A stretch of 43,818 bases of DNA from Oscillospiraceae bacterium. GTDB lineage: Bacteria; Bacillota; Clostridia; Oscillospirales; Oscillospiraceae. How positions within the stretch are numbered: the stretch's first letter is position 1; every line of letters starts with the position of its first letter. Location of the stretch: NCBI GenBank assembly GCA_022800525.1, contig JAAWQM010000022.1, positions 1 to 43,818 on the forward strand. Reading direction: 5' to 3'. Shown one piece after another: positions 1 to 43,818 of the stretch. Made by a program: the position numbers and the translations under genes. The notes under the pieces are model-generated. The model was not told where the DNA came from. It worked only from the letters and a program-made list of their open reading frames with translations, and did no database searches.

Positions 1-615
1 GGATTTTTTACTAGCTGAACTTTTTTCTGCAAAATACGGAAAAAGTTGCGGAAAATGTCGTATTTTGGAGACTTACAGCCAATCTGTCATCCCCTTACCC
101 CATTTGGTAAGCCCCTTACCCTCTCGCCATCGTTCACACCGGCGCACATACCGTGGCTAGCCGGTCCCGTATCTGCTCCGGGGAGAACAGCCGGGTTGAG
201 AGTCAAGCGGTTTACATTTGCGAGTTTAACACCCGTTACCCGTTTTGTCAATGGGTCGGACGGGGTTGTAATATAACCGTAACATTGCCTGAAATATTAC
301 ACAGCTCCTGCCCCCGCCCCCTTTTTTCTCATTTTATAATGTAGTGAGAACGGGAGCAAAGTTGCATGGGGAAGGGCAACTCCAGGGAGATCAGTTTACG
401 GTGCGCGGGGTTTATTATATTGGAAGGATATCCGGCACGGGGCTCGCGGGGGCGTACATTGTGCGTCCGAGGGCCGAAGGGCTTATGCGCAGAACAACAG
501 GCGCGGTTCTGCCCTTTGGGAGCGGGCGGATGATATCCGCCCCTACAAGGATTGTTCTTCGTCCTGAAATCTACAAAACGAAAAATTGATCTCCCCGGTA
601 AGTATGGCCGCTCTA
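1..615. other. Repeat-rich region without a convincing gene
   Basis: I see no reading frame here with a ribosome site and plausible protein composition. The left part is moderately AT-rich. From about 440 on there are GC-rich palindromic units of a family that returns at 974, 1119 and 20444. A TATAAT at 335-340 has no good -35 partner. The stretch probably holds intergenic DNA and decayed sequence beyond the left edge of the phage-like cluster. Confidence 0.5.
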
Positions 616-644
616 TTGCGAATTTTGGAGAAATATGGTATAGT
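616..644 (+). promoter_or_regulatory. Sigma-A promoter of the small toxin gene
   Basis: TTGCGA at 616-621, a 17-base spacer and TATAGT at 639-644, with TG just before the -10. Transcription would start near 651. The short 5' leader carries CCTCCT at 655-660, which can pair with AGGAGG at 678-683 and hide the ribosome site, as in many type I toxin messages. Confidence 0.7.
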
Positions 645-687
645 GTGTTCGCTGCCTCCTCCAGACTGGCAACAGGAAGGAGGTGAT

Positions 688-713
688 CTCGATGGAGATA
701 CTTATCAGTTTTG
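688..713 (+). repeat. Direct repeat copy 1 (toxin start region)
   Basis: Shares 23 bases with 846-868. The only difference is a 3-base insertion (GAT) in this copy just after ATGGA. It spans the toxin start codon, so RNA made from the opposite strand of copy 2 would be complementary to the toxin translation start. Confidence 0.75.
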
Positions 714-787
714 CCGTGTCAATTCTGGCGGACGTGATTTCCTATTGCGTTTGCAAGTGGATTGACCAGCACAGCAAGAGGCAGTAA
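692..787 (+). CDS. 31-residue membrane peptide, probable type I toxin (Fst/par-like)
   Basis: A 31-codon frame starts at ATG 692, 5 bases after AAGGAGGTGAT, a full match to the 16S anti-SD. The peptide opens MEILISF, has one hydrophobic segment (about residues 3-20) and ends in a charged tail KWIDQHSKRQ. That is the architecture of Fst-type toxins: about 30 residues, one membrane helix, polar C-terminus. The gene has its own promoter, a leader that can mask the ribosome site, and a strong terminator. An antisense promoter faces it, with a direct repeat of its own start region at that RNA's 5' end. Toxicity is inferred from architecture; I cannot name a family. It was located by reading, being very short. 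Confidence 0.72.
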   Translation: MEILISFAVSILADVISYCVCKWIDQHSKRQ

Positions 788-796
788 TTCCAAAAT

Positions 797-836
797 GATC
801 CCCCGGGGAGCCCATTTCTCCCCGGGGGATCGCTTT
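797..836. terminator. Bidirectional terminator shared by toxin mRNA and antisense RNA
   Basis: A perfect 14-bp stem (797-810 with 818-831) and a 7-base loop. A T-run follows on the right (CTTTTTG) for the plus strand, and AAAAT on the left gives ATTTT for the minus strand. Shared bidirectional terminators are a hallmark of par/Fst loci. Confidence 0.8.
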
Positions 837-845
837 TTGCGTGAA

Positions 846-868
846 CTCGATGGAACTTATCAGTTTTG
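846..868 (+). repeat. Direct repeat copy 2 (antitoxin pairing site)
   Basis: A 23-base copy of the toxin start region that lacks GAT. It lies just downstream of the antisense promoter, so its complement is the 5' end of the antisense RNA. The reading frame over it is not coupled to a ribosome site and does not continue the toxin peptide. Confidence 0.75.
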
Positions 869-879
869 TGTCCATGGTT

Positions 880-908
880 ATTATAGCACAGTGGTGGCGA
901 ATGTGCAA
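880..908 (-). promoter_or_regulatory. Sigma-A promoter of the antisense RNA
   Basis: Read on the minus strand: TTGCAC (903-908), a 17-base spacer and a perfect TATAAT (880-885). It is stronger than the toxin promoter, as expected if antitoxin RNA must be in excess. Confidence 0.75.
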
Positions 909-973
909 GAGGATTTTTATACGGAAATCAATTTTCAGAAGAACCATCTCCCAAACCGCGCCAGACTGTGTAG

Positions 974-1137
974 GGGCGAGCAATGCTCGCCCGTTCGGTA
1001 GTGACGCGTCAGCGTCACTACCGGGCCGGCCGTTGGGCCGCAGGCCCAATGACGGCCCAATGACGGCCCCAAGGGCAGCACCGCGCTATTGGTAACGCGT
1101 ATAAGCCCTTTGGCGCACGGGCGAGCAATGCTCGCCC
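974..1137. repeat. Dispersed GC-rich palindromic repeats
   Basis: Two identical 19-base palindromes (974-992 and 1119-1137) flank a block with further inverted repeats built on GGGCC/CAATGACGG. Related units occur at 524-542 and 20444-20462, each preceded by a CCCTTTGG element. No coding potential is evident. These look like non-autonomous dispersed repeats; the family is unnamed here. Confidence 0.6.
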
Positions 1138-1206
1138 CTACACGGATTCATCTATTCGCTGGTTCCTGCGCTAAAAATTGATTTCCCCAGGTTTGGCCTA
1201 TATGTG

Positions 1207-1235
1207 TTGACAATATATAAACAATGTATTATACT
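1207..1235 (+). promoter_or_regulatory. Sigma-A promoter of the RelB/YoeB operon
   Basis: TTGACA at 1207-1212, a 17-base spacer and TATACT at 1230-1235. The AT-rich overlapping sequence around the -10 could serve as operator for the antitoxin-toxin complex, which usually represses its own promoter. Confidence 0.75.
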
Positions 1236-1260
1236 TATTACTGGAAAGGTGGTGAGCACT

Positions 1261-1533
1261 ATGGCACAGACAACCATCAGCGTTCGGATGGATGAAAACC
1301 TGAAACGTGATTTCGACAAAATCTGCAACGAGCTGGGTATGACGATGTCCACTGCCGTCACAATGCTGGCTAAAAAAATGGCAAGAGAACAGCGGCTCCC
1401 CTTCGACGCCTCTGTTGACCCCTTCTTCAGCGAGAGCAATCTGGCCTTCCTGCGGGAAGGAATCGCAGAGTTGGACGCCGGAAGAGGTATTCACAAAACA
1501 ATGGCGGAGCTGGAGGCAATGGAAAATGAGTGA
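1261..1533 (+). CDS. RelB/DinJ-family antitoxin
   Basis: A 90-residue antitoxin. The N-terminus (TTISVRMDENLKRDFD) is the ribbon-helix-helix DNA-binding fold of RelB/DinJ proteins. The middle carries the usual LPFD element, and the C-terminal half is the flexible toxin-neutralising part. ATG 1261 is preceded by GGAAAGGTGG. An in-frame upstream start at 1204 would overlap the promoter and was rejected. The gene overlaps the toxin gene by 8 bases, giving coupled translation. The family role is to bind and inhibit the partner RNase and, with it, repress the operon. Confidence 0.9.
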   Translation: MAQTTISVRMDENLKRDFDKICNELGMTMSTAVTMLAKKMAREQRLPFDASVDPFFSESNLAFLREGIAELDAGRGIHKTMAELEAMENE

Positions 1534-1789
1534 CCTTCTATTCCGCGAAAAGGCCTGGGATGATTTCCTGTACTGGCAGGTCCATGACAAAAATACTCTG
1601 AAGCGTATCAATGCGCTCCTGAGAGATATCGGACGAGGCAGCTTTGACAGGATCGGCAAGCCGGAACCGCTGAAGGGCGATCTGAGCGGTTTCTGGAGCC
1701 GCCGTATTGATGATACCCACCGGCTGGTCTATCGTATAAAAGGCGATACCATTGAAATTGTTTCCTGCAGGGGACATTACGATCTGTGA
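1526..1789 (+). CDS. yoeB: YoeB-type mRNA interferase toxin
   Basis: An 87-residue Txe/YoeB toxin, a ribosome-dependent RNase that cuts mRNA in the A site. It matches YoeB along its length: WDDFLYW near the start, GKPEPLK, then LSGFWSRRI, HRLVY and a terminal HY. The expected catalytic residues are present: Glu47, Arg66 and His84 (equivalents of E. coli Glu46, Arg65, His83). It is therefore probably active. It starts inside the antitoxin gene and ends just before a strong terminator. The pair is a complete type II module placed between a type I locus and the phage-like cluster. Confidence 0.95.
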   Translation: MSDLLFREKAWDDFLYWQVHDKNTLKRINALLRDIGRGSFDRIGKPEPLKGDLSGFWSRRIDDTHRLVYRIKGDTIEIVSCRGHYDL

Positions 1790-1816
1790 GATTTGGTTCC
1801 TTTATTATTAATGTAT

Positions 1817-1857
1817 AGCGTCCTGGAGAGGTCCTTTCTCTCCGGGACGCTTTTTTT
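1817..1857 (+). terminator. Terminator of the RelB/YoeB operon
   Basis: A stem of about 14 bp (AGCGTCC..GGAGAG with CTCTCC..GGACGCT) followed by seven T residues. Confidence 0.85.
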
Positions 1858-1938
1858 GCTGTGATGACAAATGGGAGGCGGGCTGTCAAGGGCGGCGACA
1901 GCAAAGCATGGCGCATATTTCAAAAAATTTTTCCGCTT

Positions 1939-1964
1939 GTTGCACCTCCGCGTGCAACTTTTTT
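1939..1964 (+). terminator. Terminator-like hairpin in the leader of the phage-like operon
   Basis: A perfect 7-bp stem (GTTGCAC / GTGCAAC), a 6-base loop and six T residues, 36 bases before the small terminase gene. It could end stray upstream transcription or act as an attenuator. I found no convincing sigma-A promoter between it and the first gene. Confidence 0.65.
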
Positions 1965-1999
1965 GCGTTTGCGGACTATGGGTGAAGGACGGTGATTCG

Positions 2000-2275
2000 A
2001 TGGAACTGGATCGGGAGGAAATCCTGGAGGCGCTGCGGCGCGTGGCGCTCAGCAAGCCCAACGACGCGATCTCCCTGGCCCTCCAGCCCGGCGACGCCCA
2101 TGCGGGCAGCCTGGACCTCTGGGGCGTCAGCGAGTTCAAAATCAACAGCGCAGGCAGCGTGGAGGTCAAATTTCTGGACCGCATAAAGGCCATTTCCCTG
2201 CTGCTGGAATGCGCCGGGGGCGGCGAGGACAGCATGAGCGCCCTGCTGAACGCTCTGGAGGCTGAGGACGGATGA
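2000..2275 (+). CDS. Putative small terminase subunit (TerS-like)
   Basis: A 91-residue acidic protein at the head of the cluster, overlapping the large terminase by 4 bases (ATGA). Known TerS proteins recognise DNA for packaging and form a ring with TerL. Identity rests mostly on position. The C-terminal part (FLDRIKAISLLLE) resembles the helix found at the end of XtmA-type subunits. ATG 2000 was chosen because upstream codons translate the leader hairpin. It is short for the family (usually 130-250 residues) and lacks a clear N-terminal helix-turn-helix, so DNA recognition may be reduced or absent. That would fit non-specific packaging, but this is inference. Confidence 0.55.
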   Translation: MELDREEILEALRRVALSKPNDAISLALQPGDAHAGSLDLWGVSEFKINSAGSVEVKFLDRIKAISLLLECAGGGEDSMSALLNALEAEDG

Positions 2276-3528
2276 AAATAAAACGGTTCTCTCCCAAGCA
2301 GAAACGCGTTATGTGCTGGTGGGGCCCCAAATCCGCAGACCGGCACCGGGACGCCATCATCTGCGACGGAGCCGTGCGCAGCGGCAAGACCCTGTGCATG
2401 GGCCTCAGCTTCGTCTGCTGGGCAATGGCCTGCTTCCGGGAACAGCAATTCGCCTTCTGCGGGAAAAGCGTCGTCTCACTGCGGCGCAATCTCCTCCAGG
2501 AGCTCACGCCGGTGCTCAAGGAGCTGGGGTTCCAGTGCAGAGAGAAGCGGAGCGAAAACCTGCTGCTGATCCGCCGGGGAAGCCGGGAAAACCGGTTCTA
2601 CCTCATGGGCGGAAAGGACGAGGGCAGCGCGGCCTTTATCCAGGGCGTTACCCTGGCGGGCGTTCTCCTGGACGAGGCCGCGCTGATGCCCAGGTCCTTT
2701 GTGGAGCAGGCCATCGCGCGGTGCAGCGTACAGGGTTCCAGGCTCTGGTTCAACTGCAACCCCGAAGGCCCGCAGCACTGGTTTTACCAGGAGTGGATTC
2801 TGAAGGCTGAGCAGCGAAACGCCCTGTACCTCCATTTTACCATGGAGGACAACCCCTCCCTCTCCCCCCGTATCCGGCAGCGGTACCGGTCCAGTTACAG
2901 CGGCGCTTTCTACAGGCGGTTCGTTCTGGGGGAATGGACTGCCGCCAAGGGGCTGATTTACGACTTCTTTGACCCGGCGCGGGACGCGCGGCCCGCGCCC
3001 GGGGGCGAGCTGGAGGAGTATGTCATCTCCGTGGACTACGGCACCGCGAATCCCTGTTCCTTCGGCCTCTGGGGACTCAGCGGAGGCGTGTGGTACCGGG
3101 TGCAGGAATATTACTACGCATCCAGGCGTACCGGCGTCCAGCTGACGGACCAGGAGTATGTGGCGGAGCTGACGCGGCTGGCCAGCCAGCACCAGATCCG
3201 CTGCGTGGTGGCGGACCCCTCCGCCGCCAGCTTTATCACTGCCCTGCGGCAGGCGGGCTACCGCGTCATCAAAGCCAACAACGACGTTCTCTCCGGCATC
3301 CGCATCACCGCCGACCTTTTGAAACGTGGGCGCATCGTGATATGCGAGAGCTGCGGGGACTGTCTGAGGGAAATGGCGCTGTACCGCTGGAGCGAGGAAA
3401 CCAACGGGCGGGACGCCCCCCACAAGGACAACGATCACGCGATGGACGACATGCGGTATTTCGCTGTCACCGTGGCGGACACGAAGGAGAGTGAGGGGGT
3501 CTTCTGCTCGGTGGCGCGGAGGGGGTAA
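2272..3528 (+). CDS. Phage terminase large subunit (ATPase-nuclease)
   Basis: A 418-residue DNA-packaging motor of the PBSX/SPP1 type. The N-terminal ATPase has Walker A GAVRSGKT (33-40), Walker B VLLDEA (131-136) and the coupling motif FNCNPEGP (160-167). The C-terminal RNase-H-like nuclease keeps its acidic residues in VISVDYG (Asp255), VVADP (Asp315) and HAMDDMRY (Asp392/393). Length is normal and nothing catalytic is missing, so the motor is probably functional. It acts at the portal vertex of the procapsid. Translation is coupled to the small subunit. A palindromic insert separates it from the portal gene. Confidence 0.95.
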   Translation: MKIKRFSPKQKRVMCWWGPKSADRHRDAIICDGAVRSGKTLCMGLSFVCWAMACFREQQFAFCGKSVVSLRRNLLQELTPVLKELGFQCREKRSENLLLIRRGSRENRFYLMGGKDEGSAAFIQGVTLAGVLLDEAALMPRSFVEQAIARCSVQGSRLWFNCNPEGPQHWFYQEWILKAEQRNALYLHFTMEDNPSLSPRIRQRYRSSYSGAFYRRFVLGEWTAAKGLIYDFFDPARDARPAPGGELEEYVISVDYGTANPCSFGLWGLSGGVWYRVQEYYYASRRTGVQLTDQEYVAELTRLASQHQIRCVVADPSAASFITALRQAGYRVIKANNDVLSGIRITADLLKRGRIVICESCGDCLREMALYRWSEETNGRDAPHKDNDHAMDDMRYFAVTVADTKESEGVFCSVARRG

Positions 3529-3566
3529 CACCCCCGCAGAGCAACCGGGTGGTTTCGATGAAGTGA

Positions 3567-3599
3567 GGGCCGCAATTGGCCTGCGGCCAATTGCGGCCC
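3567..3599. repeat. Perfect 15-bp palindrome between terminase and portal genes
   Basis: Arms 3567-3581 and 3585-3599 pair perfectly around a 3-base loop (TGC). There is no T-run, so it is not a normal terminator. A second weaker hairpin (GCAGTG..CACTGC) follows. The GGGCCG..CAATTGG composition resembles the repeat block at 1020-1070, suggesting a dispersed repeat inserted inside the operon. Confidence 0.7.
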
Positions 3600-3640
3600 G
3601 GCAGTGGCGCGAAGCGGCACTGCACGGAAGGAGTTGAGTG

Positions 3641-4840
3641 ATGAAATTATTCAGAAGAAAACATGAGCCGGTCCTTGAGGCCGCCGCCACGCCCCAGATC
3701 AGGCGCGGCGACAGCGCCCCCTTCGGGATGCTGGGCGGCTACACCGCTTTGCAGCAGGGCGAGGTGCGGCTGTACCGCGCAATCCGGGAAAGCGTCCCCC
3801 TGGTGGACGCCTGCATCTACAAGATTATCCGGCTGTGCGGCGGCGTTTCCGCGCGGTGCGGGGACCCGGAGGCCGAGCGCGGGCTGCGCCTGTTCCTGGA
3901 GCGTGTGGACGTGGGCCGGGGACAGAGAGGCATCAACGCGTTTCTGGATCAGTACCTGGACTCCATGCTGGTCTGCGGACAGGCAGTGGGCGAAATTGTC
4001 CCCACCGCCGGCAACCGCGACATTGCCGCCGTACTGTGCGGACGGGTGGAGGACGTGCAGGTCCGGGAGGGCGACGGGCCGCTGGATTTCCAACTGTGCG
4101 GCCAGGACGCCTATGGGCAGATCTCTCCCCTGCCCCAGCAGCAGCTGCTGCTGTTCACACCGTTCAATCCGGAGACGGGATCTCCCTACGGCGTATCTCT
4201 GCTGCGCTCCATGCCGTTTCTGACGGAGCTGCTCAGCAAAATTTATTACGCCATCGGTGTGAACTGGGAGAGAATGGGCAACGTGCGTTTTGCCGTGGTC
4301 TACAAGCCGGGGGACGGCGAGTGGGAACGGGGCATGGCCCAGGAGAGAAGCCGGCAGCTGGCCAGCGAATGGAGCCGGGCCATGGAGCGGACCAGGAGCG
4401 GCGACGTGCGGGATTTCGTCGCCGTGGGAGACGTTGAGATCAAGGTCATCGGCGCGGACAACCAGATCCTGGACAGCTCCGTGCCCATCCGGCAGATTCT
4501 GGAACAACTGGTGAGCAAGACGGGAATCCCGCCGTTTATGCTGGGGCTGAGCTGGTCCAGCACGGAGCGGATGAGCACCCAGCAGGCCGACCTGCTGACC
4601 ACCGAGATGACCGCCATCCGGCGGTCGCTGACTCCGGCCATTGAGCGGATCTGCCAGCTGTGGCTGCGGATGCACGGGTATGGATGCGATTTCCAGGTGG
4701 TCTGGGACGATATCAACCTGCAGGATCTTCTGGAGGAGGCCAAGGCGGACTGGTACAGGGAGCAGACCAGAAAGCTGGCGCTGGAAAACGACGCGGCCGA
4801 ACGGGCCGCCGGGAGAGCGCGCGCCCATGACAACGAGTAG
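3641..4840 (+). CDS. Phage portal protein
   Basis: A 399-residue portal protein, the twelve-fold ring through which DNA enters the capsid and to which the tail attaches. Recognition rests on family-typical segments: the early basic region, the phrase LLLFTPFNPETGSPYGVSLL, a long helix with VNWERMGNVRFAVVYK, and VSKTGIPPFMLGLSW, which precedes the long C-terminal helices. Position directly after TerL agrees. ATG 3641 lies 7 bases after GGAAGGAG; an in-frame GTG one codon upstream is less well placed. The reading frame is intact and of normal length for compact portals. Confidence 0.9.
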   Translation: MKLFRRKHEPVLEAAATPQIRRGDSAPFGMLGGYTALQQGEVRLYRAIRESVPLVDACIYKIIRLCGGVSARCGDPEAERGLRLFLERVDVGRGQRGINAFLDQYLDSMLVCGQAVGEIVPTAGNRDIAAVLCGRVEDVQVREGDGPLDFQLCGQDAYGQISPLPQQQLLLFTPFNPETGSPYGVSLLRSMPFLTELLSKIYYAIGVNWERMGNVRFAVVYKPGDGEWERGMAQERSRQLASEWSRAMERTRSGDVRDFVAVGDVEIKVIGADNQILDSSVPIRQILEQLVSKTGIPPFMLGLSWSSTERMSTQQADLLTTEMTAIRRSLTPAIERICQLWLRMHGYGCDFQVVWDDINLQDLLEEAKADWYREQTRKLALENDAAERAAGRARAHDNE

Positions 4841-4907
4841 GTTCCACGCGGGAGCCGAGGCCCCGCACAATACAGATTTGACGCTTTATGCGGAAAGGAG
4901 CAGTCCA

Positions 4908-5828
4908 TTGGAGATCAGAAAAGAACCGGGCAGTGTGTCCCGGCACAGTGTGGCGCGGGAGGATATGATCCTCATTAACCGCCTGAGTAAGACGGAGCTG
5001 ACGCCCGATCAGATTTATACCTTCGCTATCCGGTTGTGCGACAATGAGATCGACCGGGATTGGGAGCGGTTCGACGAGGAGGCGCTGGAAGCGCTGAGCC
5101 GCTTGTTTGTGGGGAAGAGCGGCATCTTCGACCACAACTGGTCCGCCGAGGGCCAGACCGCCAGACTTTACAAAACCGAGGTCTGCCGGGAAAGCGGCAA
5201 GACCGGCGCGGGCGACGGCTGCCAGTATCTGAAGGGCTATGCCTATATGCTGCGCAGCGAGAAGAATGAAACGCTGATTAATGAGATCGAGGCGGGCATC
5301 AAGAAGGAGGTCAGCGTCGGGTGCAGCGTGGCGGGCCGCAGCTGCTCCATCTGCGGGAAGGACCGCTGCGAGCACCAGGGCGGCAAGCGGTATGGCGGCA
5401 AGCTGTGCTTCTTTACGCTGAAGGAGCCTACGGACGCCTATGAGTGGAGCTTCGTGGCGGTTCCGGCGCAGAGAAAGGCGGGGGTCATCAAGAGCTTCGC
5501 GTATGAGCCGGGCGGCGATCTGAAGCGCGCGCTGTCCGCGCACCCGGACTGCCTGCGGCAGCTGGAGGCTTTGGAGAAGGAGGCGCAGCTGGGCAGGAGC
5601 TATATGGAGAACCTGCGCAGGGAGCTGGTACGGCTGGCGGGGCTGACGGAAGAGACCATGGATCTCAAAATCTTTGCCGCCATGTCCGAGAAAATGAACG
5701 AGGGCGAGCTGCTGGAGATGACCCGCGTGTACCAGCGGCGCATGGACGCGATGTATCCCCCCGCCCCCCAGTTAAAGGCCAGGGGCCCTGTGGCCTGCGA
5801 GGATGAAGACAGGGCATTTCTGATTTGA
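4908..5828 (+). CDS. Prohead protease (XkdF/HK97-protease-like)
   Basis: A 306-residue capsid maturation protease, probably with a scaffolding C-terminus. The segments FDHNW (His76), EVSVGCSV (Ser136) and YEWSFVAVPAQRKAGV (Glu179) are consistent with the His-Ser-acid centre of herpes-type prohead proteases. A Cys cluster (CSICGKDRCEH) near 146-156 is common in this group. The C-terminal third is helical and charged, as expected of a scaffold. I chose TTG 4908, 7 bases after GGAAAGGAG. An upstream ATG at 4827 would add 27 residues of low-quality sequence and overlap the portal gene. The next gene is the decoration protein. Confidence 0.8.
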   Translation: MEIRKEPGSVSRHSVAREDMILINRLSKTELTPDQIYTFAIRLCDNEIDRDWERFDEEALEALSRLFVGKSGIFDHNWSAEGQTARLYKTEVCRESGKTGAGDGCQYLKGYAYMLRSEKNETLINEIEAGIKKEVSVGCSVAGRSCSICGKDRCEHQGGKRYGGKLCFFTLKEPTDAYEWSFVAVPAQRKAGVIKSFAYEPGGDLKRALSAHPDCLRQLEALEKEAQLGRSYMENLRRELVRLAGLTEETMDLKIFAAMSEKMNEGELLEMTRVYQRRMDAMYPPAPQLKARGPVACEDEDRAFLI

Positions 5829-5845
5829 TGAAGGAGGATTTTTGT

Positions 5846-6187
5846 ATGAGCGTTTCTTTTGAAGGCGTGGGCCAGGTCTGCGCTACGTTTCTGGGCGGCA
5901 ATCTGGCTGAGGGCCAGGTTGTCAAGATGAAGAGCGGCGGTACAGTGGCCGCATGCAGCGCGGACGATCCGTTCTGCGGCGTGGCGCTGTGCTGCAAGGA
6001 CGACGCCTGCACGGTGCAAGTGAGCGGATTTGTGACCGTCGGGTACAGCGGGGCCGCTCCTGCGGTGGGCTGGTGTTCCCTGGCCGCAGATGGGAAGGGC
6101 GGCGTAAAGACCGCCGCCAGCGGCGGGACGCCCTGCCTGGTTGCGGATATGGATACCACGGCGAAAACCGTGACGATCATGCTTTAA
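5846..6187 (+). CDS. Putative capsid decoration/stabilisation protein
   Basis: A 113-residue beta-rich protein with repeating Gly/Val patterns (GQVVKMKSGGTV, VSGFVTVGYSG), placed between protease and major capsid, where phages often encode the protein that caps or trimerises on the capsid surface. It resembles DUF2190-type proteins in pattern. ATG 5846 follows AAGGAGG at 8 bases. It is unusually rich in cysteine for such a protein (eight residues), and I cannot say whether these bind metal. Function is inferred from size, composition and position. Confidence 0.6.
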   Translation: MSVSFEGVGQVCATFLGGNLAEGQVVKMKSGGTVAACSADDPFCGVALCCKDDACTVQVSGFVTVGYSGAAPAVGWCSLAADGKGGVKTAASGGTPCLVADMDTTAKTVTIML

Positions 6188-6202
6188 AGGAGGATATGGA
6201 AT

Positions 6203-7234
6203 ATGTCTTACAGCTACGATAATCTGAGACTGGAGAAGGGGATGTACGGTGAGGCCGGGAAGTCCTTCACGCAGGCGCTGGAGGCCGCCGATCCCAGCGA
6301 GAATTACCGGGGCACCCCCCTGGAGGGGCTGGACGCCTTTCAGCGGCAGCTCAAGCGGTTTGACATCCATGTGAAGGGCAGCCGCTCCGATGTGGTGGAG
6401 AAGTTCTTCCGGACCACGGAGTCGGCGGTGCTGTTCCCTGAGTTCGTGTCCCGCGTGGTGCGCCAGGGGATGGAGGAGGACAACGTGCTGCCTTCGATCA
6501 CCGCTACCACAACGCAGTTTGACGGGATGGACTACCGTTCGATCTCCTCTGTACCCAGCGAGGACGAAAAGAGCCTGAAGCGCGTGGAGGAGGGAGCTCA
6601 GCTGCCTCAGACCACCGTGCGGACCCAGAGCAATCTGGTGAAGCTCCACAAGAGAGGCCGGATGCTGGTGGCCTCCTATGAGGCGATCCGCTTCCAGCGG
6701 CTGGATTTGTTCTCCATTACGCTGCGGCAGATTGGCAGCCATATTGCCAGAATGCACCTGGAGGACGCGATCAAGGTCATTACTGACGGGGATGGGAACG
6801 ACAATCCCGCAGATGCGTTTGCCGTGGGTACTGCGCCGGTCGGCGGGACCAAGGGGTCGCTGACCTATGAGGCGCTGCTGGATTTCTGGGGGCAGTTCGA
6901 TCCCTACACCATGAACACTATTCTGGTCCCCAACGCGGTGATGCTGGACATGTTGAAAATGAGCGAATTTCAGAATCCCCTGACCGGGCTGAACTTCCAG
7001 GGCACCGGCACGCTTGCGTCGCCTCTGGGCGCGACGCTGCTGCGCACCAGCGCTATGCCTGCGGGCAAGCTGATCGGCCTGGACCGCAACTACGCGCTGG
7101 AGATGGTCAGCGCGGGCGATGTGATGGTTGAGTACGACAAGCTCATTGACCGGCAGGTGGAGCGGGCGGCGATCACCAGCATCTCCGGCTTTGCCAAGCT
7201 GTATACTGACGCAGGGAAAATCCTGACGATTTGA
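6203..7234 (+). CDS. Major capsid protein (HK97 fold, PBSX XkdG-like)
   Basis: A 343-residue major capsid protein that builds the head shell. Recognisable are VVEKFFRTTESAVLFPEFVS near residues 61-80, followed by RVVRQGMEE, and the later P-domain-like region with LIGLDRNYALEMVSAGDVMV. Similar proteins are the capsids of clostridial contractile-tailed phages and PBSX. A strong AAAGGAGG precedes ATG 6203. The frame is complete. No separate scaffold gene is present, so the protease or an N-terminal delta domain probably serves. Expected product: the particle head. Confidence 0.85.
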   Translation: MSYSYDNLRLEKGMYGEAGKSFTQALEAADPSENYRGTPLEGLDAFQRQLKRFDIHVKGSRSDVVEKFFRTTESAVLFPEFVSRVVRQGMEEDNVLPSITATTTQFDGMDYRSISSVPSEDEKSLKRVEEGAQLPQTTVRTQSNLVKLHKRGRMLVASYEAIRFQRLDLFSITLRQIGSHIARMHLEDAIKVITDGDGNDNPADAFAVGTAPVGGTKGSLTYEALLDFWGQFDPYTMNTILVPNAVMLDMLKMSEFQNPLTGLNFQGTGTLASPLGATLLRTSAMPAGKLIGLDRNYALEMVSAGDVMVEYDKLIDRQVERAAITSISGFAKLYTDAGKILTI

Positions 7235-7246
7235 GGAGGATGCCGG

Positions 7247-7612
7247 ATGTTTGAACAAATTCCGCTTTTGGCCGCTGCTGTTACTCTGCCGACAGACGCG
7301 GAACGGCCCTTGCTGGCGGCTCTGTGTACTGCTGCTGTGGACGACGTCAAACGGCGGCTGCGTCCAGGTCTGACGGCGGAGGACTGCGGCGACGCGTTCC
7401 TGTGCGCAGCGGCCATGATGGCTGCCGCAGGGCTGATGTCCTGCCGCAGCTGCGGGGATGTGGAGCAGCTTTCCGCAGGAGATGTGAGCCTGCGCGTCAG
7501 CAGCAGCGGCGATGGCTGCGAGGCGGCCGCGTCCATGCGGCGTCATGCGGCCGAGATGATGGAGCCCTACTGGGCGGACGACAGCTTCGCCTTCTCGGAG
7601 GTAAAGGGATGA
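7247..7612 (+). CDS. Head-tail connector protein (gp6-like)
   Basis: A 121-residue helical protein directly after the capsid gene, the usual place of the adaptor that docks on the portal ring. The helical segments AALCTAAVDDVKRRL and AFLCAAAMMAAAGL are typical of gp6/gp15-type connectors. The 3' end overlaps the next gene by 4 bases (ATGA). AGGAGG lies upstream of ATG 7247. No catalytic motif is visible. The assignment is by position, size and helical pattern. Confidence 0.65.
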   Translation: MFEQIPLLAAAVTLPTDAERPLLAALCTAAVDDVKRRLRPGLTAEDCGDAFLCAAAMMAAAGLMSCRSCGDVEQLSAGDVSLRVSSSGDGCEAAASMRRHAAEMMEPYWADDSFAFSEVKG

Positions 7613-7941
7613 AGGCCCGCCTGGAGCGGGCCATGGAGCGATATGGGCAGACGGTGACGCTGGCTTCAAGAGACGGCGATGAGGCACAGAAAATCAGGGC
7701 GTTTTTGCAGCCAGTCCTGAAAACACAGGCGGAACCGCCAGTGGCGGTGACGCCGCTGGGACCGGTCAGGGAACACCGATGGCTTTACATCGGGCGGGCT
7801 GATCTGGAGGTCAGGACCGGAGACCGGATGTCCTGTGGCGGGGTAAAGCTGGTTGTGCAGGAGACGCAGCCTGTTTACTGGCAGGACGAGGCGTTTTACT
7901 GGCGGGCGATCCTGCGGCGGGAAAAGGAGGCTGCGCTGTGA
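7609..7941 (+). CDS. Head-tail joining/neck protein (XkdH-like)
   Basis: A 110-residue protein, predicted largely beta, with GQTVTLASRDGDEAQKIRAF near the start and WLYIGRADLEVRTGDRM in the middle. Stopper or neck proteins such as PBSX XkdH and SPP1 gp16 have this size and position and contain a similar small barrel that plugs the portal channel. Its ATG overlaps the upstream stop, and its TGA overlaps the next GTG start, so translation is coupled on both sides. Confidence 0.6.
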   Translation: MKARLERAMERYGQTVTLASRDGDEAQKIRAFLQPVLKTQAEPPVAVTPLGPVREHRWLYIGRADLEVRTGDRMSCGGVKLVVQETQPVYWQDEAFYWRAILRREKEAAL

Positions 7942-8441
7942 ATGGACTGGAACAGGTAAAGACAGCCCTTGCCGGCGCACTGAAAAACGCCGGGATTGCC
8001 GCGCACACCGCCTACTCGCCAGGATGGGCCAAGTCCTATCACGAGCCGGTGGTAGCGATAGGGCTGCGTACCGGAGAGAGCAGGGGCGGAGCTATGGGCA
8101 GCTATATGGGCCAGCGGGTCAATCCGGATACACTGGACTGCCAGGAGGTCTATGGGATGCGGCTTGAGCTGGTGCTTTCCCTGGACATCTACTGTCCGCC
8201 CGGTGAGGGAGCGGGACGGTGCGACTACGTTCTGGAGGCACTGCATCAAGTGATGCTGAATGGACTCCCCTCCGGACTGCGGCCCATAGAGCTGAAATGG
8301 GAAGAAACCGTCTGGGACGGGGATACCTCTATGTTCCTGCGGCGGGGAAGTCTCGCCTGCGGCGCGTTTTTCGTCGCGGAGACATCGGAAGAACAGCTTG
8401 AGCTGGCAGATTTTATTTTGAAAGGTGTTTTGACCAAATGA
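7938..8441 (+). CDS. Tail terminator/completion protein
   Basis: A 167-residue protein between the neck and sheath genes, where PBSX-like phages encode the tail terminator that caps the tube and joins it to the head. The start is GTG 7938, set by AAAAGGAGG at 7922-7930 and a 4-base GTGA overlap; the nearby ATG at 7942 is out of frame. The 3' end overlaps the sheath gene by 4 bases. No diagnostic motif; the call depends on order and size. Confidence 0.55.
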   Translation: MNGLEQVKTALAGALKNAGIAAHTAYSPGWAKSYHEPVVAIGLRTGESRGGAMGSYMGQRVNPDTLDCQEVYGMRLELVLSLDIYCPPGEGAGRCDYVLEALHQVMLNGLPSGLRPIELKWEETVWDGDTSMFLRRGSLACGAFFVAETSEEQLELADFILKGVLTK

Positions 8442-9496
8442 ACAGTATTATCCACGAGCGTCCGGGGGTTTATTCCTCCTACGACGCATCCGCCTCCCTG
8501 CGGGGCGGCAGGGCCGCCCGCGCGATTGGCGCAGTGGCCAAGAGCAAATCCGGGACACCCAATACGCCGGTGACGGTCACCAGCTATGAGATGGGACTGA
8601 GCGTGTTTGGTGAGGACAGCGCCGCATCCCCCGGCATGTCCACGCTACTGAAGCTGCTGTTTATGGGCGGCGCGTCCATGGTTACCGCTGTGGCTGTGGA
8701 CGGCGAGGATTACGCTGGCGCGTTCGCGGCTTTGCAGGGAACGGAAAACGTACAGGTAGTGGTCTGCGACAGCGGTGAACTGGCGGTCCAGCAGGCCCTC
8801 CGGAACAGCCTGGAGAGGGCCTCCACCGCACACCGGGAGAGGATCGCTGTGGTTGGCATGAACGGCGCGTCCACCTCAGAGCTGACGGCGCGGGCCAAGG
8901 AACTCAACAGTGAGCGCATGGTCCTGGTTGGGCCGGACGGGTTGGACAGCGCCGGGAAAAGGCTGTCCGGTGTGTTTGCCGCTGCGGCTGTGGCGGCAGC
9001 AATCGCCGTCACCAGGGATCCCGCTATCCCGCTGAACGGCTCAACGCTGTACGGACTGGGCGGCGTCAGCGAGCAATACAGCGACAATGACATTGATCTG
9101 CTGGTGCGGGGCGGCGTGACGCCTCTGGAAGCGGTCGGCGGCGTGGTTTCTCCCGTGCGCGGCATCACCACACGCACCTCTACCAGCGGAGCGGATGACT
9201 CTACCTGGCGGGAACTGACTACGATCCTGATCGTAGACGATGTGATACCCTCGATCCGCCAGAGCCTGCGCTCCCGCTTCAGTCAGGCAAAAAACACAGT
9301 ACAGACCAGGGGGGCCATCCGCTCCCAGGTCATCGTGGAGCTGGAAAGCAAGTTGCGTGCCGAGATCATTGACGGATACGGCGATGTATCCGTATCCGTG
9401 TGTGATGATGATCCTACTGTCTGCCTGGTTGAGTTCAGCTTTTCCGTGGCACATGGTCTGAATCAGATCTATCTCACCGCCCATATCACGATTTAA
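8438..9496 (+). CDS. Contractile tail sheath protein (XkdK-like)
   Basis: A 352-residue sheath subunit; polymerised, it contracts and drives the tube through the target envelope. The N-terminus IIHERPGVYSSYDA is the family hallmark, and the C-terminal domain (SFSVAHGLNQIYLTAHI) is the part that interlocks neighbouring subunits. The known PBSX sheath is about 100 residues longer, so an outer decorating domain is missing while the core is intact. The gene overlaps the terminator gene by 4 bases and is followed by the tube gene. It establishes that the particle is myovirus-like. Confidence 0.92.
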   Translation: MNSIIHERPGVYSSYDASASLRGGRAARAIGAVAKSKSGTPNTPVTVTSYEMGLSVFGEDSAASPGMSTLLKLLFMGGASMVTAVAVDGEDYAGAFAALQGTENVQVVVCDSGELAVQQALRNSLERASTAHRERIAVVGMNGASTSELTARAKELNSERMVLVGPDGLDSAGKRLSGVFAAAAVAAAIAVTRDPAIPLNGSTLYGLGGVSEQYSDNDIDLLVRGGVTPLEAVGGVVSPVRGITTRTSTSGADDSTWRELTTILIVDDVIPSIRQSLRSRFSQAKNTVQTRGAIRSQVIVELESKLRAEIIDGYGDVSVSVCDDDPTVCLVEFSFSVAHGLNQIYLTAHITI

Positions 9497-9510
9497 GGAG
9501 GTTGTGACCT

Positions 9511-9900
9511 ATGGAAGTAACAGGATTTCCTACCAGTTGTGACATTTATCTGGAGCTGGAGGGCCGGAAGGTCGCGGTTGTGCAGAGCTACACCGCTAAG
9601 GCTACCAAGAGCAGCCAGGTGGTGGAGGCATTCGGCGAGAGCGAGCCGGTGGCAACAATCAACGGACAGAACAAGTATGTGCTGGAGCTGACCCGGCTCT
9701 ATGCTACCGATGACGCCATCAGTGACGGCATCGACTTCTTCTCTCTGGCAAACTTCTCACTGGTCATCTGCAAGCCGGACCGAAAGGTCATCTACAGCGG
9801 CTGCCAGTGGAGCGCTATCCAGGAGGAAGGCAAGGTCGGCTCCATGGTGGCTGAGAAGGTGACGCTGGTGGCCACCAGCCGAATTGAGGTGGCCGCCTGA
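9511..9900 (+). CDS. Tail tube protein (XkdM-like)
   Basis: A 129-residue tube protein, the hollow inner cylinder through which DNA passes. MEVTGFPTSCDIYLELEGRK and the central LTRLYATDDAISDGIDF match the XkdM pattern. It lies immediately after the sheath gene, with AAGGAGGTTG upstream of its ATG. Its stop shares one base with the following start. In ordinary phages a pair of tail-assembly chaperones and a long tape-measure gene come next. Here neither is seen. Confidence 0.88.
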   Translation: MEVTGFPTSCDIYLELEGRKVAVVQSYTAKATKSSQVVEAFGESEPVATINGQNKYVLELTRLYATDDAISDGIDFFSLANFSLVICKPDRKVIYSGCQWSAIQEEGKVGSMVAEKVTLVATSRIEVAA

Positions 9901-10718
9901 TGGACAGGGAGAAGCTGATTCAGGTCAGTTTCCAAATTCCGCCCAGTGCGCTGGACAGTCTCTCCAGACTGGCGGAGCAAATGCGTATGCTGGCAGAAGC
10001 CGCCCATGAGCAAACGTTTTCCAGCGGCACAGCTAAAATGGAGCGCGGAGTAAGCGAGTCCTTTGACCCGGTACGATTCCATTCGATGCAGGAAAGCGCG
10101 GATTCTCAGTCCCAGGCCGTCAGGGCAACAGTTGCGGAGATAGAGGCTGCGAAAGCGGCCTTCGCTCCGGTCTCCCGGGCAGGGAATGCGGAAGCGGTAT
10201 CCGCAGAGGTTCGGAAAGAGATTCAGAACGCGGAAAGCGCTGGAAGTACGCCGCACGATTATCCCGAGGATGCGGCGGCGGGTACATCTGGTGTTCTATG
10301 GCGCGCTCTGCCGGAGGAGCGGGACATCCCGCTCCCTCCGGCAGAGCCAACACCTGAACGTGGTCTATTGGACGGTATCCCCGCTGTCCATGCAGAAGCA
10401 GAAACGGCTGTACCCCGTGCGTCAGAAGTGGGACGGGATATAGGGCGGCAGGTTCCCGATGCGGAGCGGACGGAGACTGGCGCAGAGGAGCGGGCGCTTG
10501 CGCCAGATGCCGTTCAGGGTGAGTTGACTGGCGGTGTAGAACTGCCAGTGGGCGCGGGTGTGGTTGTGCAGACCCAGCCGGCGATGCCGCAGAGCCGATG
10601 GAGCGGTGTGACGGAGGAGCTGGTGATCCCAGGTCCCGCTCCGCTGACGGCGGAGGCTGTTTCGCTGGCTTTCGAGCGGGACGGGCGGCGGTATGACAAC
10701 GGATTCCCGCTGTATTGA
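9900..10718 (+). CDS. 272-residue protein in the tape-measure position, function unknown
   Basis: I do not recognise this family. The first third (about 1-110) is helical and probably coiled-coil (LDSLSRLAEQMRMLAEAA, AVRATVAEIEAAKAAF). The middle (about 115-245) is Pro/Glu/Ala-rich and looks disordered. A short C-terminal motif reads AFERDGRRYDNGFPLY. It sits exactly where chaperone and tape measure genes belong and is translationally coupled to the tube gene. If it is the tape measure, the usual rule of about 1.5 angstrom per residue implies a tail of at most about 40 nm. The R. capsulatus gene transfer agent also has a very short tape measure. It could instead be a chaperone. Confidence 0.5.
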   Translation: MDREKLIQVSFQIPPSALDSLSRLAEQMRMLAEAAHEQTFSSGTAKMERGVSESFDPVRFHSMQESADSQSQAVRATVAEIEAAKAAFAPVSRAGNAEAVSAEVRKEIQNAESAGSTPHDYPEDAAAGTSGVLWRALPEERDIPLPPAEPTPERGLLDGIPAVHAEAETAVPRASEVGRDIGRQVPDAERTETGAEERALAPDAVQGELTGGVELPVGAGVVVQTQPAMPQSRWSGVTEELVIPGPAPLTAEAVSLAFERDGRRYDNGFPLY

Positions 10719-10732
10719 CGGAGGTGAACACG

Positions 10733-11308
10733 ATGCTGCTGACACCAATGCGTTACAAGGACTATATCTGGCCTTACAATCCGGCAACCTACTCTATCGC
10801 CTACGAGCGGCAGATTGCGGTACACAAGGTCCCATTCGGGCACTACTGTATGCAGGATCTGGGCCTGGGCTGCCGGGTCATGCGGGGTCAGGGGGAGTTT
10901 TCCGGTGAGGGCGCCTATGACGAGTTCAAGAAGCTTGCGTCCATCTTTTACGACAACGGACCAGGGCTGCTCATTCATCCGCTGTGGCAGATCTCCAACG
11001 CCTATTTCACCGCCTTGAAGCTGGAGCAGGAACCTCTGCCGGATTATGTGCGCTATAGCTTTGAGTTCCGGGAACGGTACGATGAGTACAACGACAGCCT
11101 GACCTCGTTGGGCATGGCAAACAGCGGCAGCTCCGGCCAGGATGTGAGTGCGGCCCCGTCAAAAACCACCCATTCCGTGGTCAGCGGAGATACCCTGTGG
11201 GGCATCTCCAACCGGTACAATGTAAAGCTGGAGGACCTGCTGAAGGTCAATCCGGGCATCAAAAACCCCAATCTGATCCGCGTCGGAGAGGTGGTGGTGA
11301 TTCCGTGA
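10733..11308 (+). CDS. LysM-domain tail/baseplate protein (XkdP-like)
   Basis: A 191-residue protein. The N-terminal part (about 1-125) is the XkdP/gp53-type domain that links tube to hub. The C-terminal 45 residues form one LysM domain (SVVSGDTLWGISNRYNVKLE, then a VNPG segment and VGEVVVIP), which in tails binds or locates peptidoglycan or grips the hub. ATG 10733 was chosen, 6 bases after GGAGGTG. Its stop overlaps the next start. Such a protein normally follows the tape measure directly, which supports the view that the 272-residue gene upstream replaces it. Confidence 0.85.
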   Translation: MLLTPMRYKDYIWPYNPATYSIAYERQIAVHKVPFGHYCMQDLGLGCRVMRGQGEFSGEGAYDEFKKLASIFYDNGPGLLIHPLWQISNAYFTALKLEQEPLPDYVRYSFEFRERYDEYNDSLTSLGMANSGSSGQDVSAAPSKTTHSVVSGDTLWGISNRYNVKLEDLLKVNPGIKNPNLIRVGEVVVIP

Positions 11309-12243
11309 TGACCATCCGTCTTGAGACCTACGATGGCGGGCTCTATCAACTGCCGGTCCTGCTGCGGTGGGACTTGACCTATACGGGAAACGTTCCCTGC
11401 GACAGCATGAGCGTTACATGCCTGTATGATGAAAGTATGTCGGAGGTACTGCCCAAAGCGACCCGGTTTACCGCCTGTCAGGATGGTGAGGTTATGCTGC
11501 AGGGAGTGGTTGACGCCTATGAAATCTCCCTGTCCCAGCAGGGGCTTCTGGCGACGGTAGAGGGCCGGGGGATGGCCGCGCTGCTGCTGGACAACGAGTC
11601 AGAGGCGCTCTCCTATGAGCGGGCGGTGCTGGAGGAGATTTTGGAGAACCATGTGTCCCCCTATGGCATTCAGACAGACTTTCAGCAGAGCATTTCAGGA
11701 AACAACTACGTTGTCTCCTCCGGCTCCAGCCAGTGGAAGGCTCTGCAAGGTTTTACCAACCGGTTCGGCGGGTTTGATCCCCACTTCACCAGAGAAGGCG
11801 CGCTGGTCGTCCAGCCGCTTTGGGGCAGCGGGCGGGAGCTGCGCGTAGACGGCAGCACTCCGCTGCTGTCCCTGCGCAAGCGGGAACAGCGGTATGGCGT
11901 GATCTCCGAAATGCTGATCCAGGATAAGGTTCAGGGCATCACTCTCTCGGTACCGAATGAGGAATTCGTACAAACCGGCGGACAGCGGCGGCATGTATTG
12001 TACATGCCGCGGAGTACCGCCAACAGCCGCCGCTATACCGGGGAATACCAGATTGCGCAGTCCGCTCTGGAACAGCTTGAGATCACGCTGGAGCTGCCTT
12101 TTGCCTTCGCGGCCTCTCCTGGGGACCGCGTGGGGCTGGCGCTGGACCGGCTGAGGCTGTCTGGAAGCTATGATGTCGTAGCTTCCAGAAGCAGGATGGA
12201 TGGAGACGGGGAGCGGACGGAAGTGACATTAAGCAGGAGGTAA
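11308..12243 (+). CDS. Baseplate hub protein (XkdQ / late control gpD-like)
   Basis: A 311-residue hub protein, the trimeric piece at the tail tip that holds the spike. Its segments RLETYDGGLYQLPVLLRWD, CDSMSVTCLYDE, GFTNRFGGFDP and AFAASPGDRVGLALDRL follow the gpD/XkdQ pattern. The start ATG 11308 overlaps the stop of the LysM gene. It has normal length. No lytic domain is fused to it, so cell-wall penetration must come from elsewhere or may not be needed. Confidence 0.8.
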   Translation: MTIRLETYDGGLYQLPVLLRWDLTYTGNVPCDSMSVTCLYDESMSEVLPKATRFTACQDGEVMLQGVVDAYEISLSQQGLLATVEGRGMAALLLDNESEALSYERAVLEEILENHVSPYGIQTDFQQSISGNNYVVSSGSSQWKALQGFTNRFGGFDPHFTREGALVVQPLWGSGRELRVDGSTPLLSLRKREQRYGVISEMLIQDKVQGITLSVPNEEFVQTGGQRRHVLYMPRSTANSRRYTGEYQIAQSALEQLEITLELPFAFAASPGDRVGLALDRLRLSGSYDVVASRSRMDGDGERTEVTLSRR

Positions 12244-12248
12244 GGGAA

Positions 12249-12749
12249 ATGTGGCTATCAAAATCCATCGCGCTGCGCCAGAGCGCGGCGCGGGAGGGCG
12301 CTGCCGCTGACATGGGCACAACGACAATCGGCGGAGGCAGCGCCTCAGTGATGACCCGCGGTGAACAGCGGGATCTGTCTGTCTTTTCACCATCAGGAGT
12401 GATTTGGCAGCCCAAGGCCGGGGACACAGTGTTGGTAATCAAAGGCGGCGCGGGCGGCCAGGAACAGTGCATCATAGCGGCGGATACCGCCGGGGCCGCG
12501 CCGGAAGACCTTGTGCCAGGGGAGCTGTATCTTCATTCCAGCAGAGATACCTTTATCTTCCTGCGCGCCGACGGCAGCATTGCCGTCAAGGGAAATCTAT
12601 CCGCCGAGGGGGACGGAACGATCAAGGGCAGCATCAATCTGACAGGCGACGTGGAGCTGACAGGGGCGGTGACAGTCAACGGAACGCTCAGCGTCAACGG
12701 AAACCTGATTATAAACGGACAGCCCTACCGCCCCTGTTCGTGCGTTTGA
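12249..12749 (+). CDS. Baseplate spike protein (gpV-like)
   Basis: A 166-residue puncturing-tip protein. An OB-fold-like part (VFSPSGVIWQPKAGDTVLVI) precedes a repetitive beta-helix of short strands (SINLTGDVELTGAVTVNGTL, then SVNGNLIINGQ), typical of trimeric P2 gpV-type spikes. It ends PYRPCSCV: two cysteines at the very tip, where known spikes often hold an iron ion through an HxH motif. The Cys pair might do similar work, which is speculative. It lies between hub and gp25 genes, as expected. Confidence 0.8.
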   Translation: MWLSKSIALRQSAAREGAAADMGTTTIGGGSASVMTRGEQRDLSVFSPSGVIWQPKAGDTVLVIKGGAGGQEQCIIAADTAGAAPEDLVPGELYLHSSRDTFIFLRADGSIAVKGNLSAEGDGTIKGSINLTGDVELTGAVTVNGTLSVNGNLIINGQPYRPCSCV

Positions 12750-12768
12750 TATAGGAGGATGAAACCAT

Positions 12769-13113
12769 ATGGAGCCAAGATTGAAAAACGGCGACTATAT
12801 CCCCGACGGGCTGGGGGGCGTAGTGCGCTGCGAAGGGGCGGAAGCCTTGCTGGAGCGGGTTCTCTTCCGGCTGACCGCCCGAAGAGGCGGACTTTCCTTT
12901 CTGCCCCGGCTGGGCAGCAGGCTGTATCTGCTGTCCAGGGAGCCTGCCGCTCAGCGGCTTTCCGCTGCCCGGCAGTATGCGGCGGAGGCGCTGGCGGAGG
13001 AGCCCGTCCGTGTGACGGATGTGGAGCTTGCCGCCCTGGGGGATGGACAGGTACAACTGACAGTATGGCTGGACTATCAGGGAACGGAGCTGTCCATGTC
13101 CATGGCAGTTTAG
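12769..13113 (+). CDS. Baseplate wedge protein, gp25/XkdS-like
   Basis: A 114-residue gp25-type protein that primes sheath assembly at the baseplate. Visible are the GVVRCEGAEALLERVLFRLT segment, FLPRLGSRLYLL and the ending EPVRVTDVELAALGD. Known gp25 proteins have an EPR core; here EEPVRVTDVE fits that position. AGGAGG at 12753-12758 precedes ATG 12769. It stops with TAG 17 bases before the J gene. Confidence 0.78.
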   Translation: MEPRLKNGDYIPDGLGGVVRCEGAEALLERVLFRLTARRGGLSFLPRLGSRLYLLSREPAAQRLSAARQYAAEALAEEPVRVTDVELAALGDGQVQLTVWLDYQGTELSMSMAV

Positions 13114-13129
13114 CCGGAGGGAGTACAAT

Positions 13130-14191
13130 ATGGAAAAAACAATTGATTCAATTTATTCGGAAATGCTGGCCGTATTTGGTGAAATCAGCGGGTACCTGCC
13201 CAGCAGCTCATGCGATTTGGCGGCCCGCCTTTACGCGGCGGCGGCGCAGATCCAAGGTCTGTATTTTCAGGCGCAGTGGCTGCTGGATCAGAGCTTTCCG
13301 CAAACAGCCGCCGGGGAATACCTGGACCGCCACGCCGAGCTGCGCGGCATCAGCCGGAGCATCGCCACCTGCGCGACAGGGCGGCTTCGCTTTGGGGTAT
13401 CTACCGCAGTAAGCGCAGATTTGGAAGTGAGGTCCGGCACGGTATGTATGACGAAGGACGGTGTGCGCTTCGCTACGACGGACGACGCCGTATTGGAAGC
13501 CGGATCGCTGTATGTTGATGTTCCTGCTATGGCCTTGGAACCGGGAAGGCAGGGCAACGCCGCTGTCAACACCGTCACCATCATGGCCGCCATGCCAGTA
13601 GGCATCAAGGCCTGCACCAACCCGGAGGCGTTCAGCGGCGGCGAAGACGCGGAGAATGACGAGGGGCTGCGACGCCGCCTGCTGGACAGCTACCGCCGCC
13701 TGCCCAACGGGGCCAATGCGGCATACTACGAGCAGGCCGCCATGTCCTTCACCGGCGTAGCGGCAGCCGTGGCGGTAAGGCACCCCAGAGGCGTCGGGTC
13801 GGTAGACCTCTATATCGCTACTGACGCGGGCATCCCTGATACGGCGCTGCTGTCGGAGATAAACGAGTACTTGCAGGAAAAGCGGGAAATTTCCGTGGAC
13901 CTGTGGGTGCTGACTCCCACAATAAAGCCAGTGACGATTCAGGCCGCGATCCAGCCTGCAAGCGGATACAGCTTTGAGACCGCTCGGGCAGATGCGGACG
14001 CGGCCCTGCGGGCGGCATTCACCGGAGCCCTGTTAGGCAAGGAAGTCACACTGGCCTTCCTGGGCAATCTTCTTTATGATCTGGACAGCGTACAGAACTA
14101 TCATTTCACCTCGCCCTCTGCGGACATACTGGCAAATCCCACCGTGCTGCCTTACCTTGGGAACGTGTCGATCACCCAGATGGAGGCGTAG
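13130..14191 (+). CDS. Baseplate J-like protein (XkdT)
   Basis: A 353-residue wedge protein of the baseplate J family. The N-terminal region contains AAGEYLDRHAELRGISR, then ATGRLRFGVST and VDVPAMALEPGRQGNAAVNT. The middle GGEDAENDEGLRRRLLDSYR is a strong family signature, and ANAAYYEQAAMSFTGVAAA follows. The protein bridges gp25 and fibre attachment in normal tails. It is complete, with GGAGGG before ATG 13130 and TAG at 14189-14191, one base before the next start codon. Confidence 0.93.
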   Translation: MEKTIDSIYSEMLAVFGEISGYLPSSSCDLAARLYAAAAQIQGLYFQAQWLLDQSFPQTAAGEYLDRHAELRGISRSIATCATGRLRFGVSTAVSADLEVRSGTVCMTKDGVRFATTDDAVLEAGSLYVDVPAMALEPGRQGNAAVNTVTIMAAMPVGIKACTNPEAFSGGEDAENDEGLRRRLLDSYRRLPNGANAAYYEQAAMSFTGVAAAVAVRHPRGVGSVDLYIATDAGIPDTALLSEINEYLQEKREISVDLWVLTPTIKPVTIQAAIQPASGYSFETARADADAALRAAFTGALLGKEVTLAFLGNLLYDLDSVQNYHFTSPSADILANPTVLPYLGNVSITQMEA

Positions 14192-14192
14192 C

Positions 14193-14759
14193 ATGGGATA
14201 CAGTGAACATCTGGTAAATCTGCTGCGGCCGCTGGGCATATACGATCTCAAGACAGGAAGCCTCAGCCGCAGCGAGCTGGACGCTCTGGGGCATGAGCTT
14301 GATGCCTTGAGCAGCCATCTGGACCACGTGGAGCAGGAGAGCGCCCTTGCCACCGCGGAAGATGAAGGGCTGGACAGGTGGGAGTCGCTGTTTGCCCGGA
14401 CTCCGGTCCGATACACCACCGAGCTGCGCCGGCAGGCGATTGCCGCCCTGCTGCGCATCAGCGGAGACAGCTTTACGCTCACGGACATCAACAACACGAT
14501 CTCCGGCTGCGGCATCAAAGCCGTGGTCCAGGAGACCGGCCAATTCGGGTACGTCCGTATCATCTTTCCCGATGTGGCCGGTGTTCCTGATGGCTTCGAA
14601 CAGATTCAGGAGATTATTCTTGATATCATCCCCTGCCATCTGGACGTAGAGTTTTTCTTCCGCTATCTAACCTGGGAGGAATGCGAGGCTCACCAGTACA
14701 CCTGGTCAATTATCCACGCACGTGCGTATACCTGGCATGGCTTTGAATTAGCCGTCTAA
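14193..14759 (+). CDS. Terminal baseplate protein (XkdU/YmfQ-like)
   Basis: A 188-residue homologue-like product of XkdU, the protein closing the wedge and usually carrying the tail-fibre interface. The phrases LVNLLRPLGIYDL, RTPVRYTTELRRQAIAALLR and EIILDIIPCHLDVEFFFRYL support this. It is the last gene: instead of fibres, holin and endolysin, a bidirectional terminator follows 34 bases on. How the particle would recognise a cell or leave one is therefore not encoded here. Confidence 0.8.
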   Translation: MGYSEHLVNLLRPLGIYDLKTGSLSRSELDALGHELDALSSHLDHVEQESALATAEDEGLDRWESLFARTPVRYTTELRRQAIAALLRISGDSFTLTDINNTISGCGIKAVVQETGQFGYVRIIFPDVAGVPDGFEQIQEIILDIIPCHLDVEFFFRYLTWEECEAHQYTWSIIHARAYTWHGFELAV

Positions 14760-14792
14760 CACGCTGCAGTTTTCCTTTCTGATTTGTTCCCC

Positions 14793-14831
14793 AAAAAGCT
14801 GGAGCAGGCGTTCAGCCTGCCCCAGCTTTTC
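14793..14831. terminator. Bidirectional terminator between phage-like and recG operons
   Basis: The inverted repeat AAAAGCTGG..GCAGGC / GCCTGC..CCAGCTTTT, with A-run on the left and T-run on the right, serves both strands. It overlaps the last codons of the small minus-strand gene. Confidence 0.75.
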
Positions 14832-14988
14832 TGTTTTGCAGCAGCTCCGCCTGGGCTGCCAGCGTCTCCAGGGTATCTCCCAGCTGATTGAAGACTGCGG
14901 CCAGCACGGCCAGCTCCCCGGCTGGTATACTGTCATACAGCGCATTCGCCATAGCCGCCACCAGTAAGCTCAGTTCCCTTGGGTCCAT
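14812..14988 (-). CDS. Small acidic helical protein, 58 residues, unknown function
   Basis: The protein begins MDPRELSLLVAAMANAL, and its second half has FNQLGDTLETLAAQAELL. Short proteins of this pattern (helix, GD turn, helix) are frequent in clostridial genomes and, in my recollection, have no assigned function. The start at 14988 is set by GGGAGG ten bases upstream; an ATG three codons earlier sits directly on the ribosome site. It trails the AAA ATPase gene by 56 bases and probably shares its transcript. Confidence 0.65.
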   Translation of the reverse strand: MDPRELSLLVAAMANALYDSIPAGELAVLAAVFNQLGDTLETLAAQAELLQNRKAGAG

Positions 14989-15044
14989 GACCGGCATCCC
15001 TCCCGTTTATTCTATGCCGGAGACAGCACGGTTGGAAGCGGGGT

Positions 15045-15794
15045 TCAGTCCTCCAGCAGATACCTCAGCATCCGCTCCGGGTCCTCCAGAAAGCGCCGGG
15101 TTACCTGATAGTGCTCCGTCTCCCGGTAGTCCACAGCCCGGATGCCCTCACCAGAAAACTCGAGGATATCCGCCTTCGGGTACGCCATCAAAATAGGCGA
15201 ATGCGTGGCGACAATGAACTGCGACATCTGCTTTACAAGCTCATCCATCTGACACAGCAGCGTCATCTGCCGTGTAGGAGATAACGCTGCCTCCGGCTCG
15301 TCCAGCAGATACACGCCATGCCCGCCGAAGCGGTTCTGCACCACTGCCAGAAAGCTCTCCCCGTGGGAACGGCGGTGCAGCGACACACCTCCGTAGCTGT
15401 CGATGACCGGAGGGCTGAAGGAGGGCTCCCGGTCCAGCTGATCAATGTTGGAAGCCACATTATAAAAGCTCTCCGCCCGCAGAAAAAAACCGTCGGAGGC
15501 ATGGCCCCGCTTGACCAGGGTCAGGCTCTTCCACAGCTCTGAGTGGGAGTCTTCCGTGGAAAAGCGGAAATTCCTGGTCCCGCCCTCCGGATTGAACCCG
15601 TAAGCCACAGCGATAGCCTCCAGCAAGGTGGACTTGCCCGTCCCGTTCTCTCCAACAAAGAACGTGACCGGTTTCTCCAGCTTCAGCTGCCCGGCGCGCA
15701 TCAGATGCCGGACTGCCGGGACCGCCGCCAGATAGGAGCCGTACCCGATCTCCCCCGACAGTCTTACCGCGCTGATGTAGGTCCTTCCTTCCAT
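15045..15794 (-). CDS. AAA/ABC-type ATPase of the RecF/SMC-like class
   Basis: A 249-residue P-loop ATPase with compact ABC-type head: Walker A GENGTGKST (48-56), signature-like SHGES (143-147), Walker B VYLLDEPEAAL (161-171) and switch His198 in THSP. There is no coiled-coil insert or membrane part, so it is a stand-alone soluble ATPase like many AAA_21/AAA_23 proteins. The substrate is unknown. It follows recG by 18 bases in the same operon, with GGGGAGG upstream, so a link to DNA repair or stalled forks is possible but only contextual. Confidence 0.8.
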   Translation of the reverse strand: MEGRTYISAVRLSGEIGYGSYLAAVPAVRHLMRAGQLKLEKPVTFFVGENGTGKSTLLEAIAVAYGFNPEGGTRNFRFSTEDSHSELWKSLTLVKRGHASDGFFLRAESFYNVASNIDQLDREPSFSPPVIDSYGGVSLHRRSHGESFLAVVQNRFGGHGVYLLDEPEAALSPTRQMTLLCQMDELVKQMSQFIVATHSPILMAYPKADILEFSGEGIRAVDYRETEHYQVTRRFLEDPERMLRYLLED

Positions 15795-15812
15795 ACCCTG
15801 CCGCCTCCCCTG

Positions 15813-17861
15813 CTAATTCATCGCTTCCTCGTTCGTTTCAAACATCTCCCGCAGCCGCTCCGCCGCGACCGGACAGCCCTTCAGCTCCGGGTCAGCGGCC
15901 AGCACGCCCTCCGCCGCCTGCTGCGCTTCCCGCAGCAGCGCCATATCGCAGCTCAGGTCCGCCACCTTCAGCGCCGGCAGTCCGTGCTGCCTCCGTCCAA
16001 AGAAATCTCCCGGTCCCCGCAGACGCAGGTCCTCCTCGGCAATCCTGAACCCATCTCCGGTCTGGGTCATCACCTTGAGTCTGGCCCGGGACTCCTCGCT
16101 CTGATTGTCGGATATAAGGATGCAGTAGGATTTGTACTTCCCCCGGCCCACCCGGCCCCGCAGCTGGTGGAGCTGGCTGAGTCCGAAGCGGTCCGCGTCC
16201 TCAATGACCATGACTGTGGCGTTGGGCACATCCACCCCGACCTCCACAACCGTCGTGGAGACCAAAATATGGATTTCTCCAGCGGCAAAGGCGGACATGA
16301 CCTTGTCCTTCTCCTTTGGCTTCATCCTCCCATGGACACATGCAACCGTCAGCTGGGGAAACACCCTCTCCTGGAGCATTTTCGCATAATCCGCTGCCGC
16401 CTTGCGCTCATCGGGAATCTGGTCGTTTTCCTCCACCATTGAACAGATTACATATGCCTGCCGCCCGGCGGCAATCTCCTTGCCCAGAAATTTGTATATT
16501 CTCTGGCGGTAGCTGCCAGGGACGGCAAAGGTATCAATCTTCTGCCGTCCTGGCGGCAGCTCGTCTATGACCGATACATCCAAGTCGCCATAGATCATCA
16601 GCGCCAGTGTCCGGGGGATCGGCGTAGCCGACATGACCAGCAGGTGGGGCCGCTCCCCCTTGGCCGCCAGCGCGGAACGCTGGTTCACGCCGAAACGGTG
16701 CTGCTCATCCGTCACCACCAGCCCAAGATCGTGATACGCCACATCCGCGCTGATCAGCGCATGGGTGCCGATCACCACCTGAGCCGCTCCGCTCTCCGCT
16801 GCTTCCAGAACGCTCCGCCGCTTCTTCGCCGGCATCGCCCCGGTCAGCAGGGCACAGGCCACCCCCATGTCCTCCAGCAGCGGAGCCAGCCCCTTGTAGT
16901 GCTGCTCCGCCAATATCTCCGTGGGAGCCATCAGCGCCGCCTGCTTCCCATTCCGCGCCGCGCAGAGCATGGCGGCGGCGGCCACCATCGTCTTGCCGCT
17001 GCCCACGTCCCCCTGTACCAGCCGGTTCATGGGTCTCCCAACGGACAGATCCGCCTGAATCTCCCCGATGCTCCTGCGCTGGGCTCCCGTCAGCGCAAAG
17101 GGCAGCCGCCCGTAGAAATCCGACAGGTCCGTATCCGCCCAGGGCGCGCAAGCCAGCGTATCCCGCCGTCCTCTCAGCTGCCTGAGTCCGATGGCCAGCA
17201 GAAACAGCTCCTCAAACACCAGCCGCCGCCGCGCAATCGCCAGCTCCTCTTCGCTGGCGGGGAAGTGGATCTGTCCATAGGCGTAGCCCACATGACACAG
17301 CTCATGCTCCCGCCGCACCTGGTCCGGCAGAGGGTCCGGCAGCAGCTTCTGACAGGCCGCCAGGCCCTGCTCCACAGCTTTCACCAGCGTCAGCTGGCTG
17401 ATTCCGGCGGTAAGGGGATAGACGGGCATGATCCGTCCGGTCATGAGCCGCGCCCCCTCCCGCTCAACGGCTGGGTTCGCCATGGACCGCCTTCTCCCTG
17501 CCGCCTCCGCCCTGCCGAAAAAGGTATACGTCTCCCCCGCCCGCAGGTTGTCCTTCATGTACGCCTGATTGAAGAAGGTGACGTCCAGCGCTCCCGTCTC
17601 GTCCACCGCCCGCAGCTTCACCAGCTCCAGGCCCTTGCGGATATGGCTGAGCACAGGTGCGGCGGCGACCATGGCCTCCACACAAGCGTTTTCCCCCTCC
17701 TCCAGATCCTTGATCTTCTTATAGGCCCGCCGGTCATCGTAAGCCCGGGGGAAGTAGGAAATCAGGTCCCTCAAGGTCCGGATTCCCAGTTTTTCCAGCG
17801 CCTTGGCCCGCTGCTCCCCGATGCCTTTGACGTACCGGACGTCCGTGGTCAGCTCCGGCAT
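15813..17861 (-). CDS. recG: ATP-dependent DNA helicase RecG
   Basis: A 682-residue RecG, the branched-DNA translocase that regresses stalled forks and processes recombination intermediates. The N-terminal wedge domain begins VRYVKGIGEQRAKALEKLGI. Walker A is QGDVGSGKT, motif II is the family-typical DEQHRFGV, then SATPIPRTL and the C-terminal QLRGRVGRG. Length is normal. The start 17861 follows GGAGGAAAGGGAG; an in-frame start 12 codons upstream would lie deeper in the pdx gene. It overlaps the pyridoxal kinase gene by 13 bases. Confidence 0.97.
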   Translation of the reverse strand: MPELTTDVRYVKGIGEQRAKALEKLGIRTLRDLISYFPRAYDDRRAYKKIKDLEEGENACVEAMVAAAPVLSHIRKGLELVKLRAVDETGALDVTFFNQAYMKDNLRAGETYTFFGRAEAAGRRRSMANPAVEREGARLMTGRIMPVYPLTAGISQLTLVKAVEQGLAACQKLLPDPLPDQVRREHELCHVGYAYGQIHFPASEEELAIARRRLVFEELFLLAIGLRQLRGRRDTLACAPWADTDLSDFYGRLPFALTGAQRRSIGEIQADLSVGRPMNRLVQGDVGSGKTMVAAAAMLCAARNGKQAALMAPTEILAEQHYKGLAPLLEDMGVACALLTGAMPAKKRRSVLEAAESGAAQVVIGTHALISADVAYHDLGLVVTDEQHRFGVNQRSALAAKGERPHLLVMSATPIPRTLALMIYGDLDVSVIDELPPGRQKIDTFAVPGSYRQRIYKFLGKEIAAGRQAYVICSMVEENDQIPDERKAAADYAKMLQERVFPQLTVACVHGRMKPKEKDKVMSAFAAGEIHILVSTTVVEVGVDVPNATVMVIEDADRFGLSQLHQLRGRVGRGKYKSYCILISDNQSEESRARLKVMTQTGDGFRIAEEDLRLRGPGDFFGRRQHGLPALKVADLSCDMALLREAQQAAEGVLAADPELKGCPVAAERLREMFETNEEAMN

Positions 17862-18712
17862 GGCTCCCTTTCCTCCATCCTCTGTCCCAGCAGCCACAGC
17901 AGCGGCTCAAAGTCCACGCCCTCCCGCTGGGGCGTATCCTCCTCCCGGGTCCGCCGGGCGCACTGGCTGGTGAACTCCGCCGCCAGCTCCGCCGCCTCAC
18001 GCAGAGTACGCCCCTGAACGACAGCCCCCACCAGCACACTGGCAAAGAGGTCCCCTGTGCCATGGAACTGCCCCTCCACCAGCGGAGCGTCCGCAAACTC
18101 CACGCGGCCTGTGTCCCGGTCAAAGCAAGCCGCTCCCACCGTGCGCCCGGTCAGCGAAACCCCCGTCAGCGCCACAGAACGCCGCCCGTCCAGGCTCAGC
18201 GCCTCGCACCATCTTCTGCAATCCGCCTCGCGGTCCAGCCGGAGGCTCCCGTAGTCCTCCCCCAGCAGCAGCGCGGCCTCCGTGCGGTTGGGCGTAATCA
18301 CATCCGCCAGCGCCGACAGGCCGGCCATCTCCCGGCACATCTCCGGCGTATAGGTCCGGTAGGTCCGCCCGTGGTCCCCCATTACCGGGTCCACCACGAT
18401 GCGGCATCCAGGCCGCCTGAAGTCCCGGACAAACGCCCCCGTCAGCGAGATCTGCTCCCGCGAGCCCATAAACCCGGTGTAAACGGCGTCAAACTCCACG
18501 CCCTCCGCCTTCCAGTGATTCGCCACCGGCCTCATCTGGTCCGTCAGGTCCAGGAAAGTGTTTCCCTGGAATCCACCTGTGTGTGTGGACAGCAGCGCGG
18601 TGGGCAGCGGACAGCACTGGACTCCCATCGCGGCCAGCACCGGCATCACGATGGTCAGCGAACAGCGGCCGAAGCTGCTCAAATCATGTATTGCGGCAAC
18701 TCTTGGCGTCAT
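17849..18712 (-). CDS. Pyridoxal/pyridoxine kinase (PdxK/PdxY)
   Basis: A 287-residue ribokinase-superfamily kinase that makes pyridoxal 5'-phosphate from salvaged vitamin B6. Family marks are AIHDLSSFGRCSLT near the start, TALLSTHTGGFQG, VVDPVMGDHGRTY and the anion-hole segment FHGTGDLFASVLVG with the catalytic Asp in GTGD. The start at 18712 was chosen over one three codons upstream because AAAGGAG is nine bases away. It is the first gene of the operon with recG and the ATPase. Confidence 0.9.
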   Translation of the reverse strand: MTPRVAAIHDLSSFGRCSLTIVMPVLAAMGVQCCPLPTALLSTHTGGFQGNTFLDLTDQMRPVANHWKAEGVEFDAVYTGFMGSREQISLTGAFVRDFRRPGCRIVVDPVMGDHGRTYRTYTPEMCREMAGLSALADVITPNRTEAALLLGEDYGSLRLDREADCRRWCEALSLDGRRSVALTGVSLTGRTVGAACFDRDTGRVEFADAPLVEGQFHGTGDLFASVLVGAVVQGRTLREAAELAAEFTSQCARRTREEDTPQREGVDFEPLLWLLGQRMEEREPCRS

Positions 18713-18752
18713 TGGGGACATCTCCTTTCCGTGCGCATACGCTTTGCCTCTC

Positions 18753-18781
18753 ATTATAGGTTTTTGCCCGCACCCCGTCAA
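18753..18781 (-). promoter_or_regulatory. Sigma-A promoter of the pdx-recG operon
   Basis: On the minus strand: TTGACG (18776-18781), a 17-base spacer and perfect TATAAT (18753-18758). The transcript starts about 35 bases before the kinase start codon. Confidence 0.8.
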
Positions 18782-18825
18782 GGAAAACTTGCAGAGGGCC
18801 GTCCCGTTTGTCGGGACGGCCCTCT
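18781..18825 (-). terminator. Terminator after rubrerythrin
   Basis: A perfect 14-bp stem (18793-18806 with 18812-18825), 5-base loop, then AAGTTTTCC on the minus strand. It abuts the -35 box of the next operon. Confidence 0.8.
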
Positions 18826-18829
18826 GGCG

Positions 18830-19420
18830 TCATCTCTCGTATGGCGACAGCTCCAGGCGGATAAAATACCCCTGGTCGTGGGAGCAGACAGGACACTTGG
18901 CGGGCGCCTGCTTCCCGGTGAACACATGGCCGCAGTTGAGGCACATCCAGCCGGTCTCCACGTCGCTGACAAACAGCTTGTTCTCCCGCAGATACTTGGC
19001 GAAACGCTCAAACCGCTCCGCGTGGACCTTCTCGATCTCGGCAATCTGGCGGAAGTGACGGGCGATCTCCGCGAAGCCCTCCTCCTGGGCCTTCTCTGCA
19101 AAGGCGGGATACACGTCGCCGAACTCGTCCATCTCGTGCTGCCGCGCCAGCTCCAGCAGCTGTACAGGCTGGTCCGGCAGGTCGACGGGATAGTTGGCGG
19201 TGATGGTGATGTTCTCGCACCCGCCCTGCTTCAGGTGGTTGTAGAACACCTCGGCGTGTTCCTTCTCCTGCCCGGCGGTGTAGAGGAAGATCTGCTCCAG
19301 CAGCTGCAATTTGTTCTGCTGGCAGACGCCGGCGGCGAAGGTGTAGCGGTTCCTGGCCTGACTCTCCCCGGCGAAGGCGCGGAGGAGGTTTTCCTTGGTC
19401 ACGCTGTTTTTCAGATCCAT
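18830..19420 (-). CDS. Rubrerythrin
   Basis: A 196-residue non-haem diiron peroxidase that reduces hydrogen peroxide in anaerobes. The N-terminal ferritin-like four-helix domain supplies Glu19, Glu52-xx-His55, Glu96 and Glu130-xx-His133. The C-terminal rubredoxin domain has C160xxC163 and C176xxC179 for its FeS4 centre. All ligands are present and length is typical. It has its own terminator and stands alone. I did not find a convincing PerR-type operator, though the AT-rich upstream 100 bases could hold one. Confidence 0.97.
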   Translation of the reverse strand: MDLKNSVTKENLLRAFAGESQARNRYTFAAGVCQQNKLQLLEQIFLYTAGQEKEHAEVFYNHLKQGGCENITITANYPVDLPDQPVQLLELARQHEMDEFGDVYPAFAEKAQEEGFAEIARHFRQIAEIEKVHAERFERFAKYLRENKLFVSDVETGWMCLNCGHVFTGKQAPAKCPVCSHDQGYFIRLELSPYER

Positions 19421-19563
19421 AGATACAAAGTCTCCTTTTCTTATGTCGGATGTCCCTATTGTTTTCGGAAAAAAACCTTTTATACGGAAAACTTCATGTA
19501 TACTATGGGAAAATCACGGCAACAATAGGGCTGTACCGTTTTTGGAAAGGAGGTTTCACAACC

Positions 19564-19680
19564 ATGAACAACAACCAGAACAACAACCAGAACCGGAACC
19601 AGAACAACAACCAGAATCAGAATCAGAGCAACCAGAACCAGAACAACAGCCAGAATCAGAACAACCAGAACAAGCGCTAA
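19564..19680 (+). CDS. 38-residue Asn/Gln mini-protein
   Basis: After the initial Met, nearly every residue is Asn or Gln, with single Arg or Ser residues and a final KR. AAAGGAGG (19546-19553) lies 10 bases before ATG 19564 and a strong terminator follows 14 bases after the stop, so it is very likely expressed. The DNA is a degenerate AAC/CAG/AAT repeat that probably grew by slippage. A possible promoter is TTGTTT-16-TATACG at 19459-19486. Prion-like or spore-coat roles are conceivable, but nothing in the sequence proves one. I do not recognise a named family. Confidence 0.7.
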   Translation: MNNNQNNNQNRNQNNNQNQNQSNQNQNNSQNQNNQNKR

Positions 19681-19694
19681 CGCTGTGAACGAAC

Positions 19695-19725
19695 AGGCCG
19701 CCGGCAGTACGTACGCCGGCGGCCT
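19695..19725. terminator. Terminator between the mini-protein and lipoprotein genes
   Basis: A perfect 11-bp stem (AGGCCGCCGGC / GCCGGCGGCCT), 9-base loop, then TACTTTATT. It lies between convergent genes and may serve both. Confidence 0.75.
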
Positions 19726-19729
19726 TACT

Positions 19730-20251
19730 TTATTCAGTTTCTGACGGTACGATCCAGGTATTGGTGGTACGGTCCAGGTCGGACCAGGTCTGGTAGTTGT
19801 CCACTGTCATCTTCCGGTCGGAACGGTAGCCGCCCGCATAATAACTCGCTGAACTCGTGTACTCCCGCGTATCCGAACCATAGCGCATGATCTCAATGTT
19901 GATGTCCGGCATGGGCGGGTCCACATAGACCTCCTGATCCGATACATGCTCCAGGCCGTAGGGGACGTACTCGGCCAGAAATTCCTCCCCGGACAGGAAC
20001 GCGTGGAAATCCTCCAGAATTTCCTCTCTGGTTTCTTCCGGCAGCGTATCTCCCCCATAGTAGATGTTGACATCCAGCCAAGGGTAGTACTGCTCTGCCT
20101 CCAGATGGCGGATGCAATTGTACTTGTCCAGCATTTCCCTCCGGAAATCCTTCCAGCTGCTCAGCTTCAGCGGTGCCGACCTCATGCAGCCTGTCAGGCA
20201 CAGCATCGCCGCGAGCAGAGCGCATGCAAATATTCTGCCGGGATGCCTCAA
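19730..20251 (-). CDS. Small secreted lipoprotein, unknown function
   Basis: A 173-residue lipoprotein with signal peptide and lipobox LTGC; Cys22 would be lipid-modified and anchor it outside the membrane. The mature part is acidic and tyrosine-rich (YYPWLDVNIYYGGD, YVDPPMPDINIEIM). I do not recognise the fold. The start is TTG 20251, 8 bases after AGAGGAGG. A GTG three codons upstream lies inside that ribosome site. It has a consensus promoter of its own and converges on the Asn/Gln gene. Confidence 0.75.
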   Translation of the reverse strand: MRHPGRIFACALLAAMLCLTGCMRSAPLKLSSWKDFRREMLDKYNCIRHLEAEQYYPWLDVNIYYGGDTLPEETREEILEDFHAFLSGEEFLAEYVPYGLEHVSDQEVYVDPPMPDINIEIMRYGSDTREYTSSASYYAGGYRSDRKMTVDNYQTWSDLDRTTNTWIVPSETE

Positions 20252-20289
20252 ATGCTCCACCTCCTCTATTCATCCCTACATTCATATTT

Positions 20290-20318
20290 ATTATATCATC
20301 CGGCCATTTTGTTGTCAA
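20290..20318 (-). promoter_or_regulatory. Sigma-A promoter of the lipoprotein gene
   Basis: On the minus strand: perfect TTGACA (20313-20318), 17-base spacer, perfect TATAAT (20290-20295). Confidence 0.85.
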
Positions 20319-20329
20319 GCCGCACCGGT

Positions 20330-20480
20330 CGTTGGTCAACGGCCAATGACGGTCCCCAACGTGTGATCAGAGGAACGGCGCACTAGGGACGCCGCGCCCT
20401 GCAAACCGCATCGCCGGGGGTACGGTTCCGCCCTTTGGTTTGCGGGCGCACACTGTGCGCCCCTGCATGGGATCCTTCTT
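20330..20480. repeat. Dispersed palindromic repeat block
   Basis: Contains the palindrome GGGCGCACA/CTGTGCGCCC (20444-20462) after a CCCTTTGG element, the same arrangement as at 510-542 and 1106-1137. A CGTTGGTCAACGG..CAATGACGG element as at 1030-1070 precedes it. No gene is seen between 20319 and 20550. Confidence 0.6.
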
Positions 20481-20551
20481 TCCCCACATCCTGCAGCACC
20501 TGAAAATGGATTCCCATCAGTGAACATTTTGGAACATGATGGCAGCAGTGC

Positions 20552-20580
20552 TTGATTGCCTGTTCCGGATATGGTATACT
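20552..20580 (+). promoter_or_regulatory. Sigma-A promoter of the GNAT gene
   Basis: TTGATT (20552-20557), 17-base spacer, TATACT (20575-20580). Confidence 0.75.
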
Positions 20581-20608
20581 ACCCGAAAACAGAGGAGGAC
20601 TTCTGCCC

Positions 20609-21208
20609 ATGGACCAGATCACCCATATCCGCACCGCGGCCCCCGCCGACGCGGAGGCCATTCTGGCGGTCTACGCGCCCTACATACAAAAAACCGCCAT
20701 CACATTTGAGTACGAGATCCCCGGCGTGGAGGAGTTCCGTAGCAGGATCACCGGTACGCTGAAGCACCACCCCTACCTGATGGCGGAGCGGGACGGCGAG
20801 GTCCTGGGCTACGCCTACGCCGGTCCCTTCATCGGGCGGGCCGCCAGCAGCTGGTCGGCGGAGGCGTCCATCTACCTCCGGGAGGACGCCTGCAAGCTGG
20901 GCCTGGGCCGCAGGCTCTATCAGGTTCTGGAGGACGTTTGCCGGGCGCAGAACATCCTGAACCTCAACGCCAGCATCGCCGTCTCAGAGGCCGAGGACCC
21001 CTATGTGACCCGCAACAGCGCGGATTTCCACGTCCACATGGGCTACCGGCAGACAGCGGAATTCCACCGCTGCGGCTATAAATTCGGCCGCTGGTACAAT
21101 TTGATCTGGATGGAGAAATTCCTGGGCGAGCACACGGACGCCCCCGCCCCCGTGATCCCCTTCCCGGACCTCAGCGAGGAAACGCTGCGAAGCCTTGGCG
21201 TCGGATAA
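20609..21208 (+). CDS. GNAT acetyltransferase, phosphinothricin-acetyltransferase-like
   Basis: A 199-residue acetyl-CoA-dependent N-acetyltransferase. The segments IRTAAPADAEAILAVYAPYI, TAITFEYE, GYAYAGPF and EASIYLREDACKLGLGRRLY follow the Pat/YwnH/MddA pattern, with the acetyl-CoA pyrophosphate loop at LGLGRR. Family members acetylate phosphinothricin-like or methionine-sulfoximine-like amino acids. The real substrate here is unknown. Start 20609 lies 10 bases after AGAGGAGG; upstream codons overlap the promoter. The gene is monocistronic. Confidence 0.88.
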   Translation: MDQITHIRTAAPADAEAILAVYAPYIQKTAITFEYEIPGVEEFRSRITGTLKHHPYLMAERDGEVLGYAYAGPFIGRAASSWSAEASIYLREDACKLGLGRRLYQVLEDVCRAQNILNLNASIAVSEAEDPYVTRNSADFHVHMGYRQTAEFHRCGYKFGRWYNLIWMEKFLGEHTDAPAPVIPFPDLSEETLRSLGVG

Positions 21209-21250
21209 AACCAGCCGTGCGGCCCGTTGAAAGGCCGCACGGCTGGTTTT
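21207..21250. terminator. Bidirectional terminator, 18-bp stem
   Basis: Perfect arms 21207-21224 and 21233-21250 with AAAA on the left and TTTT on the right, between convergent genes. Confidence 0.9.
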
Positions 21251-21255
21251 GCGTC

Positions 21256-21747
21256 TCACGCTTCCTTGCCCAGTCTCCGCAGCATCGTCTTTCTCACCGC
21301 CCGCAGGATGTTTTCATACCCGGTGCAGCGGCACAGGTGTCCGGAGAGGAGCTTGCGCAGCTCATCGTCGGAGTACTCCTTCCCGCTCTCCAGAATCTCC
21401 ACAGCGGTCATGATAAAACCGGGCGTACAGAACCCGCACTGGATGGCGGCCTCGTCAATGAACGCCTGCTGGATGTCCGCCAGCTCGCCTCCAGGCCCCA
21501 GCAGGCCCTCCAGCGTACGGATTTCCTTCCCGTCCGCCCAGGCCGCCAGATACAGGCAGGAGTTGAAGCACTCGCCGTCAACAAGGACGTTGCACGCCCC
21601 GCACTCGCCCACCTCGCAGCCCTTTTTCACGCTGGTCAGCCGGAAATCATTGCGCAGCATGTCCGTCAGGGACGCCCGCACATCCACCATCTGCTCCACC
21701 TTCCTGCCGTTGATGGTGCAGCGGATCAATTTGTATTGAGCGCTCAT
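21256..21747 (-). CDS. xdhC: Xanthine-dehydrogenase-type [2Fe-2S] subunit
   Basis: A 163-residue iron-sulfur subunit carrying electrons from the molybdenum centre to FAD. The plant-ferredoxin-like centre uses Cys44, 49, 52 and 64; the second, near the molybdopterin, uses Cys104, 107, 139 and 141 (CGFC and CRC). All eight ligands are present. It is the last gene of the operon, its ATG overlapping the FAD-subunit stop by 4 bases. Substrate could be xanthine, hypoxanthine or another N-heterocycle; sequence alone does not decide it. Confidence 0.93.
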   Translation of the reverse strand: MSAQYKLIRCTINGRKVEQMVDVRASLTDMLRNDFRLTSVKKGCEVGECGACNVLVDGECFNSCLYLAAWADGKEIRTLEGLLGPGGELADIQQAFIDEAAIQCGFCTPGFIMTAVEILESGKEYSDDELRKLLSGHLCRCTGYENILRAVRKTMLRRLGKEA

Positions 21748-22628
21748 ACCAGCACACCTCCCGCCAATCTGATTGACTCCAGCAGCCCGCGCTTCGCCAG
21801 CTCCACGGCGATATGTTCCCGGAACGCCTTGCTGGCCCGCCAGCTATCCCTGGGATGGATGTCCGACAGAACTGCCGCGGCGAAAGCCTCCGCCGTCTCC
21901 GCGGAGGCGGGCTTCCCATTGGCGGCCTCCTCGGCGGAGGGCGCCCGCATGGGGACGGGCCCCGCCACGCCGTAGGCAATCCGGGCGCGGACGATGGTCC
22001 TCCTGTCCTCGCTGAGCGCCACGTTTACAGAGCAGCCCGTGGTTGCAATATCCATCGCATTGCGCATGGCGTACTTGATGTAGTGCCCGAAGCAGTTTTC
22101 GTAACTGGCCTTGGGAATCAGGACGGCGGTCTGAATCTCATCAGGACGGATATCCACCTTTCCGGCGGAGATATAGAACTCCTGGACCGGCAGCCGCCGC
22201 ACCCCCTCCGCGCCGGTCAGCTCAATGACGGCGTCCCAGGCGAACAGGGTGGAGGCGGAGTCGGCGGAGGTGACGCCGTTGCAGGTGTTGCCGCCGATGG
22301 TCCCGGCGTTGCGGATCTGGGGTCCGCCCACCATGTCCACCGCCTCGCCCAGCACGTTGATATACTTCCGGATAATGGGGTCCCTGGTGATATGGCTGAA
22401 GCTGGTAAGGGAACCAATGCGGATATTCTCCTCCCCGTCGATGGAGACGCCCCGCATCGCATCAATGCCGTAGATGGAGATCAGCTCCTTCCCGGCCCGC
22501 TTGCCCTCCCGCATCTGGACCAGCACGTCGGTACCCCCGGCGATGATCTGGGCCTCCGGGTGCTCCAGCCGCAGGCGCACCGCGTCCTGGACGCTCTGTG
22601 CCTCATAGAGCGCTTTCAAATCATACAT
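21744..22628 (-). CDS. xdhB: Xanthine-dehydrogenase-type FAD-binding subunit
   Basis: A 294-residue FAD subunit (CO dehydrogenase medium-chain fold) that passes electrons from the iron-sulfur subunit to NAD or another acceptor. AQIIAGGTDVLVQMREG and IRNAGTIGGNTCNGVTSADS are the two flavin-binding signatures. The start 22628 follows AGGAGG at 9 bases; 16 further upstream codons were excluded. It comes after the membrane protein and before the small subunit. Confidence 0.93.
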   Translation of the reverse strand: MYDLKALYEAQSVQDAVRLRLEHPEAQIIAGGTDVLVQMREGKRAGKELISIYGIDAMRGVSIDGEENIRIGSLTSFSHITRDPIIRKYINVLGEAVDMVGGPQIRNAGTIGGNTCNGVTSADSASTLFAWDAVIELTGAEGVRRLPVQEFYISAGKVDIRPDEIQTAVLIPKASYENCFGHYIKYAMRNAMDIATTGCSVNVALSEDRRTIVRARIAYGVAGPVPMRAPSAEEAANGKPASAETAEAFAAAVLSDIHPRDSWRASKAFREHIAVELAKRGLLESIRLAGGVLV

Positions 22629-22641
22629 GGAACAATTCCTC

Positions 22642-23139
22642 CTAGTAAGTGAGTGGATCGGCCGTATACACGACATTGGGCGCGTCCGGCCTGTGCCGGA
22701 TCAGGAACAATCCCTCAATGGAATCATAAAAACCGCGAAAGGATATGCTGAAAATCTGGAGGGAATCCTCCATCATGTAGATATAATCCCCGCGTCCGGC
22801 CAGCCGTTCGGCCTCCACAAAGTGACCGGAGGAGATATAACCGATCCATTTGTACCTCAGCCCATCCAGAAACGAGTTCGGCTTGGGCTCCATCCTGGGT
22901 GCGGACACATAAGACACGCCGTCCAGCTCCATCGCCCCCCGCACCACGGTTTCCCGGAAAAAGGAGCGGTGGAGGGTGATATCCATTTGGAGGATGGCGG
23001 ACGTTCCCGTGCTGTCATATACCGTTACCTCCAGCACGCGGTGGAGCGGGATGTGGTACCAGATCCCGAACAGGAGCAGCCCAGCCAGGACCACCCCGAT
23101 CACCCGGCGTCTGAGCCCTGGGTTCGCCACTTTTTTCAT
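22642..23139 (-). CDS. Membrane-anchored protein inside the xdh operon, unknown function
   Basis: A 165-residue protein with positive N-terminus, one membrane helix (about 13-29) and an extracytoplasmic beta-rich domain without recognisable motifs. Its ATG immediately follows the TAG of the molybdenum subunit gene and it ends 13 bases before the FAD subunit gene, so it is truly part of the operon. Three-subunit molybdenum hydroxylase operons normally hold no such gene. It may be a later insertion that was tolerated, or a dedicated partner. No signal peptidase site is evident. Confidence 0.75.
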   Translation of the reverse strand: MKKVANPGLRRRVIGVVLAGLLLFGIWYHIPLHRVLEVTVYDSTGTSAILQMDITLHRSFFRETVVRGAMELDGVSYVSAPRMEPKPNSFLDGLRYKWIGYISSGHFVEAERLAGRGDYIYMMEDSLQIFSISFRGFYDSIEGLFLIRHRPDAPNVVYTADPLTY

Positions 23140-25428
23140 CTATAAAAGCCTCTCCTCTCTGAACCGGGCAAACAGCACATGGGGCGTTACTGGAGCCTGG
23201 TTGATGGACACCCCAGTGGCCTGCAAAATGGCGTTCCGGATCGCCGGGGCCGGCGAGCAGGCCGGCGGCTCGCCCAGGGCCTTGGTGCCATAGGGGCTGG
23301 TGGGCTCAGCGTTCTCCACGAACTCCGCCTGAAGCGTGGGATGGTCCATAAACGTGGACAGCTTGTAGTCCAGCAGGTTGTTGTTCAGCGGCCTTCCGGT
23401 CCTTTCATCGAACAGAAGCTGTTCAGAGAGGCCGTAGCCGATGCCCATGGACATGCCGCCGTGGACCTGGGCCTCCGCCAGGGCGGGGTTGATGAGCTTC
23501 CCGCAGTCGTGGACGTTGACGATGTTCAGCAGCTTCGCCTTGCACAGCGGGATGTCCACCTCCACCTCCGCGAAGGTGCAGCCGAAGGAGTAGGCGTTGT
23601 TCTTGATCTGATATGTACTCTCGGCGGTGATATGCTGGGAATGGGTCAGGCTGTAGAGCGCCTCAGTCGCCAGCTCCGCCAGGGTCATCAGCTCCCGCCC
23701 GTCGCTGACGCGGACGATCACTCCGTCCACAAGGTCCAGATTTTCCTTCATCTGCCTGGTCAGCTCCACGGCATAGGTCAGAATCCTGTCGCGCAAAATC
23801 TCCCCCGTCTGCCGCAGGGCGAAGCCTCCAACGTAGGTCTGGCGGGAGGCATACGCGCCGGTGCCGAAGGGCGTGACGTCCGTATCCTGGGTAGATACGA
23901 CATGCACGCTTTCAAAGGGGACGCCGATGGCGTCGGCGGCCATCTGGGCGTAGGCGGTGTCACAGCCCTGGCCGATCTCCGTCTCGCCGGTCTGGACCTG
24001 GACGGAGCCGTCCTGGTTCAGGACCATCCGGCAGGAGCAGGACTCCAAAGAAATGGGCCATACAGCGGTGTTGTACCAGAAGAGGGCCATGCCGACGCCC
24101 CGCCGCACCGGGCCGGTCTGGTTGGCGTACTCCTTCCGCTTCCGCTCGTAGTCAATGGCGGCCATTCCCTTCTCCATGACCTCCCGGAAGGAGTCATAAT
24201 AGTTCTCGTTTTTGCTGAAGGCGTCCACATAGCCCTTGGGCATGACGATCTGGCGGCGGTACTCCGCGGGCTCACGGCCCAGGGCCTTCGCCACGTCGTC
24301 AATGTGGCTCTCCCCCGCCCACATGGCCTGTGGGATGCCGTAGCCCCGCATGGCTCCGGCGGCGGGCCTGTTGGTGAAGACGGTGTAGGCGTCGCCCTCC
24401 ACATTGGGGCAGGGATAGATCTGGGGAAACGCGCCCATGCCCTTCGCCACGATGCCGTGGCCGTGGGAGGCGTACGCGCCCTGGTTGGAGAAGCACTCGA
24501 TCTTCCGGGCGGCGAAGGTCCCGTCCGGCCTGACCCAGGAAATGATGTGAGTCCGGATAGCGTGGCGGACCCGGTTGGACACAAAGGTCTCCTCCCGCAT
24601 ACAGTCGATCTTCACCAGCCTGCCCCCCAGCTGGGTAGTCAGCCACGCGCACAGCGGCTCATACAGAGCGTCCTGCTTGTTGCCGAAGCCGCCGCCGATG
24701 TAGGGCTTGACAATCCGCACCTTCCCCCAGGGGATGCCCAAAGCCTGTCCGCAGATACGGCGGACGATATGGGGGATCTGGGTGGAGGAGGTGACCATAA
24801 TGCGTCCGCCCTCCATGTGGGCGGTGCAGATATGGTTCTCAATGTGGCAGTGCTGGACGGTGGGCGTCTCATACCAGCCCTCCACCTTGATGAGCCCCGG
24901 CTCCCTGCTGGCGGCCTCATAGTCCCCGTTCCTGATCTGGGTGTGGGCCAGGATATTGCCGGGATACTCCTCATGGATCTGGGGCGCGCCCGGCTCCATG
25001 GCCTTCTGTACGTCCAGCACGAAGGGGTACTCCTCATACTCCGCCTTCACCAGCCTGGCCGCCTGGGCGGCGGCCGTCTCGTCCTCCGCCACCACCACGG
25101 CAATCTCATCGCCATAGTAGCGCACATGCCGGTTCAGCAGCAGCCGGTCAGCCACGTCCTGGTGGTGCGGGTCGGTGGACCAGGGGTGTCCGGCGGTGGG
25201 AAAGCGGTACTCCGGCACGTCGAAACAGGTAAAGACCTTCACCACGCCAGGGACCTGCTCCGCCGCGGCGGTGTCCACGGACCGGACCATCCCGTGGGCG
25301 ATGGCTGCATGGACGATCCTGGTGACCAGGGCGGAGCGGTCGCACAGATCGTCGGTGTATTTGGCGCGGCCTGTGGCCTTATCAAAGGCGTCCACGCGGA
25401 TCTTGCTCTGGCCTACGCTTTTGCTCAT
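23140..25428 (-). CDS. xdhA: Xanthine-dehydrogenase-type molybdenum subunit
   Basis: A 762-residue molybdopterin-binding subunit, the catalytic part of the three-subunit enzyme. Family segments are IGGGFGNKQD, AAGAMRGYGIPQAMWAGE, TGETEIGQGCDTAYAQMAAD and YGTKALGEPP, where the Glu is the conserved active-site base. Such enzymes hydroxylate purines or other heterocycles in the cytoplasm. It is the first gene of the operon and starts with MSKSVGQSKIRVDAFDKATG. Length is close to E. coli XdhA. A 400-base leader with hairpins precedes it. Confidence 0.93.
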   Translation of the reverse strand: MSKSVGQSKIRVDAFDKATGRAKYTDDLCDRSALVTRIVHAAIAHGMVRSVDTAAAEQVPGVVKVFTCFDVPEYRFPTAGHPWSTDPHHQDVADRLLLNRHVRYYGDEIAVVVAEDETAAAQAARLVKAEYEEYPFVLDVQKAMEPGAPQIHEEYPGNILAHTQIRNGDYEAASREPGLIKVEGWYETPTVQHCHIENHICTAHMEGGRIMVTSSTQIPHIVRRICGQALGIPWGKVRIVKPYIGGGFGNKQDALYEPLCAWLTTQLGGRLVKIDCMREETFVSNRVRHAIRTHIISWVRPDGTFAARKIECFSNQGAYASHGHGIVAKGMGAFPQIYPCPNVEGDAYTVFTNRPAAGAMRGYGIPQAMWAGESHIDDVAKALGREPAEYRRQIVMPKGYVDAFSKNENYYDSFREVMEKGMAAIDYERKRKEYANQTGPVRRGVGMALFWYNTAVWPISLESCSCRMVLNQDGSVQVQTGETEIGQGCDTAYAQMAADAIGVPFESVHVVSTQDTDVTPFGTGAYASRQTYVGGFALRQTGEILRDRILTYAVELTRQMKENLDLVDGVIVRVSDGRELMTLAELATEALYSLTHSQHITAESTYQIKNNAYSFGCTFAEVEVDIPLCKAKLLNIVNVHDCGKLINPALAEAQVHGGMSMGIGYGLSEQLLFDERTGRPLNNNLLDYKLSTFMDHPTLQAEFVENAEPTSPYGTKALGEPPACSPAPAIRNAILQATGVSINQAPVTPHVLFARFREERLL

Positions 25429-25453
25429 AGGGTATCAGCCTCCTGTCTGTTGG

Positions 25454-25584
25454 ATATTATTTCCGAATTAAAAATTCGGAAATAATATATTTGATGTAAG
25501 CCATTTTGCTCGCCGCCGCAAGCGGCGGCAACCGCAAAATGGGGCATATATTACTTCCGATCTTTCAGTTCGGAAGTAATATAT
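25454..25584. repeat. Three-hairpin element upstream of xdhA
   Basis: Three perfect inverted repeats in a row. First: 16-bp arms 25454-25469 / 25473-25488 (ATATTATTTCCGAATT). Second: CCATTTTGC (25501-25509) with GCAAAATGG (25534-25542), enclosing CCGCCGC/GCGGCGG. Third: 15-bp arms 25546-25560 / 25570-25584. The outer ends are near-copies of each other (ATATTATTTCCGAA and ATATATTACTTCCGAA), so the block as a whole looks like a small mobile palindromic element or a leader with regulatory folds. The rest of 25429-25774 holds no gene. Confidence 0.75.
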
Positions 25585-25695
25585 GGGTAAAATTTTCATC
25601 TTCAAGCAGCGATAGGTAAAATCGCGGGTGCTTGGCCCCATCCGCACGAAAAGCAAAAGAGACAAATTTTCCAGTATCATCTGTGTATTTTTATC

Positions 25696-25725
25696 ATTAT
25701 AGCACAACCCGCCCCGCCATGTATA
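25696..25725 (-). promoter_or_regulatory. Possible promoter of the xdh operon
   Basis: On the minus strand: TATACA (25720-25725), 18-base spacer and perfect TATAAT (25696-25701). The -35 is weak, and the leader to xdhA would be about 260 bases and include the three-hairpin element. Confidence 0.4.
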
Positions 25726-25774
25726 GGGCTATCGTCCTTTTTCATTATCCTATTTCTGAAATAACGGTTCCGGA

Positions 25775-25804
25775 TTGACTAAGACCGCTCCGCCGGGTTA
25801 TACT
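25775..25804 (+). promoter_or_regulatory. Sigma-A promoter of the mocA-like gene
   Basis: TTGACT (25775-25780), 18-base spacer, TATACT (25799-25804). Confidence 0.65.
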
Positions 25805-25833
25805 ACCAGCAGCAACAGAAGGGGGTGCCGCAA

Positions 25834-26418
25834 TTGCAAATCGGCTGCGTAGTGATGGCCGCCGGGGACGCCCGGCGGTTCGGGGAAAATAAGCTGGCGG
25901 CGGTCTTTGGCGGGAAAACGCTGATCCGCCGCGCGCTGGAGGCGGTCCCGGCGGAGGAATTCTGCGCCGTGGCAGTGGTCACCCAGTACCCCGAGGTGGA
26001 GGCGCTGGCGGAGGAATTCGGCTTCCTCCCTGTCCACAACCCCCATCCCGACTGGGGAATCAGCCACACCATCCGCCTGGGCCTGGAGGCGCTGGGCGAA
26101 TGCGGCGGGGCGCTGTTCCTGGTCTCCGACCAGCCGCTGCTGCGCCGGGAGAGCATCCAGGCGGAGGCGGAGCTTTTCCGCCGGCATCCGGACAAGCTGG
26201 TGGGCCTGAGCCACAACGGTGTGCGGGGGAACCCCTGCATCTTCCCCGCCGCCTGTTTTCCGGAGCTGATGGCTCTCACCGAGGACCGCGGCGGCAGCAG
26301 CGTCATCCGCCGCCACGAGGAGGACCTGCTGCTGATGGAGGTCCCGGCGGTGGAGCTGGAGGATGTGGACACCCCTCAGGCCCTCCTGGCCATGAAGGAA
26401 GGGCGGAGACTGATATAA
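25834..26418 (+). CDS. Molybdenum-cofactor nucleotidyltransferase (MocA/YgfJ-like)
   Basis: A 194-residue NTP-transferase that attaches CMP to molybdopterin, or serves as the maturation factor YgfJ of molybdenum hydroxylases. The nucleotide loop reads VVMAAGDARRFGENKLA; later come FLVSDQPLLRRESI and GNPCIFPAACF, typical of MocA. The neighbouring xdh genes support a role in their cofactor maturation. Start is probably TTG 25834, with AGAAGGGGG about 8 bases away; a GTG three codons earlier overlaps that ribosome site. Confidence 0.88.
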   Translation: MQIGCVVMAAGDARRFGENKLAAVFGGKTLIRRALEAVPAEEFCAVAVVTQYPEVEALAEEFGFLPVHNPHPDWGISHTIRLGLEALGECGGALFLVSDQPLLRRESIQAEAELFRRHPDKLVGLSHNGVRGNPCIFPAACFPELMALTEDRGGSSVIRRHEEDLLLMEVPAVELEDVDTPQALLAMKEGRRLI

Positions 26419-26421
26419 GAA

Positions 26422-26466
26422 AACCGGCCTGACGGAGCGGACGCTCCGCCAGGCCGGTTGCTTTCT
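26422..26466. terminator. Terminator after the mocA-like gene
   Basis: The inverted repeat AACCGGCCT..CGGAGCG / CGCTCCG..AGGCCGGTT is followed by GCTTTCTT. It separates convergent genes. Confidence 0.75.
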
Positions 26467-26497
26467 TCTCAATTGTGTACCAGCTCCAGCGTCCATT

Positions 26498-27139
26498 TCA
26501 GCGCCGGAACATCCGGCGAACGTCCAAATACTTACTGCATTCTTTGCTGCAATCCTCTATGTAATCACGTACATGCTGTTCGGATATGTATTGGGTGTGA
26601 GGATGGATATTCCTCTTGTTATTGTAATCAAGAATCAGCTTTTCTTTCCAAGCCCTGACACTCTCCGCGTCGATCATCCCGTCCAATGAATACGCTTTGC
26701 TTTCCTTTATGCCGTTTATTATACGGGGAGCATTTTCCTCCCAATACATCAATTCTTCTATTTGTTCGCAGTCCACATAATAAGCCTCATTCATCGATAG
26801 CTCACGCGAAGGCGCCTGCGAAAATCTTTCCTTGAACGGCGCTCGGACCGAATGATACCATATCATGTCAGACAGCAAATGAATGAGGTAACCGAGTACA
26901 AAATCCTTATTTTCCGAGGTAGAATATTCATTAAAGAGCGTATCAAAGTGACTGATCGGACTTTCACTGGTATACCTGTAGTGCGATATACGCTTTTGCT
27001 CTTTTGTACAATCCTCTCTCATATGAACCGCGTCCGGGGCAATACTTCCCAATAAGAACTCACCATATGAAAGGATGGAACCGGATTTTTCTGTATAGAT
27101 TTTATCTGCGATCAACAGATGCATCATCGGCTGCGCCAT
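26498..27139 (-). CDS. Zinc-dependent phospholipase-C-fold hydrolase-like protein
   Basis: A 213-residue protein resembling bacterial zinc-dependent phospholipase C domains: MHLLIADKI at the N-terminus, EFLLGSIAPDAVHM, ISHYRY and FVLGYLIHLLSDMIWYHSV. These supply the His and Asp residues that would bind metals. No signal peptide is present, so it is probably cytoplasmic, like many uncharacterised members. The gene is clearly more AT-rich than its surroundings and uses AAA/AAT/TAT codons more often, suggesting transfer. ATG 27139 is preferred over a GTG 12 codons upstream. Confidence 0.7.
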   Translation of the reverse strand: MAQPMMHLLIADKIYTEKSGSILSYGEFLLGSIAPDAVHMREDCTKEQKRISHYRYTSESPISHFDTLFNEYSTSENKDFVLGYLIHLLSDMIWYHSVRAPFKERFSQAPSRELSMNEAYYVDCEQIEELMYWEENAPRIINGIKESKAYSLDGMIDAESVRAWKEKLILDYNNKRNIHPHTQYISEQHVRDYIEDCSKECSKYLDVRRMFRR

Positions 27140-27190
27140 ATATCCTCTGCCTTCCTTCCGCCTGTTATCCTTCACTTTCAGGAAAAAGCG

Positions 27191-28024
27191 TCAATATGCC
27201 GTCACAATCCCGCCGTCGTTGGCGTAGACCGTGGCAATCCCGCCGGTAGCCACAGTCAGAATCTCCCCGAACCTGCACTTCTGCCGGACCATCTCCCGCA
27301 CAGTCTCCGCCCGCTCCAGGCAGTTGCAGTGGGCGATGACCAGCCGCCGTTCCACATGGTCCGGGTCCTCCGCCATGCGGCCCACCATCTTCGCCAGCGT
27401 CTGGCGGACGGTCAGGCCCTGTCCCAGCTTCTGGATCTCCCCCTCCGGCGTAGCGCCGCACAGCAGCTTCACCCGCAGCGCCCCGGTGACGATGGACTGC
27501 ATCCGGGTCAGCCGTCCGTTTTTCCGCAGATTGTCCAGGTTCTCCAGCACGAACATGGTCTTCATGCGGTCAATGTAGGACTCCACCTTCTCCACCACCT
27601 GGGCGAAGGGCAGCCCCCGGCCCGCCAGCTCCCGTACCAGCAGGGCGATCTGGGTCTGTCCGGCGGAGGCGGAGCGGGAGTTGAAGACGTGGACGTTGCC
27701 CCTGCCTCCCTCCTCGCGGTAGATCGCCCTGGCCTGCATGGCGGCGTTGTAGGAGCCGGACAGCAGGCCCGACAGGGTAATGACATAACTGTCCCCTTCC
27801 TTCAGGAACATGTCCAGGTAGGCGGAGGGGGAGGGGCACGCCGTTTTTGGCGCATCAGGCCAGACGCGCATTTTTTGGAGCAGCTCGCCCTGGTTGAAAT
27901 TGTCGTCGTCCACCACGGTCTCCGCGCCCACCTGGATGGTCAGCGGAGCCTTTTGTACGAAGGGGTCCTGCATCATCTCAGGGGCCAGGTCCGTGCAGCT
28001 GTCGCAAATCAATCTATATGTCAT
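27191..28024 (-). CDS. DegV family fatty-acid-binding protein (FakB-like)
   Basis: A 277-residue DegV protein; relatives (FakB) hold a fatty acid for phosphorylation by the kinase FakA and feed it into phospholipid synthesis. YRLICDSCTDLAPEMM opens the protein, TLSGLLSGSYNAAMQA is the carboxylate-binding signature, and FNSRSASAGQTQIA follows. No FakA gene is in the window. Start 28024 lies 8 bases after AGGTGG; four upstream codons lack a ribosome site. The gene has its own promoter. Confidence 0.92.
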   Translation of the reverse strand: MTYRLICDSCTDLAPEMMQDPFVQKAPLTIQVGAETVVDDDNFNQGELLQKMRVWPDAPKTACPSPSAYLDMFLKEGDSYVITLSGLLSGSYNAAMQARAIYREEGGRGNVHVFNSRSASAGQTQIALLVRELAGRGLPFAQVVEKVESYIDRMKTMFVLENLDNLRKNGRLTRMQSIVTGALRVKLLCGATPEGEIQKLGQGLTVRQTLAKMVGRMAEDPDHVERRLVIAHCNCLERAETVREMVRQKCRFGEILTVATGGIATVYANDGGIVTAY

Positions 28025-28058
28025 CTGAAAAACCACCTAAAGTAATATGATAAATTAG

Positions 28059-28086
28059 ATTATATCGTATTTCAGAAAAATGTCAA
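28059..28086 (-). promoter_or_regulatory. Sigma-A promoter of the degV gene
   Basis: On the minus strand: perfect TTGACA (28081-28086), 16-base spacer, perfect TATAAT (28059-28064). Confidence 0.85.
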
Positions 28087-28123
28087 GACGGCGGCGTTAT
28101 TTTTCCTCAAGAAAAGAGGAGAC

Positions 28124-28161
28124 GGCCTGCCGGAGGGCCGGTCAGACCCTGCCAGCAGGCC
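28124..28161 (-). terminator. Possible terminator after the SpoIIQ-like gene
   Basis: GGCCTGC / GCAGGCC arms enclose a 24-base GC-rich loop. The minus-strand tail is CTCCTCTTTTCTT, a broken T-run, so the call is weak. Confidence 0.35.
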
Positions 28162-28170
28162 GGAAACGCG

Positions 28171-28962
28171 TTATTCTCCCAGAAATTCCATCGGGTCCAT
28201 GGGTTCGCCGTCCTTGGACACGGCGAAATGGAGGTGCGCGCCCAGTCCGGCCTCCGTCACGGAGGTGTTGCCCGCCGCGCCGATGATTGCTCCGGCGGCG
28301 ATCTCGTCGCCGGCCAGCACGGCGGTTTCCGGCTGCAAGCTGGCGTAGGTGGTCACATAGCCGTTGCGGTGGTCAATGGTGATGGTAGTGCCCATACGGT
28401 TGTCCTCCTCCACGGAGAGGATGACTCCGGCGGCGGCGGACACGACCGCGGTACCGGCGGCGGCCTGGATGTCGATGCCGTCGTGGGTGCGCCAATCGCC
28501 CAGTGTCGCGTCATAGATCAGCTGATCCACGGAGAATACGGCCACGGCGTCGCCAGCCAGCGGGGAGACGACCACCATCGGCTCGACCGCCTCGATGGGA
28601 GCGGGCTCCATCACGGGTACTTCGTCCGTGACGGCGGGAGGCTCCGTCTCAGCTTCCGCGGGCGCAGGCGCGGGTGCGGAGACCTCATCCTCCGGCTCAA
28701 TGATGGGCTGAACGGTGGGCTGCTCCACAATGATCGGGACGTTGTCGATGACGGGCTCGGCGGGCTCAGGGTCGGGCGCGGTCACGCTTTGGACAGGACC
28801 GGGGTCCACGTCGGCGGTGGGGATGGGATCGGGGGTTTTGTCAGTTCTCAGCAGGGCGAAATAGCCAACCACTCCGGCTGCGACCACGCAGACGAGCAGG
28901 GCTATGTAAAAGCCCATGCTGCCGAAGATGGAGGAAGCCTGCCGCTTGCCTCTGTTGTCCAT
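28171..28962 (-). CDS. spoIIQ: SpoIIQ-like M23 (LytM) peptidase, membrane-anchored
   Basis: A 263-residue protein with a short cytoplasmic N-terminus, one membrane helix (about 17-37), a long Pro/Glu/Ala linker (about 42-130) and a C-terminal M23 domain. The zinc ligands look intact: His160-xxx-Asp164 in WRTHDGIDI and His243-x-His245 in AHLHF. In sporulation SpoIIQ sits in the forespore membrane and pairs with SpoIIIAH during engulfment; clostridial versions keep the zinc site, as here. The sigma-F-type promoter found upstream supports this identity over a vegetative endopeptidase. Confidence 0.8.
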   Translation of the reverse strand: MDNRGKRQASSIFGSMGFYIALLVCVVAAGVVGYFALLRTDKTPDPIPTADVDPGPVQSVTAPDPEPAEPVIDNVPIIVEQPTVQPIIEPEDEVSAPAPAPAEAETEPPAVTDEVPVMEPAPIEAVEPMVVVSPLAGDAVAVFSVDQLIYDATLGDWRTHDGIDIQAAAGTAVVSAAAGVILSVEEDNRMGTTITIDHRNGYVTTYASLQPETAVLAGDEIAAGAIIGAAGNTSVTEAGLGAHLHFAVSKDGEPMDPMEFLGE

Positions 28963-29034
28963 AGAATTCTTCCTTTCATCATTCCGCCGCCCCTTTGGGG
29001 CGGGTGGTATGAAGGCGTTTGAAGCCTACAGCAA

Positions 29035-29064
29035 CATTCTCTCCTGCCGGAGGGGGTTTTATGC
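29035..29064 (-). promoter_or_regulatory. Sigma-F-type sporulation promoter of the SpoIIQ-like gene
   Basis: On the minus strand: GCATA (29060-29064), 15-base spacer and GGAGAGAATG (29035-29044), a close match to the B. subtilis sigma-F/G pattern (GYATA-N15-GGNRANANTW). It lies about 75 bases before the start codon. Confidence 0.65.
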
Positions 29065-29138
29065 AATGGATGAAAAATTTCTTGCCGTTTTGGCAGGCGG
29101 AGCAGGCTCCCCCGCCTGCGGGGCGGGACGGAGGCATA

Positions 29139-29310
29139 CTTTTCCCGCAAGGGAAAAGTACCAAAAGCTTGCTCAAGGGGGCGCCCCCTTGAGCATCCCC
29201 TGAATGTGTCGGTTATTTATCCTCCGGCGACACCTGGTTTGGTCCTGATTGGATACCTTCGCTGGCGCGCCGGACTTCTGCGGCTACCCACGGGTCCTAA
29301 CGGCGGCTGG
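29139..29310. repeat. Dispersed repeat, copy A
   Basis: About 170 bases related to 39229-39413. It contains the hairpin CTTTTCCC-GCAA-GGGAAAAG and a 22-base perfect palindrome at 29172-29193. Shared later landmarks are TACCTTCG, TGGCGCGCC and CTTCTGCG. No gene is seen between 28963 and 29338 apart from the sporulation promoter. Confidence 0.75.
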
Positions 29311-29338
29311 CCGCTGCTGGGAATCGGCGTTAACGGCA

Positions 29339-29581
29339 TTACTTTTTACCGTCTCCGCCGCCTTCTTTCCGCAGTACGACACTGCTGATGATGCTGATAC
29401 AGCCCAAAGCTGCGCACCACTTTGACGAGAACACGACGCCCGCCGCCGCCAGACCTGCGCCGGCGGCAAAATGGCACACCGAAACCGTTTTCAGCGTGTT
29501 CTTTCCGGGATTGGGGAGCGATACAGAAATCCCCAGCTTTTCATTCATTCGTTCGAAGGCATGGTTGCGTTCTTTTATCAT
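29339..29581 (-). CDS. 80-residue protein with two membrane helices, unknown function
   Basis: The N-terminal 30 residues are polar (IKERNHAFERMNEKLGISVS); then two hydrophobic helices (about 36-54 and 57-71) and a basic Gly-rich tail. GGAGG lies 8 bases before the start, and the first ATG overlaps the preceding gene by 4 bases, so it is the third gene of the TetR operon. I do not recognise the family. An effector or efflux-related membrane role under TetR control is inference. Confidence 0.65.
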   Translation of the reverse strand: MIKERNHAFERMNEKLGISVSLPNPGKNTLKTVSVCHFAAGAGLAAAGVVFSSKWCAALGCISIISSVVLRKEGGGDGKK

Positions 29582-29922
29582 TGCTTTTCCTCCTGAAAAT
29601 AAGCTGCAGGCCATGATTGGCTGCGGGCAGAATGAGCAGCTCCGGCATCCGGGGCCATGATGTGATAGAGCGTTTTCATCAGCGAGGTTTTCCCCGCGCC
29701 GCCTCGCCCGACTGACTGGTTCAGCCGCTTGAAAATACGCGTAACACGGTGGGTAAGTCCCACAAGAGAATGCAGCGAGTTGCCCAGAGCGGGATGGGTG
29801 AGGGATGAAACCAGTTCCCAGCCCTCTTCTCCCCAACGGTTCAGTTGAGCAGTCAGCGTATTCTGGGAATGTTCCATGCTCTTACAGTCCACCGTGTCGG
29901 TTTTGCACTCAAATGTTTCCAT
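29578..29922 (-). CDS. DUF4177-like small protein
   Basis: A 114-residue protein whose first two thirds resemble DUF4177 proteins: a short beta-strand start (METFECKTDTVDC), helix TLTAQLNRWGEEGWELVSSL and a strand-rich rest. The C-terminal part contains GRGGAGKTSL, which looks like a P-loop but stands alone with no ATPase fold around it. Start 29922 follows AAAGGAG. It overlaps the TetR stop region by none and the next gene by 4 bases. Function unknown. Confidence 0.55.
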   Translation of the reverse strand: METFECKTDTVDCKSMEHSQNTLTAQLNRWGEEGWELVSSLTHPALGNSLHSLVGLTHRVTRIFKRLNQSVGRGGAGKTSLMKTLYHIMAPDAGAAHSARSQSWPAAYFQEEKQ

Positions 29923-29932
29923 GCGGTCTCCT

Positions 29933-30523
29933 TTACTCAAAGATGCTGTTCACAAGAATATCCGTCATGCAGTCAAACACAGCGAAGTAATCACAGGTAG
30001 CGGAAAGCGTTTCTTTTGCGTTGACGGTGGTCAGCAGCGCACTCAATATCCCGTATGCCTGGGACGGCTCCATTTTCAAAGTGAGGTTTGCGGCCTGAGC
30101 AGCCTGCCTGAAGGCTTCAAAGCTGTCAAACTTGATTTTTTGCAAGGTATCTTTTGGTAGCTTCGTAACAAAAGACTGAAAATCCGGTGTGTTGACATTA
30201 TATAGGAATGGTTTGCTGTCATACTCCCGGAACAGTTCTTTTATGGATTGGGCAAACCCCTCCTTTGTCTGCCTGCGCCTGTTGATGTCAAGGACTTTCT
30301 CTGTGAGTTTCTTTTGTATGAGCTCGATGGTTTCCGAAAATAAATCCTCCTTTGTGGGGTAAAGCGTGTAGAATGTTCCGATGGATATACCCGCTTTATC
30401 ACACAGATTTTTGATGCTGGTTTTTTTGTACCCATGTGCAATCCAGCATTCCTCGCACAGTTCCCCCAGCCTCATTCGGATTGCCTTTTTATCAGCGTCT
30501 GAAAAAACAGGCTTTGACGGCAT
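29933..30523 (-). CDS. TetR-family transcriptional regulator
   Basis: A 196-residue regulator. The N-terminal helix-turn-helix (about 14-60) includes LCEECWIAHGYKKTSIKNLC and AGISIGTFYTLYPTKEDLF, the TetR hallmark. The C-terminal ligand domain is not assignable. Lower GC than neighbours. Start 30523 begins MPSKPVFSDADKKAI, preceded by GAAGGGCGCC; codons upstream of it run over the operator. It is first in an operon with the DUF4177-like and two-helix membrane genes. A palindrome at the transcription start indicates autorepression. Confidence 0.9.
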   Translation of the reverse strand: MPSKPVFSDADKKAIRMRLGELCEECWIAHGYKKTSIKNLCDKAGISIGTFYTLYPTKEDLFSETIELIQKKLTEKVLDINRRRQTKEGFAQSIKELFREYDSKPFLYNVNTPDFQSFVTKLPKDTLQKIKFDSFEAFRQAAQAANLTLKMEPSQAYGILSALLTTVNAKETLSATCDYFAVFDCMTDILVNSIFE

Positions 30524-30545
30524 ATGGCGCCCTTCTTTCGATTTT

Positions 30546-30580
30546 ATTTTGCGAATATTCGTTATAAATATTTGCAAAAT
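30546..30580. promoter_or_regulatory. Probable TetR operator
   Basis: 14-base arms 30546-30559 (ATTTTGCGAATATT) and 30567-30580 pair with one mismatch around a 7-base spacer. The palindrome lies just downstream of the -10 box and covers the expected transcription start, ideal for repression. Confidence 0.7.
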
Positions 30581-30582
30581 AA

Positions 30583-30611
30583 ATCATACCATATGTTCGT
30601 GTGCATGTCAA
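30583..30611 (-). promoter_or_regulatory. Sigma-A promoter of the tetR operon
   Basis: On the minus strand: perfect TTGACA (30606-30611), 17-base spacer, TATGAT (30583-30588). Confidence 0.85.
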
Positions 30612-30619
30612 GGAAAGAT

Positions 30620-31000
30620 TATGAGTCTTGGAGCATCGGCGCACAATGCGCGCCTGCGTAAAGATGTGTCAGTCCAGAAGAATGTTTCGATAGGACACCC
30701 CCGTAGATGGCTCTGTCCCTTAACAGGGCGGCAGCCGGAGTTGGTCAACCGTCAGTCTCCTGAATCAGATGCCCGAAGGACCTTTTGTTCACGGGGCGCC
30801 GCAATTCTTCACTTGCAGGCGTGTCCGAGAATCCCCCGCCGAGGTCATGCCGGTGGCATCACCGAGAAGGGAGTCCAGAACCATGGGTTCTGGTGTGTTT
30901 TTGGTTACTTTTTGCACAAGCAAAAAGTGACCGCAGGTCCGGGCTGCGCAAGCCCAGGCCATCGAACAGAAACAGCTCCCCCTGCCCCGGAGGGGCAAAA
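30620..31000. repeat. Intergenic repeat region
   Basis: No gene is apparent. A decayed GGCGCAC/GCGCGCC unit lies near 30634. A hairpin CTTTTTGC-ACAA-GCAAAAAG (30908-30927) followed by GGGCT-GCGCA-AGCCC is built like copies A and B of the large repeat but with different bases, so it may be a divergent third member. Confidence 0.45.
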
Positions 31001-31007
31001 TCAGGAT

Positions 31008-31036
31008 TTGCTTTCTCCCCCATCCTATGGTACACT
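31008..31036 (+). promoter_or_regulatory. Sigma-A promoter of the acyltransferase gene
   Basis: TTGCTT (31008-31013), 17-base spacer, TACACT (31031-31036). Confidence 0.55.
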
Positions 31037-31098
31037 GAAATGGGAAAAAAAATAAAACCACGCCGGAGGCCGCCCCCTCCGGCAGGAGGGAGAGAATC

Positions 31099-32385
31099 AT
31101 GATCCAGCCGATCGACGTCAACTACGGCAGTCTGACCCGCTATGATACCACCCAGCCGCCCCTGCGGCAGAGGAAAATATTCACTGCCATTCTCCGCGCC
31201 CTCTGCGGCGTGAGCATGACGGGTCAGGAATATAAAATTGAAAAGACCAATATGGAAAACCTCAAGCCCCCCTACATCCTCCTCAGCAACCACATGTACT
31301 TCGTAGACTTCCAGCTCTGCTCCATCGCCACGTGGCCCCACTCCGTCAATAACATCGCCACCATCGACGGCTATTACCGCCGCCCGTTTATCATGGAATG
31401 GCTGGGCTGCCTGTGCAAGCGGAAGTTCACTACCGACATGACGCTCCTCCGCTCTGCCAAAAAAGTCCTCCACGACTATGGAGATATCCTCTGCATGTAT
31501 CCCGAGGCCCGCTACTCCCCTATCGGCACTACCGCCATCCTCCCCGACTCCCTGGGCAAACTGGTAAAAATGCAGAAGGTCCCTGTGGTCGTTCTGCTCC
31601 ACCACGGCAATTATCTCCATACTCCCTTCTGGAACTACCGCAAGCCTCGGAAGGTCCCCCTCTATACCACCATGACGCAGGTGCTCACCGCCCAGGAGGT
31701 GGAGGAGAAATCCACCTCCGAAATCAACCAAATCATCCGTCAGGCCATGGACTACGACGAGTACCGCTGGCAGCGCGAGCAGAACCTCCACATCACCGAG
31801 CCCTTCCGGGCGGAGGGGCTCCACAAGGTCCTATACCAGTGCCCCCGCTGCCTCACCGAATCCCGGATGGAGAGCAAGGGGACTGTTCTGCGCTGTGCCG
31901 CCTGCGGCCGGGAGTGGGAAATGGACGAGCTGGGAGTCCTCCACGCCAGGGAGGGCGAAACGGAATTCCCCCACATCCCCGACTGGTTCGAGTGGGAGCG
32001 CGCCCAGGTCCGCGCCCAATTGGAGGCGGGGGACTATCATTTTGAGGACGAGGTGGAGGTCTTCTCCCTGCCCAACGCCTGGCGGTTCCAGAAGCTGGGG
32101 AAAGCCATACTGATTCACGACATGGAGCACGGCTTCATCGTGGAGGGCGAGCACAACGGCCAGCCCTACCGCATCCACCGCCCGCCCCTTGGGATGTACG
32201 GCCTGCATATCGAATACGACTACTGCTACGTCCGCCCGGAGGACTGCGTGGACATCTCCACCGACAACGACAGCCTCTACTGCTATCCCACAAAGCGGAA
32301 TGTGGTGACGAAGCTGGCCTTCGCTACGGAGGAGCTGTATAAGCTCAAGCGGACGGAAAAAAGGGCGGCCCGCCAGGGGAATTAA
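31099..32385 (+). CDS. Lysophospholipid-acyltransferase-like protein with zinc ribbon
   Basis: A 428-residue protein. The N-terminal half (about 50-230) is an LPLAT/PlsC-type domain: SNHMYFVD carries the catalytic NHx4D-like motif and MYPEARYSPIGT occupies the place of the substrate-binding EGTRS block. There follows a zinc ribbon (CPRC and CAAC, about 250-275) and about 150 C-terminal residues of beta-rich sequence with no family I know. It would acylate a lysophospholipid or glycolipid at the membrane. The fusion is unusual for PlsC. AGGAGGGAG precedes ATG 31099. Confidence 0.8.
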   Translation: MIQPIDVNYGSLTRYDTTQPPLRQRKIFTAILRALCGVSMTGQEYKIEKTNMENLKPPYILLSNHMYFVDFQLCSIATWPHSVNNIATIDGYYRRPFIMEWLGCLCKRKFTTDMTLLRSAKKVLHDYGDILCMYPEARYSPIGTTAILPDSLGKLVKMQKVPVVVLLHHGNYLHTPFWNYRKPRKVPLYTTMTQVLTAQEVEEKSTSEINQIIRQAMDYDEYRWQREQNLHITEPFRAEGLHKVLYQCPRCLTESRMESKGTVLRCAACGREWEMDELGVLHAREGETEFPHIPDWFEWERAQVRAQLEAGDYHFEDEVEVFSLPNAWRFQKLGKAILIHDMEHGFIVEGEHNGQPYRIHRPPLGMYGLHIEYDYCYVRPEDCVDISTDNDSLYCYPTKRNVVTKLAFATEELYKLKRTEKRAARQGN

Positions 32386-32386
32386 C

Positions 32387-32432
32387 CAAAGGAAAGCGCC
32401 CACTTTCTTGCGAAAGTGGGCGCTTTCCTTTG
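32387..32432. terminator. Long hairpin terminator, 21-bp stem
   Basis: Perfect arms 32387-32407 and 32412-32432 with a 4-base loop. The T-rich 3' arm (CTTTCCTTTG) partly serves as the U-tract. Confidence 0.75.
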
Positions 32433-32482
32433 ATGGAGAAGATTGAGGAAAAACGATACAACAGTTTAGGTTTCTCTCCTAA

Positions 32483-32638
32483 ACTAACTATATTTTAGCA
32501 GTTTGAAGGGCGTTTTGTCAATGTTAATTGTGACTAAAATATTAGCTTCATTTAACTCCTCATCGTCATATTTGCCAAAAAATACTGGATAATTTTGGCT
32601 AAAAAGGCAATTCGAAAGGATTTGACCATTCTGAACGG
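32483..32638 (-). pseudogene. Remnant of the 3' end of an AT-rich gene
   Basis: One minus-strand frame stays open for about 50 codons and ends in TAG (32483-32485). It reads like real protein (FGKYDDEELNEANILVTINI, then DKTPFKLLKYS). It has no start codon and stops abruptly next to the nagA terminus, so it is probably the tail of a gene lost by deletion. The family is unrecognised. Confidence 0.35.
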
Positions 32639-32644
32639 ACAGTG

Positions 32645-33742
32645 CTAAATCCGCTGTCCATCCACGAATACGGCTTTCAGCTCCAGATGCTGGTCCAGCA
32701 ACAGCAGGTCGGCGGGCTTATCAATCATGATCTCTCCTGCGCTCAGGGCAGCGGCCTGCGCAGGCGCGGTGGAGGCGGCGTAGACCGCGGCCTCCAGAGG
32801 CAGGCCGAAACAGACTACATTCCGCATCGCGTCCAGCAGGGAGATGGAGGATCCAGCCAGGGTGCCGTCCAGCAGGGTAGCCTTGTGGTCCTTGACCACA
32901 ATAGGCTGGCCGCCCAGCTCATAGCTGCCGTCAGGCATCCCCGCGCAGCGCAGGGAGTCGGAGACCAGATTCAGCTTCTTTCCAAAAAGCTGGTAGGTGG
33001 CCCGGATGACGGCGGGATGGATGTGCAGCCCGTCGCAGATCAGCTCCACGCTTGCGCCCGCGTCGAAGGCCGCGCCAATGACGCCGGGGGCGCGGTGCTG
33101 GAAGGGGGGCATCCCATTATAAAGATGGGTCGCGTGGCTGGCCCCGGCCTGGAACCCGGCCATGGCCGTGTCGTAATCTGCCGTGGTATGCCCCAGGGAG
33201 ACGGCGCAGATCCCGGAGACCTCCCGGATGAAGGGCAGCGCCCCTTCCTCCTCGCAGGCCACCGTCACCATCTTCACCTGCCCGCCGCTGGCCTCATTGA
33301 GGCGGTGGAAGAGGGCGGCGTCGGGCTTGTGCAGGTTTTCCGCCGCCTGCGCGCCCCGTTTGGCGTAGCTGAGGAACGGCCCCTCCAGATGGATCCCGGC
33401 GCACTTCGCCCCGCCCGTGGGCTTGAAATCCCGGATGGCGTTCATGGCGGGGATCAGCGTCTCCTCCTTGAGCGTCATGGTGGTGGCCAGATAACTGGTC
33501 ACGCCGTGGGCGGCATAGTAGTCCGCCAGGGGCTGCAGGCCCTCGGGCTTGCCATCGGAGAAATCCTCGCCCACAGCCCCGTGGGTGTGGATATCCACCA
33601 GACCGGGAATGACATAGCCGCCCTCCGCGTCGATATCGGCGGGACCGTCAATCTTCCCGATGGCAGTAACGGTCCGGCCAAACTGAATGTCCGCACTCAT
33701 AAAGGACCTGTCAACAAATACTTTTGCGTTTTTTATCAGCAT
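32645..33742 (-). CDS. nagA: N-acetylglucosamine-6-phosphate deacetylase
   Basis: A 365-residue amidohydrolase that removes acetate from GlcNAc-6-phosphate in the cytoplasm. VIPGLVDIHTHG is the first metal-binding segment, AGIHLEGPFLS the second; SLGHTTADYDTA and SHATHLYNGMPPF carry His residues, and the catalytic Asp is in VSDSLRCAGM. Length is usual. It is the last gene of an operon starting with the ROK-like kinase. NagB, which normally acts next, is not in the window. Confidence 0.93.
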   Translation of the reverse strand: MLIKNAKVFVDRSFMSADIQFGRTVTAIGKIDGPADIDAEGGYVIPGLVDIHTHGAVGEDFSDGKPEGLQPLADYYAAHGVTSYLATTMTLKEETLIPAMNAIRDFKPTGGAKCAGIHLEGPFLSYAKRGAQAAENLHKPDAALFHRLNEASGGQVKMVTVACEEEGALPFIREVSGICAVSLGHTTADYDTAMAGFQAGASHATHLYNGMPPFQHRAPGVIGAAFDAGASVELICDGLHIHPAVIRATYQLFGKKLNLVSDSLRCAGMPDGSYELGGQPIVVKDHKATLLDGTLAGSSISLLDAMRNVVCFGLPLEAAVYAASTAPAQAAALSAGEIMIDKPADLLLLDQHLELKAVFVDGQRI

Positions 33743-33780
33743 AGAACGATCTCCTCACTTGAAATAGATTTTGCCATATG

Positions 33781-34242
33781 CTATCTTGTCCGCCTTTTGT
33801 ACAGGACGATCTCCGCATCGGCCCCGCCCTCGCCATATTCGCTGACCAGAAGGGAATCCTCGTCCGCGATGATACCGCAGCACCGTGAGCTGCCCTTTTT
33901 TTCAATCTGGTTGCCAAGATAAATCTTCTCATCCTCCAGCAGCCGTACAACCTGACCGTTGGGGAGGGCGTACGCCAGATTGACGAAGGAGCCCGGCAGC
34001 GCATTGAGGTCCGTGACCTCCGCCATGTCTTCAATGCCCAGGGCGTTGAATTCCGCAATCAGCGGCCCTTTGAGCTTACACGCCGGGCCGCACGCCCCGC
34101 AGCGCTCCTATCCTCCGCTCCGGCAGCAGGCCGCGATGACGCATTCCCGCCCGAAGGGTCTGCCGCCGCTCTCCCGGCACCCGCCGCAGGCGTCCTTGGA
34201 CGGACACTGGGTGCACTCCGCGCCGCACATGGATTCCAGCAT
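33781..34242 (-). pseudogene. DUF3795-like Cys-rich gene interrupted by an in-frame TAG
   Basis: From ATG 34242 (AAGGAGG upstream) a frame reads a Cys-rich start, MCGAECTQCPSKDACGGC, through codon 44, meets TAG at codon 45 (34108-34110), and then continues as clean coding sequence to 33781. The downstream part begins ERCGACGPACKLKGPLIAEF and includes LPGSFVNLAYALPNGQVVRL. Both halves together look like one DUF3795-type protein of about 153 residues. TAG ends several normal genes here, so it should stop translation. A shorter product from ATG 34026 (81 residues) is possible but lacks the Cys cluster. It lies between kinase and nagA in one operon. Confidence 0.75.
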
Positions 34243-34253
34243 GGCGCGCCTCC

Positions 34254-35636
34254 TTATTTTCTGCCCTCTGGCAGGCTGGCGGCGGCCATGGACTGTCCAA
34301 CCCTCCGGAACTTCTCGTCCGGCAGCTCCGCCTTGAACTTTCCAGCGGTCTCCGGATACTCCTCTGCCAGAACCTTCTGGGCGGTGGCAAGGAGCAGGTC
34401 CCCGCCCTTGCCGCTCATCACGCGGCCCAGCAGCAGCACATGGCAGCAGCCATACAGCTGGTAATAGTATGCCAGCGTGTGGCCCAAATACACGCCAATG
34501 GACTCATAGACCTTTGCGGCGGCCTCGCTGCCCTCCTCCATGAGCTTCTGGACAACCTTCAATTTCTCGGCGGGAGAGGCGTTTTCATCCAGCGCAATCC
34601 CCGCGCGGGGGGCCAGCTTGATGACGCCGTCCTGGGAGAAGTACTTGACGCCGCAGCCGATGTCGCCGCTCCACTCGTCCCGCATGGCGCCGGGCTGGGC
34701 GTCCACGGGCACGAAGGCCAGCTCGTTCAGCCACCCGGTGATGCGGCCCTGCTCGTCCACGTAGCCCACAGCCTCGCTGGTGCCCATGGCGATGCCCAGT
34801 ACGCCGTTGTCGTTCAGGCTCATCGCGCCCGCCAGGGCGGAGACGTCGCCGTCGTTGATGACGGAGTAGGGCACGTCCCCGAAGGTATCCTGAATGGCGC
34901 GGATATAGATATCCTTCACCTTGGCGTCATAGAGGTCCTTGGGGACCTGCAAAAACAGGGAGGCGTTCATGGTGCGGTCATTGATGAACACCCCGGCGGA
35001 GCTGACGCCCACCGCGTCCACCCGGGGCATGTGTTCAGCGGCGGACTTCAGCGCCGCCACAATGCCGTCATAGTGGTAGTCCGGATCAGAATTGATCTTG
35101 GGGAACCAGACCACCTCCTCGGAATAGACCGTCTTGCCGTCGATGACCGCGGAGACCTTCCGGTCGCTGCCGCCCGCGTCGAAGCCAATCCGGCAGCCCT
35201 CCAGGTGGCCGCCCATGGACTTGGGCGCGTCCTTGGCCTCCGGGATCTTGTCCGCCAGAACGATCTCGAAGGGATGCTCAAAGACGTTGGCCATGTAGTC
35301 CCAGTCGAACTCCTGCTGGCCGCCCGCGCAGTAGACGGACCTGAGATACTCATAGACCCCTTCGTCCCCGCTGACGTAAACCTTGAAGCCGCCCTTCATC
35401 CACAGGATGGTCTTCACCAGCCGCTCGATATAGTAGTGGTCCGCCTCGGCCATCTCCGGCGTACCGTGGATGAACGTATGGCAGGAGGCCATCTGGCCGT
35501 CCGCCCGCTCCACAGCGATGCCTACCGGCTTCTTCGCGGTCTCCAGAAACGCCTGGTTGAACCGCATGATGGGGATGAATTCAGGATCCAGGGGCGGGGC
35601 ATGCTTCAGGTTTACCGTTACTCCGAATCTGTTCAT
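34254..35636 (-). CDS. ROK-like sugar kinase with extra N-terminal domain
   Basis: A 460-residue protein. The C-terminal part is an ASKHA/ROK-type kinase: the phosphate loop is IGFDAGGSDRKVSAVIDG (about 150-167), with SVINDGDVSALAGAM and LGIAMGTSEAVGYVD further on. About 145 N-terminal residues of unrecognised sequence precede it, which ordinary ROK kinases (about 300 residues) do not have. Beside nagA and opposite an N-acylglucosamine 2-epimerase, it would fit a kinase for GlcNAc or ManNAc, but the substrate is inferred from context. GGAGGAAAAACGAC precedes the start. Confidence 0.75.
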   Translation of the reverse strand: MNRFGVTVNLKHAPPLDPEFIPIMRFNQAFLETAKKPVGIAVERADGQMASCHTFIHGTPEMAEADHYYIERLVKTILWMKGGFKVYVSGDEGVYEYLRSVYCAGGQQEFDWDYMANVFEHPFEIVLADKIPEAKDAPKSMGGHLEGCRIGFDAGGSDRKVSAVIDGKTVYSEEVVWFPKINSDPDYHYDGIVAALKSAAEHMPRVDAVGVSSAGVFINDRTMNASLFLQVPKDLYDAKVKDIYIRAIQDTFGDVPYSVINDGDVSALAGAMSLNDNGVLGIAMGTSEAVGYVDEQGRITGWLNELAFVPVDAQPGAMRDEWSGDIGCGVKYFSQDGVIKLAPRAGIALDENASPAEKLKVVQKLMEEGSEAAAKVYESIGVYLGHTLAYYYQLYGCCHVLLLGRVMSGKGGDLLLATAQKVLAEEYPETAGKFKAELPDEKFRRVGQSMAAASLPEGRK

Positions 35637-35716
35637 GTCGTTTTTCCTCCAAATGCACAGGGCCGCGCCCTGCGTTAATAAACGGTTATCCCCTCCTGAA
35701 AACAGGAGCGTAGCTT

Positions 35717-35745
35717 ATTGTACCACATTTCCCATATCCTGTCAC
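35717..35745 (-). promoter_or_regulatory. Sigma-A promoter of the kinase-nagA operon
   Basis: On the minus strand: GTGACA (35740-35745), 17-base spacer, TACAAT (35717-35722). A small inverted repeat CTCCTG-AAAA-CAGGAG (35693-35708) just downstream could be an operator. Confidence 0.65.
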
Positions 35746-35782
35746 CAGCAAATAAAAATTTTTTCGAAAAACTCTGCGGCGA

Positions 35783-35811
35783 TTGAAAAATTTCCATAAA
35801 GATGGTATGAT
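35783..35811 (+). promoter_or_regulatory. Sigma-A promoter of the epimerase gene
   Basis: TTGAAA (35783-35788), 17-base spacer, TATGAT (35806-35811). It is divergent from the kinase promoter with about 40 bases between, so one regulator could control both. Confidence 0.75.
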
Positions 35812-35867
35812 ACAGAAAACTCCCCGGTCCAGCCTCCGGCTGCGGGGAAGGAAGAGAGGAAAAAGCG

Positions 35868-37070
35868 ATGGACCGACAAAAATTGATGGACACCCAGACC
35901 TGGGTGCGGGAAGAGCTGGAGCGTTCGGCCAGCTTCTGGCTGGCCCACGGCATGGACAAAGAGCACGGCGGGGTCTACACCTGCCTGGACCGGAAGGGCG
36001 AAATCTATTCCACAGACAAGAGCGTATGGATGCAGGGCCGCTGCGGCTGGATTTACGCATTCCTGTGTCATACCTACGGTGTGAAGCAGGAGTGGCTGGA
36101 GGCCAGCCGGAGCTGCCTGGATTTCATGGAAGCCCACTGCTTCAACCATGAGGCCGGGGACCGGATGTACTTCACCGTCACCGCAGAGGGCAAGCCTCTG
36201 CGCCAGCGGCGGTACTACTTCTCCGAGGCGTTCTGCGCCATCGCCAACGCGGAATACTATGGCGTGACCGGGGAGAAAGCGCGTCTGGAGCGGGCGCGGA
36301 AATGCTACGACCTCTACTGGGACCTGAGCCAGGGCAAGCCCGACCCTGTGGGCATGGGCCCCAAGACCATCCCGGAGACCCGCAGCGGCCGGGCCTTCGG
36401 CACGCCCATGATTATCCTGAACGTCACCGGCGTGATGCTGCGCACCGACCCGGAGCGCAAACCGCTCTATGAGGAGCGGGCGCAGCAGTGCGTGGACGAC
36501 ATTTTCAAGTACCACGTAAAGCCGGAGCTGAAATGCACGCTGGAGAACGTGGACGTGGACGGCACGCCCCGGCTGTACTACACTGAGGGCCGCACGGTGA
36601 ACCCCGGACACGACATCGAGGGCGTGTGGTTCCTGCTGGAGCACGCCCAGCGGACCGGGGACAAGGAGCTGGTGGGCAAAGCCGCCCAGATGTTCGACTG
36701 GGCCATTGAGGCCGGGTGGGACAAGGAGTACGGCGGGCTGCTGTACTTCACCGACTGCCTGGGCAAGCCGCCGGAGGCTTACGAGCACGACATGAAGCTG
36801 TGGTGGCCCCACAATGAGATTCTGATTGCCTCCCTGATGCTGTACCGGGACACCGGGGATGAGAAGTATCTGGAGTGGTTCTGCAAGACGGTGGATTACT
36901 GCAAGGCCCACTTCTCCGACCCGGAGTACGGCGAGTGGTACGGCTACCTCCGCCGGGACGGCCTGCCCACCATGCCCAGCACCAAGGGCAGCACCTTCAA
37001 AGGCCCCTTCCACATGCCCCGGAGCATGATCCTGGTGGACGGGATGCTCTCGGAGATTCTGGCGAAATAA
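35868..37070 (+). CDS. N-acylglucosamine 2-epimerase (AGE/RnBP family)
   Basis: A 400-residue epimerase interconverting N-acetylglucosamine and N-acetylmannosamine, with an (alpha/alpha)6 barrel. Family segments are DKSVWMQGRCGWIYAFL, RYYFSEAFCAIANAEYYG, NPGHDIEGVWFLLE with the conserved His, LWWPHNEILIASL, and KGPFHMPRSMILV with the second catalytic His. Length is that of renin-binding-protein-type AGE rather than cellobiose epimerase. It would let the cell use ManNAc from sialic acid and pass GlcNAc to kinase and NagA across the divergent promoter. Confidence 0.9.
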   Translation: MDRQKLMDTQTWVREELERSASFWLAHGMDKEHGGVYTCLDRKGEIYSTDKSVWMQGRCGWIYAFLCHTYGVKQEWLEASRSCLDFMEAHCFNHEAGDRMYFTVTAEGKPLRQRRYYFSEAFCAIANAEYYGVTGEKARLERARKCYDLYWDLSQGKPDPVGMGPKTIPETRSGRAFGTPMIILNVTGVMLRTDPERKPLYEERAQQCVDDIFKYHVKPELKCTLENVDVDGTPRLYYTEGRTVNPGHDIEGVWFLLEHAQRTGDKELVGKAAQMFDWAIEAGWDKEYGGLLYFTDCLGKPPEAYEHDMKLWWPHNEILIASLMLYRDTGDEKYLEWFCKTVDYCKAHFSDPEYGEWYGYLRRDGLPTMPSTKGSTFKGPFHMPRSMILVDGMLSEILAK

Positions 37071-37076
37071 ACGCAG

Positions 37077-37112
37077 CCCCCAGCGGTACGCAGATGTGCC
37101 GCTGGGGGTTTT
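37077..37112 (+). terminator. Terminator of the epimerase gene
   Basis: A perfect 10-bp stem CCCCCAGCGG / CCGCTGGGGG followed by TTTT. Confidence 0.85.
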
Positions 37113-37119
37113 ATGATTC

Positions 37120-37434
37120 TTACCGCTCCACCGATATTTTGATAACCTCTGCTGTATCCGCACCGTGATTCCAGATGGAGTGCGGGATCATGCCGTCAAC
37201 AAAAAACATCTCATCCTTTTTGACCACATGCGATTCCTGATCCAGAATGATCTCCACTTCCCCGTCAACGACAATAAAAATGTGGTTATCCGGGTGTGTG
37301 TGGTTCCCCGCCGGACCGCCGCCGTCCTTTTCGATATAAGCGAGCGCGCCCCAATGGATTCTGCCCATCTCGTTGAACAGCTTCTTTGCCAGAAATCCTG
37401 TGTGTCCTTCCGGCGTGATAAATGCATTTCCCAT
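37120..37434 (-). CDS. Small cupin-domain protein
   Basis: A 104-residue single-domain cupin. Motif 1 is GNHTHPDNHIFIVVDGEVE and motif 2 VDGMIPHSIWNHG, so the His/His/Glu-type metal site is nearly complete. Such proteins may be sugar-binding, isomerase-like or regulatory, and the substrate is unknown. GAGGAGAG lies before the start, 10 bases after the glycyl-tRNA synthetase gene, so it probably shares the T-box-controlled transcript. The amino-sugar genes on the other side offer an alternative context. Confidence 0.8.
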   Translation of the reverse strand: MGNAFITPEGHTGFLAKKLFNEMGRIHWGALAYIEKDGGGPAGNHTHPDNHIFIVVDGEVEIILDQESHVVKKDEMFFVDGMIPHSIWNHGADTAEVIKISVER

Positions 37435-37444
37435 CCGGCTCTCC

Positions 37445-38869
37445 TCAGTACGCCAGCCGCTCCGCCAGCCAGCCCTTCAGCTCGCTGATGGGGATGCGGA
37501 CCTGCTTCATGCTGTCCCGCTCGCGGATGGTGACGCAGTTGTCAGCGGGGGTTTTGTCATCGCCCACGGTCTCGAAATCGACAGTGATGCAGAACGGGGT
37601 GCCCACCTCGTCCTGACGGCGGTAACGCTTGCCGATGGAACCGGTGTCGTCGAAGTCGATCATCCAGTCCTTGCTGAGTTCCGCCTGAATCTCCCGCGCC
37701 TTATCGCCCAGCTTCTTGCTCAGGGGCAGCACGGCGGCCTTGAAGGGAGCCAGGGCCGGGTGCAGGCGCAGGACGGTACGCACGTCGTTTTTCTCCGCGT
37801 CCACGACCTCCTCGTCGTAAGCGTTGCACAGGAACGCCAGCAGCATCCGCTCCACGCCCAGGGATGGTTCGATGACATAGGGGATATAGTGCTCGTTTTT
37901 CTCCTGATCGTAGTAAGTTAAATCCTTGCCGGAGGTGGTCTGATGGGCGTTCAGGTCGAAATTGGTGCGGCTGGCCACGCCCCACAGCTCGCCCCATTCG
38001 GTGAAGGGGAAAGCGAACTCGAAGTCGGTGGTAGCGTTGGAGTAATGGCTCAGCTCCTCGGGGTCGTGGTCCCGCAGGCGCAGATTTTCCTCCTGGATGC
38101 CCAGGTCCAGCAGCCACTGGTGGCAGAAGTTTTTCCAGTAGGCGAACCACTCCAGCTCCGTGCCGGGCTGGCAGAAGAACTCCAGCTCCATCTGCTCGAA
38201 CTCGCGGGTGCGGAAGATGAAGTTGCCCGGGGTGATCTCATTGCGGAAGCTCTTGCCGATCTGGCACACGCCGAAGGGCAGCTTCCGCCGGGTGGAGCGC
38301 TGGACGTTGAGGAAGTTGGTAAAGATGCCCTGCGCGGTCTCCGGACGGAGGTAAACGGTATTTTTCGCGTCCTCGGTAACGCCCTGGAAGGTTTTGAACA
38401 TCAGGTTGAACTTACGGATATCGGTAAAATTGTGCTTGCCGCAGGAGGGGCAGGGGATGTTGTGCTCCTCAATGAAGTCCTTCATCTCATCCTGAGAGAA
38501 AGCGTCCACGGGCCTGGGCAGCGCGAAACTGTTTTCAGCGGCCCAGTCCTCGATGATCTTGTCGGCGCGGAAGCGCTCCTTGCACTCCTTGCAGTCCATG
38601 AGGGGGTCGGAGAACCCGCCCACGTGGCCGGAGGCCACCCAAACCTGGGGATTCATGAGGATGGCGGCGTCCAGGCCCACGTTGTAGGGGTTCTCCTGGA
38701 CGAATTTCTTCCACCACGCCTTTTTGACGTTGTTTTTCAGTTCCACGCCCAGGGGACCGTAGTCCCAGGTATTGGCCAGTCCGCCGTAGATTTCGCTTCC
38801 GGCGAAGATGAAGCCCCGCCCTTTGCACAGGGCGACGATTTTCTCCATAGACTTTTCGGTGTTTTTCAT
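37445..38869 (-). CDS. glyS: Glycyl-tRNA synthetase, single-chain alpha2 type
   Basis: A 474-residue class II synthetase that charges tRNA-Gly. Recognised segments are [82 protein letters not shown] and, near the end, [11 protein letters not shown] (motif 3). A Cys pattern CKEC..CPSC supplies a zinc site. The C-terminal anticodon-binding domain is complete. Start 38869 follows AAGGAGC by 8 bases; upstream codons in frame are T-box leader. Confidence 0.96.
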
Positions 38870-38915
38870 GATGATAAGCTCCTTCTTTTCAATAGAATTG
38901 TTGGCGGAAGGGGCG

Positions 38916-39144
38916 AAAAAACGCCCCAAGCCAACCGGCTCAGGGCGAACAAAGTTGTCCGTGGTTCCACCTGAATTCGGGCCTTCTGGCCCGCACTCTT
39001 TGTCCATAACGGGGACAGCCGGCGGGGCATTGCCTCCCCGCGGCTCCGGGACGCCTTCCTCTCCGCGCGGTCCGAGGACTTGCACCAACCGTCCCTTCTC
39101 TGATGACCGGCCCGGAAAATACTTTTTCCCTTCAAAGCCTGTTG
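38916..39144 (-). promoter_or_regulatory. T-box riboswitch of glyS
   Basis: On the minus strand the leader contains AGGTGGAACCACGG (38960-38973), the T-box sequence that pairs with the tRNA acceptor end. A long stem I region lies upstream (about 39010-39110), and an intrinsic terminator (CGCCCTGAGCC / GGCTTGGGGCG then TTTTTT, 38916-38947) lies downstream. Uncharged tRNA-Gly would stabilise the antiterminator and switch glyS on. The specifier is presumed to be a Gly codon (a GGC lies near 39056), but I could not fold stem I to prove it. Confidence 0.9.
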
Positions 39145-39150
39145 AGTGGT

Positions 39151-39178
39151 ATTGTACCATGTTTTTGCGTTCTGTCAA
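39151..39178 (-). promoter_or_regulatory. Sigma-A promoter of glyS
   Basis: On the minus strand: perfect TTGACA (39173-39178), 16-base spacer, TACAAT (39151-39156). The T-box leader begins just after. Confidence 0.85.
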
Positions 39179-39228
39179 GGGGGAATTTTTCTTTTCCACC
39201 CTTGCCGCCACGATGGCGGCGGGGCATT

Positions 39229-39413
39229 CTTTTCCCTCGTGGGAAAAGAACCAAAAGCACGCTCAAGGGGGGTGGCCCCCCTTGAGAATCCCCTGAACTA
39301 CGGGGGTATTTATTTTTTCCTCCGACGATACCCTGGTTGGCCCTGACTTTATACCTTCGTTGGCGCGCCAGTCTTCTGCGTCTGCCCACTGGTTCTATCG
39401 GTGGCGGGTCGCT
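39229..39413. repeat. Dispersed repeat, copy B
   Basis: Related to 29139-29310. The first hairpin keeps both arms (CTTTTCCC / GGGAAAAG) while the loop changes from GCAA to TCGT. The second stem (CTCAAGGGGG / CCCCCTTGAG) is kept with a longer middle. Conserved pairing with altered loops argues for selection on structure or recent common origin. Confidence 0.75.
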
Positions 39414-39910
39414 GCGGCGCCGCTTCTTCAATTGGTCTGAAACCACCGCCTAGACTGCGGCTGGACAATGAACCATCAGGACAAAACCTCAGAAATGGTG
39501 CATATCCACATCCCCAGAACAAGATAAAGAGAACCCCCAATGAGGCTCCCTATGATGGGAAAGAATTATCATATGCAGGCGTCTATGCAAAGACGCTTTA
39601 TCAGCAGCTGCAAAATCCATCCTGGGATGTAAAGGAGAGCGATACAGCATTAGGAAAGCGCCTTGCGTCGCAGTACAGCGAATTAAAGAACAGCGTGGAG
39701 CGGGCCGGGATAAGCGACAAAATGGCAAAAATGCTCACATCATCATTCGCCCCATTTATGGGCCGCCTGATGGACACGCTGGATGAGCAGACCGACAGAA
39801 ACCGGGGATGGGTGGCTGATAGTCCATGGCTGTCTGGTTCGATCAGAACAGCGCATATTGACAGGGCCAGCGTTTACGCTTCTTTTCAGAACGCTGTTTC
39901 CAAGTCATAA
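39401..39910 (+). pseudogene. 5'-truncated gene of unknown function next to repeat B
   Basis: The frame is open for 169 codons but only the part from about 39530 reads like protein (GVYAKTLYQQLQNPSWDVKE, then RNRGWVADSPWLSGSIRTAH). Its upstream codons are translated repeat, there is no start codon with a ribosome site at the junction, and a terminator follows. It looks like the 3' portion of a helical protein whose front was replaced by the repeat. I do not recognise the family. Confidence 0.5.
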
Positions 39911-39920
39911 CATATTTTGA

Positions 39921-39950
39921 GGGGCGGCGCTGCAAAGCGCCGCCCCTTTT
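39921..39950 (+). terminator. Terminator after the truncated gene
   Basis: A perfect 10-bp stem GGGGCGGCGC / GCGCCGCCCC, loop TGCAAA, then TTTT. Confidence 0.85.
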
Positions 39951-39957
39951 CCTCTTA

Positions 39958-40362
39958 TCATGAATTGGTTCCGTCCGCCCGTTTCTTCTTTATTGTATAG
40001 GACTGTAGCCCTTTCTGACACCCATTCTTTTCATAGAACATTTCCACCCCTGGCTGTGCGCCGAAATACAGCATTGTCGGCGTATGCTCCCTGGCAAGCT
40101 GAAGCAGCCTGCTGCCGACTCCTTGCTGTTGGTATTCAGGCAAGACAAGCATCTCCGTAATGGTTCCAAAGTAATAACCATCAGAGAGGATACGCAGACA
40201 GCCGATCAGCATTCCGCCGTCATAAGCGGCGATATTGATCGTCCGTGACAACGCCGCCTGCGTCTTCACATGATCATAATCCCCTGGCCACACTCCATTG
40301 ACAAACCGGATAAATTCCTGCGCGTTCAACTCTTTGTCATCGATTTTGTATTCCACCATCAT
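39958..40362 (-). CDS. GNAT acetyltransferase coupled to the xdhD-like gene
   Basis: A 134-residue GNAT protein. The conserved core reads IAAYDGGMLIGCLRILSDG, then EMLVLPEYQQQGVGSRLL, the acetyl-CoA loop being QQQGVG. The C-terminal YFGAQPGVEMFYEKNGCQK is the usual beta7 segment. The substrate is unknown. Its ATG overlaps the stop of the fused dehydrogenase by 4 bases, so it is translated with it, which suggests, but does not prove, a role with that enzyme or its substrate. Confidence 0.85.
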   Translation of the reverse strand: MMVEYKIDDKELNAQEFIRFVNGVWPGDYDHVKTQAALSRTINIAAYDGGMLIGCLRILSDGYYFGTITEMLVLPEYQQQGVGSRLLQLAREHTPTMLYFGAQPGVEMFYEKNGCQKGLQSYTIKKKRADGTNS

Positions 40363-42914
40363 TTTTTCCTTGTACGATACGGCGTATCCTCAAGCGGCAG
40401 CGTATACCGCCGCTTGCCGTCGAACCGGAAGTACGCATCCGAAATCGCTGGCGCGGTAGGAATCGACGTGATCTCCCCAATCCCAATCGCCCCGCAGGCC
40501 ACATCCAGCCCTGGCTTCTCCACCACAATCGCCTTGATCTCCGGAATCTGATGGGCCTTGAACAGCCCCAGCGTACCATACTTCGCCGTAGGCTTGCAGT
40601 CCACCAGCGGATACTGTTCCGTCAGCGCAAAGCCCATGCTCATCACCACGCCGCCCTCAATCTGTCCCTCGCAGGACAGCGGATTGACCGCCCTGCCCAC
40701 GTCATGCGCGGCTACCATCCGTTTCATCTTCCCCTCGCCGTCCAGAATGCACACCTGGGTGGCATAACCGTACGCCACATGGCTCACCGGGTTGGGCACA
40801 TCCGCCCCCAGAGGATCGGTCTTTGCCAGATACTCACCGTAATATTCCGTCCCATTTAAACTGGAGAGCGGCTTGTCCCCCATGGCCTCCTTCAGCTCCA
40901 CGCAGGCCCTCCGGCAGGCTTCGCCGGTAATCAGCGTCTGCCGGGAACCGGACGTCGTACCGGAATCCGGAGCTTCAAAGGTGTTGGCCCGCTCATAGAC
41001 AACGTCCTCCCTCTTCAGCCCCAGCTGGTCGCAGCACATCTGCACCAGCACGGTCCCCAGCCCCTGCCCGATGCAGGAGGCCCCCGCCTGGATATGGAGC
41101 TTCCCGTCCTCTACCATCAGGCGGCAGCGTCCCGTGTCCGGAATCCCCACGCCCACGCCGGCATTCTTCATGGCGCAGGCCAGCCCCACATATTTCTCCC
41201 CCTCCATGTAAGGCTTCACCGCCTCCAGGGTCTCCACCAGCCCGGTCTCCGGCCCCACAATCTGACCGTTGGGCAGAACCTCGCCGGGGCGGATGGCGTT
41301 GCGGAACCGGATTTCCCAAGGGGTAATGCCGACCAGGTCTGCCATCTCATTCAGCATGGTCTCCAGCCCGAAGCAGGTCTGGGTCACACCGAACCCCCGG
41401 AACGCTCCCGCAGGAGGGTTATTGGTGTAGTAAGCATATCCGTCAATCTGGAAATTCTCGTAGTGATAAGGCCCCGCCGCGTGGGTGCAGGCCCGCTCCA
41501 ACACCGGTCCGCCCAGGGATGCGTAGGCACCCGTGTCAGCGATCACATTGGCCGCCACGCCCTGAATGATGCCGTTCTCATCACAGCCCATGGCAAATTC
41601 CATCTCCATAGGGTGGCGCTTCGGGTGAATCAGAAGGCTTTCGGCGCGGGTCAGCTTGCATTTCACAGGCCGCTTGGTCAGGTACGCCACGAGGGCGGCG
41701 TGGTGCTGGACGGTCACGTCCTCCTTGCCGCCAAAGCCGCCGCCTACCAGCAGGTTCTTTACCTTCACCTTCTCCGCCGGCAGTCCCAGCATGGGAGCCG
41801 TCTCGTGCTGGGTGTCGTAGGCCCCCTGGTCCGTGGATAGAATCATCACCCCGTCCCCGTCAGGGAACGCCACCGCGCACTCCGGCTCCAGGAAGGCGTG
41901 TTCCGTATAGGGCGTATAAAACTGCCTCGTCAGGACGTACTTGCTCCTGGCAATCGCAAAAGCGGCGTTGCCCCGCTGGATGTGCTTGTGCGCCATCAGA
42001 TTGCCACTCCTGTGGACCAGCGGCGCGTTGGGCAGCATGGCCTCCTGTGGAGAGCGCACGGGCTCCAGGACCTCGTACTCCACCTCCACCAGCTTCTTGG
42101 CCCGCTCCAGAATCTCCTGCGTCTCGGCAGCTACAAGGCAGATGGCGTCGCCCAGGTAGTGCGTGACGCTGCCCACGGCAATCATAGTGTCCCAGTCCTT
42201 CACCAGATGCCCCACCTTGTTGCTCCCAGGGATATCCTCCGCGGTGAACACCCCCACCACACCGGGCAGCGCCCTGGCCGCTTCCGTATGGATGGCCTTG
42301 ACCAGGGCCCTGGGGTAGGCGGACCGGACGGCGGAGGCGTAGATCATGCCCTCCATGTAGACGTCGTCGGGGTAGACGCCGGTCCCCTGGACCTTCTCAG
42401 CCACGTCGATGCGGTGGACCCGGCTGCCCAGCCTCCAGTCCCCGTCTTTCTCCGGGACGCGGCCCTCCCGCAGGATTTTCGCCGTCAGGCGCACGCCCTC
42501 AATGATCTTCACATAGCCGGTACACCGGCAGATATTGGTGCGCAGGGCGAACCTGATCTCCTCCTCTGAGGGGTCCGGATTCTGGTCCAGCAGGCCCTTG
42601 GCCGCCATAACCATGCCGGGGATGCAGAAGCCGCACTGCACCGCTCCGGCCTCTCCGAAGCCGAAGGTATAGGCATCCTTCTCAAAATCACTGAGCCCCT
42701 CCACGGTAAGGATGGACTTCCCTTCCATTTTATCAGTCGTGAAGACGCAGGCCCGGGCAGCCTTGCCGTCCACCAGGATGGTACATGTGCCGCAGGCGCC
42801 CTCGCTGCATCCGTCCTTCACGCTGGTCAGGCGCAGCTCATCCCGCAGGAAGCGGATCAGCTTCTGATTCTTTTTTGCTGTGACGGTTTTGCCGTTCACG
42901 GTAAATGTAGCCAT
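40359..42914 (-). CDS. Fused selenium-dependent-type xanthine dehydrogenase (XdhD-like)
   Basis: An 851-residue fusion of an N-terminal [2Fe-2S] domain (ligands Cys36, 41, 44, 56 and Cys94, 97, 129, 131) with a C-terminal molybdopterin domain (LVGGGFGGKED, AGAFRGFGVTQTC, AGASCIGQGLGT, and GAIGIGEITS with the catalytic Glu). Length and fusion order match the selenium-dependent xanthine dehydrogenase family of Enterococcus and clostridia, related to E. coli XdhD. No FAD subunit is fused or adjacent. The start at 42914 follows AAGGAG by 9 bases. Selenium would be an inorganic ligand, not selenocysteine. Confidence 0.9.
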   Translation of the reverse strand: MATFTVNGKTVTAKKNQKLIRFLRDELRLTSVKDGCSEGACGTCTILVDGKAARACVFTTDKMEGKSILTVEGLSDFEKDAYTFGFGEAGAVQCGFCIPGMVMAAKGLLDQNPDPSEEEIRFALRTNICRCTGYVKIIEGVRLTAKILREGRVPEKDGDWRLGSRVHRIDVAEKVQGTGVYPDDVYMEGMIYASAVRSAYPRALVKAIHTEAARALPGVVGVFTAEDIPGSNKVGHLVKDWDTMIAVGSVTHYLGDAICLVAAETQEILERAKKLVEVEYEVLEPVRSPQEAMLPNAPLVHRSGNLMAHKHIQRGNAAFAIARSKYVLTRQFYTPYTEHAFLEPECAVAFPDGDGVMILSTDQGAYDTQHETAPMLGLPAEKVKVKNLLVGGGFGGKEDVTVQHHAALVAYLTKRPVKCKLTRAESLLIHPKRHPMEMEFAMGCDENGIIQGVAANVIADTGAYASLGGPVLERACTHAAGPYHYENFQIDGYAYYTNNPPAGAFRGFGVTQTCFGLETMLNEMADLVGITPWEIRFRNAIRPGEVLPNGQIVGPETGLVETLEAVKPYMEGEKYVGLACAMKNAGVGVGIPDTGRCRLMVEDGKLHIQAGASCIGQGLGTVLVQMCCDQLGLKREDVVYERANTFEAPDSGTTSGSRQTLITGEACRRACVELKEAMGDKPLSSLNGTEYYGEYLAKTDPLGADVPNPVSHVAYGYATQVCILDGEGKMKRMVAAHDVGRAVNPLSCEGQIEGGVVMSMGFALTEQYPLVDCKPTAKYGTLGLFKAHQIPEIKAIVVEKPGLDVACGAIGIGEITSIPTAPAISDAYFRFDGKRRYTLPLEDTPYRTRKK

Positions 42915-42966
42915 GACGGTACTCCTTTTTGTTTTTCCTCTATCAAAATAAGATTACGCTGTATTC

Positions 42967-42995
42967 ATTATAGCGAAAAACCGGAACAGTTTCAA
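42967..42995 (-). promoter_or_regulatory. Sigma-A promoter of the xdhD-like operon
   Basis: On the minus strand: TTGAAA (42990-42995), 17-base spacer, perfect TATAAT (42967-42972). The rest of 42996-43163 holds no gene. Confidence 0.8.
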
Positions 42996-43114
42996 CAGGG
43001 TTTTGCCGGAAAGAGGAAAACGAAGTCCGTTTTTGAGGCGGCGGACAAAGCGGCTCGAATCAGATAACATGGTTCCTGTGCTATAGCAATTGTCAACAAG
43101 ACAGGATTTGTCAA

Positions 43115-43145
43115 GGGGGATTTCACCCAAAAGATGAAATCCCCC
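43115..43145. terminator. Hairpin downstream of the flavoprotein gene
   Basis: Arms GGGGGATTTCA (43115-43125) and TGAAATCCCCC (43135-43145) pair perfectly over a 9-base loop. There is no good T-run on either side, so termination is uncertain. Confidence 0.45.
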
Positions 43146-43163
43146 CGTTAAACTGGATGGTGG

Positions 43164-43703
43164 TTAAATCTTGTTACAAAATTCTATAATTTCATCCTTT
43201 CTTTGCTCCACCGCATCTTTATATTCCACTGAACATAAACCTAGTTTATCACAGCATTCAATCTCTAAATGTCCGTAAAAGTGTTCAATACTTTCAAAAA
43301 TGCGCTGACATTCTTTCATGCCCGCTCCTGTTCGTAATGCCACCACATAACCCTTCTTTCCAGTGCTTAAAGCTGCATGTGGCTCATGGGTATTACACCA
43401 AGGTGTGCACCGATCAATAAAAGCTTTAAACTGTCCGGGAATGTCTGCCCAATAAGAAGGCGACACGGATATAATGATGTCCGCCCACTCATAGTTTTCA
43501 ATTATTTTATCAATATCATCACACTGAACACATTTAGCCGTATTATGGCATGTTCTGCACCCTTTACAAAAACTAATATTAAAATCGTCAATACATATGC
43601 TTCTGACATTGTATCGCTCCTTCAAGCATTTTGAAGCGATATTTACTATTTCTGCCGTTGCTCCATTTCTGACAGGACTACAGTTCATCAACAAAACTTT
43701 CAT
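43164..43703 (-). CDS. Iron-sulfur flavoprotein-like NAD(P)H:FMN oxidoreductase
   Basis: A 179-residue flavodoxin-fold protein. The FMN phosphate loop is NCSPVRNGATAEIV near the N-terminus, and SVSPSYWADIPGQFKAFIDR is the second flavin loop. Between them a Cys cluster (CKGCRTCHNTAKCVQC, about 46-61) resembles the compact [4Fe-4S] site of iron-sulfur flavoproteins. It is AT-rich compared with its neighbours, suggesting transfer. AGGAGG precedes its ATG. The electron partner is unknown. Confidence 0.88.
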   Translation of the reverse strand: MKVLLMNCSPVRNGATAEIVNIASKCLKERYNVRSICIDDFNISFCKGCRTCHNTAKCVQCDDIDKIIENYEWADIIISVSPSYWADIPGQFKAFIDRCTPWCNTHEPHAALSTGKKGYVVALRTGAGMKECQRIFESIEHFYGHLEIECCDKLGLCSVEYKDAVEQRKDEIIEFCNKI

Positions 43704-43747
43704 TTCGTTCCTCCTGCAATTACCGATTTGTCAATTTTCACGAGCCA

Positions 43748-43776
43748 AGTATACCATCAATACGACTGACATTCAA
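43748..43776 (-). promoter_or_regulatory. Sigma-A promoter of the flavoprotein gene
   Basis: On the minus strand: TTGAAT (43771-43776), 17-base spacer, TATACT (43748-43753). The remaining bases to the window end hold no visible gene. Confidence 0.75.
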
Positions 43777-43818
43777 CCCCCATTTATAGGCGCTGATAGT
43801 AGTAGCAATATAATGTAG

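Follow-up and report, generated by a model that had tools for sequence, protein, structure and literature searches.

Gene transfer agents (GTAs) are described as particles formed from tailed-phage-derived proteins that hold mostly random host DNA and deliver it to other cells, with a head too small for their own genome to be fully packaged and with that genome fixed in the host chromosome, mostly vertically inherited and co-diversifying with the host (PMC9662315). RcGTA and the other recognised GTAs, whose hosts are Alphaproteobacteria and spirochaetes, have small head-tail clusters, a short small terminase (TerS) and vertical inheritance, with tails that are non-contractile or, in the parts of these sources available to us, of unstated type (PMC9662315, PMC6854486). 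In Gram-positive bacteria, a 2026 study counts only two GTA-like systems, PBSX of Bacillus subtilis and FpGTA of Faecalibacterium (PMC12946183). PBSX is host-borne, packages 13.4 kb host fragments evenly and acts as a tailocin; FpGTA, from the neighbouring gut family Ruminococcaceae, has a single operon of ~10 kb that carries its large terminase (TerL), portal, head and capsid genes but no replication genes, with FpGTA I placed at 2536737-2546346 of CP030777; it is described as podovirus-like, a tail was not observed, and its lysis and fibre genes form a second operon (PMC12946183). GTA-like packaging was also found in Oscillospiraceae, for which the portions of that study available here report no operon: an Onthomonas (Oscillospiraceae) MAG with such packaging was searched, and a strong operon candidate is named only in one Faecalibacterium MAG (PMC12946183). 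Among the matches listed in our searches of the open-access literature on GTAs, PBSX and prophages in these bacteria, only this paper was directly relevant.

Here we analyze a gene cluster from an Oscillospiraceae bacterium, carried on a window of 43,818 nucleotides (the whole stretch of DNA analyzed; contig JAAWQM010000022.1). We propose, with a probability of roughly 0.74, that it encodes a GTA-like particle that belongs to the host, is inherited vertically and carries a contractile mini-tail. By description the cluster is like the recognised GTAs in the three respects named above, and it differs from them in its contractile tail set; like FpGTA, it unites terminase, portal, head and capsid genes without replication genes, but it has a full contractile tail set and neither lysis nor fibre genes beside it. 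A contractile mini-tail was not met in the GTA descriptions available from PMC9662315 and PMC6854486, and within the open-access literature searched, a contractile GTA-like lineage appears to be unpublished.

Gene content of the cluster

A sequence-only reading of the window had described a plus-strand packaging-and-tail cluster in phage order with open, overlapping frames, and this description was borne out. Eighteen intact plus-strand ORFs run from the small terminase gene to the last baseplate gene at 2000-14759, totalling 12606 bases within a 12760-base span, and several neighbours overlap by 1-4 bases (2272/2275, 7609/7612, 7938/7941, 8438/8441, 9900 and 10715/10718). At the gene level, the encoded proteins are marked as derived from tailed phages by their families, which include those of terminase, portal and capsid as well as of sheath and baseplate.

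The first gene (2000..2275) encodes a TerS of 91 aa, of the GTA type, meaning a small terminase without the N-terminal DNA-binding domain (PMC6854486); the TerS of a lytic Faecalibacterium phage has 188 aa (PMC13432834). TerS proteins of relatives are 84-124 aa as called, and 43 of 55 match PF03592 (Terminase_2) at E<=0.1. In six of the ten scanned in detail, the match begins at profile position 57-72 and ends at 127-128 of 141, and for 37 of the 55 the open frame could not accommodate 45 further residues. The window's own TerS gave no PF03592 match, the frame from an upstream start at 1871 had no match to any Pfam family either, and a TerS model compared against the PDB returned nothing under E 0.001. 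As read from these sequences, the TerS of the cluster corresponds solely to the C-terminal portion of Terminase_2, a feature of GTAs, and by analogy with the general description in PMC6854486 the missing part would be the DNA-binding domain. The adjacent TerL gene (2272..3528) encodes an ATPase and nuclease that matches PF03237, phrog_2 and the PBSX family TIGR01547 (163.8 bits against a cut-off of 105). Its R36 S37 G38 K39, D134 E135, D255, D315, D388 and D392, which we take to be the catalytic residues and whose presence had been noted earlier, show at least 97% conservation across 61 sequences.

The head genes begin with the portal gene (3638..4840; phrog_30703, E 2e-167). The product of the following gene (4827..5828, alternative start 4965) belongs to a family with no assigned function (phrog_16951) and is a probable head maturation protease with a helical, scaffold-like C-terminal part: H103 and S163 are invariant in 41 sequences, and the sole Foldseek match under E 0.001 was the weakly similar Epstein-Barr virus protease (4.8e-4, TM-score 0.21-0.29), followed by the HCMV protease (0.1). 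Next come a small decoration- or scaffold-like head protein (5828..6187; phrog_4588, E 8e-27) and the major capsid protein (6203..7234; PF25209; phrog_3922, E 1e-112); Phage_Mu_F had no match in the window's own genome. By position, two products lacking family matches, whose place is conserved in relatives, are putative head-tail connectors (7247..7612 and 7609..7941), and a third (7938..8441; phrog_25177, no function assigned) is a putative connector or tail terminator.

The tail genes start with a contractile sheath (8438..9496; PF04984, E 8e-11; PF17482; phrog_279), directly followed by what is, by position, the tail tube (9511..9900; phrog_27038, E 2e-61, no function assigned). The tape-measure slot (9900..10718) holds a short protein of 272 aa with the C-terminus RDGRRYDNGFPLY. 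PBSX has a contractile tail that is long, with a long tape measure, whereas the slot ORFs here are far shorter, at 102-294 aa across the 50 loci that yielded one (two of these, L049 and L067, look wrong-frame, and four loci gave none). Of 61 loci, 44 show a strict C-terminal slot motif, for which shuffled frames would give 0.8 matches, and the window's protein carries a variant outside the strict pattern. The remaining genes encode a LysM/DNA_circ_N-like tail protein (10715..11308; PF01476, PF07157), a baseplate hub (11308..12243; phrog_177, E 1.5e-21), a baseplate spike-like protein named from weak baseplate matches and position (12249..12749; phrog_25991, no function assigned), a gp25-like sheath initiator or baseplate wedge (12769..13113; phrog_180, with PF07409 and PF10934 both below cut-off), a Baseplate J-like protein (13130..14191; PF04865, E 4e-48) and, as the final gene, a Mu Gp48-like baseplate protein (14193..14759; PF10076, E 5.5e-11).

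How far the cluster deserves its earlier label of PBSX-like depends on the trait considered. The TerL family, the contractile tail and the tail gene order agree with it, but TerL was the only one of ten cluster proteins tested to match a PBSX-named family, the slot is short, and the cluster further differs from PBSX in its order-wide single-copy inheritance. A scan of the 350 bases preceding TerS in 61 loci found no LexA-like boxes (0 to 0.4 expected), which lends no support to PBSX-style SOS control.

As had been read from the sequence, neither an integrase, a long tape measure, a fibre nor a lysis gene was found beside the cluster in the window, and no immunity or receptor-binding gene was seen there. 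Downstream, the proposed bidirectional terminator ahead of the recG operon stands in part: an inverted repeat with A/T ends (14794..14830; 16 nt, 94% complementary) is present, but a separate terminator scan did not list it. The recG gene itself (15813..17897, minus strand) is a chromosomal neighbour outside the element and lies in the fetched stretch of loci from five genera. An Rfam scan of the window and four loci matched only a T-box far from the cluster. Upstream, the window begins at a contig end and gives a view of 2 kb only, a stretch rich in dispersed repeats when searched against its own genome; relatives with longer upstream sequence have host genes there. The suggestion that lysis is encoded elsewhere found no clear support: some relatives, including one from the window's genus, have an M15 endolysin or holin gene directly downstream of the cluster. 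A CHAP endolysin elsewhere in the window's genome was considered for this role but showed no link to the cluster: its relatives match in 22 of 25 genomes of the genus, some of them cluster-negative, and the type also occurs in relatives without the cluster.

Distribution and inheritance

The cluster portal was found in 110 of 300 family genomes (one match in 108, two partial ones in the other two) and was absent from 190; the congeners G122 and G1028 (95% and 91% complete) lack the cluster. Within the order, which we take to be Oscillospirales, 70 of 394 genomes had it, with one match each, and outside the order none of 373 genomes of the class did (373 by handle numbering). In a like draw of 300, the ordinary portal PF04860, used as a control, matched in 73 genomes, with at least two matches in 16, a few of which are split matches or the GTA portal.

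Sixty loci of the 110 family matches, four congeners among them, were picked by long contigs and genus spread and analyzed with the window, and 20 of the 49 order matches outside the family were fetched. The head-gene tree shares 34 of 57 splits with the rpoB tree (60 genomes; rho 0.486, where the best of 300 permutations reached 0.150), and the tail tree shares 23 of 49 (52 genomes; rho 0.757 against 0.247 in permutations), the rpoB tree omitting G067 (partial gene) and the tail tree eight genomes. Multi-member genera are monophyletic in 14 of 14 cases in the head tree and 12 of 14 in the rpoB tree; at the order level, families f1, f14 and f23 form clades and f26 does not. The head and rpoB trees differ in 23 of 57 splits. 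Conflicts with rpoB that have 0.99 support on both sides fall on G061 and the g74 trio in the head tree and amount to four splits in the tail tree, where they also involve G064/G284 and G104/G258. Inheritance of the cluster is mainly vertical.

The cluster is a fixture of the host chromosome, although its position varies in the window's genus. A flanking gene family is common to 29 of 43 same-genus pairs, and the common families are housekeeping ones; in the window's genus, recG adjoins the cluster in three genomes (the window, G234 and G1034), lies ~114 kb away in G184 and is on a separate contig in five. A search of 81 loci with a working positive control detected no tyrosine recombinase (serine recombinases covered via the 25 commonest flank Pfam families only). 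Of 90 listed flank frames, the scan covered 88.

Frames are open for TerL in 61 of 61 loci, capsid in 61 of 61, portal in 60 of 61 (fetched portals counted as open at a frame of at least 80%) and sheath in 53 of 54; in the family survey, 22 of 112 portal places had stop codons within the matched stretch. Median dN/dS over the 18 genes is 0.15-0.49, from at most 43 same-genus pairs with dS outside 0.05-3 discarded and dS high for many pairs. The cluster genes are under purifying selection. The domestication proposed by the sequence-only reading finds support in single copy number, co-diversification with the host, open frames, these dN/dS values and the lack of any recombinase found alongside.

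Killing particle, satellite or prophage

Sheath genes are absent from 6 of 60 assessable family loci and from 12 of 18 in other families, with head and terminase genes remaining; all genome loci were found through the portal, so that head retention among them partly reflects how they were chosen. A tail-first search of viral contigs, in a collection that favours phage-like contigs, found head genes in 48 of 49 assessable contigs and a sheath without a head in none, the sole headless contig being sheathless as well. These patterns bear on whether the cluster encodes a host-controlled, PBSX-like particle that holds host DNA but serves as a tailocin whose contractile tail punctures competitors. 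Intact sheath, tube and baseplate genes, a PBSX-family TerL and the precedent of PBSX itself, which combines host fragments with tailocin action (PMC12946183), speak for such a particle. Yet a tailocin would lose head and terminase and keep its tail, and the window retains both; that the sheath is lost where the head persists speaks against a mainly killing function. The short slot and the lack of fibre or immunity genes seen beside the cluster also count against this alternative, which we regard as unlikely.

A capsid-forming satellite or helper-dependent element, borrowing tail or lysis functions from resident phages, would fit the lack of adjacent lysis genes in the window, the varying tail content among relatives and the ordinary phage portals present in some of the same genomes (PF04860 had no match in the window's own). 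Most family loci, however, have a full tail set, neither an integrase nor a replication gene was found, and the tree test points to mainly vertical inheritance, which together make this reading very improbable.

An ordinary prophage, or the remnant of a prophage lineage common in these hosts, would account for phage-like genes in phage order, for patchy presence across the family and for an integrase on the same record in two of five long IMG/VR records, but it is already contradicted, and we give it hardly any weight, by the single copy seen in 108 of 110 family and all 70 order genomes, host-congruent trees, open frames under purifying selection, the failure to find a tyrosine recombinase in 81 loci, the lack of the integrase, repressor, replication genes and spread across lineages typical of temperate prophages, and by the viral records themselves. 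Only three of the best 80 of 250 IMG/VR contigs exceed 20 kb. The integrase of the 55 kb record is part of another prophage, which has a TerL, a PF04860 portal, a PF05065 capsid, a 1461-aa tape measure, an amidase and a holin of its own, and that of the 28 kb record lies ~15 kb from the cluster. Of six phage-collection records with a related portal, the two that were opened were both bacterial chromosome around the cluster.

A proposed gene transfer particle

The GTA-like reading that we favour is of a probably domesticated device that would package the bacterium's own DNA, and the cluster is a candidate for the operon behind the GTA-like packaging reported in Oscillospiraceae (PMC12946183). 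Active under some condition, the operon would yield heads of small size and a contractile tail of very short length. As TerS lacks its DNA-recognition part while the motor and nuclease of TerL are intact, random pieces of host chromosome would be loaded, and the His/Ser protease would mature the head. LysM, hub and baseplate parts may then dock the particle on the cell wall, where sheath contraction could open a path for the DNA and permit its delivery. Release would require lysis genes such as those that adjoin the cluster in some relatives, though not in the window.

At even odds, we would extend this proposal to the order: Oscillospirales may share a single GTA lineage that is ancient and has been passed down vertically from a time before the main families split, whose ancestor had a contractile mini-tail and whose descendants repeatedly shed the sheath to become podovirus-like heads, possibly including FpGTA. 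The window's sheath is intact, unlike the podovirus-like FpGTA, and sheathless forms occur in related families. If this is true, the cluster would be a source of this order's short host-DNA fragments in gut viromes. Few GTAs are known, and the cluster offers named, intact genes in strains already in culture; its cultured carriers include Pseudoflavonifractor gallinarum DSM 107456, P. capillosus An827 and Flavonifractor plautii ATCC 29863. As heads stay and tails shrink within the family, what selection keeps, DNA packaging or killing, can be asked directly, and if the cluster moves DNA, common gut bacteria would have an inbuilt means of exchanging genes.

Conservation and inheritance of the cluster

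The eighteen genes at 2000-14759, all on the plus strand, lie on one contig (C58) of a 2.87 Mb genome in 112 contigs. Protein families were matched for TerL, the portal, a phrog_16951 protein, a small head protein and the major capsid protein, by a phrog_25177 member at the connector position and a phrog_27038 member at the tube position, and for sheath, LysM/DNA_circ_N, hub, spike-like, gp25-like, Baseplate_J and Gp48 tail proteins; two connector-position genes, the 272-aa gene in the tape-measure slot and the window's TerS had no family match of their own. The 4827-5828 product is compatible with a head maturation protease, the structural support being weak: its sole structural match under E 0.001 was the Epstein-Barr virus protease (4.8e-4, low TM-score), followed by the cytomegalovirus protease (E 0.1), and H103 and S163 are unchanged across 41 sequences. 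A zinc-site-like set past the conserved serine (C173/C176/C181/H183) is also unchanged in the 41. A perfect 15-nt inverted repeat lies at 3567-3599 between TerL and portal, and in three loci (L061, L075, L379) the same gene set is reordered, with the small head and capsid genes preceding the portal instead of following the protease.

Portal relatives were found in 110 of 300 genomes of the family (83 of 189 of good quality; 50 of 106 genera), which by named records groups with Oscillibacter, Flavonifractor, Pseudoflavonifractor, Lawsonibacter and Intestinimonas. All but two of the carriers (108 of 110) have one match, with two partial matches each in G099 and G209; 19 of 25 genomes of the window's genus have a single match apiece, as do 70 of 394 genomes of the order, spread over six families. 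At class level, all 8 carriers among 391 genomes fall within the order, with no match in the 373 genomes placed outside it by genome-code numbering. The control, the ordinary phage portal family PF04860, matched 73 of 300 genomes, 16 with at least two matches; a few of these come from fragmented hits or from the GTA portal.

The open frames that the sequence-only reading had set against prophage decay recur across the family. Counting as intact one open frame covering at least 80% of the query, TerL, protease and capsid were intact in 61 of 61 family loci and portal in 60 of 61, as were sheath (53/54), tube (58/58), hub (55/55), LysM (57/59), Baseplate_J (53/54) and Gp48 (54/54). For the spike, 15 of 54 frames fell below 80%, and for the slot protein 6 of 12; we read this as length variation. 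Stop codons occurred within the matched stretch at 22 of 112 places in the family portal search, many of them apparently coinciding with the natural frame end. Median dN/dS per gene was 0.15-0.49, lowest for tube and capsid and not near 1; these values are rough because they are Nei-Gojobori estimates with dS often near 1.

Vertical inheritance, which the sequence-only reading had proposed to check, was borne out in the main. Across 60 genomes of 34 genera, trees of rpoB and of TerL, portal, protease and capsid combined had 34 of 57 splits in common (distances correlated by rank at 0.486, against at most 0.150 over 300 permutations), and the 14 genera with at least two members were all monophyletic in the head tree and 12 of 14 in the rpoB tree. 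Tail genes shared 23 of 49 splits with rpoB in 52 genomes (rho 0.757; permutation best 0.247), and head and tail trees shared 33 of 49 (rho 0.798). Conflicts supported at 0.99 on both sides were confined, for head genes, to the placement of genome G061 and a trio of genus g74, where the genus label agrees with the head tree, and, for tail genes, to four splits, including pairs within genus g64 and around genomes G104 and G258. On this evidence the cluster has been passed on mainly vertically, with a few transfers or tree errors possible. In a tree with 20 further loci from five other families, f1 (support 0.36), f14 and f23 (0.79) formed clades and f1 grouped with f2 (0.967); f26 was not a clade.

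Chromosomal position and neighbours

Synteny across relatives held in part. A flanking gene family was common to 29 of 43 same-genus locus pairs versus 179 of 1787 different-genus pairs, some of these families encode lysis functions and may be part of the element itself. A strictly fixed site did not hold: recG, which 9 of 61 loci (five genera) include within the sequence fetched, adjoins the cluster in three genomes of the window's genus, lies ~114 kb off in G184 and is on other contigs in five, and this varying distance argues against one. Positions 1-1200 are dense in dispersed intergenic repeats, with 1-99 found again at 98-99% in four places, some at contig ends, and further stretches repeated many times; such repeats may explain why several congeners' clusters sit near contig ends. 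Between the contig start and TerS, at 1204-1789, are a YoeB toxin (PF06769), not found in the 60 other family loci, and, by eye, a DinJ-like antitoxin. A T-box leader (RF00230) lies at 38938-39144, upstream of what appears by eye to be a glycyl-tRNA-synthetase-like gene.

As with the integrase in the window, tyrosine recombinases were looked for in 81 loci and not found, with XerD and two phage integrases as queries; the XerD query does recover both integrases. Across 88 flanking frames, the 25 commonest of 121 Pfam families were host functions such as RecG, MnmG, histidine kinase and penicillin-binding protein. In IMG/VR, 250 contigs encode portal relatives, three of the best 80 exceeding 20 kb. 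A 28 kb record has an integrase ~15 kb from the cluster; in a 55 kb, Flavonifractor-like record (L410, L411) a separate, complete-looking prophage of siphovirus type is integrated immediately 3' of the cluster. This prophage encodes an integrase, a TerL, a PF04860 portal, a PF05065 capsid, a tape measure of 1461 aa, an amidase and a PF05105 holin of its own. Of six "phage" records with a related portal, two from human faeces were inspected, and both GenBank "Bacteriophage sp." entries (MT835508, MT835769) are bacterial chromosome surrounding the cluster; ribosomal-protein genes were recognised by eye in one, and recG in the other.

An M15 endolysin lies within 1 kb past the cluster in five loci (L034, of the same genus, L038, L041, L053, L078), a PF05105 holin just downstream in five (L040, L045, L068, L074, L079) and a CBM5/12 protein nearby in five; none of the three is near the cluster in the window. 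Against the window's own genome, the M15 protein had a single match, away from the cluster: the phage-type C-terminal domain of an endolysin (L172:9886-10596) that is CHAP-like by eye and sits amid apparently ordinary host genes. This endolysin type has matches in 22 of 25 congeners, strong in three cluster-negative ones.

Head and tail modules

Profile searches recovered TerS, TerL, portal, protease and capsid in every locus, the 61 of the family and the 20 from other families alike. The sheath was recovered in 54 (one a fragment) of the 60 family loci that could be assessed and in 6 of the 18 such loci from other families. Since all 81 loci were located via the portal, tail-only descendants could not appear among them. 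As a tail-first counter-test, the baseplate gene was searched against viral contigs. Relatives are encoded on 103, of which 80 were retained; the upstream sequence reaches 7.5 kb or more in 49, and 48 of these carry head genes and sheath. Sheath without head occurred in 0 of the 49, in a collection that favours phage-like contigs. The remaining contig, L429, has gpJ and gp48 relatives and 10 kb upstream with neither head nor sheath gene. In genus g52 (L062, L063, L085, L086), the head module and tube are retained and sheath and baseplate genes were not found; the contractile tail looks to have been lost there within the family.

No locus having both tube and LysM genes has a long tape measure between them (gap 0-1.9 kb). 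The ORF preceding LysM encodes 102-294 aa in 50 loci, and slot ORFs end in a motif of type RDARRYDGGFxLY. Among family loci, 44 of 61 show the strict pattern at a C-terminus, and among those of other families 1 of 20 (0.8 expected in shuffled frames); the window and L031 have the variant RDGRRYDNGF. Tape measures set ~0.15 nm of tail length per residue, which predicts a tail of about 15-44 nm from slot ORF length.

Packaging and comparison with known gene transfer agents

TerL retains its ATPase and nuclease residues. TerS is short as called (84-124 aa). Since starts were chosen partly by reference to the copy in the window, open-frame length was measured as well, with 37 of 55 frames having insufficient room for 45 extra residues. 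Terminase_2 was matched by 43 of 55 TerS at E<=0.1; six of ten scanned in detail match it, from profile positions 57-72 through 127-128 of 141, and one of the six exceeds the curated cut-off. The window's TerS frame read from 1871 had no Pfam match. PMC6854486 assigns DNA binding in phage TerS to an N-terminal domain that RcGTA TerS lacks, and proposes that its absence makes packaging random.

PMC12946183 reports GTA-like packaging within Oscillospiraceae in Onthomonas, which accounts for 3 of 25 events, and describes the podovirus-like FpGTA of Faecalibacterium; of four MAGs searched, one yielded a strong operon candidate. Our search of literature on GTAs, PBSX and prophages in related Clostridia found no paper describing this contractile cluster. 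Among the six defining features of GTAs listed in PMC9662315, three are found here (phage-derived proteins, vertical inheritance and endogenization, with variable position); the other three concern particles. Taken together, the element is very likely domesticated. Given the short TerS, the conserved TerL and the retained head genes, it likely packages host DNA, and it may plausibly transfer genes.
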